From Chloranthus sessilifolius (lineage: Eukaryota; Streptophyta; Magnoliopsida; Chloranthales; Chloranthaceae), in the NCBI GenBank assembly GCA_021018995.1, contig CM037590.1, forward strand, positions 81,500,097-81,564,096: a DNA stretch of 64,000 bases. Direction: 5' to 3'. Positions 1-64,000 of the stretch are shown here, piece by piece (position 1 is the first letter of the stretch; each line of letters starts with the position of its first letter). The translations under genes were made by a program, and so were the position numbers. The notes under the pieces are model-generated. The model saw only the letters and a program-made list of their open reading frames with translations. It did no database searches and was not told where the DNA came from.

Positions 1-1264
1 GGCATATTCCACTCCATGTGAACACCCAAAGATGAAATTACTTGGCAGGAACTTCTAGAAGCTCAAACAGATTTTTGAATTACCTAATAGAATTTGATGC
101 CTCTGTCCCCTGATTGGCTGAACCAGATCAAGCAGTCCTGATTGGCCAGAACAGATTTGGATCCTTGTGCTTGACTCCTATTAGTTGATATGGATCTAAC
201 AAATTCTGATTGGTTGATGCACATCTGAGCTGGACTTGAGGAAAACTATAAATAGACAAACTATTTGCCCAATTTGGGCATCCAGAATTTGAGTTTCATT
301 CCTGCTGCCCCATGGTCCAATTCAGATCAAGATAACTTGTCTGAAACCTCTGTAATAGCCTAGCCTTTGTCTATAACTTAGAACTGTGAGATACTTGTGT
401 AATTCAAGTGAGAATTGTATTCAAGACTACAAATCTGAGAGTTGTTGTAAGCTGTGTTCAGTAATTGTAATTGTGGATTTGAAAAGGTTGTTTTCATCAG
501 TACATTCTCAATCGGATTCATGCTTTGAGGGTTCATTGTGATCTCCTCACTCATTAGCTTCCTTTAGATTTGCTGTTTTTAAGCAATTTCCCTTAATTCA
601 CTATCCTTGTGAGAATCTGTGTTTGTAACCTGGTTCTTACAGCTTTTGTAGTGGTGCTTATGTTCTGAATCAAGACTTTGATTTGAAGAAGAAAACTATT
701 GGATGATCTGTGTCCATGACAGTGGATAAATTATAACCATAAGCTCAACTCAATTCTAATCCTTGAATTGGATTATTTTCTCTTACATCTGAGCTGGTAG
801 CCAGATGAAGATTTGATACTTTCTGAACTGTGTTACACTATTTCTCATTCTCCAATCAATTAATAAGCTTAAGCTAGCTATTATTTCTCCATTCTTATTA
901 ATTTTGCATCTAATTCCCCCAACTCGGATCTGGATCACTTAGTTTAAATTTTACTTTTAGATAATATAGTTAATGTGACAAATTCAACCTCCCATCTTAC
1001 TTGCTTTGTAGATAGGATTAGAGGCCAGATCTGCTAGCTTAGATCTGGAGGTTTACCATATATTTTAAATCAATTCTCTGTGGACCACCTTTTACTCACT
1101 TACATTTAAAACTTGCTATAATTGGCCCTAATCTTGCAGGCTAATTGATTTCTCTCTATGCTGATATTTCCTTTTTTTTCAGTTTTCCAATTTCAGTATA
1201 GTCCATACTATGAAAAATTTGTTTTCAGAATACAAATAAATCATGCACACTTAGGAAGACAACA
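1..1264 (+). repeat. 5' LTR of element A (partial)
   Basis: It aligns along its length with 12408-13670 and differs by scattered substitutions, about 12 in the first 175 bases by eye. The end gacaaca is followed by the spacer agtttt and then the primer site, as in elements C and D. Confidence 0.93.
246..255 (+). promoter_or_regulatory. Likely LTR TATA box
   Basis: CTATAAATAG lies in the LTR and is repeated at the same place in the 3' LTR (12653-12662), in both LTRs of C (about 20158 and 26024) and, inverted, in solo LTR S (about 40577). Its conservation supports a Pol II core promoter; the start site is not proven. Confidence 0.6.
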
Positions 1265-1270
1265 AGTTTT

Positions 1271-1288
1271 TGGCACCATTGCCGGGGA
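1271..1288 (+). other. Primer binding site (tRNA-Asp type), element A
   Basis: TGGCACCATTGCCGGGGA matches 16 of 18 bases of the complement of the plant tRNA-Asp 3' end. Both mismatches are G to A inside former CpG pairs, as expected from methyl-cytosine deamination on the other strand. A 21-T run follows at 1316-1336 in the leader; nothing else is seen before gag at 1465. Confidence 0.88.
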
Positions 1289-1464
1289 TTAGATTTTAAA
1301 ATTGGTAGACCTAAGTTTTTTTTTTTTTTTTTTTTTCATCAGTGCTAACTCTTTCTATTGCTTGAATCTATTCAGTTATTCCTATACAGTAGAGTTTGGA
1401 ATCTACTCAGTAAGGAGTATTGAAGATTTGCTTTGCATAATTTTTTTCTCTGTATCTATGTTGT

Positions 1465-3138
1465 ATGTTTGGTAGGAGGACTCTCAATCCTGAGATTGTC
1501 CCTCTGAATTTAGAAGTTGAAAGGCTACTAAGAACCAGACAAACATCACAGAATTTTACTGAGACTGCTACTATGGGTGAGCAACCTAGACTCTTGAGGG
1601 ATTACTTTGCACCCGGTGCATATAATTTCCCATTTTGCATTCAATTTCCTACTGTTGAAGGAAATTATGAAATCAAATCATCAACTATCCAGATGCTTCC
1701 TTCCTTCCATGGTTTGAGTAAGGAGGATCCATACAAGCATGTGCATGAATTATTGTCTCTTTGAACCACATTCAACAGAGCTGGATTGGGTCCAAAGGCA
1801 ACCAAGCTTAGGCTCTTCCCTTTTTCATTAAAGGACAAAGCTAGAGCATCGTTGTCCATGTTGCCACCAAATAGTATTACTTCTTGTAATGATTTGCAGT
1901 GTCAATTTTTAGGCAAATACTTCCCTATTTCTAAGACCAACCAGTTGAGACAAAGCATTGTCACTTTTTCTCAACACTCAACTGAAACTTTCCATGAAGC
2001 ATGGGAAAGGTTTAAGGAACTTTTAAGGCAATGCCCTCATCATCAAGTTCCCCAATGATAGCTTGTTCAAAGCTTCTATCAGGGAATTGATCAAAAGGGT
2101 AAGAACATGGTAGATGCCTCCTGAAGAGGCACCTATTTGCAAAGAACAATTGAGGAGGTCTGGGACCTATTTGAAGTTATTTGTGAAAATTCAACCCAGC
2201 AAGAATCTCTATCAAGAGACATTAAGAATCCTACTCGGTTGAATAAAGAGCAGACTACCAAGGGAAAGATTTATGAGGTGAATGAGTTGGAAAGGAAGGT
2301 GGACAATTTAACCACCAAGTTTGATAGATTGATGGACTCACTTCAAGGTCCAATGGTTGCTAGAGTAGAGGAGGCATGTCTAATACGCCAGTCCCCTACT
2401 CATTCCCATGATCAATGTCCGGCTACACCACAGTTCCCAAATCTAGTGGTGGAGCAAGCTCATGCTGCCCAATCGTTTGGACAGTTGCAAACTAATGAAT
2501 ATGCATAGAGAGGGTACCCTAATTTAAGGTGGAGCCAGGGAAATTATCAACAATAACATTAGTAGCAACCAAAGCACCAAGTACCTTTCAAAACTGTTCA
2601 GCCCTACCAGCAGAATTTCTATACAAAGCCTAATTTTCAGCAGCCCATTCTCCAACAGATGGCACAACCTGTGCATCAACCTGCCCCAGCTCAACCTCCT
2701 TCCTGATCCCCTTCTTTTGAAGACCAAGTTCTAATTTCACTCCAGAATTTAGGGTCTTTAACTCAGACTGTGAACTTTCACAGTCAGAGTATTAAGAAGA
2801 TTGAAGACACATTGGGTAAAATTTCAAATACTTTGACCAAAAGAGAAGAAGGCAGGTTACCTAGCCAACCTTTGAACAATCCCAAAGGACAGTTCATGGT
2901 TGGAGATGCCTCTTTTTCACAAGAAGAAGTAAAAGCTATCACTACTTTGAGAAGTGGAAGAGTTCTAAATAACAATGTGGATACCGAAAAAGAAGAAGAA
3001 AAAAATAAGAAAACTGCTAGGAACATGCAGCAGGAGCAGCATGATTTTAGCATTGGGGGTGCTGATGTCCCCAGAAAAATCAAAAAAATGAAAAACAGAA
3101 AAATCAAAAAAATTATGGTGATTATGCTAAGGCTGTAA
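1465..3138 (+). pseudogene. gag: gag pseudogene, element A
   Basis: Gag forms the particle that packages element RNA. The capsid-like block at about 1680-2060 (LPSFHGLSKEDPYKH, then LRLFPFSLKDKAR) closely matches the gag of element D. Reading stays in one frame from 1465 to 3138 but is cut by TGA at 1762-1764, TGA and TAG at 2056-2061, TGA near 2122, and TAG near 2506, with more stops around 2550-2570. The zinc knuckle near 2380 should be C-x2-C-x4-H-x4-C, but its second Cys is Arg. The Gln-rich tail and linker (2520-3138) end in an A-rich stretch near 3090-3110, where the frame shifts into the protease region. The start at 1465 aligns with the Met at 55670 in D. Confidence 0.88.
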
Positions 3139-4130
3139 ATGAAGGACTAGTTCCTCATTTACCATTTCCCATTGCCATGAAATCTACATCCCCTTTTGAT
3201 AAAGGGAATACAAAAATATACAAAATGATGGAGACTTTCAAGCAAGTCAAGATAAATCCTCCTTTGCTTGATGCAATAAAGCAAGTCCCAGTCTATGCAA
3301 AGTTCTTGAAAGACCTTTGCACACACAAAAGACAATCTAGGATCCAGTTACCCAAGAAAGTCTTTGCTATGGAAAAAGTCAAATAGGTTTTGTCCATTGC
3401 CACACCTCCTAAACTCCAAGATCCTGGAATCCCCACAATCCCTTGCATTATTGGGGAACATACAATTGAAAAGGCTTTATTAGATTTGGGTCCTAGCGTT
3501 AACCTGCTTCCATATTCTGTATGTGAGAAACTAGGTTTGGGAGAGTTAAAACCCACTCATGTGGTATTACAACTAGCAGACAGATCTGAACGAAAGTCAG
3601 TTGGGGTGATTGAGGATGTGTTGGTAGGAGTAGATAAGTTTTTCTACCCTGCTGATTTTCTAGTATTGGACATGGAACCTACAAAAAGCATAACTTCCAT
3701 TCCTGTCATTTTGGGGAGACCATTCCTGGCTACAGCCAATGCTTGTATTCAATGCAGGTCTGGTATTATGGAAGTGTTCTTCGAAAATATGAAGATGAAG
3801 TTAAATGTTTACAATGCAGTTACCCAGCCTCAGTTCAGTTCTGAGGAGTGTTTTCTTGTTGATTTGTTGGATGAACTGGTAGAGGAAACTCTACCCCAAT
3901 TCTTGCAGTGTAAGGATTTAATCACAGATTTTGAAGATGTTTGGAGAAATATTGTGGAAGAGACAACTTGTGCCTCAAAGACTGCAGAGGTCAACGCTGT
4001 GCAAGAAACTCCTGTCCAAACAGCAAGGTTTTCTTCATGGAAACCTGCTACTTTTCCCCTTCCACAACCAGCCAAGGTACCTTTGTTACCTTCTCTTCTC
4101 AGCCCACCTGATGTAGAGCTAAAACAGTTG
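3139..4130 (+). pseudogene. Retropepsin-like protease region, element A
   Basis: This is the aspartic protease part of pol, which processes the polyprotein. A conserved block at 3177-3380 (FKQVKINPPLLDAIKQVP, then YAKFLKDLCT) precedes it. The active-site box at about 3480-3520 reads LLDLGPSVNLLPYSV; elements D and E have DLGAS here, so A carries an Ala-to-Pro change beside the catalytic Asp. ILGRPFLATANACI, the second protease motif, is near 3710. An in-frame TAG lies at 3384-3386. The domain continues without a shift into RT. Confidence 0.88.
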
Positions 4131-5098
4131 CCTGAAAATTTGAAATATGTGTTTTTAGGAAATCATAAAACATTGCCTGTGATTATCTCTTCCTCCCTCA
4201 CTGAGGAACAAGAGGAAGAGTTGTTGATTGTATTGAAGCAGCATAAGAAGGCAATTGGCTGGACTATTGCTGATTTGGGAGGAATCAGTCCAACTATTTC
4301 CATGCATAAAATTCACTTGGAAGAAGATGCAAAGCCTTTTAGAGAAATGCAGAGGAGGCTAAATCCTCATATGCAAGAAGTGGTCATGAAGGAGGTTGTT
4401 AAGTTGTTGGATGATGGGGTCATTTACCCCATCTCAGATTCAGCTTGGGTGGCACCTACACAGGTTGTACCTAAGAAATCTGGGATTATTGTTATAACCT
4501 CAAAATCTGGTGAGCTCATTCCAACCAGACAAACAACTAGTTGGAGGGTCTGTATTGATTACCAAAACCTCAATACAATGACCAGAAAAGACCATTTCCC
4601 TCTTCCATTCATTGATTAGATTTTAGATAAGCTAGCAGGGAAAGCTTATTATTATTTTCTTGATGGCTACTCTAGTTACAACCAGATTCCTGTGTATCCA
4701 TAAGATCAGGAAAAGACCACATTCACTTGCCCCTTTGGCACTTTTGCTTATAGGCGGATGCCTTTTGGTCTTTGTAATGCCCCTGCTACCTTTCAAAGAT
4801 GTATGTACTCCATTTTCTCTAATATGATTGACCAATTTATGGAGATTTTTATGAATGACTTTTCAGTATATGGAGACAGTTTCGCCCAATGTTTACATCA
4901 TCTCAGCCTGGTGATACAGAGATGTGAAGAAACCAATTTAGTTTTAAGTTGGGAGAAGAGTCATTTTGTGGTCACCCGAGGCATTGTCCTTGGCCATGTT
5001 GTCTCCCATAAGGGCATTGATGTGGACAGACCAAAAATGGATTTTACAGGAGGTTCATTAAGGACTTTAGTAAAATATCCAAGCCTCTTTGCCATTTT
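4131..5098 (+). pseudogene. Reverse transcriptase, element A (broken)
   Basis: RT copies element RNA into DNA. Motifs in order are GWTIADLGGI (about 4255), WRVCIDYQNLN (about 4540), FPLPFID (about 4600), MPFGLCNAPATFQRCM (about 4758) and FMNDFSVYGD (about 4848). The catalytic pair, MDD in element D, is MND here (4851-4859), so a metal-binding Asp is lost. Stops are TAG at 4617-4619, where D has Gln, and TAA near 4702. Near 5040 about 68 bases present in D are missing, joined at a short GGATT match, which removes the RT thumb start and shifts the frame. Confidence 0.9.
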
Positions 5099-5590
5099 TT
5101 GTGCCAAGATGTCCCTTTTGTTTTAAATGATGAATGCCTTAGGGCATTTGAATTCTTAAAAAACTGTTTGATTTCTGCTCCAATACTTCAGTCTCCAGAC
5201 TACTCCCTGCCCTTTAAGCTGATGTGTGATGCATCAGACTATGCTTTGGGAGCTGTTCTTGGGCAGAGAAAGGATAAGCTGCCTCATGTCATAGCTTATG
5301 CCAGTAGATCAATGATTGATGCACAGCTCAATTACACAACAACTGAGAAAGAGCTGCTGGCAGTTGTTTATGCCTGGGAGAAATTCAGGTCATATGTTTT
5401 GGGTTCACGAATTGTGGTGTTCACTGACCACTCAGCCCTGAAATACCTTTGGTCTAAGAAGGATACCAAACCAAGACTAATCAGATGGATCCTCCTATTG
5501 TAGGAGTTTGATTTGCAGATTAAAGACAAAAGGGGTGTGGAAAATGTGGTGGTTGATCACCTGTCTAGAATTCTGACTACTGAGATTGAT
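5099..5590 (+). pseudogene. RNase H domain, element A
   Basis: This domain removes the RNA template during reverse transcription. [16 protein letters not shown] (about 5220) carries the first catalytic Asp, [16 protein letters not shown] (about 5340) the Glu, and [10 protein letters not shown] (about 5420) the next Asp. VVDHLSRIL near 5550 marks the usual end. A TAG at 5501-5503 stands where element D has Gln. The domain is otherwise well preserved. Confidence 0.88.
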
Positions 5591-6943
5591 AGGTTGCCTA
5601 TCAATGACTCTTTTCCTGATGAGCAACTTTTTGCTATCAGTGTGCATATCCCTTGGTGTGCAAATATAGTCAACTTTTTGGCTACCGGAAGGACCCCCCA
5701 ACACTGGAATAAAATGGACAAGGATCTCTTCTTTTTCAAGGTTAAACATTTTATTTGGGAGGATCCTTACCTGTTCAAGATTTGTGCAGACCAAATCATT
5801 AGAAGATGTGTCCATGAAGAAAACTTCCACAGCATACTTTCCATGTGCCATGAGCAGGCCTGTGGAGGTCATTTTAGTGGAAACAAAACTGCTGCAAAGG
5901 TGTTGTAGTGTGGTTTTTATTGGCCTACACTCTTCAAGGATGCACTGCAGCACTGTAAGTCTTGTCAGAACTGCCAGAGATTGGGCATCATTTCCAAGAA
6001 AAACTCAATGCCTTTATAGCCCATTTTGGTAGTTGAATTGTTTGATATTTGGGGGATAGATTTTATGGGACCTTTCCCTCCTTCAAATGGCTTTAATTTC
6101 ATCTTAGTAGTTGTGGATTATGTATCCAAATGGGTTGAAGCCACAACCACTAAAACCAATGACCACAGAGTTGTCCTTAAATTCTTAAAGGATAACATCT
6201 TTTCCAAGTTTGGTTCCCCCAGAGCCATTATTAGTGATGGGGGAAGCCATTTTTGTAACAAGCATTTTGAGGCTCTATTGAAAAAGTACTCTATGACTCA
6301 CAGAGTAGCTACTCCATATCATCCACAAATCAGTGGACAAGTGGAGATTTTCCAACAGAGAAATCAAACATATACTGGAAAAGACTATGAGGAAGGATAG
6401 AAAGGATCGGTCCTTTAAGCTGAATGATGCATTGTGGGCCTACAAGACAGCCTATAAAATCCCAATTGGCATGTCCCCATTCAGATTGGTCTACGGTAAA
6501 GCATGCCATTTACCAGTGGAGTTAGAATATAAGGCCTTTTGGGCCATTAAAGCTTTAAATATGGATCTCACTGATGTTGATAAGCACAGGAAACTGCAGC
6601 TCTCTGAGTTGGAAGAGCTGAGGATGGATGCATACACAATGCAAGATTTTACAAAGAAAAAGTTAAGGCCTTCTATGACAAAAATCTACTGAGAAAAGAG
6701 TTCACAGTTGGCTCTAAGGTATGGTTATTCAACTCAAAACTCAAGTTTTTTCCTAGAAAGCTGAGATCTAGTTGGAAAGGGCCATATACTGTCATTCAAG
6801 CATCCCCATCTGGAGCTGTTGAAATTATGGACCCGAGTGATGGGAGAACCTTGAAAGTAAATGGTCAAAGGCTCAAACCATGTATTGAAAATATCTTGGA
6901 GCCTGTGATGACCATCTATCATCAAGAGCCTCCACAAATCTAA
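5591..6943 (+). pseudogene. Integrase, element A (broken)
   Basis: Integrase inserts the cDNA. An HHCC-like zinc region lies at about 5830-5980. The core has [14 protein letters not shown] (about 6050, first catalytic Asp), [11 protein letters not shown] (about 6222, second Asp) and SGQVEI (about 6330, Glu). Stops at 5906-5908 and 6017-6019 are TAG where element D has Gln. One inserted T near 6347 shifts the frame, and another shift near 6645 precedes the C-terminal VWLFNSKLKFFP region. The last residues, around GRTLKVNGQRLKP, correspond to the pol end in D and H. The stop is TAA at 6941-6943. Confidence 0.9.
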
Positions 6944-7140
6944 TGTCACACAACTGTATCATATGTATTTTAACTGTGTCTGTTATGTGAGTTTTTGCAT
7001 AGTTTTGTGTAATTGTTTTTCTCTGTTTTAGTCATGTTTTAGTTAAATTTTCTTTGAGAAATCATAATTTCTGAAAGCTTTGTGGTTTTGAATTGATTGA
7101 GAGAATAAATTCCAATGATTTTAATTTATAGATTTTGTTA

Positions 7141-7176
<36 letters not shown>

Positions 7177-7847
7177 TTTTGTACTATAGAACATGTGTTC
7201 GAAAGTACATTCATACTTTTCGAAAAGTTTTACAGTCATTTCGCAAAAGAAAATTCAGTTCGAAAAGAATAAACTCCTTTTTGAAAAGGATCTAAACCTA
7301 TAACCACAACTTTTCAAAAAGAACTGTAAACCTTATGAATAGATGCAGATCTTTTCGAATAGATGTTTCTGAACCCATTTGCTTTGCAAAAGGTACTGAT
7401 GCCTTTCTCCTTTTCAAAAAGGATTTTTTTTTAACTTTTTGAAAGAATCATTAATGCTTTGCGAAATCGATTTAAACATATTTAAAAACCTTCAAATAGA
7501 GGTTATCTATTCGAAAACATCTCTAGCGTGTCCTGCTCTGCCACAGGAAACTTTTTTTTCTCCATCTCTGGGTTCTTTTCGAATCTAGACCCAGTTTTCT
7601 TCATTATTTTTCCGCTGATTAAGCTTGAAGAGAAGGATCTTTTGCCTCTGACTCCTGTGGATTTGATCAAGCGATCAAATATTTCGAGCAAACCCTAGGT
7701 TTTGGTATTTTCCTCTCCATATCCTCTGTCTGTGCTTTAAAATTTTGATTTCTGTTTAAGCATACATTGTCTGGGATTCAAGAGAGTTGTTTATTGATTT
7801 TTGATAGAAGGAGGAATTATTTGAACGAGTTTTTAGAAAATTTTAAA
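6944..7847 (+). other. Post-pol spacer of element A with TTCGAA-type motif cluster
   Basis: No gene is seen. A TA microsatellite is at 7144-7173. From about 7195 to 7580 a motif built on TTCGAAAAG or TTTGCGAAA, on either strand and in decayed forms, occurs about a dozen times (near 7199, 7218, 7238, 7258, 7275, 7312, 7353, 7418, 7458, 7510 and 7576). The same motif fills the LTR at 12067-12330. The stretch then resembles a 5' leader running into ORF3. Confidence 0.75.
7144..7173. repeat. (TA)n microsatellite
   Basis: About 30 bases of alternating A and T lie just after pol in element A. Not seen at this place in the other elements. Confidence 0.95.
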
Positions 7848-10064
7848 ATGGGAAAAGCTAAAAAATCGTTGGCTAAGATGTTCCCTAAGTCTTCTGCTAA
7901 GAAAGCTAGCAAATCCTCCACCAAAGGAAAAACTAAAACCTCAGCCAAGAGGAAATTGTCGATGGATAAGGCTGATAGGATTGAGAAGGGAAAGAGGGTC
8001 AGAATTGAGGAACCCATCCCTGATGCTGACCCTATTCCTGAGACTGAACTTCCTCCTCTTCCTAAGCAGTTGGTGTTTCCAAACCCTTTCATTGAAGCTC
8101 AGAAGATGATTCAAGAGCTTAATGTGAAAGAGAATTTTTTCTTGAACAAACCAAAATGTAAGCTATCCCTGCAATACATCAGGGATGCTTCACTGAGTAA
8201 TATCCTGACTCCTCTTCCAGAGAAAATTTATCCAAGAATTGTGAGATTATGGTACCAGAACATGGTAAAAGTGAGTGAGAAGGTTGCTGATGTCCCAACT
8301 CTGGTAATTTTTATTGATGATTGTGATTTAACCATCACTTATGAAGATATTGGAAATGCCTTGGGGATACCATTTCAGTATGATCCCGCTGGCCCTTTAG
8401 CTACACCCGAGGAAGCCTCTTTTAGAGATATGGCTGCCCATCTGATCCAAGGTATAGTTGGAACTGGGCAGTCCATCATGAGGAGAGACTTAGCACCCCA
8501 ATTTTTGCTAATGAATTCTATTTTGAGAGGGAGTTTGTATGTCATTGGGCACACTTAGGAAAGAAGGACACCCAGTCTGGAGGCCCTCTTTCACTTTTCT
8601 AAAGGGCAATTCTTCAATGCCCCCATGCTGATATTTGAAGCAATGGCTGGCATCAGTGCCAAGTTGAAGAAAGAACAGAAAGTGGCTGGAATACCATTTG
8701 GAAGGTTGATCACAGCCTTACTAAGGGTTAAATTTGATATTGATGAGCTAGAACCTTTTGAGATTGTAAGACCTCATACTTTTGGGAAGAGGGCTTGGAC
8801 TACAAGCCAAACTATCTTGAAAAGAATGAGGGAAGAGGCAGAGCTAGCCCAGGAGGCTGCTATCCCTGAACCTGAGGTGACTAGCTCTTTAGCTGCACCT
8901 TCAGCTACCATTGAACATACTACTAATGTTGAGGAGACCATCATCATATCCACCTCACATATCCCAGCACCTATCCCAGCAGTTCCATCTCTCATCACCA
9001 CCACAATTCCCATTGTAGATTCTCCTCCAACACCAACCATTCCAGCCATACTTACACCACCATTTTCACCTAACAATCTCCCAGATATACCCATAGATTT
9101 CGTTGTAAACCCACCTAGTTCTCCTCACCAACACAGCTTCTCAGGTTCACCAGCCCATTCATCTCATACACCTGAGATCACCCATACCTATGAACCTCGG
9201 ATATTTACCACTGAGGCCTATTCATCCTTGATGGAATCCATCATGGAGAATATTGGGCATGAACATGCCCTAGTTCCTGAACCCTCCACATTCATCCCAC
9301 CTATTACTCTTCCACCACCTTCACCAATCACACCAGTCACCACTCTTCCTATCCCACACACACCTGACCCAATTAGCCAAATGTTCACCCTCCTCAAACC
9401 TATCCAAGCACAGCTGCAAACCAACACAAACAACCAGCCTGTTGTATATTCCTTTCTCCAAACCTTGGCCTCCACATCCCAACCAACTACCTCATCCACA
9501 GTACCCTCCATCTCTGGCCATGCTACCCAAACTAAACCTGAGGTAGTACTTTTAGATTCACCTTCCCACACCCCCACTGCTGGAATATATATGGTCCCCT
9601 ACCACTCCATTCATGTTCCACATTTTGCCACTCTTCAAAGGGCTATGGAGGGAAACCCTTACATCTCGAGCGATGTCCTTAAGGGGATTGCAGATCTTCA
9701 AGCTTACATAAAGACTCCTTATGAGGAAAAATTAGGAAGTTGGAGCTGTTTATACAATTTGAGAGAGATAAGATGCAGGACCTGCTGAACCAAACCTATC
9801 AGATAGTTAGGGGTGAGAAGCACACAGTTGCCCTATTACAAGAGGAGCTTGTCAAAGAAAAAACTGAGGACAAATAGAGAAAAAGAGAGGGCTAATAGAC
9901 TTGAGAAATATATTGGCCTCACTAGAAAGATCAAGTCTGAGGAGTACACCGAACTCCAAGCCACAATCCAAGAGCAAGCTGAATCAAGTTCAGACTCCAA
10001 TACTGACTCCAGTTCTGAACCCATTGAACCAACTTATGATTCAGATTTTGACCCTAGTTATTAG
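7848..10064 (+). pseudogene. ORF3 of element A (Athila third ORF, broken)
   Basis: A third ORF of about 740 codons. The chosen Met at 7848 opens a Lys/Ser-rich basic stretch (MGKAKKSLAKMFPKSSAKK); an upstream in-frame Met lies at 7767. The folded-looking part at about 8150-8760 includes RIVRLWYQNM and a segment ending EDIGNALGIPF. This resembles the plant family often annotated as putative plant transposon protein; the link is from memory. A long Pro/Ser/Thr-rich region (8870-9590) and a charged helical tail follow. I see no signal peptide or membrane segment, so env-like is not supported. Damage: TAG at 8556-8558 and two compensating frameshifts near 9730 and 9875. Confidence 0.75.
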
Positions 10065-10206
10065 ACTACCTTGTACATTTTTTTTTTTGTTGTTTGTTTA
10101 GTGTTTAATTCCTATTTATTGTTTACTTCTGTTGAATTGTCCATTACTGTGCATTTTTTTTTCTGTCATTGTGCTTATTTTTTTTTACTTATCCACTTCT
10201 AGACCA

Positions 10207-10243
10207 GTGAGGACACTGCTCCTCATAGGTTTGGGGGTGTGGC
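10207..10243 (+). other. Hairpin plus internal polypurine-like motif
   Basis: TGAGG-ACACTGCT-CCTCA can fold as a 5-bp stem, followed by AGGTTTGGGGGTGTGG. The purine part repeats the sequence of the true tract at 11785-11801. Counterparts are at 16182, 23546, 49011 (minus) and 62657 (minus). Confidence 0.65.
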
Positions 10244-11648
10244 AGAGATGCCAATAATTTAGTTAACATTAATGCAACTTATGATCAGCAGAATTTTTGA
10301 AAATGAAGTGATTTCCCACCTATTTTTGAAAAATGAGGAAGTTAAAACTTTTTTAAATTGATTTCTAGTCTGATTCTAATACTTTCATGAAGTGAATGTC
10401 AGAAATTTTCCAAAAGAAAATAAATGCTTTAGTAAACCTAAAAAGAGAGAAAACAATGATGATATACCTTAGGAATTTGATAGAAAACCACACCCAGTGA
10501 GATTTGGGGCCTGAAATGTATTCTTTGGAGGTATGAATTTGCAAATTTTTCTGCTCTAGAGACTGTTTAAACCTGCTTGTTATCACTAGAAGTTACACAT
10601 ATCCAAGTTAAAACAGCTTGACAGCAATCATGATATTAAAGACATGATGTAAGGCCTCCTTTTGGACAGTTTGAACTTCAAAAAGTCCCACCTTTTAAAA
10701 CTGCCCTTGACACACACCATTTGAGCTTTATAAATCCAAGATTTCTTTGAAACCTCATCAACCTCATTTAGCCTAACCCTCACTCTGAGAATTCAGAAGA
10801 TAAAGGAAAGAAAGTTGAAGAAAGGTGAGTTGGGTAACAGTTTGGTAAAAGAAAAAGAAAAATAATTGAAGGCAATGATGTATCAGCAGAAGAAATGTGG
10901 TATTCCAGTCAATTTTGTTGTTAAAAAAAAAAAAAAAAAAGAAGTCATTTCATTGAAAGTTTGAAAAAAGAAAGAGAAAAAGATGGCCACGTTGGCTCTA
11001 AAAATTCAAAGAAGAAGATGAAATTGTGCTGAAATGAAGAAGGTGTGTATACCACCTCCTTACCTTAATTGACTTCTAAAAATTTTGAACTCCATTCCAC
11101 CCCTTTATTCTTGATAAATTTCACCCATAAGCCACATTACAACCCAAGTTAAAGTCCTTACTGATCAAAGATGGATTGAGCTGTCACATGGAGATAAGGA
11201 TTTGTGTAATCTATGGTGAAAAGAGCAGTAAATTCAGAACTGAAAAGCAATGCCCATGCTCCTGCTTACAGTTCTATTTGAGGGCTGTAACTGCTCTTGA
11301 GGTGTGTGAAATAGTAAAACCCACCTACTTGTATGTTGAGTGACAGCCCTGGTGAGAGTTGAGTTTGAAATCAACTTATTTGAGGTAACATCATAGCAGC
11401 ATTCTCAAATAGAAGGCAAGCTTTTCATTAATTTTTCTTTTAAAGCATTTTGACACAAACTGAGTGAATGGTAAAAGAATTACAACAGAATTTCAGTTTT
11501 GAATTGATGTTTTCTTGGGAATCCTCTTACAGTTTGATCGATGCAGGTGTGAATAATCTGTGATTTGATGAAAGTCTGTTTAACAAAACTGCATTAATAT
11601 TAACTGATTTATTGGAGAAGTTTGTGGGTACCTTCACTGAAAACCGTC

Positions 11649-11682
11649 AGGAGACTTCACTCCTCCGCTAGGGATCACCTAG
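11649..11682 (+). other. Conserved twin hairpins before the polypurine tract
   Basis: AGGAG-ACTTCA-CTCCT (11649-11664) and CTAGG-GATCA-CCTAG (11668-11682) are two perfect 5-bp stems placed side by side. The same pair occurs in B, C and D, and partly in H. Confidence 0.65.
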
Positions 11683-11784
11683 GGGTTTAAAAGGCTTGTT
11701 GCATATGCTAAATGTAATTGTGCTCCCTACAAAAGTGGCTTTTCACTTTGTTTTTAATTTTGTCTTTGCTCAGGGACTAGTAAA

Positions 11785-11801
11785 GATTAGGTTTGGGGGT
11801 G
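11785..11801 (+). other. Polypurine tract of element A
   Basis: The purine-rich stretch AGATTAGGTTTGGGGGTG ends directly at the TG of the 3' LTR, the expected place for plus-strand priming. The preceding GGGACTAGTAAAG block is shared with the other elements. Confidence 0.82.
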
Positions 11802-13670
11802 TGTTAAGAACTGAAAAATACCATTTTCCACCCCTTAACCTGGGCCTTGATAGACATTTGAGAGAACTAAATAAGTTTTTTAAGTGTTTGTCTTACAGCT
11901 AACAATAAAGGCAGGCTTAACCCTGAAAGTAGCTTAAAAGTGCCAAAAAGATGAGGACCCATCTTGATCTGGAGGAAGAAGGAGAAGGGACAACCTCACT
12001 GGCTGTCAAAATGCCTAAACTAAAGAAGACAAAGGCCTAGTTTCAACCTGGAAATAGGTTTGGAGCTATTCGAAAGGAAGAATGCACTACAGAATGCTAT
12101 TCGAAAGGATTCCTGATCTATTCGAAAAGAACCTGAACACTGCGAAAAGAACTAAAGCTCCAGGCTTGGTTTTCGAAGAGCACCTAAAATCTATTCGAAA
12201 GGAATCAAACTTGCTGATGATCCTTTCAAAAAGAAGAAAACTCCTTACGAACAACACCAATTCTGTGCGAATAGAGCTCCAGAAGTTACAGTTCCTTTCG
12301 AAAAGGCCCCCAATCTATGCGAAATAGTATTCTAAAGATTCTCAGCACGCGCTCCAATGCATTTAAAAACCTAAGGGCATTTTGGAAAATTCTGAGCACG
12401 AACCAGAGGCATATTCCACTCCATGTGAACACCCAAAGATTAAATTACTTGGAGGGAACTTCTAGAAGCTCAAACAGATTTTTGAATTACCTAACAGAAT
12501 TTGATGCCTCTGTCCCCTAATTGGCTGAACTAGATCAAGTAGTTCTGATTGGCCAAAACAGATCTGAATCCTTGTGCTCGACTCCTATTAGTTGATATGG
12601 ATCTAACCAATTTTGATTGGTTGATGCACATCTGAGCTGTACTTGGAGAAAACTATAAATAGATGAACTTTTGCCCAATTTGGGCATCCAGAATTTGAGT
12701 TTCATTCCTGCTGCCCTATGGTCCAATTCAGATCAAGATAGCTTGTCTGAAACCTTTGTAATAGCCTAGACTTTGTCTGTAACTGAGAACTGTGAGATAC
12801 TTGTGTAATTCAAGTGAGAATTGTATTCAAGACTACAAATCTGAGAGCTGTTGTAAGCTGTGTTCAGTAATTGTAATGGTGGATTTGAAAAGGTTGTTTT
12901 CATCAGTACATTCTCAATCGGATTCATGCTTTGAGGGTTCATTGTGATCTCCTCACTCATTAGCTTCCTTTAGATTTGCTGTTTTTAAGCAATTTCCCTT
13001 AATTCACGATCCCTGTTAGAATCTGTGTTTGTAACCTGGTTCTTATAGCTTTTGTAGTGGTGTTTATGTTTTAAATTAAGACTTTGATTTGATGAAGAAA
13101 ACTATTGGATGATCTGTGTCCATGATAATGGACAGATCATAATCATAAGCTCAACTCAATTCTAATCCTTGAATTGGATTATTTTCTCTTACATCTGAGC
13201 TGGTAGCCAGATGAAGATTTGATACTTTCTCAACTGTGTTACACTATTTCTCATTCTGCAATCAATTACTAAGCTTAAGCTAGCTATTATTTCTCCATTC
13301 TTATTAATTTTGCATCTAATTCCCCCAACTCGGATCTAGATCACTTAGTTTAAATTTTACTTTTAGATAATATAGTTAATGTGACAAATTCAACCTCCCA
13401 TCTTACTTGCTTTGTAGATAGGATTAGAGGCCAGATTTGGTAGCTCAGATCTGGAGGTTTACCATACATTTTAAATCAATTCTCTGTGGACGATCTTTTA
13501 CTCACTTACGTTTAAAACTTGCTACAATTGGCCCTGATCTTGCAGGCTAATTGATTTCTCTCTGTGCTGATATTTTCCTTTTTTTTCGTTTTCCAATTTC
13601 AGTATAGTCCATACTATGAAAAATCTGTTTTCAGAATACAAATAAATCATGCACACTTAGGAAGAAAACA
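11802..13670 (+). repeat. 3' LTR of element A (1869 bp)
   Basis: Starts TGTTAAGAAC and ends GAAAACA, with the polypurine tract before it. Solo LTR S (1868 bp) and the LTRs of C (1867 and 1865 bp) are the same family. The region 12067-12330 holds about ten TTCGAAAGG or TGCGAAAAG motifs. A TATA box lies at 12653-12662. Confidence 0.93.
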
Positions 13671-15928
13671 CTATCACATTCAGATGAATGAGGAGACCCT
13701 CACTTTGAACCCCAGCAAGTGTGGAAAAAAGCAGTGGGGGATCAGTGGCACCATGATTGAGAAAAAGAATAAGAAGAAAGAGGAGTTGCTAGCTGAGGCA
13801 GCTCCCACAATTCAAGAAGCAGTTGCTGCTACTACTGCCTCTACTAATGTTGTAGCTGTTATCTCTCAAGCAGCCACCCCAGCTATACCAATCTCATCAC
13901 CTCAACAGCCATTCATTACCTCACCATCCATAGCCACATCCATTACCACAATACCCACTACTAAAGCCTTTGCAACCCCAACTTCAAAATCCCCCACAGT
14001 TACATCCCCTTTACCTATACCTTTATCCATTACATCAACCACAACTATCCCTACCATTCCTACCATACCTTCCACCTTACCTACACATGTGCCTACATCC
14101 ACAGCCCATCCTAGCCTACCTGTTAAAGTAACATACAAAAAGAAAAGGAAGCTAACAAAAGCCCCCATTGAACCCCAACCTACCTATGTATCCCAACCTA
14201 TCCTAATCCCTGAAACAATAATCATACCAGACCTAATCATAGATATCCAACCACCCTCACCAACCCAAGCCTCTTCAATACCCCCTGTGGAGAGTGAGCC
14301 CTAAATTCCTGCCATCCCACATAGCCCCCCTATATCCTCACCTCAGCTCATTGAACCTAATACCTTTGAACCTTTGGGCCAATCCTTCCCTTATCCCCTA
14401 CCCATGACCAAGATCCTTTTTCAGGAGAGGGATACTCAGCCATGATGACCTCTATTATAGGGGAAATTAATTATGAGTTTACCCCTCTCCCGGATTCACC
14501 ACAGCGTCATCATTTTATACCTCCACCTAATTCACCCCTACCACCACACATTACTCCTACACCTACTTCACCAAAGCCCACCAACTTCAATCATGCACCC
14601 ACCTCTCCATTTCAACCAATTGCACCCATCCATCCCATAGCCCCTATCACCCCTAATCTTCTACAACAAATCCTCAACCTACTACTCTCCTTTTAAACAT
14701 AAATATTGGCCAACAACCAAATCCAAACATCCACTGAGGCCAACCTTCAAGCCATCAACTCCATCCTCCAAAACCAGGCCTCAATTCAAACAAGTTTAAA
14801 AGTCATCCAATCAACCTTATCAATTTTAACCCACCCTTCATAGCAACCAACTATCCCTACACCCACCCATATACCTCCTCCACCCCCATTGAACCTATTC
14901 TCGAAATCCCTCCAACTACCTTTACCACTGCTTCACCCATTGAACCTATTCTCGAAATCCCTCCAACTACCTTTACCACTGCTTCCACACAAACAGGCGT
15001 TGAACATGAACCTGAAACAAAACCCCAACCTAACCTTACATCCATTATTGCCCCACCTCTAATACTCCCTTACCCAGAACCCCAACCTCCAACCCCACCT
15101 GTAGTAACAACATCTAATGCTACCACAAATATTGAAAACCTAATCCCCACCTCCTCCAAAGCCTCCCAACAAACCCAGAGGTAATAGACCTCATAGAACC
15201 TGAGCTTGGATTCCCTCTGCCTTTACCCTCTACATCCACTCTACCCATGCCATCATTCATCCCTTCATCATTGTTGGCTGGCCCTTGTTCAACTGCTGAG
15301 CAGCCCATATTACCAGCCTCTTTCAACCCTATGCCTCCATACTACACCCTCCTTCAAGTCATGAAGGAAAATGTTTATATAAAAAGGGATTTAGTTAGAG
15401 GCATGGCTGACCTCAGAACTTCAGTTAGGCAGCCCCTCCTTGATAAAATCAAATTCCAACAGCTAGCCCACAAGTTAGAGAAGAAGAAGATCAAGCAGGG
15501 GTGGAGGGAGATAATGATCCAATACAATCACGAGAAGAATAGAGCTAATGGAATGGAGGCTGTGATCAAGAACTTGCAGGCAGCCCTGAGATTGGTGGAG
15601 GATAGAGCAAATGATTATGCAAGGACTGCCCAGACCTTAGCATATATTGGTGACAGTGACTTAGCAGAAGCAGCTGCAAGACTCTTCACTGCTAAAGCCC
15701 CTCCTAAGGCAACTGCTCCTAAACCCCAAGAGCCTAAAAAGATTAAACCTGGGATCAACATAAAAGAGACTGCACCAAAGCCTGCACCCACTCCAAGAAA
15801 AAGACGTACCACAAAGCAGAGGAAAGTCACTTCAAAAAAGATACCAGTCCTCTGCTACAGCTGTAAAGAAGGCCAAAGGCAAAGGAGTCAAAGACACAGC
15901 TGAAGCAGCTGAAAATTCAAATGATTAG
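13671..15928 (+). pseudogene. ORF3 of element B, C-terminal part (broken)
   Basis: The first residues after the junction with A (LTLNPSKCGKKQW, then KKEELLAEAAP) align with ORF3 of A near 8760-8850, which shows that A interrupted this gene. A Pro/Thr/Ser-rich region (about 13840-15300) follows. It is broken by TAA near 14302 and at least two further frame changes (segments 14442-14696 and 15247-15903). The tail PPYYTLLQVMKENVYIKRD (about 15330) matches the corresponding tail of A, then becomes Lys-rich and coiled-coil-like. A frameshift in an A run near 15836 leads to a natural-looking end at about 15928. The function is unknown. Confidence 0.72.
14885..14986 (+). repeat. 51-bp tandem duplication in ORF3 of B
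   Basis: Two adjacent 51-bp units (14885-14935 and 14936-14986) differ only at the last base. Fifty-one bases are 17 codons, so the duplication keeps the frame in the Pro-rich region. Confidence 0.9.
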
Positions 15929-16181
15929 ATTGTGTATATGTCTTTATCTAGGATGCTTTTGTAATTATTTTTCCTTGCATTGTACAATTCCCTGTTCTAT
16001 AAATGAAAATCTTTTTGTTAGTTTTTGTTTGAAGTATATTTGGTTTACTTTAATTTTGTTCTATGTTTATTTGTTTGTTTTAGTTGTTTGTGTGACTTTT
16101 GTTTGCTATTGTTCCTTGTTCTATTTTGTATCTAATTTTTTCCAAGATACCCTACTGCATATGTCCCTTATCTTTGAATCA

Positions 16182-16217
16182 GTGAGGACACTGCTCCTCA
16201 TAGGTTTGGGGGTGTGA
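16182..16217 (+). other. Hairpin plus internal polypurine-like motif, element B
   Basis: The TGAGG/CCTCA stem is identical to that in A, followed by AGGTTTGGGGGTGTGA. The true tract lies about 1.65 kb downstream. Confidence 0.65.
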
Positions 16218-17705
16218 CAAGGTTTGCCAATGAGGTAGTTAATCTAAGTGCAGCAGAACCAAGGAAGTAAGATAGAAATAGAGCTAAGTTCACCTAAGGA
16301 ACTTTGAAAATGAGGAAATTTAAAAAATTTTGCAGACCTTTAGGCATTAAACACTTTTAATTTTTAACATTTCCATGAGGTGAACACCAAAAAAACTCAC
16401 TTGTGTCAGCACTTAGTGAACCTTTAAAGAGAGAAAAAGTTGAGGATATGCTTATGAGTTCAATGAGAGACCATACCCAGTGAGATTTGGGCCTATAAAA
16501 TATTTCTCTTTGAGGAGTGTCTTAGGCAACTCTTATTGCTCTAGGGACTGGCTGAGTCTTCCTAGAAGTTAGGCATCTCCAAGTTGAGATAGCTGACAAT
16601 ACCCATGACATTTAGGAAAGGATCAAGGCCTTCTCTTGGACAATATGAGCTTAAAAATACCAAACCCAGTAAACTGCCCTTGTGCATGCACCCTTTGAGC
16701 CTTAATTTCTAATTTTCTTCAAACTACACCTGAGTATTTACACCTAAACCTTTGGACCTGATTCAAACCTACCCCCACTCTTAGAATTCAAAAGATAAAT
16801 GAGAAGGAGTTGAAGATGGACAAGTTAGGGTCAATATTTGGTGTATGGAGAAGAAATAGAAAAGGAAGATAACGGTGTAGCACCTGGGAAGAGTGTGATA
16901 TTTCAGGAAAATAAAAACAAACAGAAAAGGAAAATATATTCAAAAGCAAAATAGAAAAACAAATTAATGAAAAGGGATAGAGAATAGTCAATAGGGAATT
17001 TCATTGAAAAAAGTAAAAATAAGAGGAGAAGTTGGACACTTCAAGTCTGAAAAATGTCAAAGAAGATGAAATATGCTGAAATTAAAAGAAGGTGAAGTCA
17101 TGAAACACCTCCTTCACCTGCTGATTTCTCAATTTTCCATCCTTTTCACCCTTCCATTCTTTATAACCTACACCCATAAGCCATATTATAACCCAATCAT
17201 AAGACCTTGTGATCCTAATTGGAGTGAGCTGATATGTGGAGATAAGAAGTTGTCCAATCTATGGTGAGGAATAGCCAATGATGCCAGAATTTAGAGCCTT
17301 GCATATGCTCAAGCTTGCAGACCCATTTGGGGGTTGTAACTGTTCTTGAGCTTGTGTGAAAATGTAAACCCACAGAATTCTTTGTGAGAGACTGCCCTGG
17401 TAAGCATTGGGTCTAACATTGAATGTATTAGGCACTGCCTAAACCTAATTTTTGAATTAATGGTGAGCTCAGTACTAACATATACTTACTGTTTTTCTTG
17501 TTGTGAGCTGATTGGAAATGGTGTGCATACATGTAAGAGTTTTTATGTTCAAAGGTCTGTGCATTTCATTTGTTAAAATCCTCACATTTTGAAAAAAATT
17601 AAGGGTGGACTAATGCTTTGATTATTGAATACAGATTTGGTAATGTTGCACTTTTGTTAACTATTTTCATAGAGAAGTTTGTAGGTACCTTCACTGAAAA
17701 ACCTT

Positions 17706-17739
17706 AGGAGACTTCACTCCTCCACTAGGGATCACCTAG
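17706..17739 (+). other. Conserved twin hairpins, element B
   Basis: AGGAG-ACTTCA-CTCCT (17706-17721) and CTAGG-GATCA-CCTAG (17725-17739), both stems perfect. Confidence 0.65.
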
Positions 17740-17850
17740 GGGTTTAAAAGGCTTGATGCATAAGCCAAATGCATCCGTTCTCCCTACGAAAGTGGCATTT
17801 ACATTCCTAGAGTAGTTGTTTGAATTTAACTTTGCTCGAGGACTAGCAAA

Positions 17851-17867
17851 GATTAGGTTTGAGGGGG
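17851..17867 (+). other. Polypurine tract of element B
   Basis: GATTAGGTTTGAGGGGG ends at the LTR start and follows the shared GGACTAGCAAA block. Confidence 0.75.
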
Positions 17868-19267
17868 TATTATTCACTAAAAAGTATCACTTTTCACCTC
17901 TTAATCTAGCCTTTGCTAGACCTTGAAGCTGACTAATAACCCTTTGTTTAGTTTTTTTTATAGTTAATAATAATTATGCAGCTTAATACAAAGTCCCTGC
18001 TTTTGGTGCCAAAAAGAGAAAAAATTTAAGCCAAAGAAGACTGTTGGGCCAAAGATTAATAGAACACCATGGTAGTATACACCATGGTGACTAGTTTGCA
18101 TGTCAAAGTGGACCCAAGATGTCCAACAGATGAGAGAAATATAGATGAGAGTGGAGGAAGCTGTAACAGTAGCATGTGCATTGCAGCAAAGGAGCAGAAT
18201 CATTTTCTCGCAAAGTTAGAGGTGTTACCTCACATGTCTGAATCTGCAGTAGAGCTTCCTCACGTAGCTGCTACATGCAACACAAGAGAACTCGTGAAGC
18301 AGTCGTGCACTAAACTTTCAGAAATCCAACTCGCGAAGTTTTTGCGAGGATTAAGGCCTATATTAACCACTCACACAATCTCGCGAGGCCACTTTGTATG
18401 AAGAACGTAAACAAACTCGCGTGGCTCAAGAGGAGAGAGAGCTCCGAAAATTTTCTCACGCAGGTCTCGCACGTTTAAAAGCTACACCCTCTTCCAAGCC
18501 AGTTGTGTCATTCATTTGACAAGAAGCTGAGCGAGAATGAAGATCTTCCACGCAACAACCTCACGATAGAAAATTTTGAAGCTCCGCTGCGTGAGCAAAG
18601 CCAATCACTGCAATTCCTTCCTCGCGAGTGCATTAAAGGCCAGAGCAGCTGTGCGACCTTTCAAAGGCCTTCTGCATGAAAAAGGGACCTTCTAAGACAC
18701 ATTCCACCTCGCAAAGCACTCAGCAGTTACACAAATGAACTAAAGAGAAAAAGTCTGCCCCGCAAAGCTCGGGCTCTCCACTTCTTAGTCTTTACTCAAG
18801 GACCTTTTGGGGATTTCCCTAAGTCTAGGGCACACATTCCAAGGCATCCAAGGGTTATAATAGTGCCACATCTGCCTGAAAATTTAGGGTTTAATCTTTT
18901 ATTGGCTAAGGCATTTGGACTAAGTATTTAAGTTGTAAATTTAACTTAGAACAGATCTCTCCTTCAACCTCCGTCAGCTGTGAGCTCGAGCAGGCTAGGG
19001 TTAGGGTTGGATCACCTCTTTTTCCATTTTTTTTCTTCTCTCTTTACCAAGCACTTGTTGGCTAAATTCTCTGTAAGCAATTAGGTTTAGTTTTATCAGT
19101 TTGTAATGGATTTTGTACACATTGGGATTAGTTGATGAGCTATTTTGCAGAAGGCTGGTGCCTTGAGAAATCTCATTGTAACTATTGTGTTGATCAATGA
19201 AATTTATATTGTAATTGTATATTCAATCTGTTATTTTTCTATTTTCCCATAGTTTTGTTCAATCTAT
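17868..19267 (+). repeat. 3' LTR of element B, first part
   Basis: The start, about TATTATTCACTAAAAAGTATC, corresponds to TGTTAAGACCTGAAAAGTACC of the D LTR, with the expected TG apparently decayed to TA. Bases 18230-18780 contain many CGCGAG-type motifs as in D. The last five bases, TCTAT, are the target duplication of C. The LTR resumes at 27008. Confidence 0.8.
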
Positions 19268-21134
19268 TGTTAAGTAGTGAAAAATACCATTTTTCACCCC
19301 TAAACATGAGCCTTGAAAGACCCTTGAGAGGACTAAATAAGTGCTTTAGTGTTCATATTGCAGCTAACCAAAAAGACAGGTCCAAATCCGAAAACCATCC
19401 TAAAATGATCAAAAAGCTGACAACGCATGTCAAGCTCAAAGAGGGAGTGAAGAAATAGCCTCAGCAATGGCTAAAAAGGTCCTAAAAGAGCAAGAAAAGA
19501 CCTGAAGAAGAAGAATGGAAGCTAAAGCTCAATTCGCAAAGAACTTCTACTATTCGCAAAGAACCTTGAACTTTGCGAAAAGAAGAAAACACTCCTCGAA
19601 TAGAAGAATGACCTTTGCGAAAAGAAGAAAACACTCATCGAATAGAAGAATGACCTTTGCGAAAAGAAGAGAAGTCCTTTGCGAAAAGATCTCCTGAAGC
19701 CAAAATGCTTTGCGAAAAGATCTCCTGAAGCCAAAATGCTTTGCGAAAAGATCTCCACGAAGCCAAATGCTTTGAAGAGAGCTTCGAGCCAAACTACTTT
19801 CTAAAATCCCTTAAACTATGCGAAATGGCATTCGGGATTTGCGGCTCGTCCGTGGGGTATTTCAGAAACTTTGCACGCCCCAATGCGTTTTAAAACCCAA
19901 GGACATTCGGAAGATTCTACACGAACCAAAGGCATATTCCACCCATGTGAACACCCAAAGATGAAATTACTTGGCGGGAACTTCTAGAAGCTCAAACAGA
20001 TTTTTGAATTACATAGAATTGATGCCTCTATTTCTGATTGGTGAACCGGATCAAGCATTTCGATTGGCGAGCAGATCGGATCCCGGTGCTCGACTCCTAT
20101 TGGTTGATACTGATCTATCCAATTGATTGGTTGATACACATCGAGTGGCTTAGGAAAACTATAAATAGACGAACCATTTGCCCAATTTGGGTATCCAGAT
20201 TTTAGAGTTTTCATCTCTGTTTCCCTCATTCCGGTCGAGATAGCTTATCCGAACCCCATAATCCCTTCTTGTAGTTTACCTTTGAGAGCCATTGTGAGCG
20301 ATTTGTACTTCCAAGTTCGGATTCAAGATCAGAATCGAGGCTCTCGAGAAGCTCAAATAAGTCCGAGAGCTCTCTAAGAAGCCGTGCTCAGAATTGTAAC
20401 GTTGGATTTTAAAGGTTCTTGTAATTTGTGTCTTCTCCATTGGAGTCATGTCGAGGGTTCCAATGATCACCTTAGTGCATTAGACTTCTTTAGATTCACT
20501 TATCCGCATCCAACTTCCTTAATTCATCATCCTGTGCGAATTAGCGTTGGTAACCTAATTCAAGCGGCATTTACGATGATGTTCATGTTACGAACTAAAG
20601 AATAGGCCACACTAGTGACGGATCTGTGATCACGACCATAAGTCTAAACCTATTCCTTAATTCGGATTTATTTCTCTTACATACGTCTTTGGTAGCCGAT
20701 GAAGATTGAATCTGCCTGTTGAACCTGACTCTCCATTAAAATTCGAGGCTAAAGTACATGAAGCTATTATTTCGCATTTGTCTTATTTTAAACATCTCCC
20801 CAACTCGGATCCGGATCATGTAGTTAGTTCTTTTCTTTATTTGCTTATAGTTAAATGTGACACAATCCAACACTCTCTTTTATCTATTCTTTATTTTAGA
20901 TAATTATAGAGCGGTCTTAGAATCAGATCCGAGGTTTATCTCTAGACAAACTTCTCTGATCTTGAAATACTTACTTTTAAAACTTGCTACAATTGGCTGA
21001 TCTTGCAGGCCAGTGTTAGCCCCAATGTGCTGATATCCCTTTCATAAGTTAACATCCATATACCCTAGCATTCTTTAATTCTTTAATTTTTGATTCATAA
21101 TGCACACAATTATGCCACACTTGGAGCGACAACA
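19268..21134 (+). repeat. 5' LTR of element C
   Basis: Runs from TGTTAAGTAGTG to GCGACAACA and is paired with 25138-27002. A TATA box lies near 20158. The motif array at about 19530-19820 uses TTGCGAAAAG and CTCGAATAG. Confidence 0.93.
19571..19768 (+). repeat. Tandem motif repeats in C 5' LTR
   Basis: Two units of about 42 bp, each with TTTGCGAAAAGAAG and TCGAATAGAAG, are followed by three units of about 31 bp built on TTTGCGAAAAGATCTCC. The array is the A-family LTR motif expanded in tandem. The 3' LTR has a decayed version at 25435-25620. Confidence 0.85.
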
Positions 21135-21140
21135 AGTTTT

Positions 21141-21158
21141 GGGCGCCGGGGCCGGGGA
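21141..21158 (+). other. Primer binding site, element C
   Basis: GGGCGCCGGGGCCGGGGA matches 15 of 18 bases of the tRNA-Asp complement and follows the standard agtttt spacer. A T-rich run lies at about 21290-21310 in the leader, comparable to A. Confidence 0.8.
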
Positions 21159-21599
21159 AGTTTGTTCTAAAAAAGATAGACCTATGTTTATTTTCATTTA
21201 TTTTAATTTTTGCTTTAAACAGCACTTTGCATTCCAAGTGCTTGATTAAATGTCTCTGACAGTTTTGTATAGAAACCTTTTATCTGGTAATTTTTTTTTT
21301 TTTTTTTTTCTAGTTTTTTGCCTTCTAGTTATTTGAATAAATGTGCCGCCACTCTTTTGTCTTTTGTCAAATTTAGGCGTCTGAGTTTTTCTTTTATTTT
21401 TGTCAATACTTGAATAAGGTATCTTCTTGCTTTTGGATGTTTGCAGATCTGGGTAGCCATTCAACAAGGAGCTTCTGGACTAAAGCTGGAGCAGATCTGC
21501 TTGAGTTTGCATCCCCTTCTCCTTTGTATTCATTTTCTATTTTTAAATTCTTGAGAACCAGCAATTCTGCTGTGTTTAATGTCTGTGTTGACTTACATC

Positions 21600-22790
21600 A
21601 GAAAATTCAAAAAAAATGAAAAACAGAAAAATAACAAAATTGTTGAAAAAGATGAGGAGGAGAAATTTGTTCCTCACCTCCCATTTCCCCATGCAATGAA
21701 GTCGGTTTCTCCTTTTGACAAAGGAAACACAAAATTGAGGAAATGATGGAGACATTCAAGCAAGTTAAAATTAATCTACCTCTCGCTTGATGCAATCAAG
21801 CAGTCCCCCTTATGCAAAATTTCTCAAAGAGGTGTGCACCCACAAAGGCAATCTAGGATACATTTATCCAAGAAGGCCTTTCTTTGTGGAGAAAATCAAC
21901 CAAGTGCTATCAATTGCAACACCACCTAAGATGCAAGACCACGGAATCCCCACAATCCCTGCATCATTGGGGAGCACACCATTGAGAAAGCCTTGCTAGA
22001 TCTGGTGCTAGTGTCAACCCGCTTCCCTATTCATATGAGAAGCTAGGTTTGGGAGAATTGAAACCCACTCAAGTGGTGTTACATGACTAGGCAGCCAGAT
22101 CCGAAAGGAAACCTATGGGGTTGATTGAAGATGTTTTGGTAGGAGTAGACAAGTTTTTCTACCTACGACTTTTGGTGTTGGACATGGAACCAACCAAAAG
22201 TACCACCGCCATCCTCATTCGGGAAGACCATTCTGCCATACTAATGCATGCATTCAATGCAGTGTCTAGCATCATGGAGGTGTCTTTTGGAAATATGAAA
22301 GTTAAATTGAATGTGTATAATCTTTAATCAACCTCAATTCTCTGTGAGGAATGTTTCCATGTTGACATCATTGATGAGTGGTGGAGGAGTCTTTACAAAC
22401 ATTTCGCAAGGTAAAGACTCCACCACGTAATTTAAAAATGATTGGGGATCCACGAGAAAGAAGGAAAAGGAGATCAAATTCAACGGAGTCTCTTTGTGCA
22501 AGGCACTCACCAACAATCATCAAGTTCTCTCTCTTGGAGACCCTCCTCTCCCTCTTCCACAAGTTACCAAGGTACCTTTGCTTTGCCCTCTTTCTCCACA
22601 CAATTGGAACTCAAGCTCCCAAAAATCTGAAATATGTATTTTGGGAGATCATCAAACACTACTGTGATTATTTCTTCCTCCCTTACAAAGGAGCAAGAAG
22701 AGGAGTGTTGGTAGTTCTAAATAAAGACAAGAAAGCAATTTGGACCATTGCTGATTTAGGAGGAATAAACCCAAATTGTATGCATGCATT
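21600..22790 (+). pseudogene. gag-tail/protease/RT-start remnant, element C
   Basis: The leader joins directly to the A-rich linker that precedes protease in A (21605-21650 matches about 3085-3115), so gag capsid is deleted. Pieces of the block before protease (about 21750-21850), the protease core (about 21990-22060 and 22115-22330) and the RT entry TIADLGGINPN (about 22745) can be recognised across several frames. After about 22790 RT stops matching; RNase H and integrase are absent. Many single-base losses break the frame. Confidence 0.75.
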
Positions 22791-23153
22791 TGTTTCGCTT
22801 CTTAGTTTCGTTGCTTCTTAGTTTACGCTTTCACTAATTTTTTTTTTTTTTTTTTCTTTTCATAAATTCTACCATTTAGATCAGTGAGCCCTGCTATTTT
22901 CTTTGTTTTTCCTTACAACAACAAGTGAGGACACGGTTCTCACACGTTTCCCCCAATTTCGTTGTTACTCACTTATTGGGAATTAAATGCAGTTACTTAC
23001 TTGCCCACACGCATGTTTAATGACCCATACCGATTCTGGGCCATGAGCATTCCCAATGCCCCCCATTCAAGTCCCACCCTTTCGGCTTCCCCACCTTACC
23101 TATAAATAACCAACCTCTACCAAATTCCCCACATCTTTCCCCACCCTTCCAAA
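22791..23153 (+). other. Unassigned stretch in C with an odd GAGGACA copy
   Basis: No gene is seen. A T17 run lies near 22840. At about 22925-22955, GTGAGGACACGGTTCTCAC can fold as a GTGAG/CTCAC hairpin followed by a CCCCC run, like the internal motif but with C in place of the G tract. Confidence 0.4.
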
Positions 23154-23369
23154 ATGGCCGACCAAGCCAATAAGCCACCACACGCTTTTACCCCATGTGG
23201 TTGGACCCACCACCACCAAAGGTGCAGATCCGCTCAGCCCTGGGATGAATTTGAAGAGGTCCTCGCGATTTTGGCCAAAGAAAGGAGGCCCAACTCCAGC
23301 CTCCTCGGAAAAAAAAAACAAAAATCAACCTTCCCACTTCCACCTCCACCCTCCACCCCCCTCCCCTAA
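23154..23369 (+). pseudogene. Small ORF of element C (about 70 codons)
   Basis: Unrecognised small protein starting MADQANKPP. The part WDEFEEVLAILAKE aligns with WDEYEEVQ, stop, ILAKE in the small ORF of D (49213-49461). Between these blocks the frame is shifted relative to D: a stretch like FYPMW-LELPPPK of D reads in another frame here. The tail is Pro-rich. It lies about 180 bases before the internal hairpin/G-tract motif, in the place of the long ORF3 of A. The function is unknown. Confidence 0.5.
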
Positions 23370-23545
23370 AAACACACATCCCTATTCATCTTTATTTTTC
23401 TTTTATGTAAAATATTTCTAGTTAATAAACTTTACTTTCTCCCATTCTCCATGTCATTTTCTCTTTGTTTATTTTTTTTTTCTTCTTATTGTTCTTTGCC
23501 TTGTTTCAATTTTTCCGGTATAAAGTGACCATGCCACCTTTGAAC

Positions 23546-23585
23546 CGTGAGGACACTTTATTCCCCATAGGTTTGGGGTGTGGCG
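23546..23585 (+). other. Internal polypurine-like motif, element C
   Basis: GTGAGGACACTTTATTCCCCATAGG and a TTTGGGGTGTGGC tract. The stem is weaker than in A. The true tract is about 1.55 kb downstream. Confidence 0.6.
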
Positions 23586-24990
23586 GACAAGTCTGCCTAG
23601 GAATAGTTAACATAAGGGCAGAGAATCACCTAAGTAATTAGGAAATGTATTAATTTACTTTAGAATCATGACAACTAGAAAATTTAAAATTCCTTTGCCA
23701 AATTTAGACATTCTAAACCTTGCGATATCTACATTTCCATGATGATTACACCATAAAACATCTTTGGTATCACGTAGTAAGTCAAAAGGAAGAGAAAAGG
23801 TAAGATATACTTAAAAGCTCAAGGAAAAACCATAACCGGTGAGAATTGAGCCCATATATTTTCCATCTCTGTTGAAGAGTGGTGAGGCAATTTTTTACGA
23901 TTCAAAGGATTGGTGAGGCATTAGATCCACTAGAAGTTAGGAAACTCCAAATTAAAACAAGTAACACTCATGAAACCGAGGAAAAGATCAAGGCCTTCTT
24001 TGAAGCTTGAACCTAATGAACCAACCAAGAAAAATCCTGTTTGTACCCCATTTGAGTCAGAATCCTACAATTCTTCATCAAAATACTCAAAAGTACTTTT
24101 TGAACCTATGGAACCAATTCAGCCTTCCTCACTCGAGAATTGGGAGGTAAAGGAGAAAGAAGCGAAGATGGACCATTTGCAACATCAAGAAAATGAAGAG
24201 AAAATACCTCAAAAAACAGCAATATGGTGGAGAAAGAAGAGACAAACAATGTGAAAAGTTGCAAGCAAAAAGGCAAAAAAGGACCTTATGTTGAAAAATG
24301 CAAGATCAAAGAAAGAAGCTGATCATCTTGAATGTGAGAATCTCGAAAAGAAGAAGAAAGAAGCTAAACTCAAAAGGTGGAGTCATGAACCATCTCCTGC
24401 ACTTCCTGAGTTCTCAAATTCAAACCTCTGTTCAAACTGCCTTTCCTTGAAACTTCACTCCATAAGCTATACAAACAAACCTAGATTAAAAGCCCTTGTG
24501 ATCCAAAGTTGAGTGAGCTGTCATGTGGAGATAAGAAGTGACCCAATCTATGGTGAGGAGATGTCAATGATGCCATTGCCTAAGAATCATGCCTATGCTC
24601 ATGCTTACAGATCCATTTGGGAGATGTAACCGCTCTTGAGCTTGAGTGAAAATGAACCCCTCAACAAAACAACGATGAGAGTATACCGTGAGTGTTTGGT
24701 TTGGAACTTAAGCACCTTAAGTATGACTTATAACCTAATTTTTATCCATAGGATGAGCTTCTGCTTTGGCACATTTGTATGATTTTCTATGACATTTGTT
24801 CACGATTGGAAATATTGAAACATTCATGAGGTTTATAAATGTTTAAATTCCTGCAAACAATAATCAAATTTTCTGTTTCATCATTGATTCAAGAGTAACT
24901 AACCATCCTTGATTGCTCATTTGATAATATTGCTTGATGTTAACTGTTTCATGGAGAAGTTTGTGGGTACCTTCACCTTTGAAAACCCTC

Positions 24991-25023
24991 GGAGACTTCA
25001 CTCCTCCTCTAGGGATCACCTAG
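24991..25023 (+). other. Conserved twin hairpins, element C
   Basis: GGAG-ACTTCA-CTCC (24991-25004) and CTAGG-GATCA-CCTAG (25009-25023). Confidence 0.65.
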
Positions 25024-25122
25024 GGGTTGAAAATGCTTGTTGCATATGCTAAATGCACCTGCTTCCTACAAAAGTGGCTCTTTACTTTGTTTTTATGTTT
25101 CTTTGCTCGGGGACTAGCAAAG

Positions 25123-25137
25123 CTTAGGTTTGGGGTG
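25123..25137 (+). other. Polypurine tract of element C
   Basis: CTTAGGTTTGGGGTG ends directly at the TG of the 3' LTR. Confidence 0.78.
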
Positions 25138-27002
25138 TGTTAAGTAGTGAAAATACCATTTTCACCCCTAAACATGAGCCTTGAAAGACCCTTGAGAGGA
25201 CTAAATAAGTGCTTTAGTGTTCATATTGCATTAACCAAAAGACAGGTCCAAATCAAAACCATCCTAAAATGATCAAAAGTCGACAACGCATGTCAAGCTC
25301 AAAGAGGGAGTGAAGAAATAGCCTCGGCAATGGCTAAAAGGTCCTAAAAGAGCAAGAAAAGACACGAAGAAGAAGAATGGAAGCTAAAGCTCAATTCAAG
25401 AAGAACTTCTACTATTCATAAAGAACCTTGAACTTTGCGAAAAGAAGAAAACACTCCTCGAATAGAAGAATGACCTGCGAAAAGAAGAAAACACTCATCG
25501 AATAGAAGAATGACCTTTGCAAAAGAAGAGAAGTCCTTTAAAAAGATCTCCCGAAGCCAAAATGCTTTGCGAAAGATCTCCGAAGCCAAAATGCTTTTGA
25601 AAAGATCTCCCGAAGCCAAAATGCTTTGAAGAGAGCTTCGGAGCCAAACTACTTTGAAAAATCCTTAAACTATGCGAAATGGCATTCGGGATTTGCGTCG
25701 TCCGTAGGGTATTTCAGAAACTTTGCACGCGCCCAATGCGCTTTTAAAACCCAAGGACATTCCGAAGATTCGAGCATCACGAACCAAAGGCATATTCCAC
25801 CCCATGTGAACACCCAAAGATGAAATTACTTGGCGGGAACTTCTAGAAGCTCAAACAGATTTTTGAATTACATAGCTGAATTGATGCCTCGGTTTCTGAT
25901 TGGTGAACCGGATCAAGCATTTTGATTGGCGAGATCACGGATCACGGTGCTCGACTCCTATTGGTTGATCTGAGATCTATCCAATTACGATTGGTTGATA
26001 CACATCGAGTGGCTTAGGGAAAACTATAAATAGAAGACCATTTGCCCAATTTGGGTATCCAGTTTTAGAGTTTTCATCTCTGTTTCCCTCATTCCGATCG
26101 GATAGCTTATCCGAACCCCCTGTAATCCCTTCTTGTAGTTTACCTTTGAGAGCCATTGTGAGCGATTTGTACTTCCAAGTTGGATTCAAGATCAGAATCG
26201 AGGGCTCTCGAGAAGCTCTCGTAAGTCCGAGAGCTCTCTAACGTTGGATTTTAAAAGGTTCTTGTAATTTGTGTCTTCTCCATTGGAGTCATGTCGAGGG
26301 TTCAATGATCACCTTAGTGCATTAGACTTCTTTAGATTCACTTATCCGCATCCAACTTCCTTAATTCATCATCCCCGTATGCGAATTAGCGTTGGTAACC
26401 TAATTCAAGCGGCATTTACTGATGATGTTCATGTTCGAACTAAAGAATAGGCCACACTAGTCGACAGATCGTGATCACGACCATAAGTCTAAACCTATTC
26501 CTTAATTCGGATTTATTTCTCTTACATCATCTTTGGTAGCCAAATGAAGATTGAATCGCTCTGTTGAACTACTGCACTCTCCATTAAAATTCGTGAGGCT
26601 AAAGTACATGAAGCTATTATTTGCATTTGTCTTATTTTAAACATCTCCCCAACTCGGATCTGGATCATGTAGTTAGTTCTTTTCTTTATTTGCTTATAGT
26701 TAAATGTGACACAATCCAACACTCTCTTTTATCTATTCTTTATTTTAGATAATTATAGAGCCAGATCTGGTAGCACAGATCTGGAGGTTTATCTCTCAGT
26801 TTAGACAAACTTCTCTGTGGACGATCTTGAAATACTTACTTTTAAAACTTGCTACAATTGGCCCTGATCTTGCAGGCCAGTGTTAGCCCCAAATGTGCTG
26901 ATATCCCTTTCATAAGTTAACATCCATATAACCTAGCATTCTTTCATTCTTTAATTTTTGATTCATAATGCACATAATTATGGCACACTTGGAGCGACAA
27001 CA
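25138..27002 (+). repeat. 3' LTR of element C
   Basis: Pairs with 19268-21134. Followed by the TCTAT duplication (27003-27007). The TATA box is near 26024. Confidence 0.93.
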
Positions 27003-27007
27003 TCTAT

Positions 27008-28200
27008 GCGATGCATTTAGGATCTGAGCTAATTTGAAATACCCATGGGACCTTGACCTTGTAGCCTTGGGACCATGGTGGCAGCAGCAATTTACATATT
27101 CCAGCTCAGTCTCCTGTAGTGAGGATAACCTCTGTGGATAGTCTATGACCATTTAAGTTGACAAACTATAGCCCTAGTGTGATTCCAAGCCACAGCTCTG
27201 AGAAGGAATCTTCTCCTCTGCACTTGAGCTTGTAGCCTTGTGAGAGGTTGTTACAGGAATAAGCTCCCCTCTATTGTACTTGACCAACATCAGATATTAG
27301 ATCTAATTTCTATGTAGAGATTGCAGACTTGTGAGTTGATTAATTGCAGGCCTTTTGTAGCAATGACCAGCTACATTTAAGGTCTCCAAATAACTTTTGA
27401 ACTACTGTGGTCTCCACTGGTTTTTCAAGAACTATTTGCTCTTATGGATGCCTGAGCTTGTAGCCAGGCATACATGGTGTTTGCAATAGTTTTACTATTC
27501 TGATTTGAGCCATTGGGTGGAGGAATCTATTAGAAAATCTGTGACCATTTAAGTGGATAGGTTATAGCCTTAAGATCAGTCCATTCAATTAGATCAGACT
27601 GGTTTTCTGATTTAATCCATGTGGTTTGATCCTCTCTATTGGATAGCCTGTGACCATTGAAGTGGACAGGTTATAGCCTTAAGAAACCAAGCTAATCCAT
27701 AAGGGTTGAGTTGGATGCATCTTCCTTGCAGATGTTCTTGTAGCCATCTAAGGGATTGATGCAGAGACAGACCTAAGTCTGAGTTACATAGCTGATGTAA
27801 CCATAGTTTAACTGCTTACTTCCCCATCATTTTATCTTTATTTTAACACACTCCATTACCACCTTCTTCATAACCCTTTCTTTAGGATAGGACTGCTCTT
27901 CATTTCCCTTCTTTTAGTGATAATTTAGTGTAGTTGTGACACCCAACTCCCTTTCTCTAGGATTGTCAGATCTGCAGCCAGATCTGGAGGCCTACTAATA
28001 TAACTCATTTTGGGTTCTAGATTAATTTTTTTGTGGGATAAACTCTTACTTACTCAAAACTTGCTACAATAGCCCTATATCTTACTGGCTGTGTGTATTT
28101 TTAGGTTGTTGTTTTCATAACTATCTTCTTCATCTCACTCCTTTTGTTTGATTTTATTTCCACTCACATATCAATAATCAGCACTCTAGAAGGAAAACCA
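27008..28200 (+). repeat. 3' LTR of element B, second part
   Basis: Sequence such as CTGTGACCATTTAAGTGGA (about 27540) and the surrounding phrases match the D LTR read on the minus strand. Together with 17868-19267 this gives an LTR of about 2.6 kb, close to the D LTRs at about 2.5 kb. The end GAAAACCA matches the GAAAACA end of the A LTR. Confidence 0.8.
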
Positions 28201-28205
28201 ATAGT

Positions 28206-29949
28206 AGGGGGACTTCAGCAAATAAACACAAGTCTGAGTAGTCTGTGGCATGAATTTCGGTGCCACCCATCTTCAATAGTTGTTTCTAGATTTTTTCTAG
28301 CTACTCTTTCAACTACTCTGACTCCTTAGACAGGGGGGTTACCCTTTCAGCAATCGGTCAGGATTCACTCTGTGCTACCAGGGGGTTGGTTATTCTGGGA
28401 GGAGGATTAAGGTTGGCCAATGCCCCAGCATAAGCCCCACTGTTCCTAATCTCGTCATCTTCATACTGTTGGTCTGCATAGGGTGTAGTGAGGGCAAGAT
28501 TCTCCTGTTGTTGTTGCATGGACTAAATGGGGGTCGAGTGAGACTATTGAATGTGAGAGAAATTTTGTGGAGTGATCGGATGAGTGGAAGTTAGATTTTG
28601 GGGTGGGGCCTGATGGGGCCATTGGGTAAATTGGGGTGTAGGGGCATGAGTAAATTGGGGTTGATGCAAGGCATGGGTTTGAACTGGGTATGAGGGTTGT
28701 GGGTGAGTGAAATTTTGGAGGAATTGTGAAGGGTATGGGTGCGAGGCTCCAAGGGTTGGGCCTTGTTGGGCTTGGGTGTAGGTCTCTAATGGGTTTGGGA
28801 CATAAAGCCTTGGAAAGGTTGGACCATAAAGCCTTAGGAGGTTTAGGCCATGAGGCTTTGGGCATGTTAGGCCATGAGGCTTTGGGAATGTTTGCCCATT
28901 AGGCCCTAGTGGGTCTGACCCATTGGGCCTTGGGGGTATATGGGTCATGGGCCCCTAATGGGTCTGGGTGATGGGAGTTTGGGCCATTGGGCCTTCGAGG
29001 TTTTGGATAATGGGGGTTTTGATGGTATGAATGATGGGGGGTTTATGGCGATCATGGGGGAATGAGGCATGGAGGCTTGATAGTGTATGGGAGGGATTCA
29101 TGGATGTGTGGTTGGATGAGAGGGATTGTTTTGGGAGGCCTTCCAACTGGTGTAGGCCCGGACCATCTCCTCCATCATGACCATTGGAGAGGGATCAGAT
29201 GGATATGGTGCATCTATGGGATGGAGGGGTATGGATGGGGTGGATGTGGTGGGGAAATTGGGCATGGACCCGGTAAAATCGGGCATGATCCAGGTAAGTA
29301 GTGGAATATGGGGGGGGTTAGAGAAACTTGGTGGGGCATTGGTGAATGTGGATGGGTCGGGTCTATATTGGGATGAAGAATGGGGCATGGATGTGGAGGA
29401 TGAGAAGGAAAAGTTGGTCATGGCCCCGGTAAAAATGGGCATGACTTGGGAAGATGGAGGGATGTATGGGGGATTGGTAAAATCAGATGCGGCACGAGTA
29501 GATGCGGGTGGATTGGGTATGTGTTGAGAAAATGGGAAATGGGGCATGGTAGTTAAGGCGGGAAATTGGGTCAAGTTTTGAATGGGTGTGGATGGAATAT
29601 GGGATGGCCTAGGAATGGTCATGGATGGGGGAATGGGCATGGCTTGGGAAAATGATGGGGAATAGGGGGTTATATTTTGGATATTTTGAGCGGTGGCAGA
29701 TGGGAAGATAGGGGCACCGAATGGGCCGATGACGGTAAAGGGTGATTGGGTGAGGGGGATGGATGTGAAAGCCTCTTTTGTATGGGAATGGATTGGAGAA
29801 TGAGGCGGGGGTGAGTTGGGATCAGCATATGCCGGATCCACAGCCCATAACATGGCTCGGTATCGGGCAGGGTACGGATGCCTCGGGTGGGGCTCATAAA
29901 GCTTTCTCCTTCTCCCCTTGCAGGATGACGGAGGGTAAGATGATGCCAT
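28206..29949 (-). pseudogene. gag: gag region of element T (Pro-rich, broken, truncated by B)
   Basis: The Met at 29949 opens an open stretch to 29098, starting MASSYPPSSCKGRRRK and then becoming very rich in Pro, Ser and Thr. Reading continues in other frames (29146-28955, 28948-28544). Near 28440-28380 comes YADQQYEDDEIRNSGAYAG, and near 28280-28215 a segment with IHATDYSDLCLFAEVPL. That resembles the start of the conserved gag domain of Tat/Ogre elements, a family link recalled rather than searched. Element B cuts in directly after it. Several in-frame stops are present. Confidence 0.65.
28785..28925 (-). repeat. Degenerate short tandem repeat in T gag
   Basis: Units of about 27-30 bases carrying GGCCATGAGGCTTTGGG or GGACCATAAAGCCTTAGG recur four or five times. 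They encode repeated Pro/Leu/Gly-rich peptides. Confidence 0.6.
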
Positions 29950-31280
29950 TGTGCCAGCATCACAAATCTCTATTTTGGTTTTTTTTATTTTTTTTTTAAA
30001 TTTTAGAATTTTTTTTTATAAATGAAATGTTTAAGGATTCCGGGGCCATTGAATTCCCGTCTTGGGTGGCTTTCATACCCTAAATAAGTCCTGTGGCAAG
30101 ACCCCAATGCACTTTGGAAGAATCAAAAGGGAAACCCTTTGATCTATTGAATGCACAAAAATTGATGCAATAACTTGATCCCCCGGAGTGGGTCAAAAAG
30201 AAGTTACCTTCTCTTGACCGAAGAGAGCGTATTGGGTGTCGGATAATATGGGACCTAAATAGAGATGCTAAACCACTAATCGGGGAATCCGGGACGGTGA
30301 TATAGGCCTCAAATTCAGGCTGCACTACTCAAACCAAACATGGCGCAAGTATTAGATGCACCAGGCCAAACTAGTCAAGTTTTAAGCTTAGCGCATGTAT
30401 TAGTTGCGCCAGAGCAATCCTAGGTAAAAAATGCTTGCCGCATGTATTAGTTGCACCAGGCAAAACAATGGGGTCAAATAATTTTGACACCATAACAACA
30501 ACCCGAAATTGGTCTCTTTTTTTGGGTTTTTCTGGAAGCAATGCTTCCGTGGACAGATTGCTTAGTTGTATCAGGTCTCTCCTCACCGAACCTAAGGGAT
30601 ACAAGGCCGGTGCGGGTCTACTAATGCTCTCTCCCCAAGGGTTTTAGGCTTCTTAACGAGATAGGTTACCCACCCGATATACCTCCAGCACAAGCGCTTT
30701 CTCAGATACTAGGTGGGCTGGTATTTTTTCGGATCATCACCACTAGGGGTTGCTGCCATACTAAGAATCAAGAGTTTATATGTTTGCCTACAAATTCTAA
30801 CCCTTGAAACCCCACAAAAATCAATTAAGTCCCCCTTGTTGGTTCAATTTTAATTTTCAATTTTAGAGGGAGTTTGCTTAAAGTCCAAAACTGAGGGGTG
30901 ATGGTCCCGTACCGCCTCTACGGCCCAACATCCATTGATAGAATATATTTGCAGTAAAGTAAATGCGCATGTAGGCCCGCCAAACGGCTAAGGTGTGTAA
31001 ATGAAGGAAAAATAAAGAAAATTAAATGACAATGCGCAAGTAGGCCCGCTAATTGGCTAAGGAACTTTAAATGATGCAAAAGTAAATAAAAGTAAATGCA
31101 ATGCGTAAGTAAGCCCGCCGATTGGCTTAGGCACATAAATGACATAAAAGAAGGGGTGAGAAAAAGACAAAATTGTAGGGGTGAGTAAAAAAAAAAAAAG
31201 ATAAAAATAATAAAAAACAACAAAATGGTTAGTAGAAACACATGAAAAAGGCCAAATTCAAGGGGAACCTCTACTAGCTA
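29950..31280 (-). other. Leader of element T with two repeat sets
   Basis: No gene is seen. GGCGCAA-N-TGCGCC-type motifs lie at about 30340-30475 in three copies and match a motif in the T LTR at 32307-32335. Near the primer site, three copies of AATGCGCAAGTAGGCCCGC, then NNATTGGCTAAGG, start at 30963, 31031 and 31100, spaced 68-69 bases. Confidence 0.6.
30963..31133 (-). repeat. 68-bp period repeat next to T primer site
   Basis: Three copies of a conserved block of about 33 bp sit in A-rich filler with 68- and 69-base spacing. The array lies 150-320 bases downstream of the primer site in T orientation. Confidence 0.75.
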
Positions 31281-31298
31281 CTCCCCGCGAAGTCGCCA
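31281..31298 (-). other. Primer binding site (tRNA-Arg type), element T
   Basis: On the minus strand TGGCGACTTCGCGGGGAG resembles the complement of plant tRNA-Arg (TGGCGACT, then GGGGA) with a small gap and mismatches. It sits two bases from the LTR end. Confidence 0.65.
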
Positions 31299-31300
31299 TC

Positions 31301-32858
31301 TGTGCAACCGTGAATTTTTATCAAACCAGTCACAACGATGTGCACTCATGAAAAATTTAGAGTCGCTATCCGGAGCTTTTGGTATCCCGAGAAACCCAAA
31401 TTAATTTTATAGGCACCGAAGTGCCACAAATATGACTCTGAATCACCGGATTACGCTAAAGGCTCTTGGGTAGGGGCTTCAGTTATCAATCGGGAATGTG
31501 TTAGGCATCCGATCAACCCCCTTAATGCGGTCTCTACTTATGGCAAAAATAAAAATAAAATAAAATAAGCAAAAAGGTCCTTCCTCTTGCCCTAGGGCCC
31601 CAAAATCCTCTTTGTGCCGCTCCGTTCCTACCGGAATTTCGACGACATAACGGCACAATTGCGAGGATAGAGAAAGAAAAAAGAAGGTAGAGGAGTAGAG
31701 GGGGGAGTTGGAGCTCTCGGGCCCTTGTTGCACCGGTGTGGACCTTCGCGTAGGCTTGCTTTGGTGAGCTTCTGATGGCTTGTATGATTAGATGATGGGT
31801 TCTAACTCCTAGAGAGTCATAGCTAAGAGATTGAGAGGGAAGGCTAGAGGATAACTCTCACATAAACTAAGAGGTTTTGATGAAAGGTAAGGTCTAAAAG
31901 GGAGCTTGGGAATTCTGGAATTTGTATGCAAAAGGGGCATTAAAAGGGAGAGGGAGCTTCTTTCTTAATCTTCTCTCTTAGGAAAATTTTCAAGCCCTTT
32001 CAAAGGGAGGGGTGCCTCTCTATTTATAGGAAAATGAGAGGTTAGGAGGGTGCTTAGAGGCTAAATAGGATTAGCAATTAGGTAATCTAGCGTCTAAGGT
32101 TTCCTAGGAGTTTTTAAACTTAGAAAAGTGTGAAAGTAGCTCTAATGGTGGAAGATAGGGTAGTGTTTCAAATCACTTAAGAGTTACAAATAGGATAAGG
32201 AAAGGTGTAATAGAACAAGTGAAACACACCCGGGGCATCAAGATGGTCAAGAAGTCAAACCCTAAAGATGAAATTCGAGCAAAAAACCCATAGTTACTGT
32301 ATCTAAGTCTGGCGCAACTAATATTTGCGCCAAGCTTAGGTATAGTAAAACAGTGTCAAAATAGTACTTGGGAAGTTCCTTGCCCACGGGGGGGGGAGGG
32401 GCACATAAGGCTGGTGCATGTATTACATTTGCCAAATCCCATATGGATCCCCACCCAAAACCCTAATTTGTTGGAAACTTCATAATGCTATATCTTTCGA
32501 TGTATAGTTTCGATTGAGGTGATTCTTAGCTTGTTAGAAAGCTGGAGACTTTTACTTTTAAATGGTATATGATTTGATCATAGTAGAAGATCTCAGTTAT
32601 TCTCGGTGTACCACTCTTTGATCATTGCCCGAGAAAGTCTAGGAATGGGCTCGGAAGGGATTCTAAAGGTTGGGATTGGTTTTTAAAGGTTCAGGGAGGT
32701 TTCTAGGGATTAGGGGTGATTCCTAAGGGTTTAGAATGAATGCTAAGGTTTTAGGAAGGTTCCTAAGGTTACGATACCTGCCATCAAAAGCTCGGAAGTG
32801 TGCCTCTCTCAAAGTGTGTTTCGATCGGGCCTTGGGCCAAATTTGGGTGTCTATAACA
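31301..32858 (-). repeat. 5' LTR of element T (1558 bp)
   Basis: On the minus strand it starts TGTTATAGACACCC and ends GGTTGCACA, with TG and CA termini. It adjoins the primer site on one side and the H-type LTR fragment X on the other. There is no second copy in the window for comparison, so the ends rest on termini and context. Confidence 0.7.
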
Positions 32859-32863
32859 GTGTA

Positions 32864-33156
32864 AAAATATTGTATTTTGTAAGTATCCGAGAACTGAAGG
32901 ATTGTGATTGACGACCATAATCTAAGAGGAGGAGGATTTATTTTTATTTTTTGCAATTAGTTTTAAATAAACCATTCTTTTATTTATATTTCTCCAGTAG
33001 TTTAGGATCTCAAAAGACAAATATAAGTTTTTAAATAAACATAAAAATACATCAAAATACTCACCTTCCTCGTGAGAACGATCCTATACTAGTGCTACAA
33101 TTTCCCTTCTATGCTTGCAATAGGTTAAGACTTTAGTACAATGATAGCCACAAACA
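32864..33156 (+). repeat. LTR fragment X (H family, inverted relative to H)
   Basis: The reverse complement of 59436-59710 matches this segment well, including CGATCCTATACTAGTGCTAC (33069-33088). It is the 3' end of an H-type LTR. T is inserted at its left edge and F sequence begins at its right edge, so X is probably the end of an element inserted in F. The exact end is uncertain by a few bases. Confidence 0.65.
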
Positions 33157-33573
33157 ATGCCAACGTTTAAATGATGCAGAAGGCTCGAGGAAGAAGAAAA
33201 CTATTTGGGAAAAAACTAGGGTAGGACTGGGCGAAAATAGATTTTGATTGATGAGGAATGTGTTAAATAGCCCTATGCTTATAACTCGATCGGTCAAAAA
33301 ATCGCTTCGACCGGTCATAAAATTGGAGCAAAGGGAATTGCTCAGCACTGCTTCAGATGCGAAGTGTAAATCCCCTATTTCTACCTGTCGAACTCTTTTT
33401 CGACCGGTCTGAACACAACAAAAGCTTTGGATTTTGCTGTGTTTCTTCCTTCCTGATTTACTAGACCGGTCGAAATCTATTTTGATCAGTTCAAATCTAC
33501 TGGAGAACTCTGTTCTCAACTAGATTTCTTGGACACACACCTAAAAATTTAAATTAAGTAGCTTTACAAATGC
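33157..33573 (-). other. Post-pol-type spacer of F with ACCGGTCGA motifs
   Basis: No gene. Motifs related to GACCGGTCGA occur near 33289, 33308, 33386, 33400, 33463 and 33484. The F LTR carries the same motif at 36355-36665. Confidence 0.7.
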
Positions 33574-33597
33574 TTGGGTTGCCTGCCAAGAAGTGCT
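33574..33597 (-). other. Post-pol box
   Basis: Minus strand AGCACTTCTTGGCAGGCAAC followed by CCAA. The same box follows pol in E (43449-43472). In F it follows gag directly. Confidence 0.65.
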
Positions 33598-33635
33598 ACG
33601 GATGCGTCGGTAGCTCGACAAGGTCAAAGCACTCA

Positions 33636-34975
33636 TCAAAGCACTGGCGAGTCAGAGGAAGATGAAGTCTCCCCAGCCTTTTCTTTACCTTTTCGATCAT
33701 TAACTAGTTGCCTTGGCAACCGGGCCTCTGCTCCTTTATTTAAAGTTGCAACTAGTCCCTCGATTTGAGTTACTAGTGCAGTCCAGGAAGTTGAGAGAGC
33801 GTGGAGTAAATGCTCGTGGCGTCAGCCTTGTTGCTGACAGTTTTGAACTGCCTACAATATGGCTTCTTCCAACGAGTTATACCCCTAAGGCAGATAATGT
33901 GACTGTCCCATGAATGGCGGAAAAAATTGTGGAGCATTCATCGGCCTATGGGGCTGATTATTTCTCCACATCAAGTTATGTCGCTGGGACAAATTTGGGT
34001 AGTTCCTCTAGGTTGGATTGTAAATGTTCACACAACCATAATTATTGTCCAATCTCTGGAAGAAACATGCTACAGCTGGATGATCTTGGCTTTCTGTGGG
34101 AGGCATAGAGGCAACGAGATGCACATGAAACCTTTGGGCAGGGTTCTGGTTGAGACCAGGAACCTCACCTCTTTGCAATGTTGGGAGCGATTTTATACCC
34201 AACATGGACTGGAGTTTTATCTTCCAAAGTTTCATCTTTGGAAGAAGAGTCACCTTTGACTTTAAGTTGTACAACCCTCCTCGCTTAGGAGGTGTACTTC
34301 TTTGAATCTACGGACCAGGCCATCTTGGCGTCGGGGGTGTGGCACCAATTCCACACTGAGGATTCCTAAAAATTCCCATGCATCTGTTATGGTAAATGAA
34401 ATAAACATTCCCCCACAAGTATCATCAATCCAATCTCGGGTTTGTTTGTTTAGGCCTTTTTAGAGACACTATTTCCCAGCATAAAACCCCATGATTAGGG
34501 CAACTCAACAAAAGCTCGTTGAAGCATCTTTGCAATCATAAAAAGACTCCTCCGGAGATTGATAAAATGCAATTATTACTTTCTAGAATCAACTCGCCTT
34601 AAAAGTTGGGAAATATTTATTGAAAAATATATTTTGCAGCTCGTCCCAACTAGTAATCGAGTTAATGGGCAAAGAGTGTAGCCACTGCTTTGCCCTATCT
34701 CTTAGTGAAAATGAAAAAAGCCTTAACCGAGTGGCCTGTCATGTTAAGTTCTTAATCTTGAATAAGGCACAAATCTCTAGAAAGCACGTTACATGCATAT
34801 GAGGATCTTCATTTCCATGCCCATGAAAAATTAGAAGTAGTTGAATCACGTTGGGCTTGATTTCAAAGACCCCATCCCTGGTTACTGCAAGTACATGAAT
34901 ACACGCGGGAGTTGCAAGACTAGCCAGTATATAATACTCCCTCAATGTCCTAGCCATCTGGTCCTCTTCCGCCAT
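33636..34975 (-). pseudogene. gag: gag pseudogene, element F
   Basis: Athila-type gag. The Met at 34975 opens MAEEDQMARTLREY. A block with FEIKPNVIQLLLIFHG aligns with IQMLPSFHG of A and D, and the RLRLF-SLRDRAKQWL and SITSWDELQ blocks follow near 34700-34620. The C-terminal NIYNPT, stop, RNYPNLS (about 34020-33990) is typical of Athila gag tails. The zinc knuckle is not intact: only the His and last Cys spacing remain near 34060. Several frameshifts and stops are present. The reading ends at TGA 33636-33638, with no protease after it. Confidence 0.75.
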
Positions 34976-35327
34976 AATAAGTCTTAAAAATAGGGCGGGG
35001 TGGCTAGAATGCTTAAAATTATGACGTTTTGAGAAAATAAGTGCTAGTGTGAATATGCCAGCTCGTTCTCTCAAGCGTAAGATTTGGTTGCCAAAAGAGA
35101 ACAACTGCAACCACACCTTGACCGAAATCGAAATATAAAAATAAAAGTTATTATCCTAATTAATTAAAATCAGAAGAACACACCTTGGCCTCTCGCAGCG
35201 TCCCGTGACAACCCTTCAGTACGTTTGAGCCTTTGATTTCCACACCTACAAATAAAACAAAACTATAGTTAGTATAATGATACAAAAATATAGTAAAAAA
35301 GAAATCAAATAAGAAATAAAGCCAAAA

Positions 35328-35345
35328 TCCTCAGCAGCGGCGCCA
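35328..35345 (-). other. Primer binding site (tRNA-Asp type), element F
   Basis: On the minus strand TGGCGCCGCTGCTGAGGA matches 15 of 18 bases of the tRNA-Asp complement. The standard agtttt spacer separates it from the LTR. The stretch 34976-35327 holds only the leader and no gene I can support. Confidence 0.8.
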
Positions 35346-35351
35346 AAAACT

Positions 35352-36904
35352 TGATCATCTTAAAATATGACCTTGCAAGTTCACAAGTCCGAATGTACTA
35401 GGGCAAGTACAAGGTTGTCGAACCACAGGGATTTTTCGTTTATCTCTTATTCAATTTCTATTTTACAGAGAATCTTGTAGCATTAGATTTCCTAAATTAT
35501 TCTAAAATAAATAAAAGAGATCTACATACTTTTGGAAATAAGGAAGGAAAAGGCGAACTGGAACCCTCTTGGATTCCAGATTCGTACATAATAAATCCTA
35601 TTTCTTTTCTATTATGGATCCTAGTTACCCCCGCTCCTGGCTATAAGCTCAGTCACATTGTAAATGAATCAAATAGATCTAATCGCGAGTTTGATAAACC
35701 TAATCGTCAAAGAACCATTGCACGAACCATCAAAACTAACCTACAAGGCCGAGTCCGTCAGTGAATATCCTATCTAGACTAACTCCAATCCCTACGAGGT
35801 CACTAGAATTAAACTAAATTAGATTACAGTGTTACCATCGTGTTGTCGATCTAGTCGGAACCTCAAACATGCAATCGTACCAATAATGGAATTCACAAAT
35901 AGAAAAAAAAACATAAGTATATTAAAATACTTATTCAAAATTTACAAGAGATTCTGCCCGAAGCTTAAGCACGCATTGACTTAGAGACCCTCATCATCAC
36001 TAATGCAGGTTCTGATCAATGATTACATCCAATCTCCCTCCATCCTAGTACTATTCCTAACCTAAAACTACGAAAACTCACATCAGAATCCTCTAGAAAA
36101 GTTCTGGCATGCGAGTCCCCTAAAACTTAACCCTAGGGTCCTTATTTATAGATTACAAGACCCTAGAACAATTATACACGATAAGAAATCTCAATAGAAC
36201 CTAAAAATCATCCAAGGGGATGAATCTGAAAGGAATTCTGTGAAATTTAGAGTTATCCAGCTTGTTAAAGAGAATCCCGAAGAAGATTTCAGCATTTGAA
36301 GATATCCACAGCTGTGCAGACCTTATTTTTTGCTCAGAAACACTGTTGTGGTTGGTCAGGATTGGAGAACTGGCCGGTCGACTTTATTTTCCTTTTCCAG
36401 GTAGAAGACGATCCCGTGAGGCTTCAACATTCTTTATTTTCTAGACCAGTCGAGATTGGAGTGACCGGTCAAAGAACCCTTGAGATTTTCTTTATATTTC
36501 TTGTTGTATTTTTGACCGGTCTCATCTTATGTTTCTGATGCCCTTAGCGCTCTGACCGGTCGAATATGACTCTTTGAGCGGTCCATTTTGGACTTGTTCT
36601 CTTCCTCTTCATCTCTACTCTACTGTGCCATCCCGATCGATCAAATCTGTAATTTCGACCAGTCCATTTAACCTTTTAAAGTAGTCCTTTCAGCTGCATT
36701 CCTTATATCCTTGCTGTTTGCTTGGGTTTCTTCATATCTTTGCTCTTTTAACACTTTTTATGTTTAACCCTCTTTTACACCTGCTACAACACAACATGAA
36801 CTAAAAGCACACATTAGTAGTTACGTGAGGTCTAACAAGGCCTAGATTTGGGGATAATTATACAACTTTTGAGACCGATCAATAGTCTACCAGTCGATAT
36901 ATCA
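35352..36904 (-). repeat. 5' LTR of element F (about 1.55 kb)
   Basis: Bounded on the left by the primer site and on the right by E gag. Termini on the plus strand are TGATCATC and about ATATCA. The motif array with ACCGGTCGA lies at 36355-36665. The right boundary may be off by three bases. Confidence 0.7.
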
Positions 36905-37550
36905 TCACGAACCCAAATTGTCAGTAAAGCAGGACTGTACAAGGTCAACAATTCATTTGATATATCCAATAAAGTGGAAGTGTTATCATGTCAAATGAGC
37001 ATGCGTTTAGCAATGTCTCAGTGATCACAAACCTATACTATCCCAAGTGTGTGTTCTATTTGTCTGCACTTAGGCCATAATGTTATTGAGTGCCCAACTA
37101 CCTAGTTGTACCTTGATGACACTCATGAGCAAGGTAATGTCACTCAATCTTATCACAGGCAAGAAAGAAATACCTATTCCAACACTTACAACCAAGGATT
37201 GAGAAATCATCCTAACCTAGGATAACAGGGATCCAATCAAGCAGGACCAGTCAATCAACAACCTCGAGCTAATGCTCAACCAGCACCATCAGGTTTCTGC
37301 CAAGGTCATAATTATGACCTTCGTTAAAATCAGAATTCACATAATACTGATGTTCTTGTGTCACGAGGTTCTAGATTTGAAGATAAGGTATTGAATTCCC
37401 TATAAGGCCTTCAATCTTATCCATAGCTATATTGGAGGTTCAGATCAGACAATTAGCCAATGCCATGAGTCGAAGGGAAGAAGGACGACTCCCAAGTCAA
37501 ACCATGAATAATTCATGAATCCAAGGATCTTCTGACGAAGGTTCATCCTC
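36905..37550 (+). pseudogene. gag: gag C-terminal part, element E
   Basis: The frame opens with SKAGLYKV (about 36923), comparable to the KAYEV block in D. A complete zinc knuckle CSICLHLGHNVIEC (C-x2-C-x4-H-x4-C) follows near 37050, then a Gln/Asn-rich tail with NHPNLG. Stops interrupt it several times. The capsid part is missing because F inserted just upstream. Confidence 0.78.
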
Positions 37551-38430
37551 TAGTCACCACATTAAATCTGTGACTATCTTGAGAAGTGGTCATAAGGTGG
37601 ACAATAATGTGAAAATGCCTTTAAAATCTGGCTATTCAAAGAAAGAGAAAGTGCCTAAGAAAAGTGATGAAAAGAACCCTGCCATGCCACTGATGGAGAT
37701 AACACTTAAAGAATTGAGGTAACAAAGACTCCATCTACATAAAGTAATTCACATGTGTCAACAGCACCATTTCTTGAATGTCTTAACCCACCTTCAAGAT
37801 TAGAGAAATGACAGAACAAGATGGATGATGTTACGGAGATGTTCAAACAGGTGAAAATAAATTTCCCTTAGTTGGACGCAATCAACCAAGTCCTTGCATA
37901 TGCAAAATTATTGAAAGACTTGTGCACTCAGAAGCGCAAGTCTTGTACTTATGTGTTCAAGAAAGTGTTCATAACTAACCAAGTCAGTTCGATTTTGAAA
38001 TTAGATGAACCACCGAAGCTTAAGGACCTTGGTGTCCCAACTATTTCATGAGTAATAAGGGGGTAAACAATCAATAAGACACTTTTGGATTTGGGTGCAA
38101 GTGTGAATTTATTCCCATACTCCGTCTACCAGAAATTAGGTCTTGGGGAATTACAACCAACAATTGTAACTCTTCAACTAGAAGATAAGTCTGAGAGATG
38201 ACCGAGAGGAATCATTGAGGACATTCTCGTAGGAATAGATAAATTCGTCTTTCCAGTGGATTTTGTCATTTTGGATATGGAACACAAGTCGAACCCAACA
38301 ATCAGATACCAATATTTTGGGACGTCCATTTTTAGCAATTGTTAATGATTGTATCAATTGTCGAACTGGGGTTATGGATGTATCATTTGGAAATATGAAG
38401 GTGCATCTGAAATGTGTTTAATGCCATGGG
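37551..38430 (+). pseudogene. Protease region, element E
   Basis: Aspartic protease segment. The pre-protease block LRSGHKVDNNV lies at about 37580. The active-site box LLDLGASVNLFPYSVYQKLG is near 38083, with the usual Asp-Leu-Gly-Ala. LGRPFLAI is near 38318. Stops near 38048 and 38200 and a shift near 38305 break it. Confidence 0.8.
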
Positions 38431-39583
38431 TCAAATGCCAACAGACGACAAAGCTGAATACTATTTAGTTGATCAAATTGATGAAGTTCTGGAGGAATCT
38501 ACTCCCTCGATGCTAACAAAAGAAGAATTTGAATCCACATTGTTAGCCATTTATGAAGATAAAGGTAATTCAAAGTTTTCATCCAAGGAATTGAATTCTG
38601 TATCAACATCCAATGATACTCGGCCTTGGAATACTAAGGTTGAACTTATACCTATTTCCGATCGTCCTAGAATGAAATCGTCAATCGAGAAACCTCCTAC
38701 TTTGGAGTCTCCCTATTATCATTTCATCATTGTTATCCAAAAAGCAAGAGAGTGACTTATTAAAAGTCCTAGTCAATCACAAAAGGCCATTGGGTGGACC
38801 TTGGCAGATTTGGAGCGAACCAACCCATTGGTATGCATACACAAAATTCATTTGGAAGAGTCAAGTAAACCATCTCAAGAAGCCCAGCAACGACTCAACC
38901 CAAACATGAAAGAAGTTGTTCTTAATGAGATCAATAAATTGCATGATGGTGGCATCATTTACTCAATCTCTGATTGTGAATGGGTGAGCCTGGTCCAAAT
39001 TGTACCCAAGAAATCAGGGATAAAAGTTAAAAAGAATCCCAAGGGAGAATTAATGCGCATTCGTGAAACTATTGGTTGGCGAGTGTGCATTAACAATCGT
39101 AAATTGAATTGTGCAACACGGAAGGATCATTTCCCCTCCCATTCATTGACCAAATTTTGAAAAAATTGGCAAGACAAGAGTTTTGTTATTTTCTCAATGG
39201 TAACTCAAGTGATAATCAAGTGTCGGTGTTTCCGGCCGATCAAGAGAAAACAACATTTACATTTCCATGCGGAACTTTTACATATCATAGAATGCCATTT
39301 GGATTATGCAATGCACCAACTACTTTTCAACGGTATATGCTAGCCATATTTTCCAACATGATTGATAAATTTCTTAAAGTGTTCATGAACGATTTCTCCA
39401 TCTTTTGGACAATGTTCGAAAAGTATTTTCATCATCTAACGCTCATTATGCAGTGATGTGAGGAATCAAATTTAGTCTTCAGCTAGGAAAAAAGCCATTT
39501 CATAGTCCAGCAAGGCATTGTCTCATGACACATCATTTCCCAAAAAGGAATTGAAGTAGGCAAACCCAATGTTCATTTGATTG
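38431..39583 (+). pseudogene. Reverse transcriptase, first part, element E
   Basis: Motifs in order are GWTLADLE (about 38789), HKIHLEE, WRVCINNRKLN (about 39079), MPFGLCNAPTTFQRYM (about 39292) and FMNDFSIF (about 39382). As in A, the catalytic MDD is MND (39385-39393). Stops lie near 38752, 39456 and 39525. The reading is cut at LIAN by solo LTR S and resumes after it. Confidence 0.85.
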
Positions 39584-39588
39584 CTAAC

Positions 39589-41456
39589 TGTTGTTGTTCT
39601 GAGTGTGCATGATTTATTTGTATTTTGAAAACCGATTTACAAATGATGAATTATACTGAATTTGGAAAATTAAAAAGAATAAAGAAATATCAGCACAGAG
39701 AGAAGTAAATTAGCCTGCAAGATCAGGGCCAATTGTAGCAAGTTTTAAATATAAGTGAGTAAAAGATCGTCCACAGAGAATTTATTTAAAATGTAAGATA
39801 AACCTCCAGATCTGAGCTACCAGATCTAGCCTCTGATCCTATCTACAAAGCACATAAGATGGGAGGTTGAATTTGTCACTTTAACTAAATGATAAAAGTA
39901 AAGATTACACTAAGTGATCCAGATCTGAGTTGGGGAGATTTTGATGTAAATTAATAAGAATGGAGAAATAATATCAAACTTTGATTTGGTTCTTGAAACA
40001 CAATGAGAATAAATGTAGATCAAATGAGAGATGATCCAATCTTCATCTGGCTACAAGCACAGATGCAAGAGGAAATAATCTAAATCAAGGATTAGAGTTA
40101 AACTTATGGCTATGGTATGTCCACTTCAATGGCCACAGACCATCCAATAGTCTTTAATCTAAACCCTCAATTCAGAACAAGAAATACCACTACAAATGCT
40201 GTGAAAGATTAGGTTACAAACACTAATTCCCACAGGGATAATGAATCAAGGGAAATTGCTTGAAAAACAGTAAATCTAAAGGAGTCTAGCGCAATAAGGA
40301 GATCACAGGGAACCCTCAACACGAATCCAATTGAGAATGTACGGTTCACAGCTACCTTTTCAAATTCACCATTACAATTACATAGCACAGCTTAAACAGC
40401 TCTTGGATTTGTAGTCTTGAATACAATTCTCACGTGAAGTACAGAGACATCTCACAGCTCTCAGTTACAAATAAAAGCTAGGATATTACAGAAATTTCAG
40501 ACAAGCTATCTGAAATGGAAATGAGGCAATAGAAATGAAACTCAAAATCTGGATACCCAAATTGGGCAAATGGTTCATCTATTTATAGTTTCCCCCACGT
40601 CTAGCTCAGATGTGTATCGACCAATCAGAAGTGCTTAGATCTGTATCAACCAATGGTAGTCAAGCACGAGGATCCAGATCTATTTTGGCCAATCAGAATT
40701 GTATCTTTTGTTTCAGCCAATCAGATGACAGAGGCATCAATTCTGTTATGTAATTCGAAAATCTGTTAGAACTTCTAGAAGTTCCCGCCAATTGATTTCA
40801 TCTTCGGGCGCTCACATGGGGTGGAATATGCCTTTGCTTCGTGCTCAGAATCTTCTGGAATGTCCCTGGGTTTTTTAATGCATTGGGGCGCATGCAAAAG
40901 ATTACTGAATTACCCTTGCAGATGCTAGGAATCTCCAGAATACCATTTAGCATAGTTTAGGAAATTTTTCGCAAGGTACTATGACTTCTGAAGCTCTTTT
41001 CGCAAAGTTCAGGTTCTATTCGCAAGGAGTTCTCCTCTTTTCGAATAGGTCAAACATCCTTTCGAAGAGTTCAGGTACTCTTCGAAAACTAAGTCTGGAG
41101 CTTTTAGTTCTTTTCGCAAAGTTCAGGTTCTTTTCAAAATGTTCAGATTCTTTTTGAAAAGCACTCTGTAGTGCATTCTTCTGTTCGAATTGCTCCACAT
41201 TTCTTTTATGGGCTGAGACCAGGTCTTTGCCTCTTCAGTTCAGGCATTTTGACAGCTAGTGAGGTTGTCCCTTCTCTTTCTTCCTTTGGATCAACATGGA
41301 TTATCATCTTTTTGGCACTTTTAGGCTGCTTTCATGGTTAAGCCTGTCTTTATTGTTAGTTGTAACACAAGCACTTAAAACACTTATTTAGTTCTCTCAA
41401 GGGTCTATCAAGGCCCAGGTTAAAGGGTGAAAAATGGTATTTTCTAGTTCTCAACA
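39589..41456 (-). repeat. Solo LTR S (A family, 1868 bp) in RT of E
   Basis: A full-length A-family LTR in reverse orientation, flanked by CTAAC at 39584-39588 and 41457-41461. No internal sequence is present, so the rest was probably lost by recombination between LTRs. Removing it with one CTAAC rejoins the RT frame. The TATA box is near 40577 and the motif array at about 40960-41190. Confidence 0.93.
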
Positions 41457-42090
41457 CTAACCTACCGCCCCTAAAGACTGTTTGCCAAATTCATTCATTT
41501 TTGGATCATGCTGGTTTTTGCAGGTGTTTCATTAAAGATTTTAGCAAGGTGGCAAAGTCGTTATGCCATCTAATGTCACAGGATTTACTGTTTCACTTTG
41601 ACAAGGCATGCATGAATGCTTTCTTAAAATTGTGAGAACTACTATCAAATGAGCCAGTCATAAAGCCTCATAATTATGCACTCCCTTTTGAAATCATGTA
41701 CGATGCATCAGACTATGCAATTGGGGTAGTGCTAGGCCAAAGGGAAAATAAATCACGTAATTTATTATGCGAGCAAGACCCTAACCGATTCACAATTGAA
41801 TTATATCATGACCGAAAAAGAATTATTAGTCGTGGTATATGCATTTGAAAATTTTCGCTCCTATCTCCTAGGTTCCAAGATTGTAGTCTATTCAGATTAT
41901 TCAGCCTTAAAATATATGCTATCTGTAAAAGATGCAAAACCAAGGTTGATTCGATGGATTCTACTACAAGAGTTTCACTTTGAAATTCGTGACAAAAAAG
42001 GAGTAGAAAATGTCATCGCAGACCACCTTTCTCGAATCTTGTCTAAAGAGCCATCTCAGCCTGAGCCATTACATGATGCCTACCCCAATG
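41457..42090 (+). pseudogene. RT end and RNase H, element E
   Basis: RT continues with a LPPLKTV-type block and a GFCRCFIKDFSK block near 41525. RNase H has MYDASDYAIGVVLGQ (about 41697, Asp), MTEKELLVVVYAFENF (about 41805, Glu) and YSDYSALKYM (about 41887, Asp), ending at VIADHLSRIL (about 42010). A shift near 41755 and a stop near 41633 are present. Confidence 0.85.
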
Positions 42091-43365
42091 AACAACTACT
42101 GGCAGTTGCAACAATCAAATCTCAATGGTATGCCAATTTCGTTAATTACTTTGTTATGGGGCAAATTCTATCTTAAAGGAATAGGAATCATAAAGATTTG
42201 TTTTTCTCACAAGTTGAACATTATTTCTGGGATGAACCTCACTTATTCAAAATCTATTCCGATCAAGTGATCAGAAGATGTGTGCCAGAAGTTGAACACC
42301 AGAGCATTTTAAAATTCTGCCATTCAGGAGCTTGCAGAGGACATTTTGGGTCTCACAAAACATCCTTCAAGAAACTGCAAAGCAGATTTATTGGCCCTCG
42401 ATCTTTAAAGACGCTCTGAATTATTGCAAGGAATGTCTACATTGTCAAAGTTTGGGGAACATTTCAAGAAGAGATATGAAGTCATTGAAATCGATTCTGA
42501 TTGTCGAAGTGTTTGATGTGTGGGGAATCAATTTCATGGGCTCATTTCCCCCGTCTTTTTGTTTCTTGTATATTCTCATAGCAATTGATTATGAGTCGAA
42601 GTGGGTAGAAGCCATAGCCACTCGGACTAAGGATCACAAAGTTGTCGTCAATTTTCTTAAGAAAAATATTTTTAATTGGTTTGGAACACCAAGAGCCATT
42701 TTCAGTGATGGTGGATCTCACTTTTGTTATTGCTACTTCGCTTCGTTGATGAAAAAGTATTCAATTATGCATAAAATAGCAACACCATACCATCTACAGA
42801 CGAGTGACCAGGTTGAAGTGTCCAATCATGAACTTAAATGAATCCTAGAGAAAATTGTGTGACCTGATAAAAAGAATTGGTCTCTACGTTTTTCTGACGC
42901 ATTATGGGCTTATAGAATGACCTTTAAGACGCCAATTGGAATGTCACCTTTCAGATTGTTGTTCGGGAAGGCTTTTCACCTTCCAGTTGAATTGGAACAC
43001 AAGGCATTTTGGGTGATTAAAATGGTTAATTTTGGCATAGAAAGAGCGAGCTCCAATCATCGCTAACAAATAAGCGAATTGAATGAATTACACTATGACG
43101 CATACAAGAATGTGAAGCTATATAAAGAATGGTCAAAATAATTGCATGATTGGTTAATCTCCATAAAGGAATTCCACCCAGGGTAAAATATGTGGCTATT
43201 CAGTTCAAAATTGAAATTTCACTCCGAAAAATTACATTCCCGATAGGAAGGACCATTTCGAGGCATCTCTACTTCACCACATGTGTCGTCGAGATACAAG
43301 ACCCTAGAGATGAATAGATGCTCAAAGTTAATGTCAACATCTTAAACTTTTGTTCAAACTGTTGA
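42091..43365 (+). pseudogene. Integrase, element E
   Basis: Zinc region near 42295-42450, including YCKECLHCQ. The catalytic core has VWGINFMGSFPPS (about 42518), [11 protein letters not shown] (about 42698) and SDQVEVSNHELK (about 42805), so all three acidic residues are present. A TGA at 42839 and later shifts break the C-terminal half, where MSPFRLL and WLFSSKLKF can still be read. The pol end is near TGA 43363-43365. Confidence 0.82.
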
Positions 43366-44576
43366 CTGAAATGTTTGTTGAAATGAGGGGTCTTGGTGAT
43401 CCTATGATATGATTCTACATTTTGTCGGGTTGACGATAATTAAATTCAGCACTTCTTAGCAGGCAACCCAATGATTTGAAAATAATAATAATAAAAAAAT
43501 TAAAATAAAAAATTTTGAGCTCCCGAGTTCATGGCCACGAATTAAATATCGCGGCCACAAACTTGGAACTAACTTAGTGCTCCTTAAGGAGCGAGAGCAG
43601 GGGATCAACTTTTATTCTTCTCTTTTGTCGTTTTCTCTGCATGTGCATGTCTGGCTTATGTATTGGAAAATCCCACTAGATTTCCTCTGAAATTCTCTTT
43701 TGATGATGACATGCCTTCTCCCCCAATCACCTTCGAACCCTATCATGATTTATGGGCCAAATGGGAACTTGTGCAACGTACGAAAGAGATTGGGGTCTAC
43801 CGTCAAGAAGAGGTCCCCACAGCTGTGCCATTAATCCCGCATACTGTTTGAGACACTTTTATTCCACCCCCGTGACCCACTGCATAGGACCCCATACCAG
43901 AATCATAACATGTTTCTCGTTCGCCACGTTGGATTTTTTCTGAGGACGACTTCCTCTAGTCTCGACTCCCCAACTTTTTGTATGATTTTGAGAAATGGGA
44001 GTAACTAGTGCACGTCAAGATCACAGAGGAGATGGCCCGAGCATGGCGCTGAGATAGTCTAGTTTGGCCAATGCTAGTTGTTAGGATGTTTAGTTTTCTT
44101 TATTTTAGTTTTAGTTGTTTAGTTAGGTTTAGAGATAGGATTTGTCTTTTCGTTTTTCCTTTCTTGTAATCAACTCCTTAAACAAATCCAAGCTCTTTTA
44201 TTTTTAATTTTAATAATTAATGATCATGGATTGTTTGATTAAGTTTGGAATGGGTGATTTAACTTATGAAGTTATAATGATGGATCATGTGGACTAACCC
44301 GCGAGACACGATTGCATGCTAGATCACACCTAATCAGATCACGTTCCCCCACGTTGGCCATCGAATTCGTAGCCACGAGTTCAAACTCGTGGCCGCGAGT
44401 GCACATGCTTAAATTTTTGGCCTCATTCTCATGGCCACGAGTTTGAACTCGTGGCCACAAGGATGGTCCACCGTTAAATAATCCACATTGTGGGGCCCAT
44501 TTTTGAAATAGTTTGCACTCCCACACGCCCGTTCAATTCTTTATCTTTCCATTCCTTGTGTTTTTACTTCACTTCC
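43366..44576 (+). other. Post-pol spacer of E with GGCCACGAG motif
   Basis: No gene is seen. The post-pol box is at 43449-43472. GGCCACGAA or GGCCACAAA forms occur near 43533 and 43552, and the fuller motif in two inverted pairs at 44373-44400 and 44432-44458. The E LTR lies outside the window, so the expected LTR partner cannot be checked. Confidence 0.65.
44432..44457. repeat. Inverted repeat with GGCCACGAG arms
   Basis: The arms TGGCCACGAGTT and AACTCGTGGCCA are separated by two bases. A similar pair, AGCCACGAGTT and AACTCGTGGCC, lies at 44372-44395. Confidence 0.85.
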
Positions 44577-44880
44577 ATGGCTAGTCGAGGCTCAAAACAC
44601 ATGGCAGTGCCACCCTCCAAGCGCTCTCACGATGAAGGACCTTGTTCCATAGAACCTCCTAAAAAAACTATGGATTCTCAATTTGCACATAAGAAAATGG
44701 TGTCGGAAGTCTTATTTGACATTCCATTCTTTCAAACGATGCCTAAGGTTAAAACAGGCCTTGATATAATCCATAAGGCCGACTTGCAAAATTTCTTGTC
44801 CCCTCCGACTGAACCAATGTATCCACATCTTATACGCCTCTTTTATTAGATGTTGGAGTGGGTTGAGATGCCTGAGTCAC
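44577..44880 (+). pseudogene. ORF3 of element E, first part
   Basis: Starts MASRGSKHMAVPPSKRSHDE, a basic N-terminus comparable to ORF3 of A. FLSPPTEPMYPHLIRLFY (44795-44848) aligns with ILTPLPEKIYPRIVRLWY of A. A TAG follows at 44849-44851. Element D inserts at 44881 with a GTCAC duplication; the frame before it is compatible with that after it at 58543. Confidence 0.72.
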
Positions 44881-47365
44881 TGTTGCATTTCCCAGTGTGC
44901 TTACTTTATTTGTTGGTGGTAAAAGCAATTTAAAATCGAAGTAAAACAGTGGATGGAATCAGCACAACTGAGAAATCCTAGACCTGCAAGATACAGGGTC
45001 CATTGTAGCAAGTGTTGATAAGTAAGAGTTTGTCCCACAGGGAAAAGTTGGTCTACAGCTCCAAGGGAGCCATCTCTAGTAGTCCCTCCAGATCTGGCTA
45101 CAGATCTGGCAGTCTTAAAAGGAGAGGAGTTTAGGGTCACTTATTCTAAGTATCCTAAGGTAGCCTAATAATTAACTACAGAAAAGGTTGAGAAGATGGA
45201 TGGAGTGTGGGAAAATATATATAAAAGGGTGAGAAGTATGCTATTGAGTTCAGATCTGTTGGAATTTATGACTCAGATCCAGGTTTGCTGTTATAGAAAT
45301 CCTGTCCAATGGCTACATTATCACCAAAGAGGATAAAGAATCCAACTCATCCCTGTGCCATGATCCAATCCCTTAAGGTTATAACCTGTCCACTTAAATG
45401 GTCACAGACTATCCCATAGGGGAATCACAATCCAGAGAGGGGTCAAAACAAGTTAATCATTATAGGCACTACTTCATCCAGGCTACAAGCTCAGGAATCC
45501 ATAGGGAACCTCAACCTCTAAAGCTCTATGTGTGGGGCTAAGGCTATATAGGACCATGATAGCCCAGACACATAGAACCAGTAAGAGATTGAGTACCACC
45601 TTAGATCTAGCTGTCCATTGCTTGAGTGGGACTACAATGGTCCAGTCACAAGCCTACAATCTCCATACCTAGATCAGATCTGCCATCTGATGGCGGATCT
45701 ATACTAATATAGGGGAGTCTGCCTCTGTACAATCTCCTACCAGGCTACAAGCTCAGGCTCGGAGAAGAAGGATCCATTTTGGATCGACGGATTGGATTCA
45801 CCCTAAGGCTATAACCTGTCCACTTGAATGGTCACAGACTATCCCAGAGGCTATCCTCCTCACAGAGCCCAAAACAAAACAAGAATATTGCTGCCACCAC
45901 CATGGTCACAAGGCTACCAGCTCAGGCTTCCATGCGGATTTCATATCTAGTGGGTCCTGTGGTGGGGCTAAGGCTGTATCGGACCATGATAGCCCAGACA
46001 CACAGGTCATTTGGATCTGAATGGGTCCTTAGAATTAGTCCTCCATTGCTTTGAATCACAGCCAAAGCAATGGTAGATCACAAGGCAGCAGCCTTGCACA
46101 GAGCAACTCACATTCGCACAAATCCCATAAAAGTACAACACCCAATCACAAACTCTATTAGTCTAATCTCAATAAACATACATAGGCATGGCCAGCAAGT
46201 GCTGGGCCATGGAGGGAAGAAAAAGAAAAAGGAAAACTACTTACAACTACAGAAGAATAGAAAAAGAAAAAGATCTCAGATCACTTCTCAGTGATAAAGT
46301 ATGGACTATTCTCCTTTCTCTAAGTTTAAAAAGCTCTCCTAAACCTAAACCAGGCTTAGGTTTATATAGCAGTGGGTGTGGCGGCGCATTAAGGTTAGGA
46401 AACCCTAATTTTAACGATGCCACGTGGCCTATTAATGATCCTTGGATGCCTCGGGGCGCGTGCATAGAGATTCGAGCGTGAGAGTTAGTGCCCTAATCCT
46501 TGGAAATTCCCAGAAAGTCCTCTACTGAAGCGATGGAAGGTTAAAGTTCAGAGCTTCACTAGGTAGCCATTGTTTCCCAAACTCTTTGTGTGGTAGCTCT
46601 GTTCTTCGCGAGGATGAGTTATCATTAAAACTTCAGACGTCGTGGGGTTGCAGCTTCTTGATGCTTTGAGCAGTTGCGAGGTAGATAGTTAAGCTCTCGC
46701 TGGATTGGGCTTCGCGCAATTGGATTGCTACTTGTGAATAGCGCGAGAACTGCGTGAGCATTCCATTTCATAATAGATCTTTGTGAGGCTAACTCTGGCT
46801 TCGCAAGGCTGCTTTCTTCCTGAACAGCGCGAGAACTGCGCGAGAAGTTCACTTCTTAATGGAACTTCGCGAGGATCCTCGAGATAGCTTTGAGGCTTTT
46901 CTAAATTGCGCGACAGGTTCTCTTGACATTTGCATCCCGCGGCTACTACGTGACAGCTGCGCGACAACTTTCCTGAAGCTCTCTTGAACTGCGCGAGACT
47001 GCGTGACCTTTAACTTTTGAACTTCGCAAGAGCTGCGTGACTCAAGGCTTCTGAAGCTCTTCTGTCACTCAACTGTGCGAGAAGTTGTTATGAAGTCTTG
47101 GGAATTCGTGAGGACTATGCGAAGCATATTTTTTTGAATCCTTTGGAGCTTTGGGAAGTTGCAGGAGGCTCTTCTCAGGTCTGGATTCAGTTCTCCTTCT
47201 GAGGGACTTTTGGGGTCAAAACAGGCTCCTTCACAGGATATCTGGCCTTATTGTACTGCTGTCTATTACCTATAGAAAACACTTAACAAACCTTTATTAG
47301 ATGGCTAAGGGTCTAATCAAAGGCTAAGTTAAGGGGTGAAAAGTGGTACTTTTCAGGTCTTAACA
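44881..47365 (-). repeat. 3' LTR of element D (2485 bp)
   Basis: Plus-strand ends are TGTTGCA and TTAACA. It lacks a short tandem stretch (AAAGCTCCTCC-type) present in the 5' LTR near 57480-57510. CGCGAG-type motifs fill 46590-47170. A TATA-like TATATAA (minus) lies at about 46362-46368. Confidence 0.93.
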
Positions 47366-47384
47366 CACCCCCAAACCTAATCTT
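47366..47384 (-). other. Polypurine tract of element D
   Basis: On the minus strand AGATTAGGTTTGGGGGTGTG ends at the 3' LTR start TGTTAAGACC. Confidence 0.82.
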
Positions 47385-49010
47385 TGCTAGTCCCTTAGCA
47401 AAGCTACACTAAAATAACTACAGAAATTAAATGCCACTTTCGTAGGGAGAACGGATACATTTAGCATATGTACCAAGCCTTTTAAACCCCTAGGTGATCC
47501 CTAGTGGAGGAGTGAAGTCTCCTGAGGGTTTTCAGTGAAGACATCCACAAACTTCTCAATGAGACAGTTAACAAAAGTGCATTATTATCAAGTGAGCAGT
47601 TAAGAAACAGAGTTAGTTCACCCTTGAATCAGTAAGAATACAAGAAATTCAAACACCTTGGCTGCACAGAAATTTAAACAGTATAAGCTTCTCATGAAAT
47701 AACAGGATTTCCAATCAGTTTACACTAAAGAACAATTCACATGTGTATCAGCATTAAGCTCATCACTGGATCAAAAATTAGGTTATAGGTCACACCTAAT
47801 GCATTCAAGATCAGACCCAAAACTCTCCAGGGCATACTCTCCGCAAGAACTGTTGAGGGTTCCTTTTCTCTCAAGCTCAAGAGCAGTTACATCCCCCAAA
47901 TGGGTTTGTAAGTATGAGCATAGGCATAGCTCTGAAGTTCTGGCATCATTGACAGATCCTCACCATAGATTGGATAACTCTTTATCTCCACATGATAGCT
48001 CATTCAACTCTGGATCTCAAGGGCTTTTAACTGGGCTGTAATGTGGCTTATGGAGTGGGGTTAAAAAGAATGGAAGGTTGAAAAGGGGTTCAAAATTGAG
48101 AAATTAGTAGGTGAAGGAGGTGATTCATGACTTCACCTTCTTTAATTCAGCTCCTTTCATCTTCTTTGAGGTTTTAGATTTGAAGTGATCAGTTTCTCTT
48201 CTTGATTTCAATTTTCCAATGAAAGTTCCCTCTTGACTCCTCTCTTACTCCTCTTCATTATTGTTTTTGTTTCTTTTTGATGCATTTTTCTTCCTTTTAT
48301 TTTGTTTTTGCTTTTCTGAAATGCCACCATTTTCTCAGTAACTATACTGCCAGAATTTTGAGATACTTTTTCTCCATTCACCTAATGTTGACCATAGCTA
48401 GTCCATCTTCAACTCTTTCTCCTTTTCCTTCTGAATTCTCAGAGTGAGGGTAGGCTAAATCAGGTTCATAGGTTCAGGTATAAGTACTCAAGTGCATTTT
48501 GAAGAAATTTAGGATTTAAGGCTCAAAGGGGGTATGGACAAGGGCAGTTGCTTAAGGTTTGTCTGTTTAGGCTCAAACTGTCCAAAAGAAGGCCTTGATC
48601 CTTTCCTAAGTCTCATGAGTGTTGTCAGTTGTTTTAACTTGGAGTTGCCTAACTTCTAGTGAGCACAGTGGCTCAGCCAGTCCTTAGAGCTAGAAGAAAT
48701 TGCCTTAGTCACTCCTCAAAGAAAATTTTTGTATAGGCCCAAATCTCACTGGTTATGGTCTTCCTTTGAATTCTTAAGTAAGCCCTTGCCTTTTTCTCTC
48801 TCTAGTGATTCACTAAGTGCTGATACAAGTGAGTTTCCTTGGTGATCTCATCATGGAAATGTAAAATTTTAAAAGTTTGTAATGCCTAAAGTTCTGGCAA
48901 AATTTTAAATTCCTTAATTTTCATGATTCTTAGATGAACATGGTTCCATTTCTATATTACTCACAAGATTCTGCTGCACTTAGGTTAACTATTCCATTGG
49001 CAGGATCTGC
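47385..49010 (-). other. 3' non-coding domain of element D
   Basis: No gene. It is the reverse-complement counterpart of the A, B and C domains, with the twin hairpins at 47490-47523, a TGTAACTGCTCTTGAG box near 47880 and a GTGAGATTTGGGCCTATA block near 48740. Confidence 0.65.
47490..47523 (-). other. Conserved twin hairpins, element D
   Basis: CTAGG-TGATC-CCTAG (47490-47504) and AGGAG-TGAAGT-CTCCT (47508-47523), written on the plus strand. Both stems match A and B exactly. Confidence 0.65.
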
Positions 49011-49052
49011 CTGCCACACCCCCAAACCTATGAGGAGCAGTGTCCTCACTGG
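49011..49052 (-). other. Hairpin plus internal polypurine-like motif, element D
   Basis: On the minus strand TGAGGACACTGCTCCTCA is followed by TAGGTTTGGGGGTGTGG, identical to A over the stem and tract. The true tract lies about 1.64 kb further along. Confidence 0.68.
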
Positions 49053-49212
49053 TTCAAAGGTGTGTGTGCAGCAAATTTATAGTCAGAGAACAAAAAATAG
49101 CAAGAATGAAAACAACCATAAACAGAAAACTTTACAGAATAACAGGAAAAGAAAATTTCATTAAGACTAAAAGATTACAAAAAGAAACTCCTAAGAAGAA
49201 AGGAGAGAGGGA

Positions 49213-49461
49213 TCAAGGATGTGGGGGCTGAGAAGGTGGTGGAAAGGGTTGAGTGGAGGGGGCAGGGGATGGGGATGGTTCTTTCTTTTGCTTTTTCTTC
49301 TTTGGCTAGTGCTTGTCCTTCTCCTCCTTAGCCAGGATCTACTGAACCTCCTCGTATTCATCCCAGAGGGATTGTAGGGGGTCCGGCTCTTTAGGTGGGG
49401 GCAGTTCCAACCACATCGGATAAAACTTGTTAGGTAGAGCATTAGGCTTGTCATCTGCCAT
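49213..49461 (-). pseudogene. Small ORF of element D (82 codons, two stops)
   Basis: Unrecognised protein. The Met at 49461 opens MADDKPNALP; KFYPMWLELPPPK and LWDEYEEV follow, then a Lys-rich stretch and a Pro/Ser tail ending at TGA 49213-49215. Two TAG codons interrupt it. The N-terminal half aligns with the small ORF of C. It lies between the motif spacer and the internal hairpin/G-tract motif, where A has its 740-codon ORF3. No membrane segment is seen. It could be an accessory protein or a relic of a shortened ORF3. Confidence 0.55.
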
Positions 49462-50065
49462 TGTTAGGACTAGGGAAGGACCGCTAGGGTGAGAGGAGAA
49501 AGGATGAGATGAATCTGAAAGGGACTCCCTGTGTATTTAAAGATGAGGATGGTAGAAGATGAATCGGCGTAATAACATCCAAGTTGCTGCAATTAATTGA
49601 GAGTGAGTTGGGAAGTGAAAAGTTATAGCAATCAGTGTGGGAAATGACAAATGCATGTAACTCGCGCAGCTGGTCAAGGGGATCGCAAGATAGGAATGGA
49701 ATCTCGCGATGATGGATGTTGCAGCTTGCAGTGTGCGAGAGGCTCTGCACCATTTGTTGAAGCTCGCGACGGTGTAATAAATACTCTATGTAAATTGAGC
49801 GAGAGCTTCCCAAATCCCAATTTGGAATGCGCGAGGGCGTAGTACCAAACAGGGAGCAATTCATGCAGTGTAGCATACTCATCAAAAATATTCAGACAGT
49901 ATGCATTCAATTCAAAAATCATCAAATCACAGAAGAAGTAATCATACCATCCCCACATAAACTCTATCAAACCCAACAGACTCAGACCCCATCGAGACAC
50001 TACAATTTCCTAAAAACTATTGAAGAAATAAAAGTAGTATAGTACAACATGGACACAACTGTGGG
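49462..50065 (-). other. Post-pol spacer of D with CGCGAG motifs
   Basis: No gene. CTCGCG, GCGCGAG or GCGAGAG occur near 49662, 49685, 49706, 49735, 49764, 49798 and 49832. The same motif fills the D LTR (46590-47170 and 57770-58340). Confidence 0.75.
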
Positions 50066-51430
50066 TCAGGTAGGTGAAGCGGTCCCTTGAAAATGAATAG
50101 TGTTCATAGGGGCGACAGGTTTTTCAAGACAAGGCTTAAGCCTCTGACCATTCACTTTCAAGGTCCTCCCAGATTTGGGATCTTTGACTTCCATAGCACC
50201 AGATGGGGAAACATTTAGGACAATATAGGGACCTTCCCATCGGGATTTTAGTTTTCCAGGAAAGAATTTTAGTTTGGAGTTAAATAACCAAACCTTGCCA
50301 CCAGGTACGAAGCTTTTTCTCAGTAAGCCCTTGTCAAAGAAAGCTTTGGACCGTTCCTTGTAGATCCTGGCATTGGCGTAGGCATCCATCCTCAGCTAGT
50401 CCAATTCAGACAGCTGCAGGGACCTGTGATGACTAGCAGAAGTTAGGTTCATATTTAACTTTTTAATGGCCCAATAGGCCTTGTGTTCTAACTCTACTGG
50501 GAGATGGCAAGCCTTGCCATAGACCAGTCTGAATGAGGACATTCCAATGGGAGTCTTATGGGCAGTCCTATAAGCCCACAGTGCATCATTGAGCTTATCA
50601 GCCCAATCTCTCTTGTCAGTCCTTACTGTTTTCTCAAGGATGTGCTTGATCTCCCTATTGGAAATTTCAACTTGCCCACTTGTCTGTGGGTGGTAGGGAG
50701 TAGCAATCCTATGGGTCACAGAATATTTCTTGAGCAAGCTTTCGAAATTCCTGTTGCAGAAATGGCTACCCCCATCACTGATAATGGCTACCCCCATCAC
50801 TGAAGCCATTGCCACAAGAACCAATGACAACCAGGTGGTCCTCAAATTTGTAAGGCAGAACATTTTCTCAAGATTTGGAAACATAATCCACTGCCACTAA
50901 GATGAAATAGTAACCATTAGAAGGAGGAAAAGGGCCCATGAAGTCTATACCCCATACATCAAACAGTTCTACAACAAGGATGGGCTGCAAAGGCATTGAG
51001 TTTCTTTTGGACAGCCCTCCTAATTTTTTACATCTCTCACATGCCTTGCAGTGTGTATATGCATCTTTGAATAAAGAAGGCCAATAAAACCCACACTGCA
51101 GGACCTTGTCAGCTATTTTTCTTCCACTAAAGTGGCCTCCACAGGCATTTTCATGGCACATGGCCAGAATACTGGGGACATCACTTTCGGGAACGCATCT
51201 TCGGATGATTTGGTCTGCACAGTACTTGTATAGGCAAAGTTCCTCCCAAAAGAAATATTTGACTTGTGAGAAAAATAGGTCTTTGTCCATTTTGGTCCAG
51301 TGGGCAGGAATCTTTCCTATAACAAGATAATTCACAATGTGTGCAAACCAGGGGACCAAGGATTGGATTGCAAATAATTGCTCGTTCGGGAAAGCATCAT
51401 TTGGAGGACCATCAAGACACTTCTCCAACA
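50066..51430 (-). pseudogene. Integrase, element D (internal inversion)
   Basis: HHCC zinc region with [14 protein letters not shown] and [12 protein letters not shown] (about 51150-51010). The core has [15 protein letters not shown] (about 50960-50915, first Asp), [11 protein letters not shown] (about 50790-50757, second Asp) and [13 protein letters not shown] (about 50695-50655, Glu). Between the first two acidic residues, about 80 bases (50801-50880) read correctly only on the opposite strand, so the copy is inactive. A TAG near 50396 precedes the C-terminal part with VWLFNSKLKFFPGKLK, ending at 50066. Confidence 0.9.
50801..50880 (+). other. Inverted segment inside D integrase
   Basis: The plus strand encodes [16 protein letters not shown] and NIFSRFG, which match the integrase core of A and E, although the gene around it runs on the minus strand. 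A 22-base near-duplication (ATGGCTACCCCCATCACTGA twice) flanks one edge at about 50762-50804. Confidence 0.88.
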
Positions 51431-51850
51431 CAATTCTGGATAAGTGGTCAGCCACCACATTTTCCACACCCTTTTTGTCCTTGATTTCAATGTCAAACTC
51501 CTGTAGTAGGAGTATCCATCTAATCAGCCTGGGCTTAGCATCTTTCTTGGACAGTAGGTACTTCAATGTTGAGTGGTCAGTGAAGATTATAGTTTTAGAT
51601 CCCACCAGGTAGGATCTAAACTTGTCAACAGCATACACCATTGCTAGAAGCTCTTTCTCAGTTGTGGTATAATTCAGCTGAGCTTCAGTAAGTGACTTGC
51701 TGACATAAGCAATGACCACAGGCAGCTTATCCTTTCTTTAGCCCAAGACAGCACCTATTACCAAATCTGATGCATCACACATTAATTCAAAGGGCAGGGT
51801 ATAGTCTGGTGTCTGGAGTAAAGGGGCAGAGGTAAGGCAGACTTTTAAAG
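51431..51850 (-). pseudogene. RNase H domain, element D
   Basis: LMCDASDLVIGAVLG (about 51780-51738) carries the first Asp. A TAA at 51738-51740 stands where A has Gln of [25 protein letters not shown] (about 51668-51620, Glu) and [10 protein letters not shown] (about 51590-51560, Asp) follow, ending at VVADHLSRI (about 51440). One frame continues through, and only the TAA breaks it. Confidence 0.88.
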
Positions 51851-52954
51851 TCTCAAAAGCCTGTAGACATTCAGCCGAGAAGTCGAAAGGCACATCCTGG
51901 CAGAGCAGGTGGCACAATGGCTTAGCAATTTTGCTAAAGTCCTTAATGAACCTCCTGTAGAATCCTGCATGCCCAAGGAAGGATCTGATTTGTTTGACTG
52001 TTTTTGGAGGGAGGAGATTGGCAATGAGGTCAACTTTGGCCTTGTCTACCTCAAGCCCTTCTTTAAAGACTACATGGCCCAACACAATGCCTTGTGTTAC
52101 CATGAAGTGACTCTTTTCCCAGCTTAAGACCAGATTGGTCTCCTCACATCGTTGCAAAACTAGGCTGAGGTGTTGTAGACATTGGCCAAAACTGTCCCCA
52201 TAGACAGCAAAATCATCCATAAAAATCTCCAAAAACTTGTCAATCATATCAGAGAATATGGCATACATACACCTCTGAAAAGTGGTCGCATTACATGCCC
52301 AAAAGGCATCCTTCTCAGAAGCAAAGGTGCCAAAAGGATGTGTAAAGGTGGTTTTCTCTTGGTCTTGAGGATGCACAGGATCAACGAGTACCCATCAAGA
52401 AAACAGTAAAAAGCTTTTCCAGCCAATTTGTCCAAAATTTGATCAATGAAGGGGAGAGGGAAGTGGTCCTTTCTGGCCTTAGAGTTGAGCTTTCTATAAT
52501 CAATGCAAACTCTCCAGCCAGTGGTCTCCCTGGCTGGTCTCAACTCTCCAGATTCGGTTTTAATAATTGTTATGCCAGATTTCTTGGGCACCACTTGGAT
52601 AGGTGCCACCCAGTTAGAATCAGAGATGGGGTAAATCACCCCTGCATCTAACAATTTAATGATCTCCTTGAGGACCACTTCCTGCATGTGAGGATTTAGC
52701 TTCCTCTGCATTTCCCTGGAGGGTAGTGATCCCTCCTCAAGATGAATCTTGTGCATGTAGATTGATGCATCTATTCCTCCCAGATCTGCAATGGTCCAAC
52801 CAATTGGCCTTTTGTGCTTCCTCAAAACTGTTAGTAATTCCTCTTCCTACTCATTGGTAAGAGAGGAGGAGATAATCACAGGAAGCTTATCACCTTTCTC
52901 AAGGAAGGCATATTTTAATGTTCTTGGAAGCTTCTTGAGTTCCAAATCAGGGGC
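51851..52954 (-). pseudogene. Reverse transcriptase, element D
   Basis: Motifs on the minus strand are GWTIADLGGIDASI (about 52800), WRVCIDYRKLNSKARKDHFP (about 52525-52465), LDGYS (about 52390), MPFG (about 52308) and IFMDDFAVYG (about 52222, catalytic Asp pair intact). LVLSWEKSHFMVTQGIVLGH and [18 protein letters not shown] follow. Small indels near 52300-52320 shift the frame at the MPFG motif. It keeps the segment around 51990-52040 that is deleted in A. Confidence 0.9.
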
Positions 52955-53956
52955 TTATTGGGTGGATGGCAAAATTGGTGCATTGGTGGTTGGAGGAAGA
53001 GGCAGCAATGTAGGTTTCCAAATGGAATGCTGCACTAAGCCCACAGAAGACTTCAATGTGGTTATGTCTTTTGTTATCATAGCTGGGCTTTCTTCCTCCA
53101 CCATATCCCAGACTTTAACTAAATTCCTGACAGTGTTGCTCCACTCCAGCAGAGTGGGCAATTCTTCATCCACAATTTCTTCTGGTACATCCACTGCAAA
53201 GCTCTCCTCATTGTCCTCTGGAGGGTACTTTGCACTGTTATACACATTCAACTCGACTTTCATATGTCCGAAAGTTACCTCCATGACTCCAGACCTACAC
53301 TGAATGCATGCATTGGCAGTGGTCAAGAATGGCCTGCCCAAGATAACAAGTATGGGATTAGTACTTTTGCTGCAGCCCATGTCAAAAACTAGGAAGTCAA
53401 TAGGGTAAAAGAATTTCTCTACCCCTACCAAGACATCCTCAATCATTCCCATAGGCCTCCTCTCAGATCTATCAGCCATCATTAGCACAATGGGGGTATG
53501 TTTTAGCTCCCCCAAACCTAGCTGCAGATATACACTGTATGGTAGCAGGTTAACACTGGCTCCAAGGTCTAAAAGGGCCTTCTCGATTATATGGTCTCCA
53601 ATTATGCAGGGAATAGTGGGTATCCCTGGATCTTGCAACTTCTCAGGCATTGATATGTTAAATACAGAATTCACTGTATCAGTTGCAAAGACTCTTTTGG
53701 ACACATGGCCTCGAGCTTTTCTCTTTTGGGTACAGAGGTCTTTCAGGAACTTTGCATAGGTTGGGACCTGTTTAATTGCCTCAAGCAAGGGCAAATTGAT
53801 TTTCACCTGCCTAAAGGTCTCCATCATTTCCTCCATCTGGGCATTCCCTTTCTCAAAAGGGACAGGACCACCCAAAGCTTGAGGAAATGGTACCACGGTT
53901 CCTCACCGCTAGCCCATGACTAAACTTCTGTTTTTTTCTTTTTCTTGTTTTTCTTC
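52955..53956 (-). pseudogene. Protease region, element D
   Basis: Aspartic protease part of pol. FRQVKINLPLLEAIKQVP (about 53820-53765) and YAKFLKDLCTQKRKA precede it. The active-site box LLDLGASVNLLPYSVYLQLG lies near 53580-53520 and LGRPFLTTANACIQCRSG near 53340-53290. Stops lie at the 3' edge (52955) and in the linker near 53900-53915. Confidence 0.9.
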
Positions 53957-55670
53957 CTACTGAGGCTCAACTACATCCTCTTTATTTTTCTCCTGCTGCA
54001 GGGTGGCAGGCAATTCTTGGCTATGTGTTCCAACAACATCCCCATCACACTCATTCGAATACTCTGTGGAAATGACCTCTGCTGGTATGTTACCCACCTG
54101 GTTGTCTATCAGCCTGCTAGACCTTAGGGTAGTGACAGCATTGGTTCCCTCAAAACTTGAGGGAGCTTCTTCAATTAAAAACTGACCCTGGGGGTTAGCA
54201 ACCGGCTGGCAGGGCAACCTCCCCTCATCTCTCCTAGCCAAGGCATTTGAAATTTTACTTATCTGCTCTTCCATTTCATGGATGCTCTGACCCTGAGAAT
54301 TCACAGTCAGAGCCAAGGACCCCAGGTTTTGTAATGAAGTCAAGACCTGGTCCTCGAAGGAAGCATTTCTTGGCTGAGGTTAGGGGAAAACCAATTGATT
54401 TTGTTGCGGATGGGGCTGCTGCTGGTGTTGGAAATTAGACCTAGGGGCATATCCCTGATTGAACTACTGTTGTGGCCTTTGGGGTAAGGTCAACATTTGC
54501 TGGGGGCTGCATATAATTGTCTTGCCTCCACCTCAGATTTGGGTGGTCTCTCCATTGGTAACTAGCATTTTGGTGCTGGTATCCAAATGGCTGTCTGTTG
54601 TAGCCACCAGATTGTTGTTGGCCAAAAGATTGCGCAGCAGCAGCATGTTCCAATACCAATTCAGGATATTGCCCTGCAGATTGACATTCCTCCACTGTGT
54701 GCTGTGGGGACTGGCATATTAGGCATGCCTCCACCACTTGAGCAGCCCTTCTGGGTTGCATCACAGTCAGTAATTTGTCAAACTTCACTGAGAGGTTTGC
54801 CATCTGTAGTTGTAGTTCATCGTTCCCAGACACCTCATAAGCTTTTCCTCTTGACAATGCAGCAGGCCCCACTTTTGACTCAGACTCCTGACTAGTTCTT
54901 GCCAGGGATAGCTTTTGAAAAGCATTTTCACTAATTACTTCAAACAATTCCCATGCCTCATCAGCAGTCTTGTGCATGTAGGTTCCACCACAAGAGGCAT
55001 CAACCATATCTCTATTTTTCTCATCAATCCCATTGTAGAAGCTTTGTACAAGCTGCCAGTCTGGGATCTTGTGGTGGGGGCATTGTTTGAGCATTTCCTT
55101 AAACCTATCCCAGGCTTGGTTAAAATCCTCAGTTGGGGCTTGGGAAAAAGCAAGAATTTCCTTCCTCAACTGGCTAGTTTTGGTCTCAGGGAAGAACTTT
55201 GTCAGGAACTTGGTCATTAGGTCTTTCCACGAAGTGATGCCATTGTTGGGAAGAGTAGCCAACCAGGTACTAGCCCTATCCTTCAGAGAGAAGGGAAAGA
55301 GCCTGAGTCTAGTGGCCTCAGGTCCCAAACCAACGATATTGAATGTGGTCCACAAGGCCAAAATTTGGTCAATATGCTTGTAAGGGTCCTCCTTGCTAAG
55401 CCCATGGAAAGAGGGCAGCATCTGGATGATTGAAGTTTTAATTTCATAATTCCCTTGAACATCAAGGAATTGAATGCCAAATGGAGAGTTATAGTCATCT
55501 GAAGCATTCAACTCCTTGAGAGTTTTGGGTTGTTCTTCACCCATGGCTACTGTCTCAGATTCAATTGGGGGCTCAACTGTGGTGTGCCTATTCCTTCTAA
55601 GTCTTCTACCCCTTTCTAGCTCAGGGTTAAAAGGCTCTAAAGTAGGACTAAGAGATCCCCTACCTAGCAT
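53957..55670 (-). pseudogene. gag: gag, element D (nearly intact to 54441)
   Basis: The Met at 55670 (MLGRGSLSPTLEPFNPELER) aligns with the start of A gag and is preferred to an upstream Met at 55709. The capsid-like block includes MLPSFHGLSKEDPYKHID and LRLFPFSLKDRASTWLATLP, then DFNQAWDRFKEMLKQCPHH. The zinc knuckle CLICQSPQHTVEEC (C-x2-C-x4-H-x4-C) lies near 54730-54690. One frame stays open to 54441; a frameshift there and a second near 54350-54400 lead to the linker IHEMEEQISKISNALARR and the end at TAG 53957-53959. Confidence 0.92.
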
Positions 55671-56003
55671 ACAAACACACCACCAGCAGGGACAACTCCT
55701 TGCAAGCACATTGCACTTGACTCAAAGAATTTATCTAACAAATTTATAGGTATTTAAGAAAACATAAATTTACAACTATCCTAAATACTGCTATGGAAAT
55801 TGTAAGAGAAATAGACAGAGTTTTAAAGGATAGAGAATTTGCAAACAGAGGTAGCTAATCTCCAAATGCAGTCCACTGTCCTTCTCTACTGCTGTCTAGA
55901 TCTGCAAGGAAGATTCAAAATTACATCAGCAGTATCAATTATTCACAGCTACAAAGAATACTAAAAATATAAAAACTAAGGGTTTACTAATAGATCATCT
56001 TAA
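55671..56003 (-). other. Leader of element D
   Basis: Sequence between the primer site and gag. No gene is seen and there is no long T run, unlike A and C. Confidence 0.6.
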
Positions 56004-56020
56004 CCCCGGCAACGGCGCCA
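56004..56020 (-). other. Primer binding site (tRNA-Asp), element D
   Basis: On the minus strand TGGCGCCGTTGCCGGGG is a perfect 17-base match to the complement of plant tRNA-Asp. Spacer agtttt (56026-56021) separates it from the LTR. Confidence 0.93.
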
Positions 56021-56026
56021 AAAACT

Positions 56027-58537
56027 TGTTGCAACCCCAATGTGCTTACTTTATTTGTTGGTGGTAAAAGCAATTTAAAATCGAAGTAAAACAGTGGATG
56101 GAATCAGCACAACTGAGAAATCCTAGACATGCAAGATACAAGGTCCATTGTAGCAAGTGTTCATAAGTAAGAGTTTGTCCCACAGGGAAAAATTGGTCTA
56201 CAGCTCCAAGGGAGCCATCTCTAGTAGTCCCTCCAGATCTGACTACAGATCTGATAGTCCTAAAAGGAGGGAAGTTTAGGGTCACTTATTCAAAGTATCC
56301 TAAGGTAGCTTAATGAATTAACTACAGAAAAGGTTGAGAAAATGGATGGAGTGTGGGAAAATAAATATAAAAAGGTGAGAAGTATGCTATTGAGTTCAAA
56401 TCTGCTGGAATTTATGACTCAGATCCAGGTCTGCTGTTATAAAAATCCTGTCCAATGGCTACATTATCACCAAAGAGGAGAAAGAATCCAACTCATCCCT
56501 GTGCCATGATCCAATCCCTTAAGGTTATAACCTGTCCACTTAAATGGTCACAGACTATCCCATAGGGGAACCACAATCCAGAGAGGGGTCAAAACAAGTT
56601 AATCATTGTAGGCACTACTTCATCCAGGCTACAAGCTCAGGAATCCATAGGGAACCTCAACCTCTAAAGCTCTATGTGTGGGGCTAAGGCTGTACAGGAC
56701 CATGATAGCCCAGACACATAGAACCAGCAAGAGATTGAGTACCACCTTAGATCTAGCTGTCCATTGCTTGAGTGGAACTACAGTGGTCTAGTCACAAGCC
56801 TACAATCTCCATACCTAGATCAGATATGCCATTTTATGGCGGATCTATACTAATATAGGGGAGTCTGCCTCTGTACAATCTTCTACCAGGCTATAAGCTC
56901 AGGCTCGGAGAAGAAGGATCCATTTTGGATCGGCGGATTGGATTCACCCTAAGGCTATAACCTGTCCACTTGAATGGTCACATACTATCCCAGAGGCTAT
57001 CCTCCTCACAGAGCCCAAAACAAAATAAGAATATTGCTGCCACCACCATGGTCACAAGGTTACCAGCTCAGGCTTCCATGGGGATTTCAAATCTAGTGGG
57101 TCCTGTGGTGGGGCTAAGGCTGTATCGGACCATGATAGCCCAGACACACAGGTCATTTGAATCTAAATGGGTCCTTAGAATCAGTCCTCCATTGCTTTGA
57201 ATCACAGCCAAAGCAATGGCAGATCACAAGGCAGCAGCCTTGCACAAAGCAACTCATATTCGCACGAATCCCATAAAAGTACAACACCTAATCACAAACT
57301 CCATTAATCTAATCTCAATAAACATACATAGGCATGGCCAGCAAGTGCTGGGCCATGGAGAGAAGAAAAAGAAAAAGGAAAACTACTTACAACTACAGAA
57401 GAATAGAAAAAGAAAAAGATCTCAGATCACTTCTCAGTGATAAAGTCTGGACTATTCTCCTTTCTCTAAGTCTAAAAAGCTCTCCAAAAGCTCCTCCAAA
57501 AGCTCTCCTAAACCTAAACCAGGCTTAGGATTATATAGCAGTGGGTGTGGCGACGCATTAGGGTTAGGAAACCCTAATTTTAACGATGCCACGTGGCCTA
57601 TTAATGATCCTTAGATGCCTCGGGGTGCATGCACGGAGATTCGAGTGTGGGAGTGCGTGCCCTAATCCTTAGAAATTCCTAAAAAGTCCTCTGCTGAAGC
57701 AATGGAAGGTTAAAGTTCAGAGCTTTGCTAGGTAGCCATCGTTTCCCAGACTCTTCGCATGGTAGCTCTGTTCTTCGCGAGGATGACTTATCATTAAAAC
57801 TTCAGACGTTGCGGGGTTGCAGCTTCTTGATGCTTTGAGCAGTCACGAGGTAGATAGTTAAGCTCTCGCTGGATTGGGCTTCGCGCAGTTGGATTGCTAC
57901 TTGTGAATAGCGCAGGAACTGTGCGAGCATTCCATTTCATAATAGATCTCCACGAGGCTAACTCTGGCTTCGCGAGGCTGCTTTCTTCCTGAACAGCGCG
58001 AGAACTGCGTGAGAAGTTTACTTCTTAATGGAACTTCGCGAGGATCCTCACAATAGCTTTTAGGCTTTTTTGAACTATGCGACAGGTTCTCTTGACATTT
58101 GCATCCCGCGGCTACTGCGTGATAGCTGTGCGATAACTTTCCTGAAGCTCTCTTGAACTGCGCAAGACTGCGTGACCTTTAACTTCTGAACTTCGCGAGA
58201 GCTGCGAGACTCAAGGCTTCTGAAGCTCTTCTGTCACTCAACTACGCAAGAAGTTGTTGTGAAGTCTTGGGAATTTGCAAGGACTGTGCGAAGCATATTT
58301 TTTTGAATCCTTTGGAGCTTTGGGAAGCTGCGCGAGGCTCTTCTCAGGTCTCGATTCAGTTCTCCTTCTTCTGAGAGACTTCTGGGGTCAAAACAGGCTC
58401 CTTAACAGGATACCTGGCCTTATTGTACTGTTGTTTATTACCTATAAAAAACACTTAACAAACCTTTATTAGATTTCTAAGGGTCTAATCAAAGGCTAAG
58501 TTAAGGGGTGAAAAGTGGTACTTTTTAGGTCTTAACA
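56027..58537 (-). repeat. 5' LTR of element D (2511 bp)
   Basis: Minus-strand termini are TGTTAAGACC and TTGCAACA. It pairs with 44881-47365. A TATATAA (minus) at 57531-57537 is the likely TATA box. CGCGAG-type motifs lie at about 57770-58340. Followed on the plus strand by GTCAC. Confidence 0.94.
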
Positions 58538-58542
58538 GTCAC

Positions 58543-59110
58543 CGCCTTCTCTTAGATTCTACATTGATGGTGTTGCATTCACTATATCTCCTTCTGAGAT
58601 TGCTAGCTTACTAGGCTCCGAAGTTCAATGGTTACTTGACAGTGATTTGGCTATGCTGAACAAGGTCTCGTTTGATAAGATTCCTGAGATCCTCACAGGT
58701 GGTCATCGTGTGAAAAATGAAAAAGTGATTTCACACACATTTTTATCGGACCTGATGGTATTCATAGATTCTGTGCTCTTTAAGAATCTCTTTCCGATCA
58801 GCCACTGCTAACAGCGGCCAAAGACTTATGCGGTGACTCTTTATCACATCTTCTTAGAGATTTGGATCAGTGTTTATAATTTGATGGCCGAGCACATGTT
58901 TAGGGTTCATGTTGAGATTATGGATGGAACACGTACAAGATGTGAAATGGGTCTTCCGTTCCCTTGTACGATTACATTGATACTGAAGGTGAAAGGGTAT
59001 GGGTATCCTCTGATGATGAGATAGATAGGTTGAAGTCACCTGTATTTAGAGGAGGGAACTGGCTTAACAATATTGTTGGTTGTATTTTTCGAGAACCCTC
59101 TCAGATTTGG
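58543..59110 (+). pseudogene. ORF3 of element E, second part
   Basis: Continues ORF3 after D. LRFYIDGVAFTISPSEIASL (58555-58614) corresponds to the FIDDCDLTITYEDIGNALG segment of A and to the general pattern of the plant transposon-protein family. FLSDLMVFIDSVLFKNLFP follows, then a TAA near 58809. A mostly polar stretch continues to about 59030, and in another frame to about 59110. No membrane segment is apparent. Confidence 0.65.
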
Positions 59111-59435
59111 GAAAAAAGGCCATAAGGTTGTCACTTTGGGACTCAGTTTGCGATAGGGGGGCGAAGGGAGTTTTAGCGATAAAAATAAGGTATTTTAAAT
59201 GCACATGCAGAGAGATATTGTTAGTAATAAGCAGATTTAAATAACATACCTAGGGTGATGCGATCACCATTTATAAATGTTTATCGATGCTATAGAGAGT
59301 CATTGATCACGCGGATAAAGCAGGTAGGTTTGGGATTAGACTTCTATACTAAATGCTGGCCTACTGGCGTTAGCACTAGGGTTGCTTAAGGTTTTAACTA
59401 ATTTGGGGTTATTCTAATCCTAGTAAATGGTCTAA
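59111..59435 (+). other. Unassigned stretch between E and H
   Basis: I see no gene or repeat match. It is probably more of E (decayed ORF3 or beyond) up to the H LTR. Confidence 0.4.
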
Positions 59436-60834
59436 TGATTGCTTCTATTATCGTACTAAGTTTTAACCTCTTGCAAGCACACAATGGACATTGTAGCACT
59501 AGTATAGGATCGTTCCCACAAGGAAGGTGACTTTTTGGATGTGTTTGAAATCTTTTATTTGTCTTTTAAGAACCTAAACTACTGGAGAAATATAAATAAA
59601 AGAATGGGTTGTTTAAACTAATATAGAAAATAAATCTATATCCTCCTCCTTCTAGATTATGGTCATCAATCACATTCCTTTAGTTCTCGGATGTTTACAA
59701 AATAAAATCCCGTTACACCGTATCTCAGTCTTCTAGAATCGGGTGTCAATCAACAACTAGAATTTCTTAACACAGATTTACACTAATCAACAATCTATTC
59801 GAAATTTGGGCGTCAATCAAACTCAAGAAAACTGAAGATGGAAAAGTAAAATCGTTACACTAATCTGCAAATTCTCGATCTGAGTCATCAATTCAAATTA
59901 AGAACTTTTAGATGTTTACAAAGCAGTAAAAATACATGAAAATAAATTTAAACTAGCAAGTAAATAAAAGATCTTTCATCCCTCAGTTGTTGGCGTCAAT
60001 TACTTTTAAGAAACTATGGATGCTCTACTCTAATTTTCCAACTTCCGATCACAGCCGTCAATTGCTCTTGAGAAACCTTGGATACCTAAACTACTCTAAT
60101 ACTACCATGATCGGAAGAAAACCCAACTTTAGTCGTTAATTGATGCTGAGAATTCCTTTGATAACTTTATTTCTATGTCGAACCCTCTTATTTATAGATC
60201 ATAAGGGGTCGGTTTACATTGCTCAAATTCTAATAAAAGAAAACTACTAAGAATAAAGATTTCCTAATAAAACTCTAATTTCTAATTCTATTCTTCCTTG
60301 CTTTGACTGGTAGATGCGCTCACGATTGTTCTCCTTTTAAGTAACAGAGACCCTTAGGAGTCTTTCACCAATCTTCTCAGATCCGTGGCTTGCCAAACTT
60401 CTAATATAAGAGATCTTCTCATTCTATGCATGATGTTGTAATTCTCACGTGATTAGCAGCAACAGGAGCTTTAAGTTTGCAAAATCATGAATACAATTTT
60501 TCTTTTCTTTCAGTACGATTCTCCAATACGAATGATCGTATTTCCTTGTTGTGGTACTCTAGTCAGAAGCATTTTCTGAAGAATCGTAAATTGTGATTTC
60601 TCCTTTTTCTCATTAGCTACGTTCATTCGTTAGTACGATTTCTTTCTTTTTAGGCCTTCAAATATGGTTTGAACCATCTTTGCATTCGATCATCTTTCTT
60701 ACTGCCTTTTGAGTTCATTTTGACGAAGATTATCACTTTGACTCTATTTTGTTGTTTGTTCTTAATATCTGCACATCATCCTATCATTAGTAGCAAACTA
60801 GGGTTGATAAATTGGTATAGTCTGTGACGGATCA
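59436..60834 (-). repeat. 3' LTR of element H (about 1.4 kb)
   Basis: The right end is fixed by the polypurine tract. The left end is set by the AATCA terminus and by the end of similarity to X. Fragment X (32864-33156) is an inverted relative. Motifs with TACGATT or AATCGT lie at about 60320-60640. Confidence 0.68.
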
Positions 60835-60850
60835 CACCCCCAAACTTTAG
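60835..60850 (-). other. Polypurine tract of element H
   Basis: On the minus strand AAAGTTTGGGGGTG ends at TGATCCGTC and follows the shared GGGATTAGTAAAG block. Confidence 0.72.
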
Positions 60851-62656
60851 CTTTACTAATCCCTAGCAAACAAGGAAAGAAAAACTAATCTAAAATGTTA
60901 AATGCCACTTTCGTAGGGAGCACAATTGCATTTGGCAGATGCAATAAGCTTTTAAACCTCAAGGCGATCCCTAGTGGAGGAGTTATAATTTCCTGAAGAT
61001 TTTCAGTGAAGTTACCTACAAACTTTAAATTGTTTTGGATTTTTGAAGATTTTCTTAAAGAAAAATAATTTTTTTTTTTAATTTCTAGACTAAATTTTAT
61101 GCACTAAATAGTAAATAACTAATCATTATATGGTTGTCACAGTTTCTAAAAACATTCCAACAACCTTTGCTTTCCATCCTAGCAGTTATCCTTAGTCAAA
61201 ACTCAACAATTTCAATTCATATTAAGCATTGAGTGTGTGCGTATCAGTGAAAAGTTTATTCATCATAAATTTCTCTAAATTGCAAATTTAGAAGACACTT
61301 TCATCCAAACTCTCATTGTTGGCATACTCTAAAAAAGAATATTGAAATTTTTGGGTTCTCTCACTATGATATATACGATGAATAGCTCAAAGAATAATTG
61401 ACATAAAGGTAAATGTCATGGAATGGATAATTAATTCTATTCATATGCCTTTCAGTTTCTCCATAGTATTTATTATATACATCTCTACTAAGCTTATAAT
61501 ATTGTAAATCATGAATCAAGGTCTTTTTTCAACTTCTAATGGGGCTTTGGGTTTAAGAGGTTTCCAAAGAAGGGTTGAAAGGATTCGAAAATTCTGAGAA
61601 TTCAGTTCATCTTTCTTCTATCTTTTTCTCTTCATTCTTTACTTCTGCTTCAGTAAGTATCCAAAAAGTTGGATAGCTTCTTCCCATTTACTTGTATTTT
61701 TTTTTATTTTTTGGTAAATCTCATTTTCTTGAGCTTCAGATATCCTCTTGAATTTTTCTTCAGTTTGGAAGCTTCTTGCTTCTCCTTTCGTAGAATCATC
61801 TTTTACGATTTCTCTTGATTTCTCATAGTTTTCATCATTTTATTTCTTTCTCAGGCGTACTTTGTTGCGTATCCCTTATCTGTTATTCTTTTACTCCTTC
61901 AACTCCCTATTCTCCCCTTTTGCATTCTAAATTCTTAGAAAATATAAGGGTTAAAGGCTGAAAGCTTTAGGTAGTGCATGTGGTTAAAAATTTATAAGAT
62001 TTTGGTACAAAGAAATTCGATTTAGGCTTCTAATATGGGTTCAAGGGATAAATCAATTTCTAGGATTTTGGATTTTGGCTCTAACGAATGAAAATAATGG
62101 CCTTAAATCATTTCCATGTTTCATTAGCATGAATGTCATATTGTTTTGATGTATCTAATAAACAATTCTAGAAAAATAAGTTATCATAATCATAGAATAT
62201 TTGATTCAATTTTTCAGTAATATGAGATTTCATTGTAATGCAGTCAAAAAGTTCAAAGAAAATTTAAGTTCAAATAGAAAGCAATCTCTCTCCAAAGTAA
62301 GGAGATAAGTCTCAAAAGCTCACTGATTATATAATTTTGAAACTATAATCTAAATATTATAGTTTAAATTAAAGTATAGTTTCAAACATTCAATCTGATA
62401 CAATGTTCAAGAGAACTAGACATGAATCGTAAATGCTCTATTGTTTGATTGTTAAACTTTTACTACGATGGATTGTAAAGTTTATGGAATCATAATTTTT
62501 TCTATCATAGCTCACATACAATGGTTAGCTATTTAGAAATTAAAATCTACATAAAAAATATGCAAAAGAATTTTTTTATTTTTTTATTTTCGATATGCAA
62601 AAAGCAAAATAAAGCAAAACTAAAAACTAATAAAGCAAAACTATTATACACAGAAA
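60851..62656 (-). other. 3' non-coding domain of element H
   Basis: No gene. The block before the tract (CTCCCTACGAAAGTGGCATT, about 60903-60922, minus) matches A to D. The twin-hairpin region at 60964-60998 is only partly preserved: one stem has a mismatch and the other is shorter. Confidence 0.55.
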
Positions 62657-62697
62657 GGTGTATCCCCCCAAACTAAAATATGACAATGTCCTCAATA
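62657..62697 (-). other. Internal polypurine-like motif, element H
   Basis: On the minus strand TTGAGGACATTGTCATATTT, then TAGTTTGGGGGGATAC. The GAGGACA box and G tract are kept; the stem is not. It lies about 1.8 kb before the true tract. Confidence 0.6.
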
Positions 62698-63119
62698 TTT
62701 TAAAAAATAGGGGATACTTAAAAAAATTTACCTAATATATTGCATGTACCGGGCTTATAATCTGCAGAAATATTCAAAAATCTCCCCCAAACTAAGAGAA
62801 ATCACATCCGACGTAGATCACACAGAAAGATAATATCAAAAAAATTAAAATAATCAAAATAATCAAAAGATATTTTTATATAATAAACAAAATATTTAAA
62901 GAGTATATTCAAAAGATGTAGAAGTACTTACCTAAAAGATTAAACCTAGGAAAAATTTAGACACACCCTAACTACGGCACCGACAACAATCGTTTGAAGC
63001 AAAAGATTTCTTCAATAAGGAATGGTCCTTGGCTTTTAACCAAAATTATCCCATCAAAAAGATGGTCCACCCTCTAGCTCTGGGATGGTTGCATCTAATA
63101 GAAAAGGAAAAATGGTGAT

Positions 63120-63383
63120 TCAAGAAGATGGAGGGGAACGGGGCGGTGGAGAAGAAGAACTGGGGGATGGTTTATGGAGTTTGGGAGAAGCAGATGATGA
63201 GCAAGTTGGTGAATGTGGTGGCATGGTTGGTGCATTAGGGACTTCTGGCACGGGAAAGAGAGATAGAATTTCATTGATCAGTCGTGCCCTTTCTTCCAGA
63301 ATCGTAGAAATTTCCTCCGCATCCTATCGAAGAAGATGTTCGAATGCCTTGGTAATCTCGGACCAACTGAGCTGTTTTGCCAT
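63120..63383 (-). pseudogene. Small ORF of element H (87 codons, one stop)
   Basis: Unrecognised. The Met at 63383 opens MAKQLSWSEITKAFEHLL; a TAG at 63324-63326 interrupts it; a charged helical stretch (EERARLINEIL) and a Pro/Ser-rich tail follow to TGA 63120-63122. Length, position and the Pro/Ser tail parallel the small ORFs of D and C, but I see no clear sequence identity to them. No membrane segment. Confidence 0.5.
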
Positions 63384-63882
63384 GGCGAAAGATAAACCAA
63401 AGGGTTGGATTGACTAGGGTGGGTTTTTGATTTGTGTACTTATAATCACTCACGGCAAGGATATGATTGTTTGCCATAAATAATGAATATGGAGATGCGT
63501 TGAAAAATACGAACCGTTAGGTGGCCATAATAAATATGGTGAGAAGTGATTGCACGACGTTAATTGAGGCATTGCCTTTGCTACCAGAAAATTGTACCTT
63601 TTCAATTGCAAAGTATGTGGGCCCAAATAGAACACTCTCTTCAGTCGTAATCACTACGATGGTTCGTGAGAGAATTTGCACTCTGTGAGAAATCGTGATC
63701 ACTGCGATTTCTCGAGAATGGAACAACTACTAAATTGATGGTGTCTCCGTCATACGTAAATATACTATGTGTGGTTAAAGGATAAATATCTCTTAATGTT
63801 ATACAATTGAAGAAAACTTAAAGAATACTATACTCAAATTTGCTACGGATGAGTCAGTAGCACGACGATGCCCATGAGCATG
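63384..63882 (-). other. Post-pol spacer of H with CGATT-type motifs
   Basis: No gene. TCGTAATCACTACGATGG, AATCGTGATCACTGCGATTT and TTCTCGAGAA lie at 63644-63717. Related TACGATT forms occur in the H LTR. A segment near 63843-63860 matches sequence just after gag in F (about 33595-33615). Confidence 0.55.
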
Positions 63883-64000
63883 TCAACCATACTCTGCGTC
63901 TTTAAGTGACATTGTGGTCACTATTCCTTTTTCTTCTAATGATACCATCAACTTAAGTCTCTGCCCATTAATCTTGAATATACGATTGTCCTTGGGATCC
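63883..64000 (-). pseudogene. Integrase/pol C-terminus, element H (partial)
   Basis: On the minus strand DPKDNRIFKINGQRLKL aligns with DPKSGRTLKVNGQRLKP at the pol end of D and the equivalent of A. It ends at TGA 63883-63885. The rest lies beyond the window, so whether this is a pseudogene overall is not known. Confidence 0.72.

Follow-up and report, generated by a model that had tools for sequence, protein, structure and literature searches.

Palindrome arrays shared by LTR and post-pol spacer in Athila-type elements of Chloranthus sessilifolius look like two promoters under one control protein

Several Athila-type families in the genome of Chloranthus sessilifolius carry a short, family-specific palindrome both at the LTR start site and before the extra gene behind pol, an arrangement that, judged from its sequence, looks like two promoters under one control protein. 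We found six clear palindrome classes in this one genome (A, C, T, D, F and G), each tied to one family and all containing CpG, and the phenomenon is wider than an earlier, sequence-only reading of the region had it. The window is the whole stretch of DNA in which the first elements were seen, 64,000 nucleotides of contig CM037590.1; the label Athila-type is based on that reading and on a post-pol ORF of the Transposase_32 kind, itself a weak match. The features of the three elements with clear pairs in the window are as follows.

7195..7583, plus strand: element A, post-pol spacer array, CTTTTCGAAAAG / TTCGAATAG class (motif matches)
7478..7490, plus strand: element A, TATA-like box ATATTTAAAAACC, inside the 3' part of the spacer array
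7848..9788, plus strand: element A, post-pol ORF1, weak Transposase_32 (PF20167) match below the Pfam cut-off
12066..12330, plus strand: element A, 3' LTR array, same motif as the A spacer
12653..12662, plus strand: element A, LTR TATA box CTATAAATAG, about 330 bp past the array
33255..33270, minus strand: element F, TATA-like CTATTTAAC directly past the spacer array
33285..33490, minus strand: element F, spacer array, same motif as the F LTR
36137..36152, minus strand: element F, LTR TATA box TCTATAAATAAGG
36355..36665, minus strand: element F, 5' LTR array, TCGACCGGTCGA class (word matches)
46359..46370, minus strand: element D, LTR TATA box GCTATATAAACC
46590..47170, minus strand: element D, 3' LTR array (word matches)
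49461-49459, minus strand: element D, ATG past the spacer TATA-like box
49528..49542, minus strand: element D, TATA-like CTTTAAATACAC past the spacer array
49655..49845, minus strand: element D, post-pol spacer array, CTCGCGAAG/CGCGAG class (word matches)
57770..58340, minus strand: element D, 5' LTR array (word matches)

The sequence-only reading had placed motif arrays at these two kinds of site in A, D and F, and its coordinates are borne out, with word-match intervals that equal its own or lie within about 15 bp of them. When overlapping words are counted, so that one palindrome can count two or more times, 10 spacer and 11 LTR matches in A compare with 1 in the remaining 13,011 bp, 8 spacer and 18 and 14 LTR matches in D with 1 in the remaining 12,294 bp, and 9 and 10 matches in the two sites of F with none in the surrounding 10,156 bp. 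The motifs are by these counts near-exclusive to the two sites (21 of 22, 40 of 41 and 19 of 19 matches), rather than equally dense elsewhere in the same elements. Both A and D have the order gag, protease, RT, RNase H, IN, which is that of Ty3/gypsy elements. For F the intervals hold, but the strand has to be corrected to minus, given a PBS-like TGGCGCC within 35329-35348 and gag at 35026-34355, and the LTR at 36-37 kb belongs to the 5' end of the element; no pol was found from gag to the spacer of this element.

Further elements of the window add to this picture, including a clear array in G that is absent from the sequence-only reading.

19533..19774, plus strand: element C, LTR array, related TGCGAAAAG motif; second LTR copy at 25433-25604
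40996..41189, minus strand: element E, LTR array, TTCGAAAAG class, apparently a solo LTR inside the RT of G
43534..44456, plus strand: element G, post-pol spacer array, CTCGTGGCCACGAG class, the majority of copies at 44372-44456
44471..44579, plus strand: element G, TTAAATAA at 44471-44484, then the ORF1 ATG at 44577
60320..60640, minus strand: element H, LTR with weak ATCGTA-type motifs (4 matches)
63644..63717, minus strand: element H, spacer with weak ATCGTA-type motifs (1 exact ATCGTA match; k-mer cosine 0.11)

The motif word of G occurs 9 times in its spacer and once elsewhere in the window, and the ORF1 of G is split by element D. With one mismatch allowed, TTCGAAAAG matches 83 sites across the window, where shuffles give 23.6 +/- 5.1. 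For H, which had been put forward as a weaker pair, the spacer still comes closest to the LTR of the same element (cosine 0.11, with 0.05 for others), but motif enrichment is weak, with 1 and 4 ATCGTA matches at the two sites against 7 in the 4,559 bp around them.

Agreement between spacer and LTR was scored with a blind k-mer comparison, which matched the spacer to its own LTR in 6/6 families (p = 1/720) with the weak H kept in, so that at family level the within-element correlation is present; adding L036, which was chosen by its motif, gives 7/7 (p = 1/5040). The sample behind these figures is mixed, in that A, D, F and H were the sequence-only reading's own picks for showing pairs and the pol-based sample described below contributed just the C and T classes and L024. 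Segments from the interior of the elements, used as controls, gave no signal, and the pairing together with these negative controls excludes chance agreement. The difference between families and agreement within them that had been claimed is clear in five classes (A, C, T, D and F) and weak in H.

A less selective view comes from twenty stretches chosen by pol, without regard to motifs, of which 19 were scored; the remaining one, L026, stands outside the ORF and array counts because no LTR was found, and its array, which begins where L026 diverges from its relatives, may be part of a nested element. The sample supplied two further palindrome classes, TCAATCGATTGA (C) and GTCGATnnATCGAC (T). 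Spacer arrays are present in 8/8 stretches with a post-pol ORF1 and in 0/11 without one (n = 19), and among the latter LTR arrays are kept in 4/11, while 7/11 have none of the three counted motif classes in the LTR. Within the window, spacer arrays also occur in D, F and H, which gave no ORF1 match; the frame downstream of the D spacer reads as short and broken, and ORF1 of A is itself broken by an in-frame stop at 8556-8558. Though homologous, the ORF1s of the C and T classes are about 30% identical. The post-pol ORF matches PF20167, a family whose link to Athila is stated in the available part of PMC11728184, with E = 5.7e-8 (L024), 0.0027 (L032) and 0.0073 (A), none of which reaches the Pfam cut-off. 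This weak Transposase_32 match was the sole one, with no DNA-binding domain found in ORF1; searches for protein homologues returned none, and those against solved structures nothing significant.

The motif centres are phased near 10.4-10.5 bp, in spacers and LTRs alike. DNA has a helical repeat of about 10.4-10.5 bp. Across 13 arrays and 157 pairs the best period in a scan from 8 to 14 bp was 10.4 bp, and 0/2000 random placements did as well, a result repeated for spacers alone (0/2000) and for LTRs alone (0/2000). Successive centres in A are separated by 21, 21, 19, 21, 33, 41, 59, 25, 22, 50 and 68 bp in the spacer and by 31, 21, 20, 31, 22, 31, 41, 31 and 21 bp in the LTR. Taken singly, D is without clear phasing (110/2000 random placements), and F gives 33/500 in a jitter test. 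The C class repeats a 22-bp unit, and all 12 C arrays together have a best period of 11.2, not 10.4; the C and T classes, with different palindromes, have this 22-bp centre-to-centre unit in common in both spacer and LTR.

TATA-like boxes follow many of the arrays. For the C and T classes a box lies 10-60 bp past the last motif in 9/11 LTR arrays and 5/7 spacer arrays, compared to 6.0% of positions. By the pattern used, none follows the last spacer motif in L021 and L025, the second of which has one before that motif, and none follows the LTR array in L022 and L029. The distance from LTR array to TATA box in class A is about 330-345 bp, as against 35-45, and copies of the A motif also lie 3' of the spacer box, at 7507-7518 and 7575-7583. 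Further arrays precede ORF2 and lie close to the first PPT-like site; ORF2 has a box 121-147 bp past the preceding array in 4/7 elements and is missing one in 3, and array 3 has no box within 60 bp in 7/7 elements. The proposal that the downstream ORF has a second promoter to which the spacer array belongs gains support from a TATA-like box and then an ATG in several classes, as well as from Arabidopsis Athila6A, where the available text of Panda et al. 2016 (PMC4977677) has an ENV ORF promoter, or internal promoter region, annotated.

The arrays are best read as the probable upstream control sequences of two promoters that answer to a single DNA-binding dimer. The LTR promoter would drive gag-pol and the internal promoter the gene behind pol, with three promoters in some families, and a sequence-specific, probably dimeric protein would bind several palindromes on one face of the helix and switch both promoters together. 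We infer the binding, the activation and the start of transcription at the internal box from these patterns, and one factor for both sites, as had been suggested, is probably correct. Each family would keep its own palindrome identical at all its sites, and because of this any change of specificity would have to be fixed at every one of them.

Such a factor may come from either of two sources that fit about equally well, each of which we advance tentatively. As one branch of the preferred explanation, either the post-pol protein or the product of a further small ORF might recognise the palindromes of its family both in the LTR and in the promoter of its own gene, acting as a self-wired transactivator or anti-silencing factor whose specificity changes with its targets. 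This would agree with six clear classes each tied to a family, with C and T palindromes that differ on a common 22-bp unit beside ORF1s homologous at about 30% identity, with the 0/11 spacer arrays and 7/11 missing counted LTR motifs in ORF1-less stretches, and with the precedents of VANC, in the available text of PMC5735166, and foamy virus Tas. Alternatively, a different host transcription factor may have been recruited by each family for both promoters, which would account for the LTR arrays of 4/11 ORF1-less elements and for the arrays of D, F and H; these same observations count against an element-encoded factor, though the former elements could be trans-mobilised and F may have lost ORF1 along with pol, as do the weak Transposase_32 match of ORF1 and its want of a DNA-binding domain or solved relative. 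The C motif TCAATCGATTGA is also near ACAATCGATTGT, given for the Ty1/copia Sirevirus Tnd-1 in the part of PMC2829016 available. With host factors alone, however, neither several palindromes under one phasing rule nor the missing LTR motifs in 7/11 ORF1-less elements would be expected.

It is improbable that the palindromes serve silencing or structure rather than activation, as hairpin RNA, symmetric CpG methylation targets or siRNA hot spots. All six clear classes are palindromic with CpG, of which the window is otherwise depleted (observed/expected 0.35), but the helical phasing and the position upstream of TATA-like boxes fit a bound protein, and loopless palindromes of 10-14 bp make poor RNA hairpins. 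Hardly credible is a spacer array that is a duplicated piece of LTR, or arrays that are plain tandem repeats. The LTR array of the C element is partly tandem, but motif-masked spacers and LTRs fail to align (best E = 0.016 in 11 elements, with H and L036 outside), and Tandem Repeats Finder reports nothing inside the two arrays of A. Carried to its fullest form, the preferred reading becomes a self-wired circuit, in which the post-pol product would bind helically phased palindromes in the LTR and in the internal promoter of its own gene, protein and targets would switch specificity together, and several insulated family-specific circuits would coexist in one genome; this is on balance unlikely, and if true would mean that in these elements the post-pol gene has long been mislabelled as 'env-like'.

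The sequence-only reading knew of no description of such pairs, which does not hold, since Bousios et al. 2010 (PMC2829016) describe the RM boxes of Ty1/copia Sireviruses. The available part of that paper has element-specific CpG palindromes that recur many times in the upper LTR half, ahead of the TATA box, and extra copies before the env-like gene, with none there in the four RM-bearing elements that lack env. Many CpG palindromes precede the TATA box here too (about 330-345 bp off in class A), and in our sample extra copies occur only with a post-pol gene (8/8 against 0/11), with D, F and H in the window lacking an ORF1 match. Unlike the Sireviruses, which in that text are Ty1/copia elements with a CGG-CCG core in all but Tnd-1, A and D have the Ty3/gypsy order, and the cores are TTCGAA, ATCGAT, GTCGATnnATCGAC, CGCG, ACCGGT and GGCCACGAG. 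No statement on box spacing or helical phase was found in the Sirevirus text, and its available sections do not have the phasing, or the further arrays at ORF2 and the first PPT-like site, that are seen here. No description of paired arrays in Athila was found in open-licence PMC titles and beginnings of abstracts, the Sirevirus paper being a parallel, and open-licence PMC text gave no paper on helical phasing and none that joined a transactivator, an internal promoter and palindromic LTR motifs in a plant retrotransposon.

Other systems are alike in part. Athila6A is an Athila element with an internal promoter for its post-pol ORF, but motif arrays or sharing with the LTR are not described in the available text (PMC4977677). 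In the VANC/VANDAL system (Hosaka et al. 2017, PMC5735166, as far as available) dense family-specific arrays of a short motif occupy several non-coding parts and change between related families; VANDAL is, however, a DNA transposon, its YAGTATTAY is non-palindromic and in one orientation, and the binding protein is proven there and putative here. The POL-3'LTR region of Retand with TRP28 (PMC11963269, in the part available) is similarly an extended stretch behind pol whose additional genes may bind DNA and act in regulation, but has antisense ORFs and family-specific tandem repeats, with no LTR pairing described. In foamy virus, an animal retrovirus, a single factor (Tas) acts, in the sources available, on both the LTR and an internal promoter; the putative counterpart here is seen in the TATA-like boxes, with Athila6A as a precedent.

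The Sirevirus rule, by which palindromes occupy both the LTR and the region preceding the extra gene, is extended to Ty3/gypsy elements. New here are phasing near 10.4-10.5 bp, as a physical signature of a putative bound protein, and the many arrays that run into a TATA-like box, and one genome is seen to have six clear palindrome classes. The role of the 'env-like' gene of plant retroelements becomes testable, by asking whether its product binds the palindrome of its own family; if so, such genomes would be a ready-made set of distinct DNA-binding specificities.

The occurrences of CTTTTCGAAAAG give a further view of class A. Among 15 loci around this word, 10 have one or two copies without an array and 5 lie within arrays (L002, L004, L007 and L008 in the LTR, L006 post-pol). 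The 50 places listed form 39 pairs less than 25 kb apart, of which 10 are separated by 20-114 bp, 8 by 4.9-5.1 kb, 4 by 7.4-7.5 kb and 9 by 12.4-12.6 kb, with 8 elsewhere. We interpret the four distance groups, in this order, as adjacent copies, as a spacer and its 3' LTR, as a 5' LTR and its spacer, and as the two LTRs.

The window is a nest of LTR retrotransposons, and the Athila label given by the sequence-only reading would fit the gene order and the ORF after pol. The main features are:

1-13688, forward strand: element A, its 5′ LTR cut off by the window edge
44881-47365 and 56027-58537, reverse strand: LTRs of element D, 93.5% identical
37758-43330, forward strand: pol of element G, interrupted at 39589-41457 by an LTR that seems to be solo
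36137-36152, reverse strand: TATA box in the LTR of element F
35329-35348, reverse strand: interval holding the PBS-like TGGCGCC of F
35026-34355, reverse strand: gag of F

D is inserted in ORF1, the post-pol ORF, of G. No pol was found ahead of the spacer of F, which may have lost ORF1 together with pol.

According to the sequence-only reading, A, D, F and, more weakly, H each carry a CpG motif array twice, in the LTR and in the spacer after pol. Counting overlapping word matches, which are not independent sites, for motifs and intervals picked by inspection (the latter up to about 15 bp from those of the reading), we found 21 of 22 TTCGAA(A/T) words of A within the 677 bp of its spacer and LTR intervals, leaving 1 in 13,011 bp; 40 of 41 CGCG-type words of D within 1,363 bp, leaving 1 in 12,294 bp; and all 19 matches of F, counted over F plus its surroundings, in the two intervals. 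The pairing in H is weak. For G, which the reading does not list, nine words of the type GGCCACGAG/CTCGTGGCC fall in the spacer and one in the rest of the window. The tests of pairing, genome sample and phasing do not rest on these counts alone. CGCG motifs like those of D also lie in the LTR of element B (window 18331-18623), though in that interval no alignment longer than 120 bp links it to the LTR of D.

Every spacer was scored against every LTR by vectors of six-mer enrichment, with strands pooled and a first-order background. The motif correlation within elements was borne out, with the own LTR first in 6/6 families, four of them picked by the reading as showing pairs, whichever of the 12 possible sets with one element per family was used (p = 1/720). 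Adding L036, a stretch from elsewhere in the genome selected because its motif occurs in two clusters, gives 7/7 families (p = 1/5040), the same for k = 5, 6 and 7. Internal control segments in place of LTRs gave p = 0.20-0.73 across runs. The spacer array as a duplicate of the LTR was rejected, since motif-masked spacers and LTRs do not align (best E = 0.016 in 11 elements, H and L036 being outside this set).

The integrase end VNGQRLKP, written as a degenerate pattern, occurs at 4431 + 4317 places in the genome (2.17 Gb, 32 contigs; control 0). Of 100 listed places the first 20 were taken as 10-kb stretches, and the 19 with an LTR start were scored. ORF1 (tblastn, E <= 1e-3) is present in eight, with a pol-to-LTR distance of 4.9-6.0 kb; the other eleven (L016, L017, L019, L020, L022, L023, L027, L028, L029, L031, L033) have 2.2-2.5 kb. 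Spacer arrays occur in 8/8 stretches with ORF1 versus 0/11 without, and LTR arrays in 8/8 versus 4/11, counts to which we attach no p-value because copies belonging to the same family cannot be treated as independent. In the remaining seven LTRs the three motif classes that were counted are all missing, and in three of them (L017, L031, L033) unfiltered word lists show no clear array. Exceptions in the window are D, F and H, which have spacer arrays and no ORF1 match.

There are six clear motif classes, A, C, T, D, F and G. Pairing is shown for five, the array of G being known from the spacer side only. The C motif TCAATCGATTGA occurs in L018, L021, L025, L030, L032 and L035, where half-site words number 13-23 in the spacer against 5-16 in the LTR, each full palindrome being counted twice. 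L034, of class T, has GTCGATnnATCGAC (12 words in the spacer, 4 in the LTR); for the A motif of L024 the numbers are 12 and 8. L019 and L025 contain nested second elements with the GTCGATnnATCGAC class ahead of an ORF1 55-56% identical to that of L034. One word listing was restricted to CpG words; in the unfiltered lists CpG words are at or near the top in array-bearing elements, alongside AT runs in A and L034, and for H none is among the top seven. Each of the six C elements, like L034, has arrays at four points: ahead of ORF1, ahead of a short ORF2, close to the first PPT-like site, and inside the LTR. This ORF2 follows the second array, at 2660-3041 of L034 and at about 2.9 kb of L021, with both stretches oriented from pol; both products have IIDLD / IIDLES stretches, which may resemble SUMO-interacting motifs, and the product is basic near its N-terminus in L034 and L018.

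Genome-wide, CTTTTCGAAAAG occurs 11,860 times versus 337 for the reversed control. Fifty listed places give 39 pairs closer than 25 kb: 10 at 20-114 bp, 8 at 4912-5108, 4 at 7364-7502, 9 at 12409-12604 and 8 elsewhere. GACCGGTCGAA has 3240 + 3266 places versus 217 + 209 for the control; its 57 clusters yield only nine inter-cluster distances below 16 kb, of which three measure 2.4-2.8 kb. One close pair is L036: at one end an array comes with TATATAAATACC and an ATG, and the other end has a second array. L036 does not match F at the DNA level and is thus a separate family. The two share nearly the same palindrome, TCGACCGGTCGA, yet show no detectable DNA similarity.

The spacer had been proposed as a second promoter. 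In classes C and T a TATA-like box starts 10-60 bp past the last motif in 9/11 LTR and 5/7 spacer arrays, the chance rate being 6.0% of positions. Before ORF2 a box lies 121-147 bp past the array in 4/7 elements; after the third array there is none within 60 bp in 7/7. In the class A LTR, which differs, TATA lies about 330-345 bp past the array. The candidate spacer sites in the window are:

49528-49542, reverse strand: TATA-like box of D, ATG at 49461
44471-44484, forward strand: TTAAATAA of G, ATG at 44577
33255-33270, reverse strand: CTATTTAAC of F
7478-7490, forward strand: ATATTTAAA of A, ATG at 7848
within 63473-63486, reverse strand: ATTATTTATGG of H, ATG at 63383

An internal promoter in such elements has outside support, as the portions consulted of Panda et al. 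2016 (PMC4977677) annotate transcription starts in Arabidopsis Athila6A and refer to an internal promoter region and to a promoter of the ENV ORF.

The factor that would bind both sites, a host protein in the sequence-only reading, could also be encoded by the element. Family-specific motifs, the 22-bp geometry shared by classes C and T despite different palindromes, and the lack of LTR motifs in 7/11 elements without ORF1 would point to the element; however, 4/11 such elements keep LTR motifs, and D, F and H, in which no ORF1 match was obtained, also carry arrays. ORF1 is homologous among classes A, C, T and G and has weak Transposase_32 matches; searches with it gave no DNA-binding domain, no homologue and no relative of solved structure. 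We rate a host protein and an element-encoded factor even, each a serious possibility somewhat short of an even chance.

In 13 arrays, one or two per class, with motif patterns and array limits set by us, 157 centre-to-centre distances of 12-110 bp have a best period of 10.4 bp (scan 8-14 bp), which amounts to phasing with the helical repeat of DNA, a score reached by 0/2000 random placements, likewise for spacers alone and LTRs alone. By class, the trials of 2000 reaching the score were A 0, C 0, T 3 and D 110, and 1 for D, F, L036 and G jointly. A first run, on more arrays and with a jitter of up to 5 bp on the centres, gave, of 500, A 0, C 0, T 2, D 2 and F 33; there C peaks at 11.2 bp, since it repeats a 22-bp unit, common to classes C and T in spacer and LTR alike. 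Copies within an array may descend from old duplications; no single repeat unit accounts for spacings of 20-22, 31, 41 and 51 bp side by side, and inside the arrays of A Tandem Repeats Finder reported nothing.

The plan itself is known. In the parts consulted of Bousios et al. 2010 (PMC2829016), Sireviruses (Ty1/copia) have CpG palindromes specific to each element, which lie upstream of TATA in the upper part of the LTR and, only in env-bearing elements, also before env, and an internal env promoter is argued for. Here that layout recurs in Ty3/gypsy elements, whose palindromes have different cores. The Vitis Sirevirus motif CGGTCGACCG in that paper is also close to the F/L036 palindrome. Among the works consulted, VANC (PMC5735166) is the closest proven self-targeting system and foamy virus Tas the closest two-promoter circuit, and in Retand (PMC11963269) post-pol genes are likewise suspected of regulation. 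Each element also has two PPT-like GGTTTGGGGGTGTG sites, in A at 10231 and 11793 and in D at 49025 and 47374, the first far upstream of the LTR in both; an extra PPT is mentioned for Athila4 and Calypso in the parts consulted of PMC2829016.
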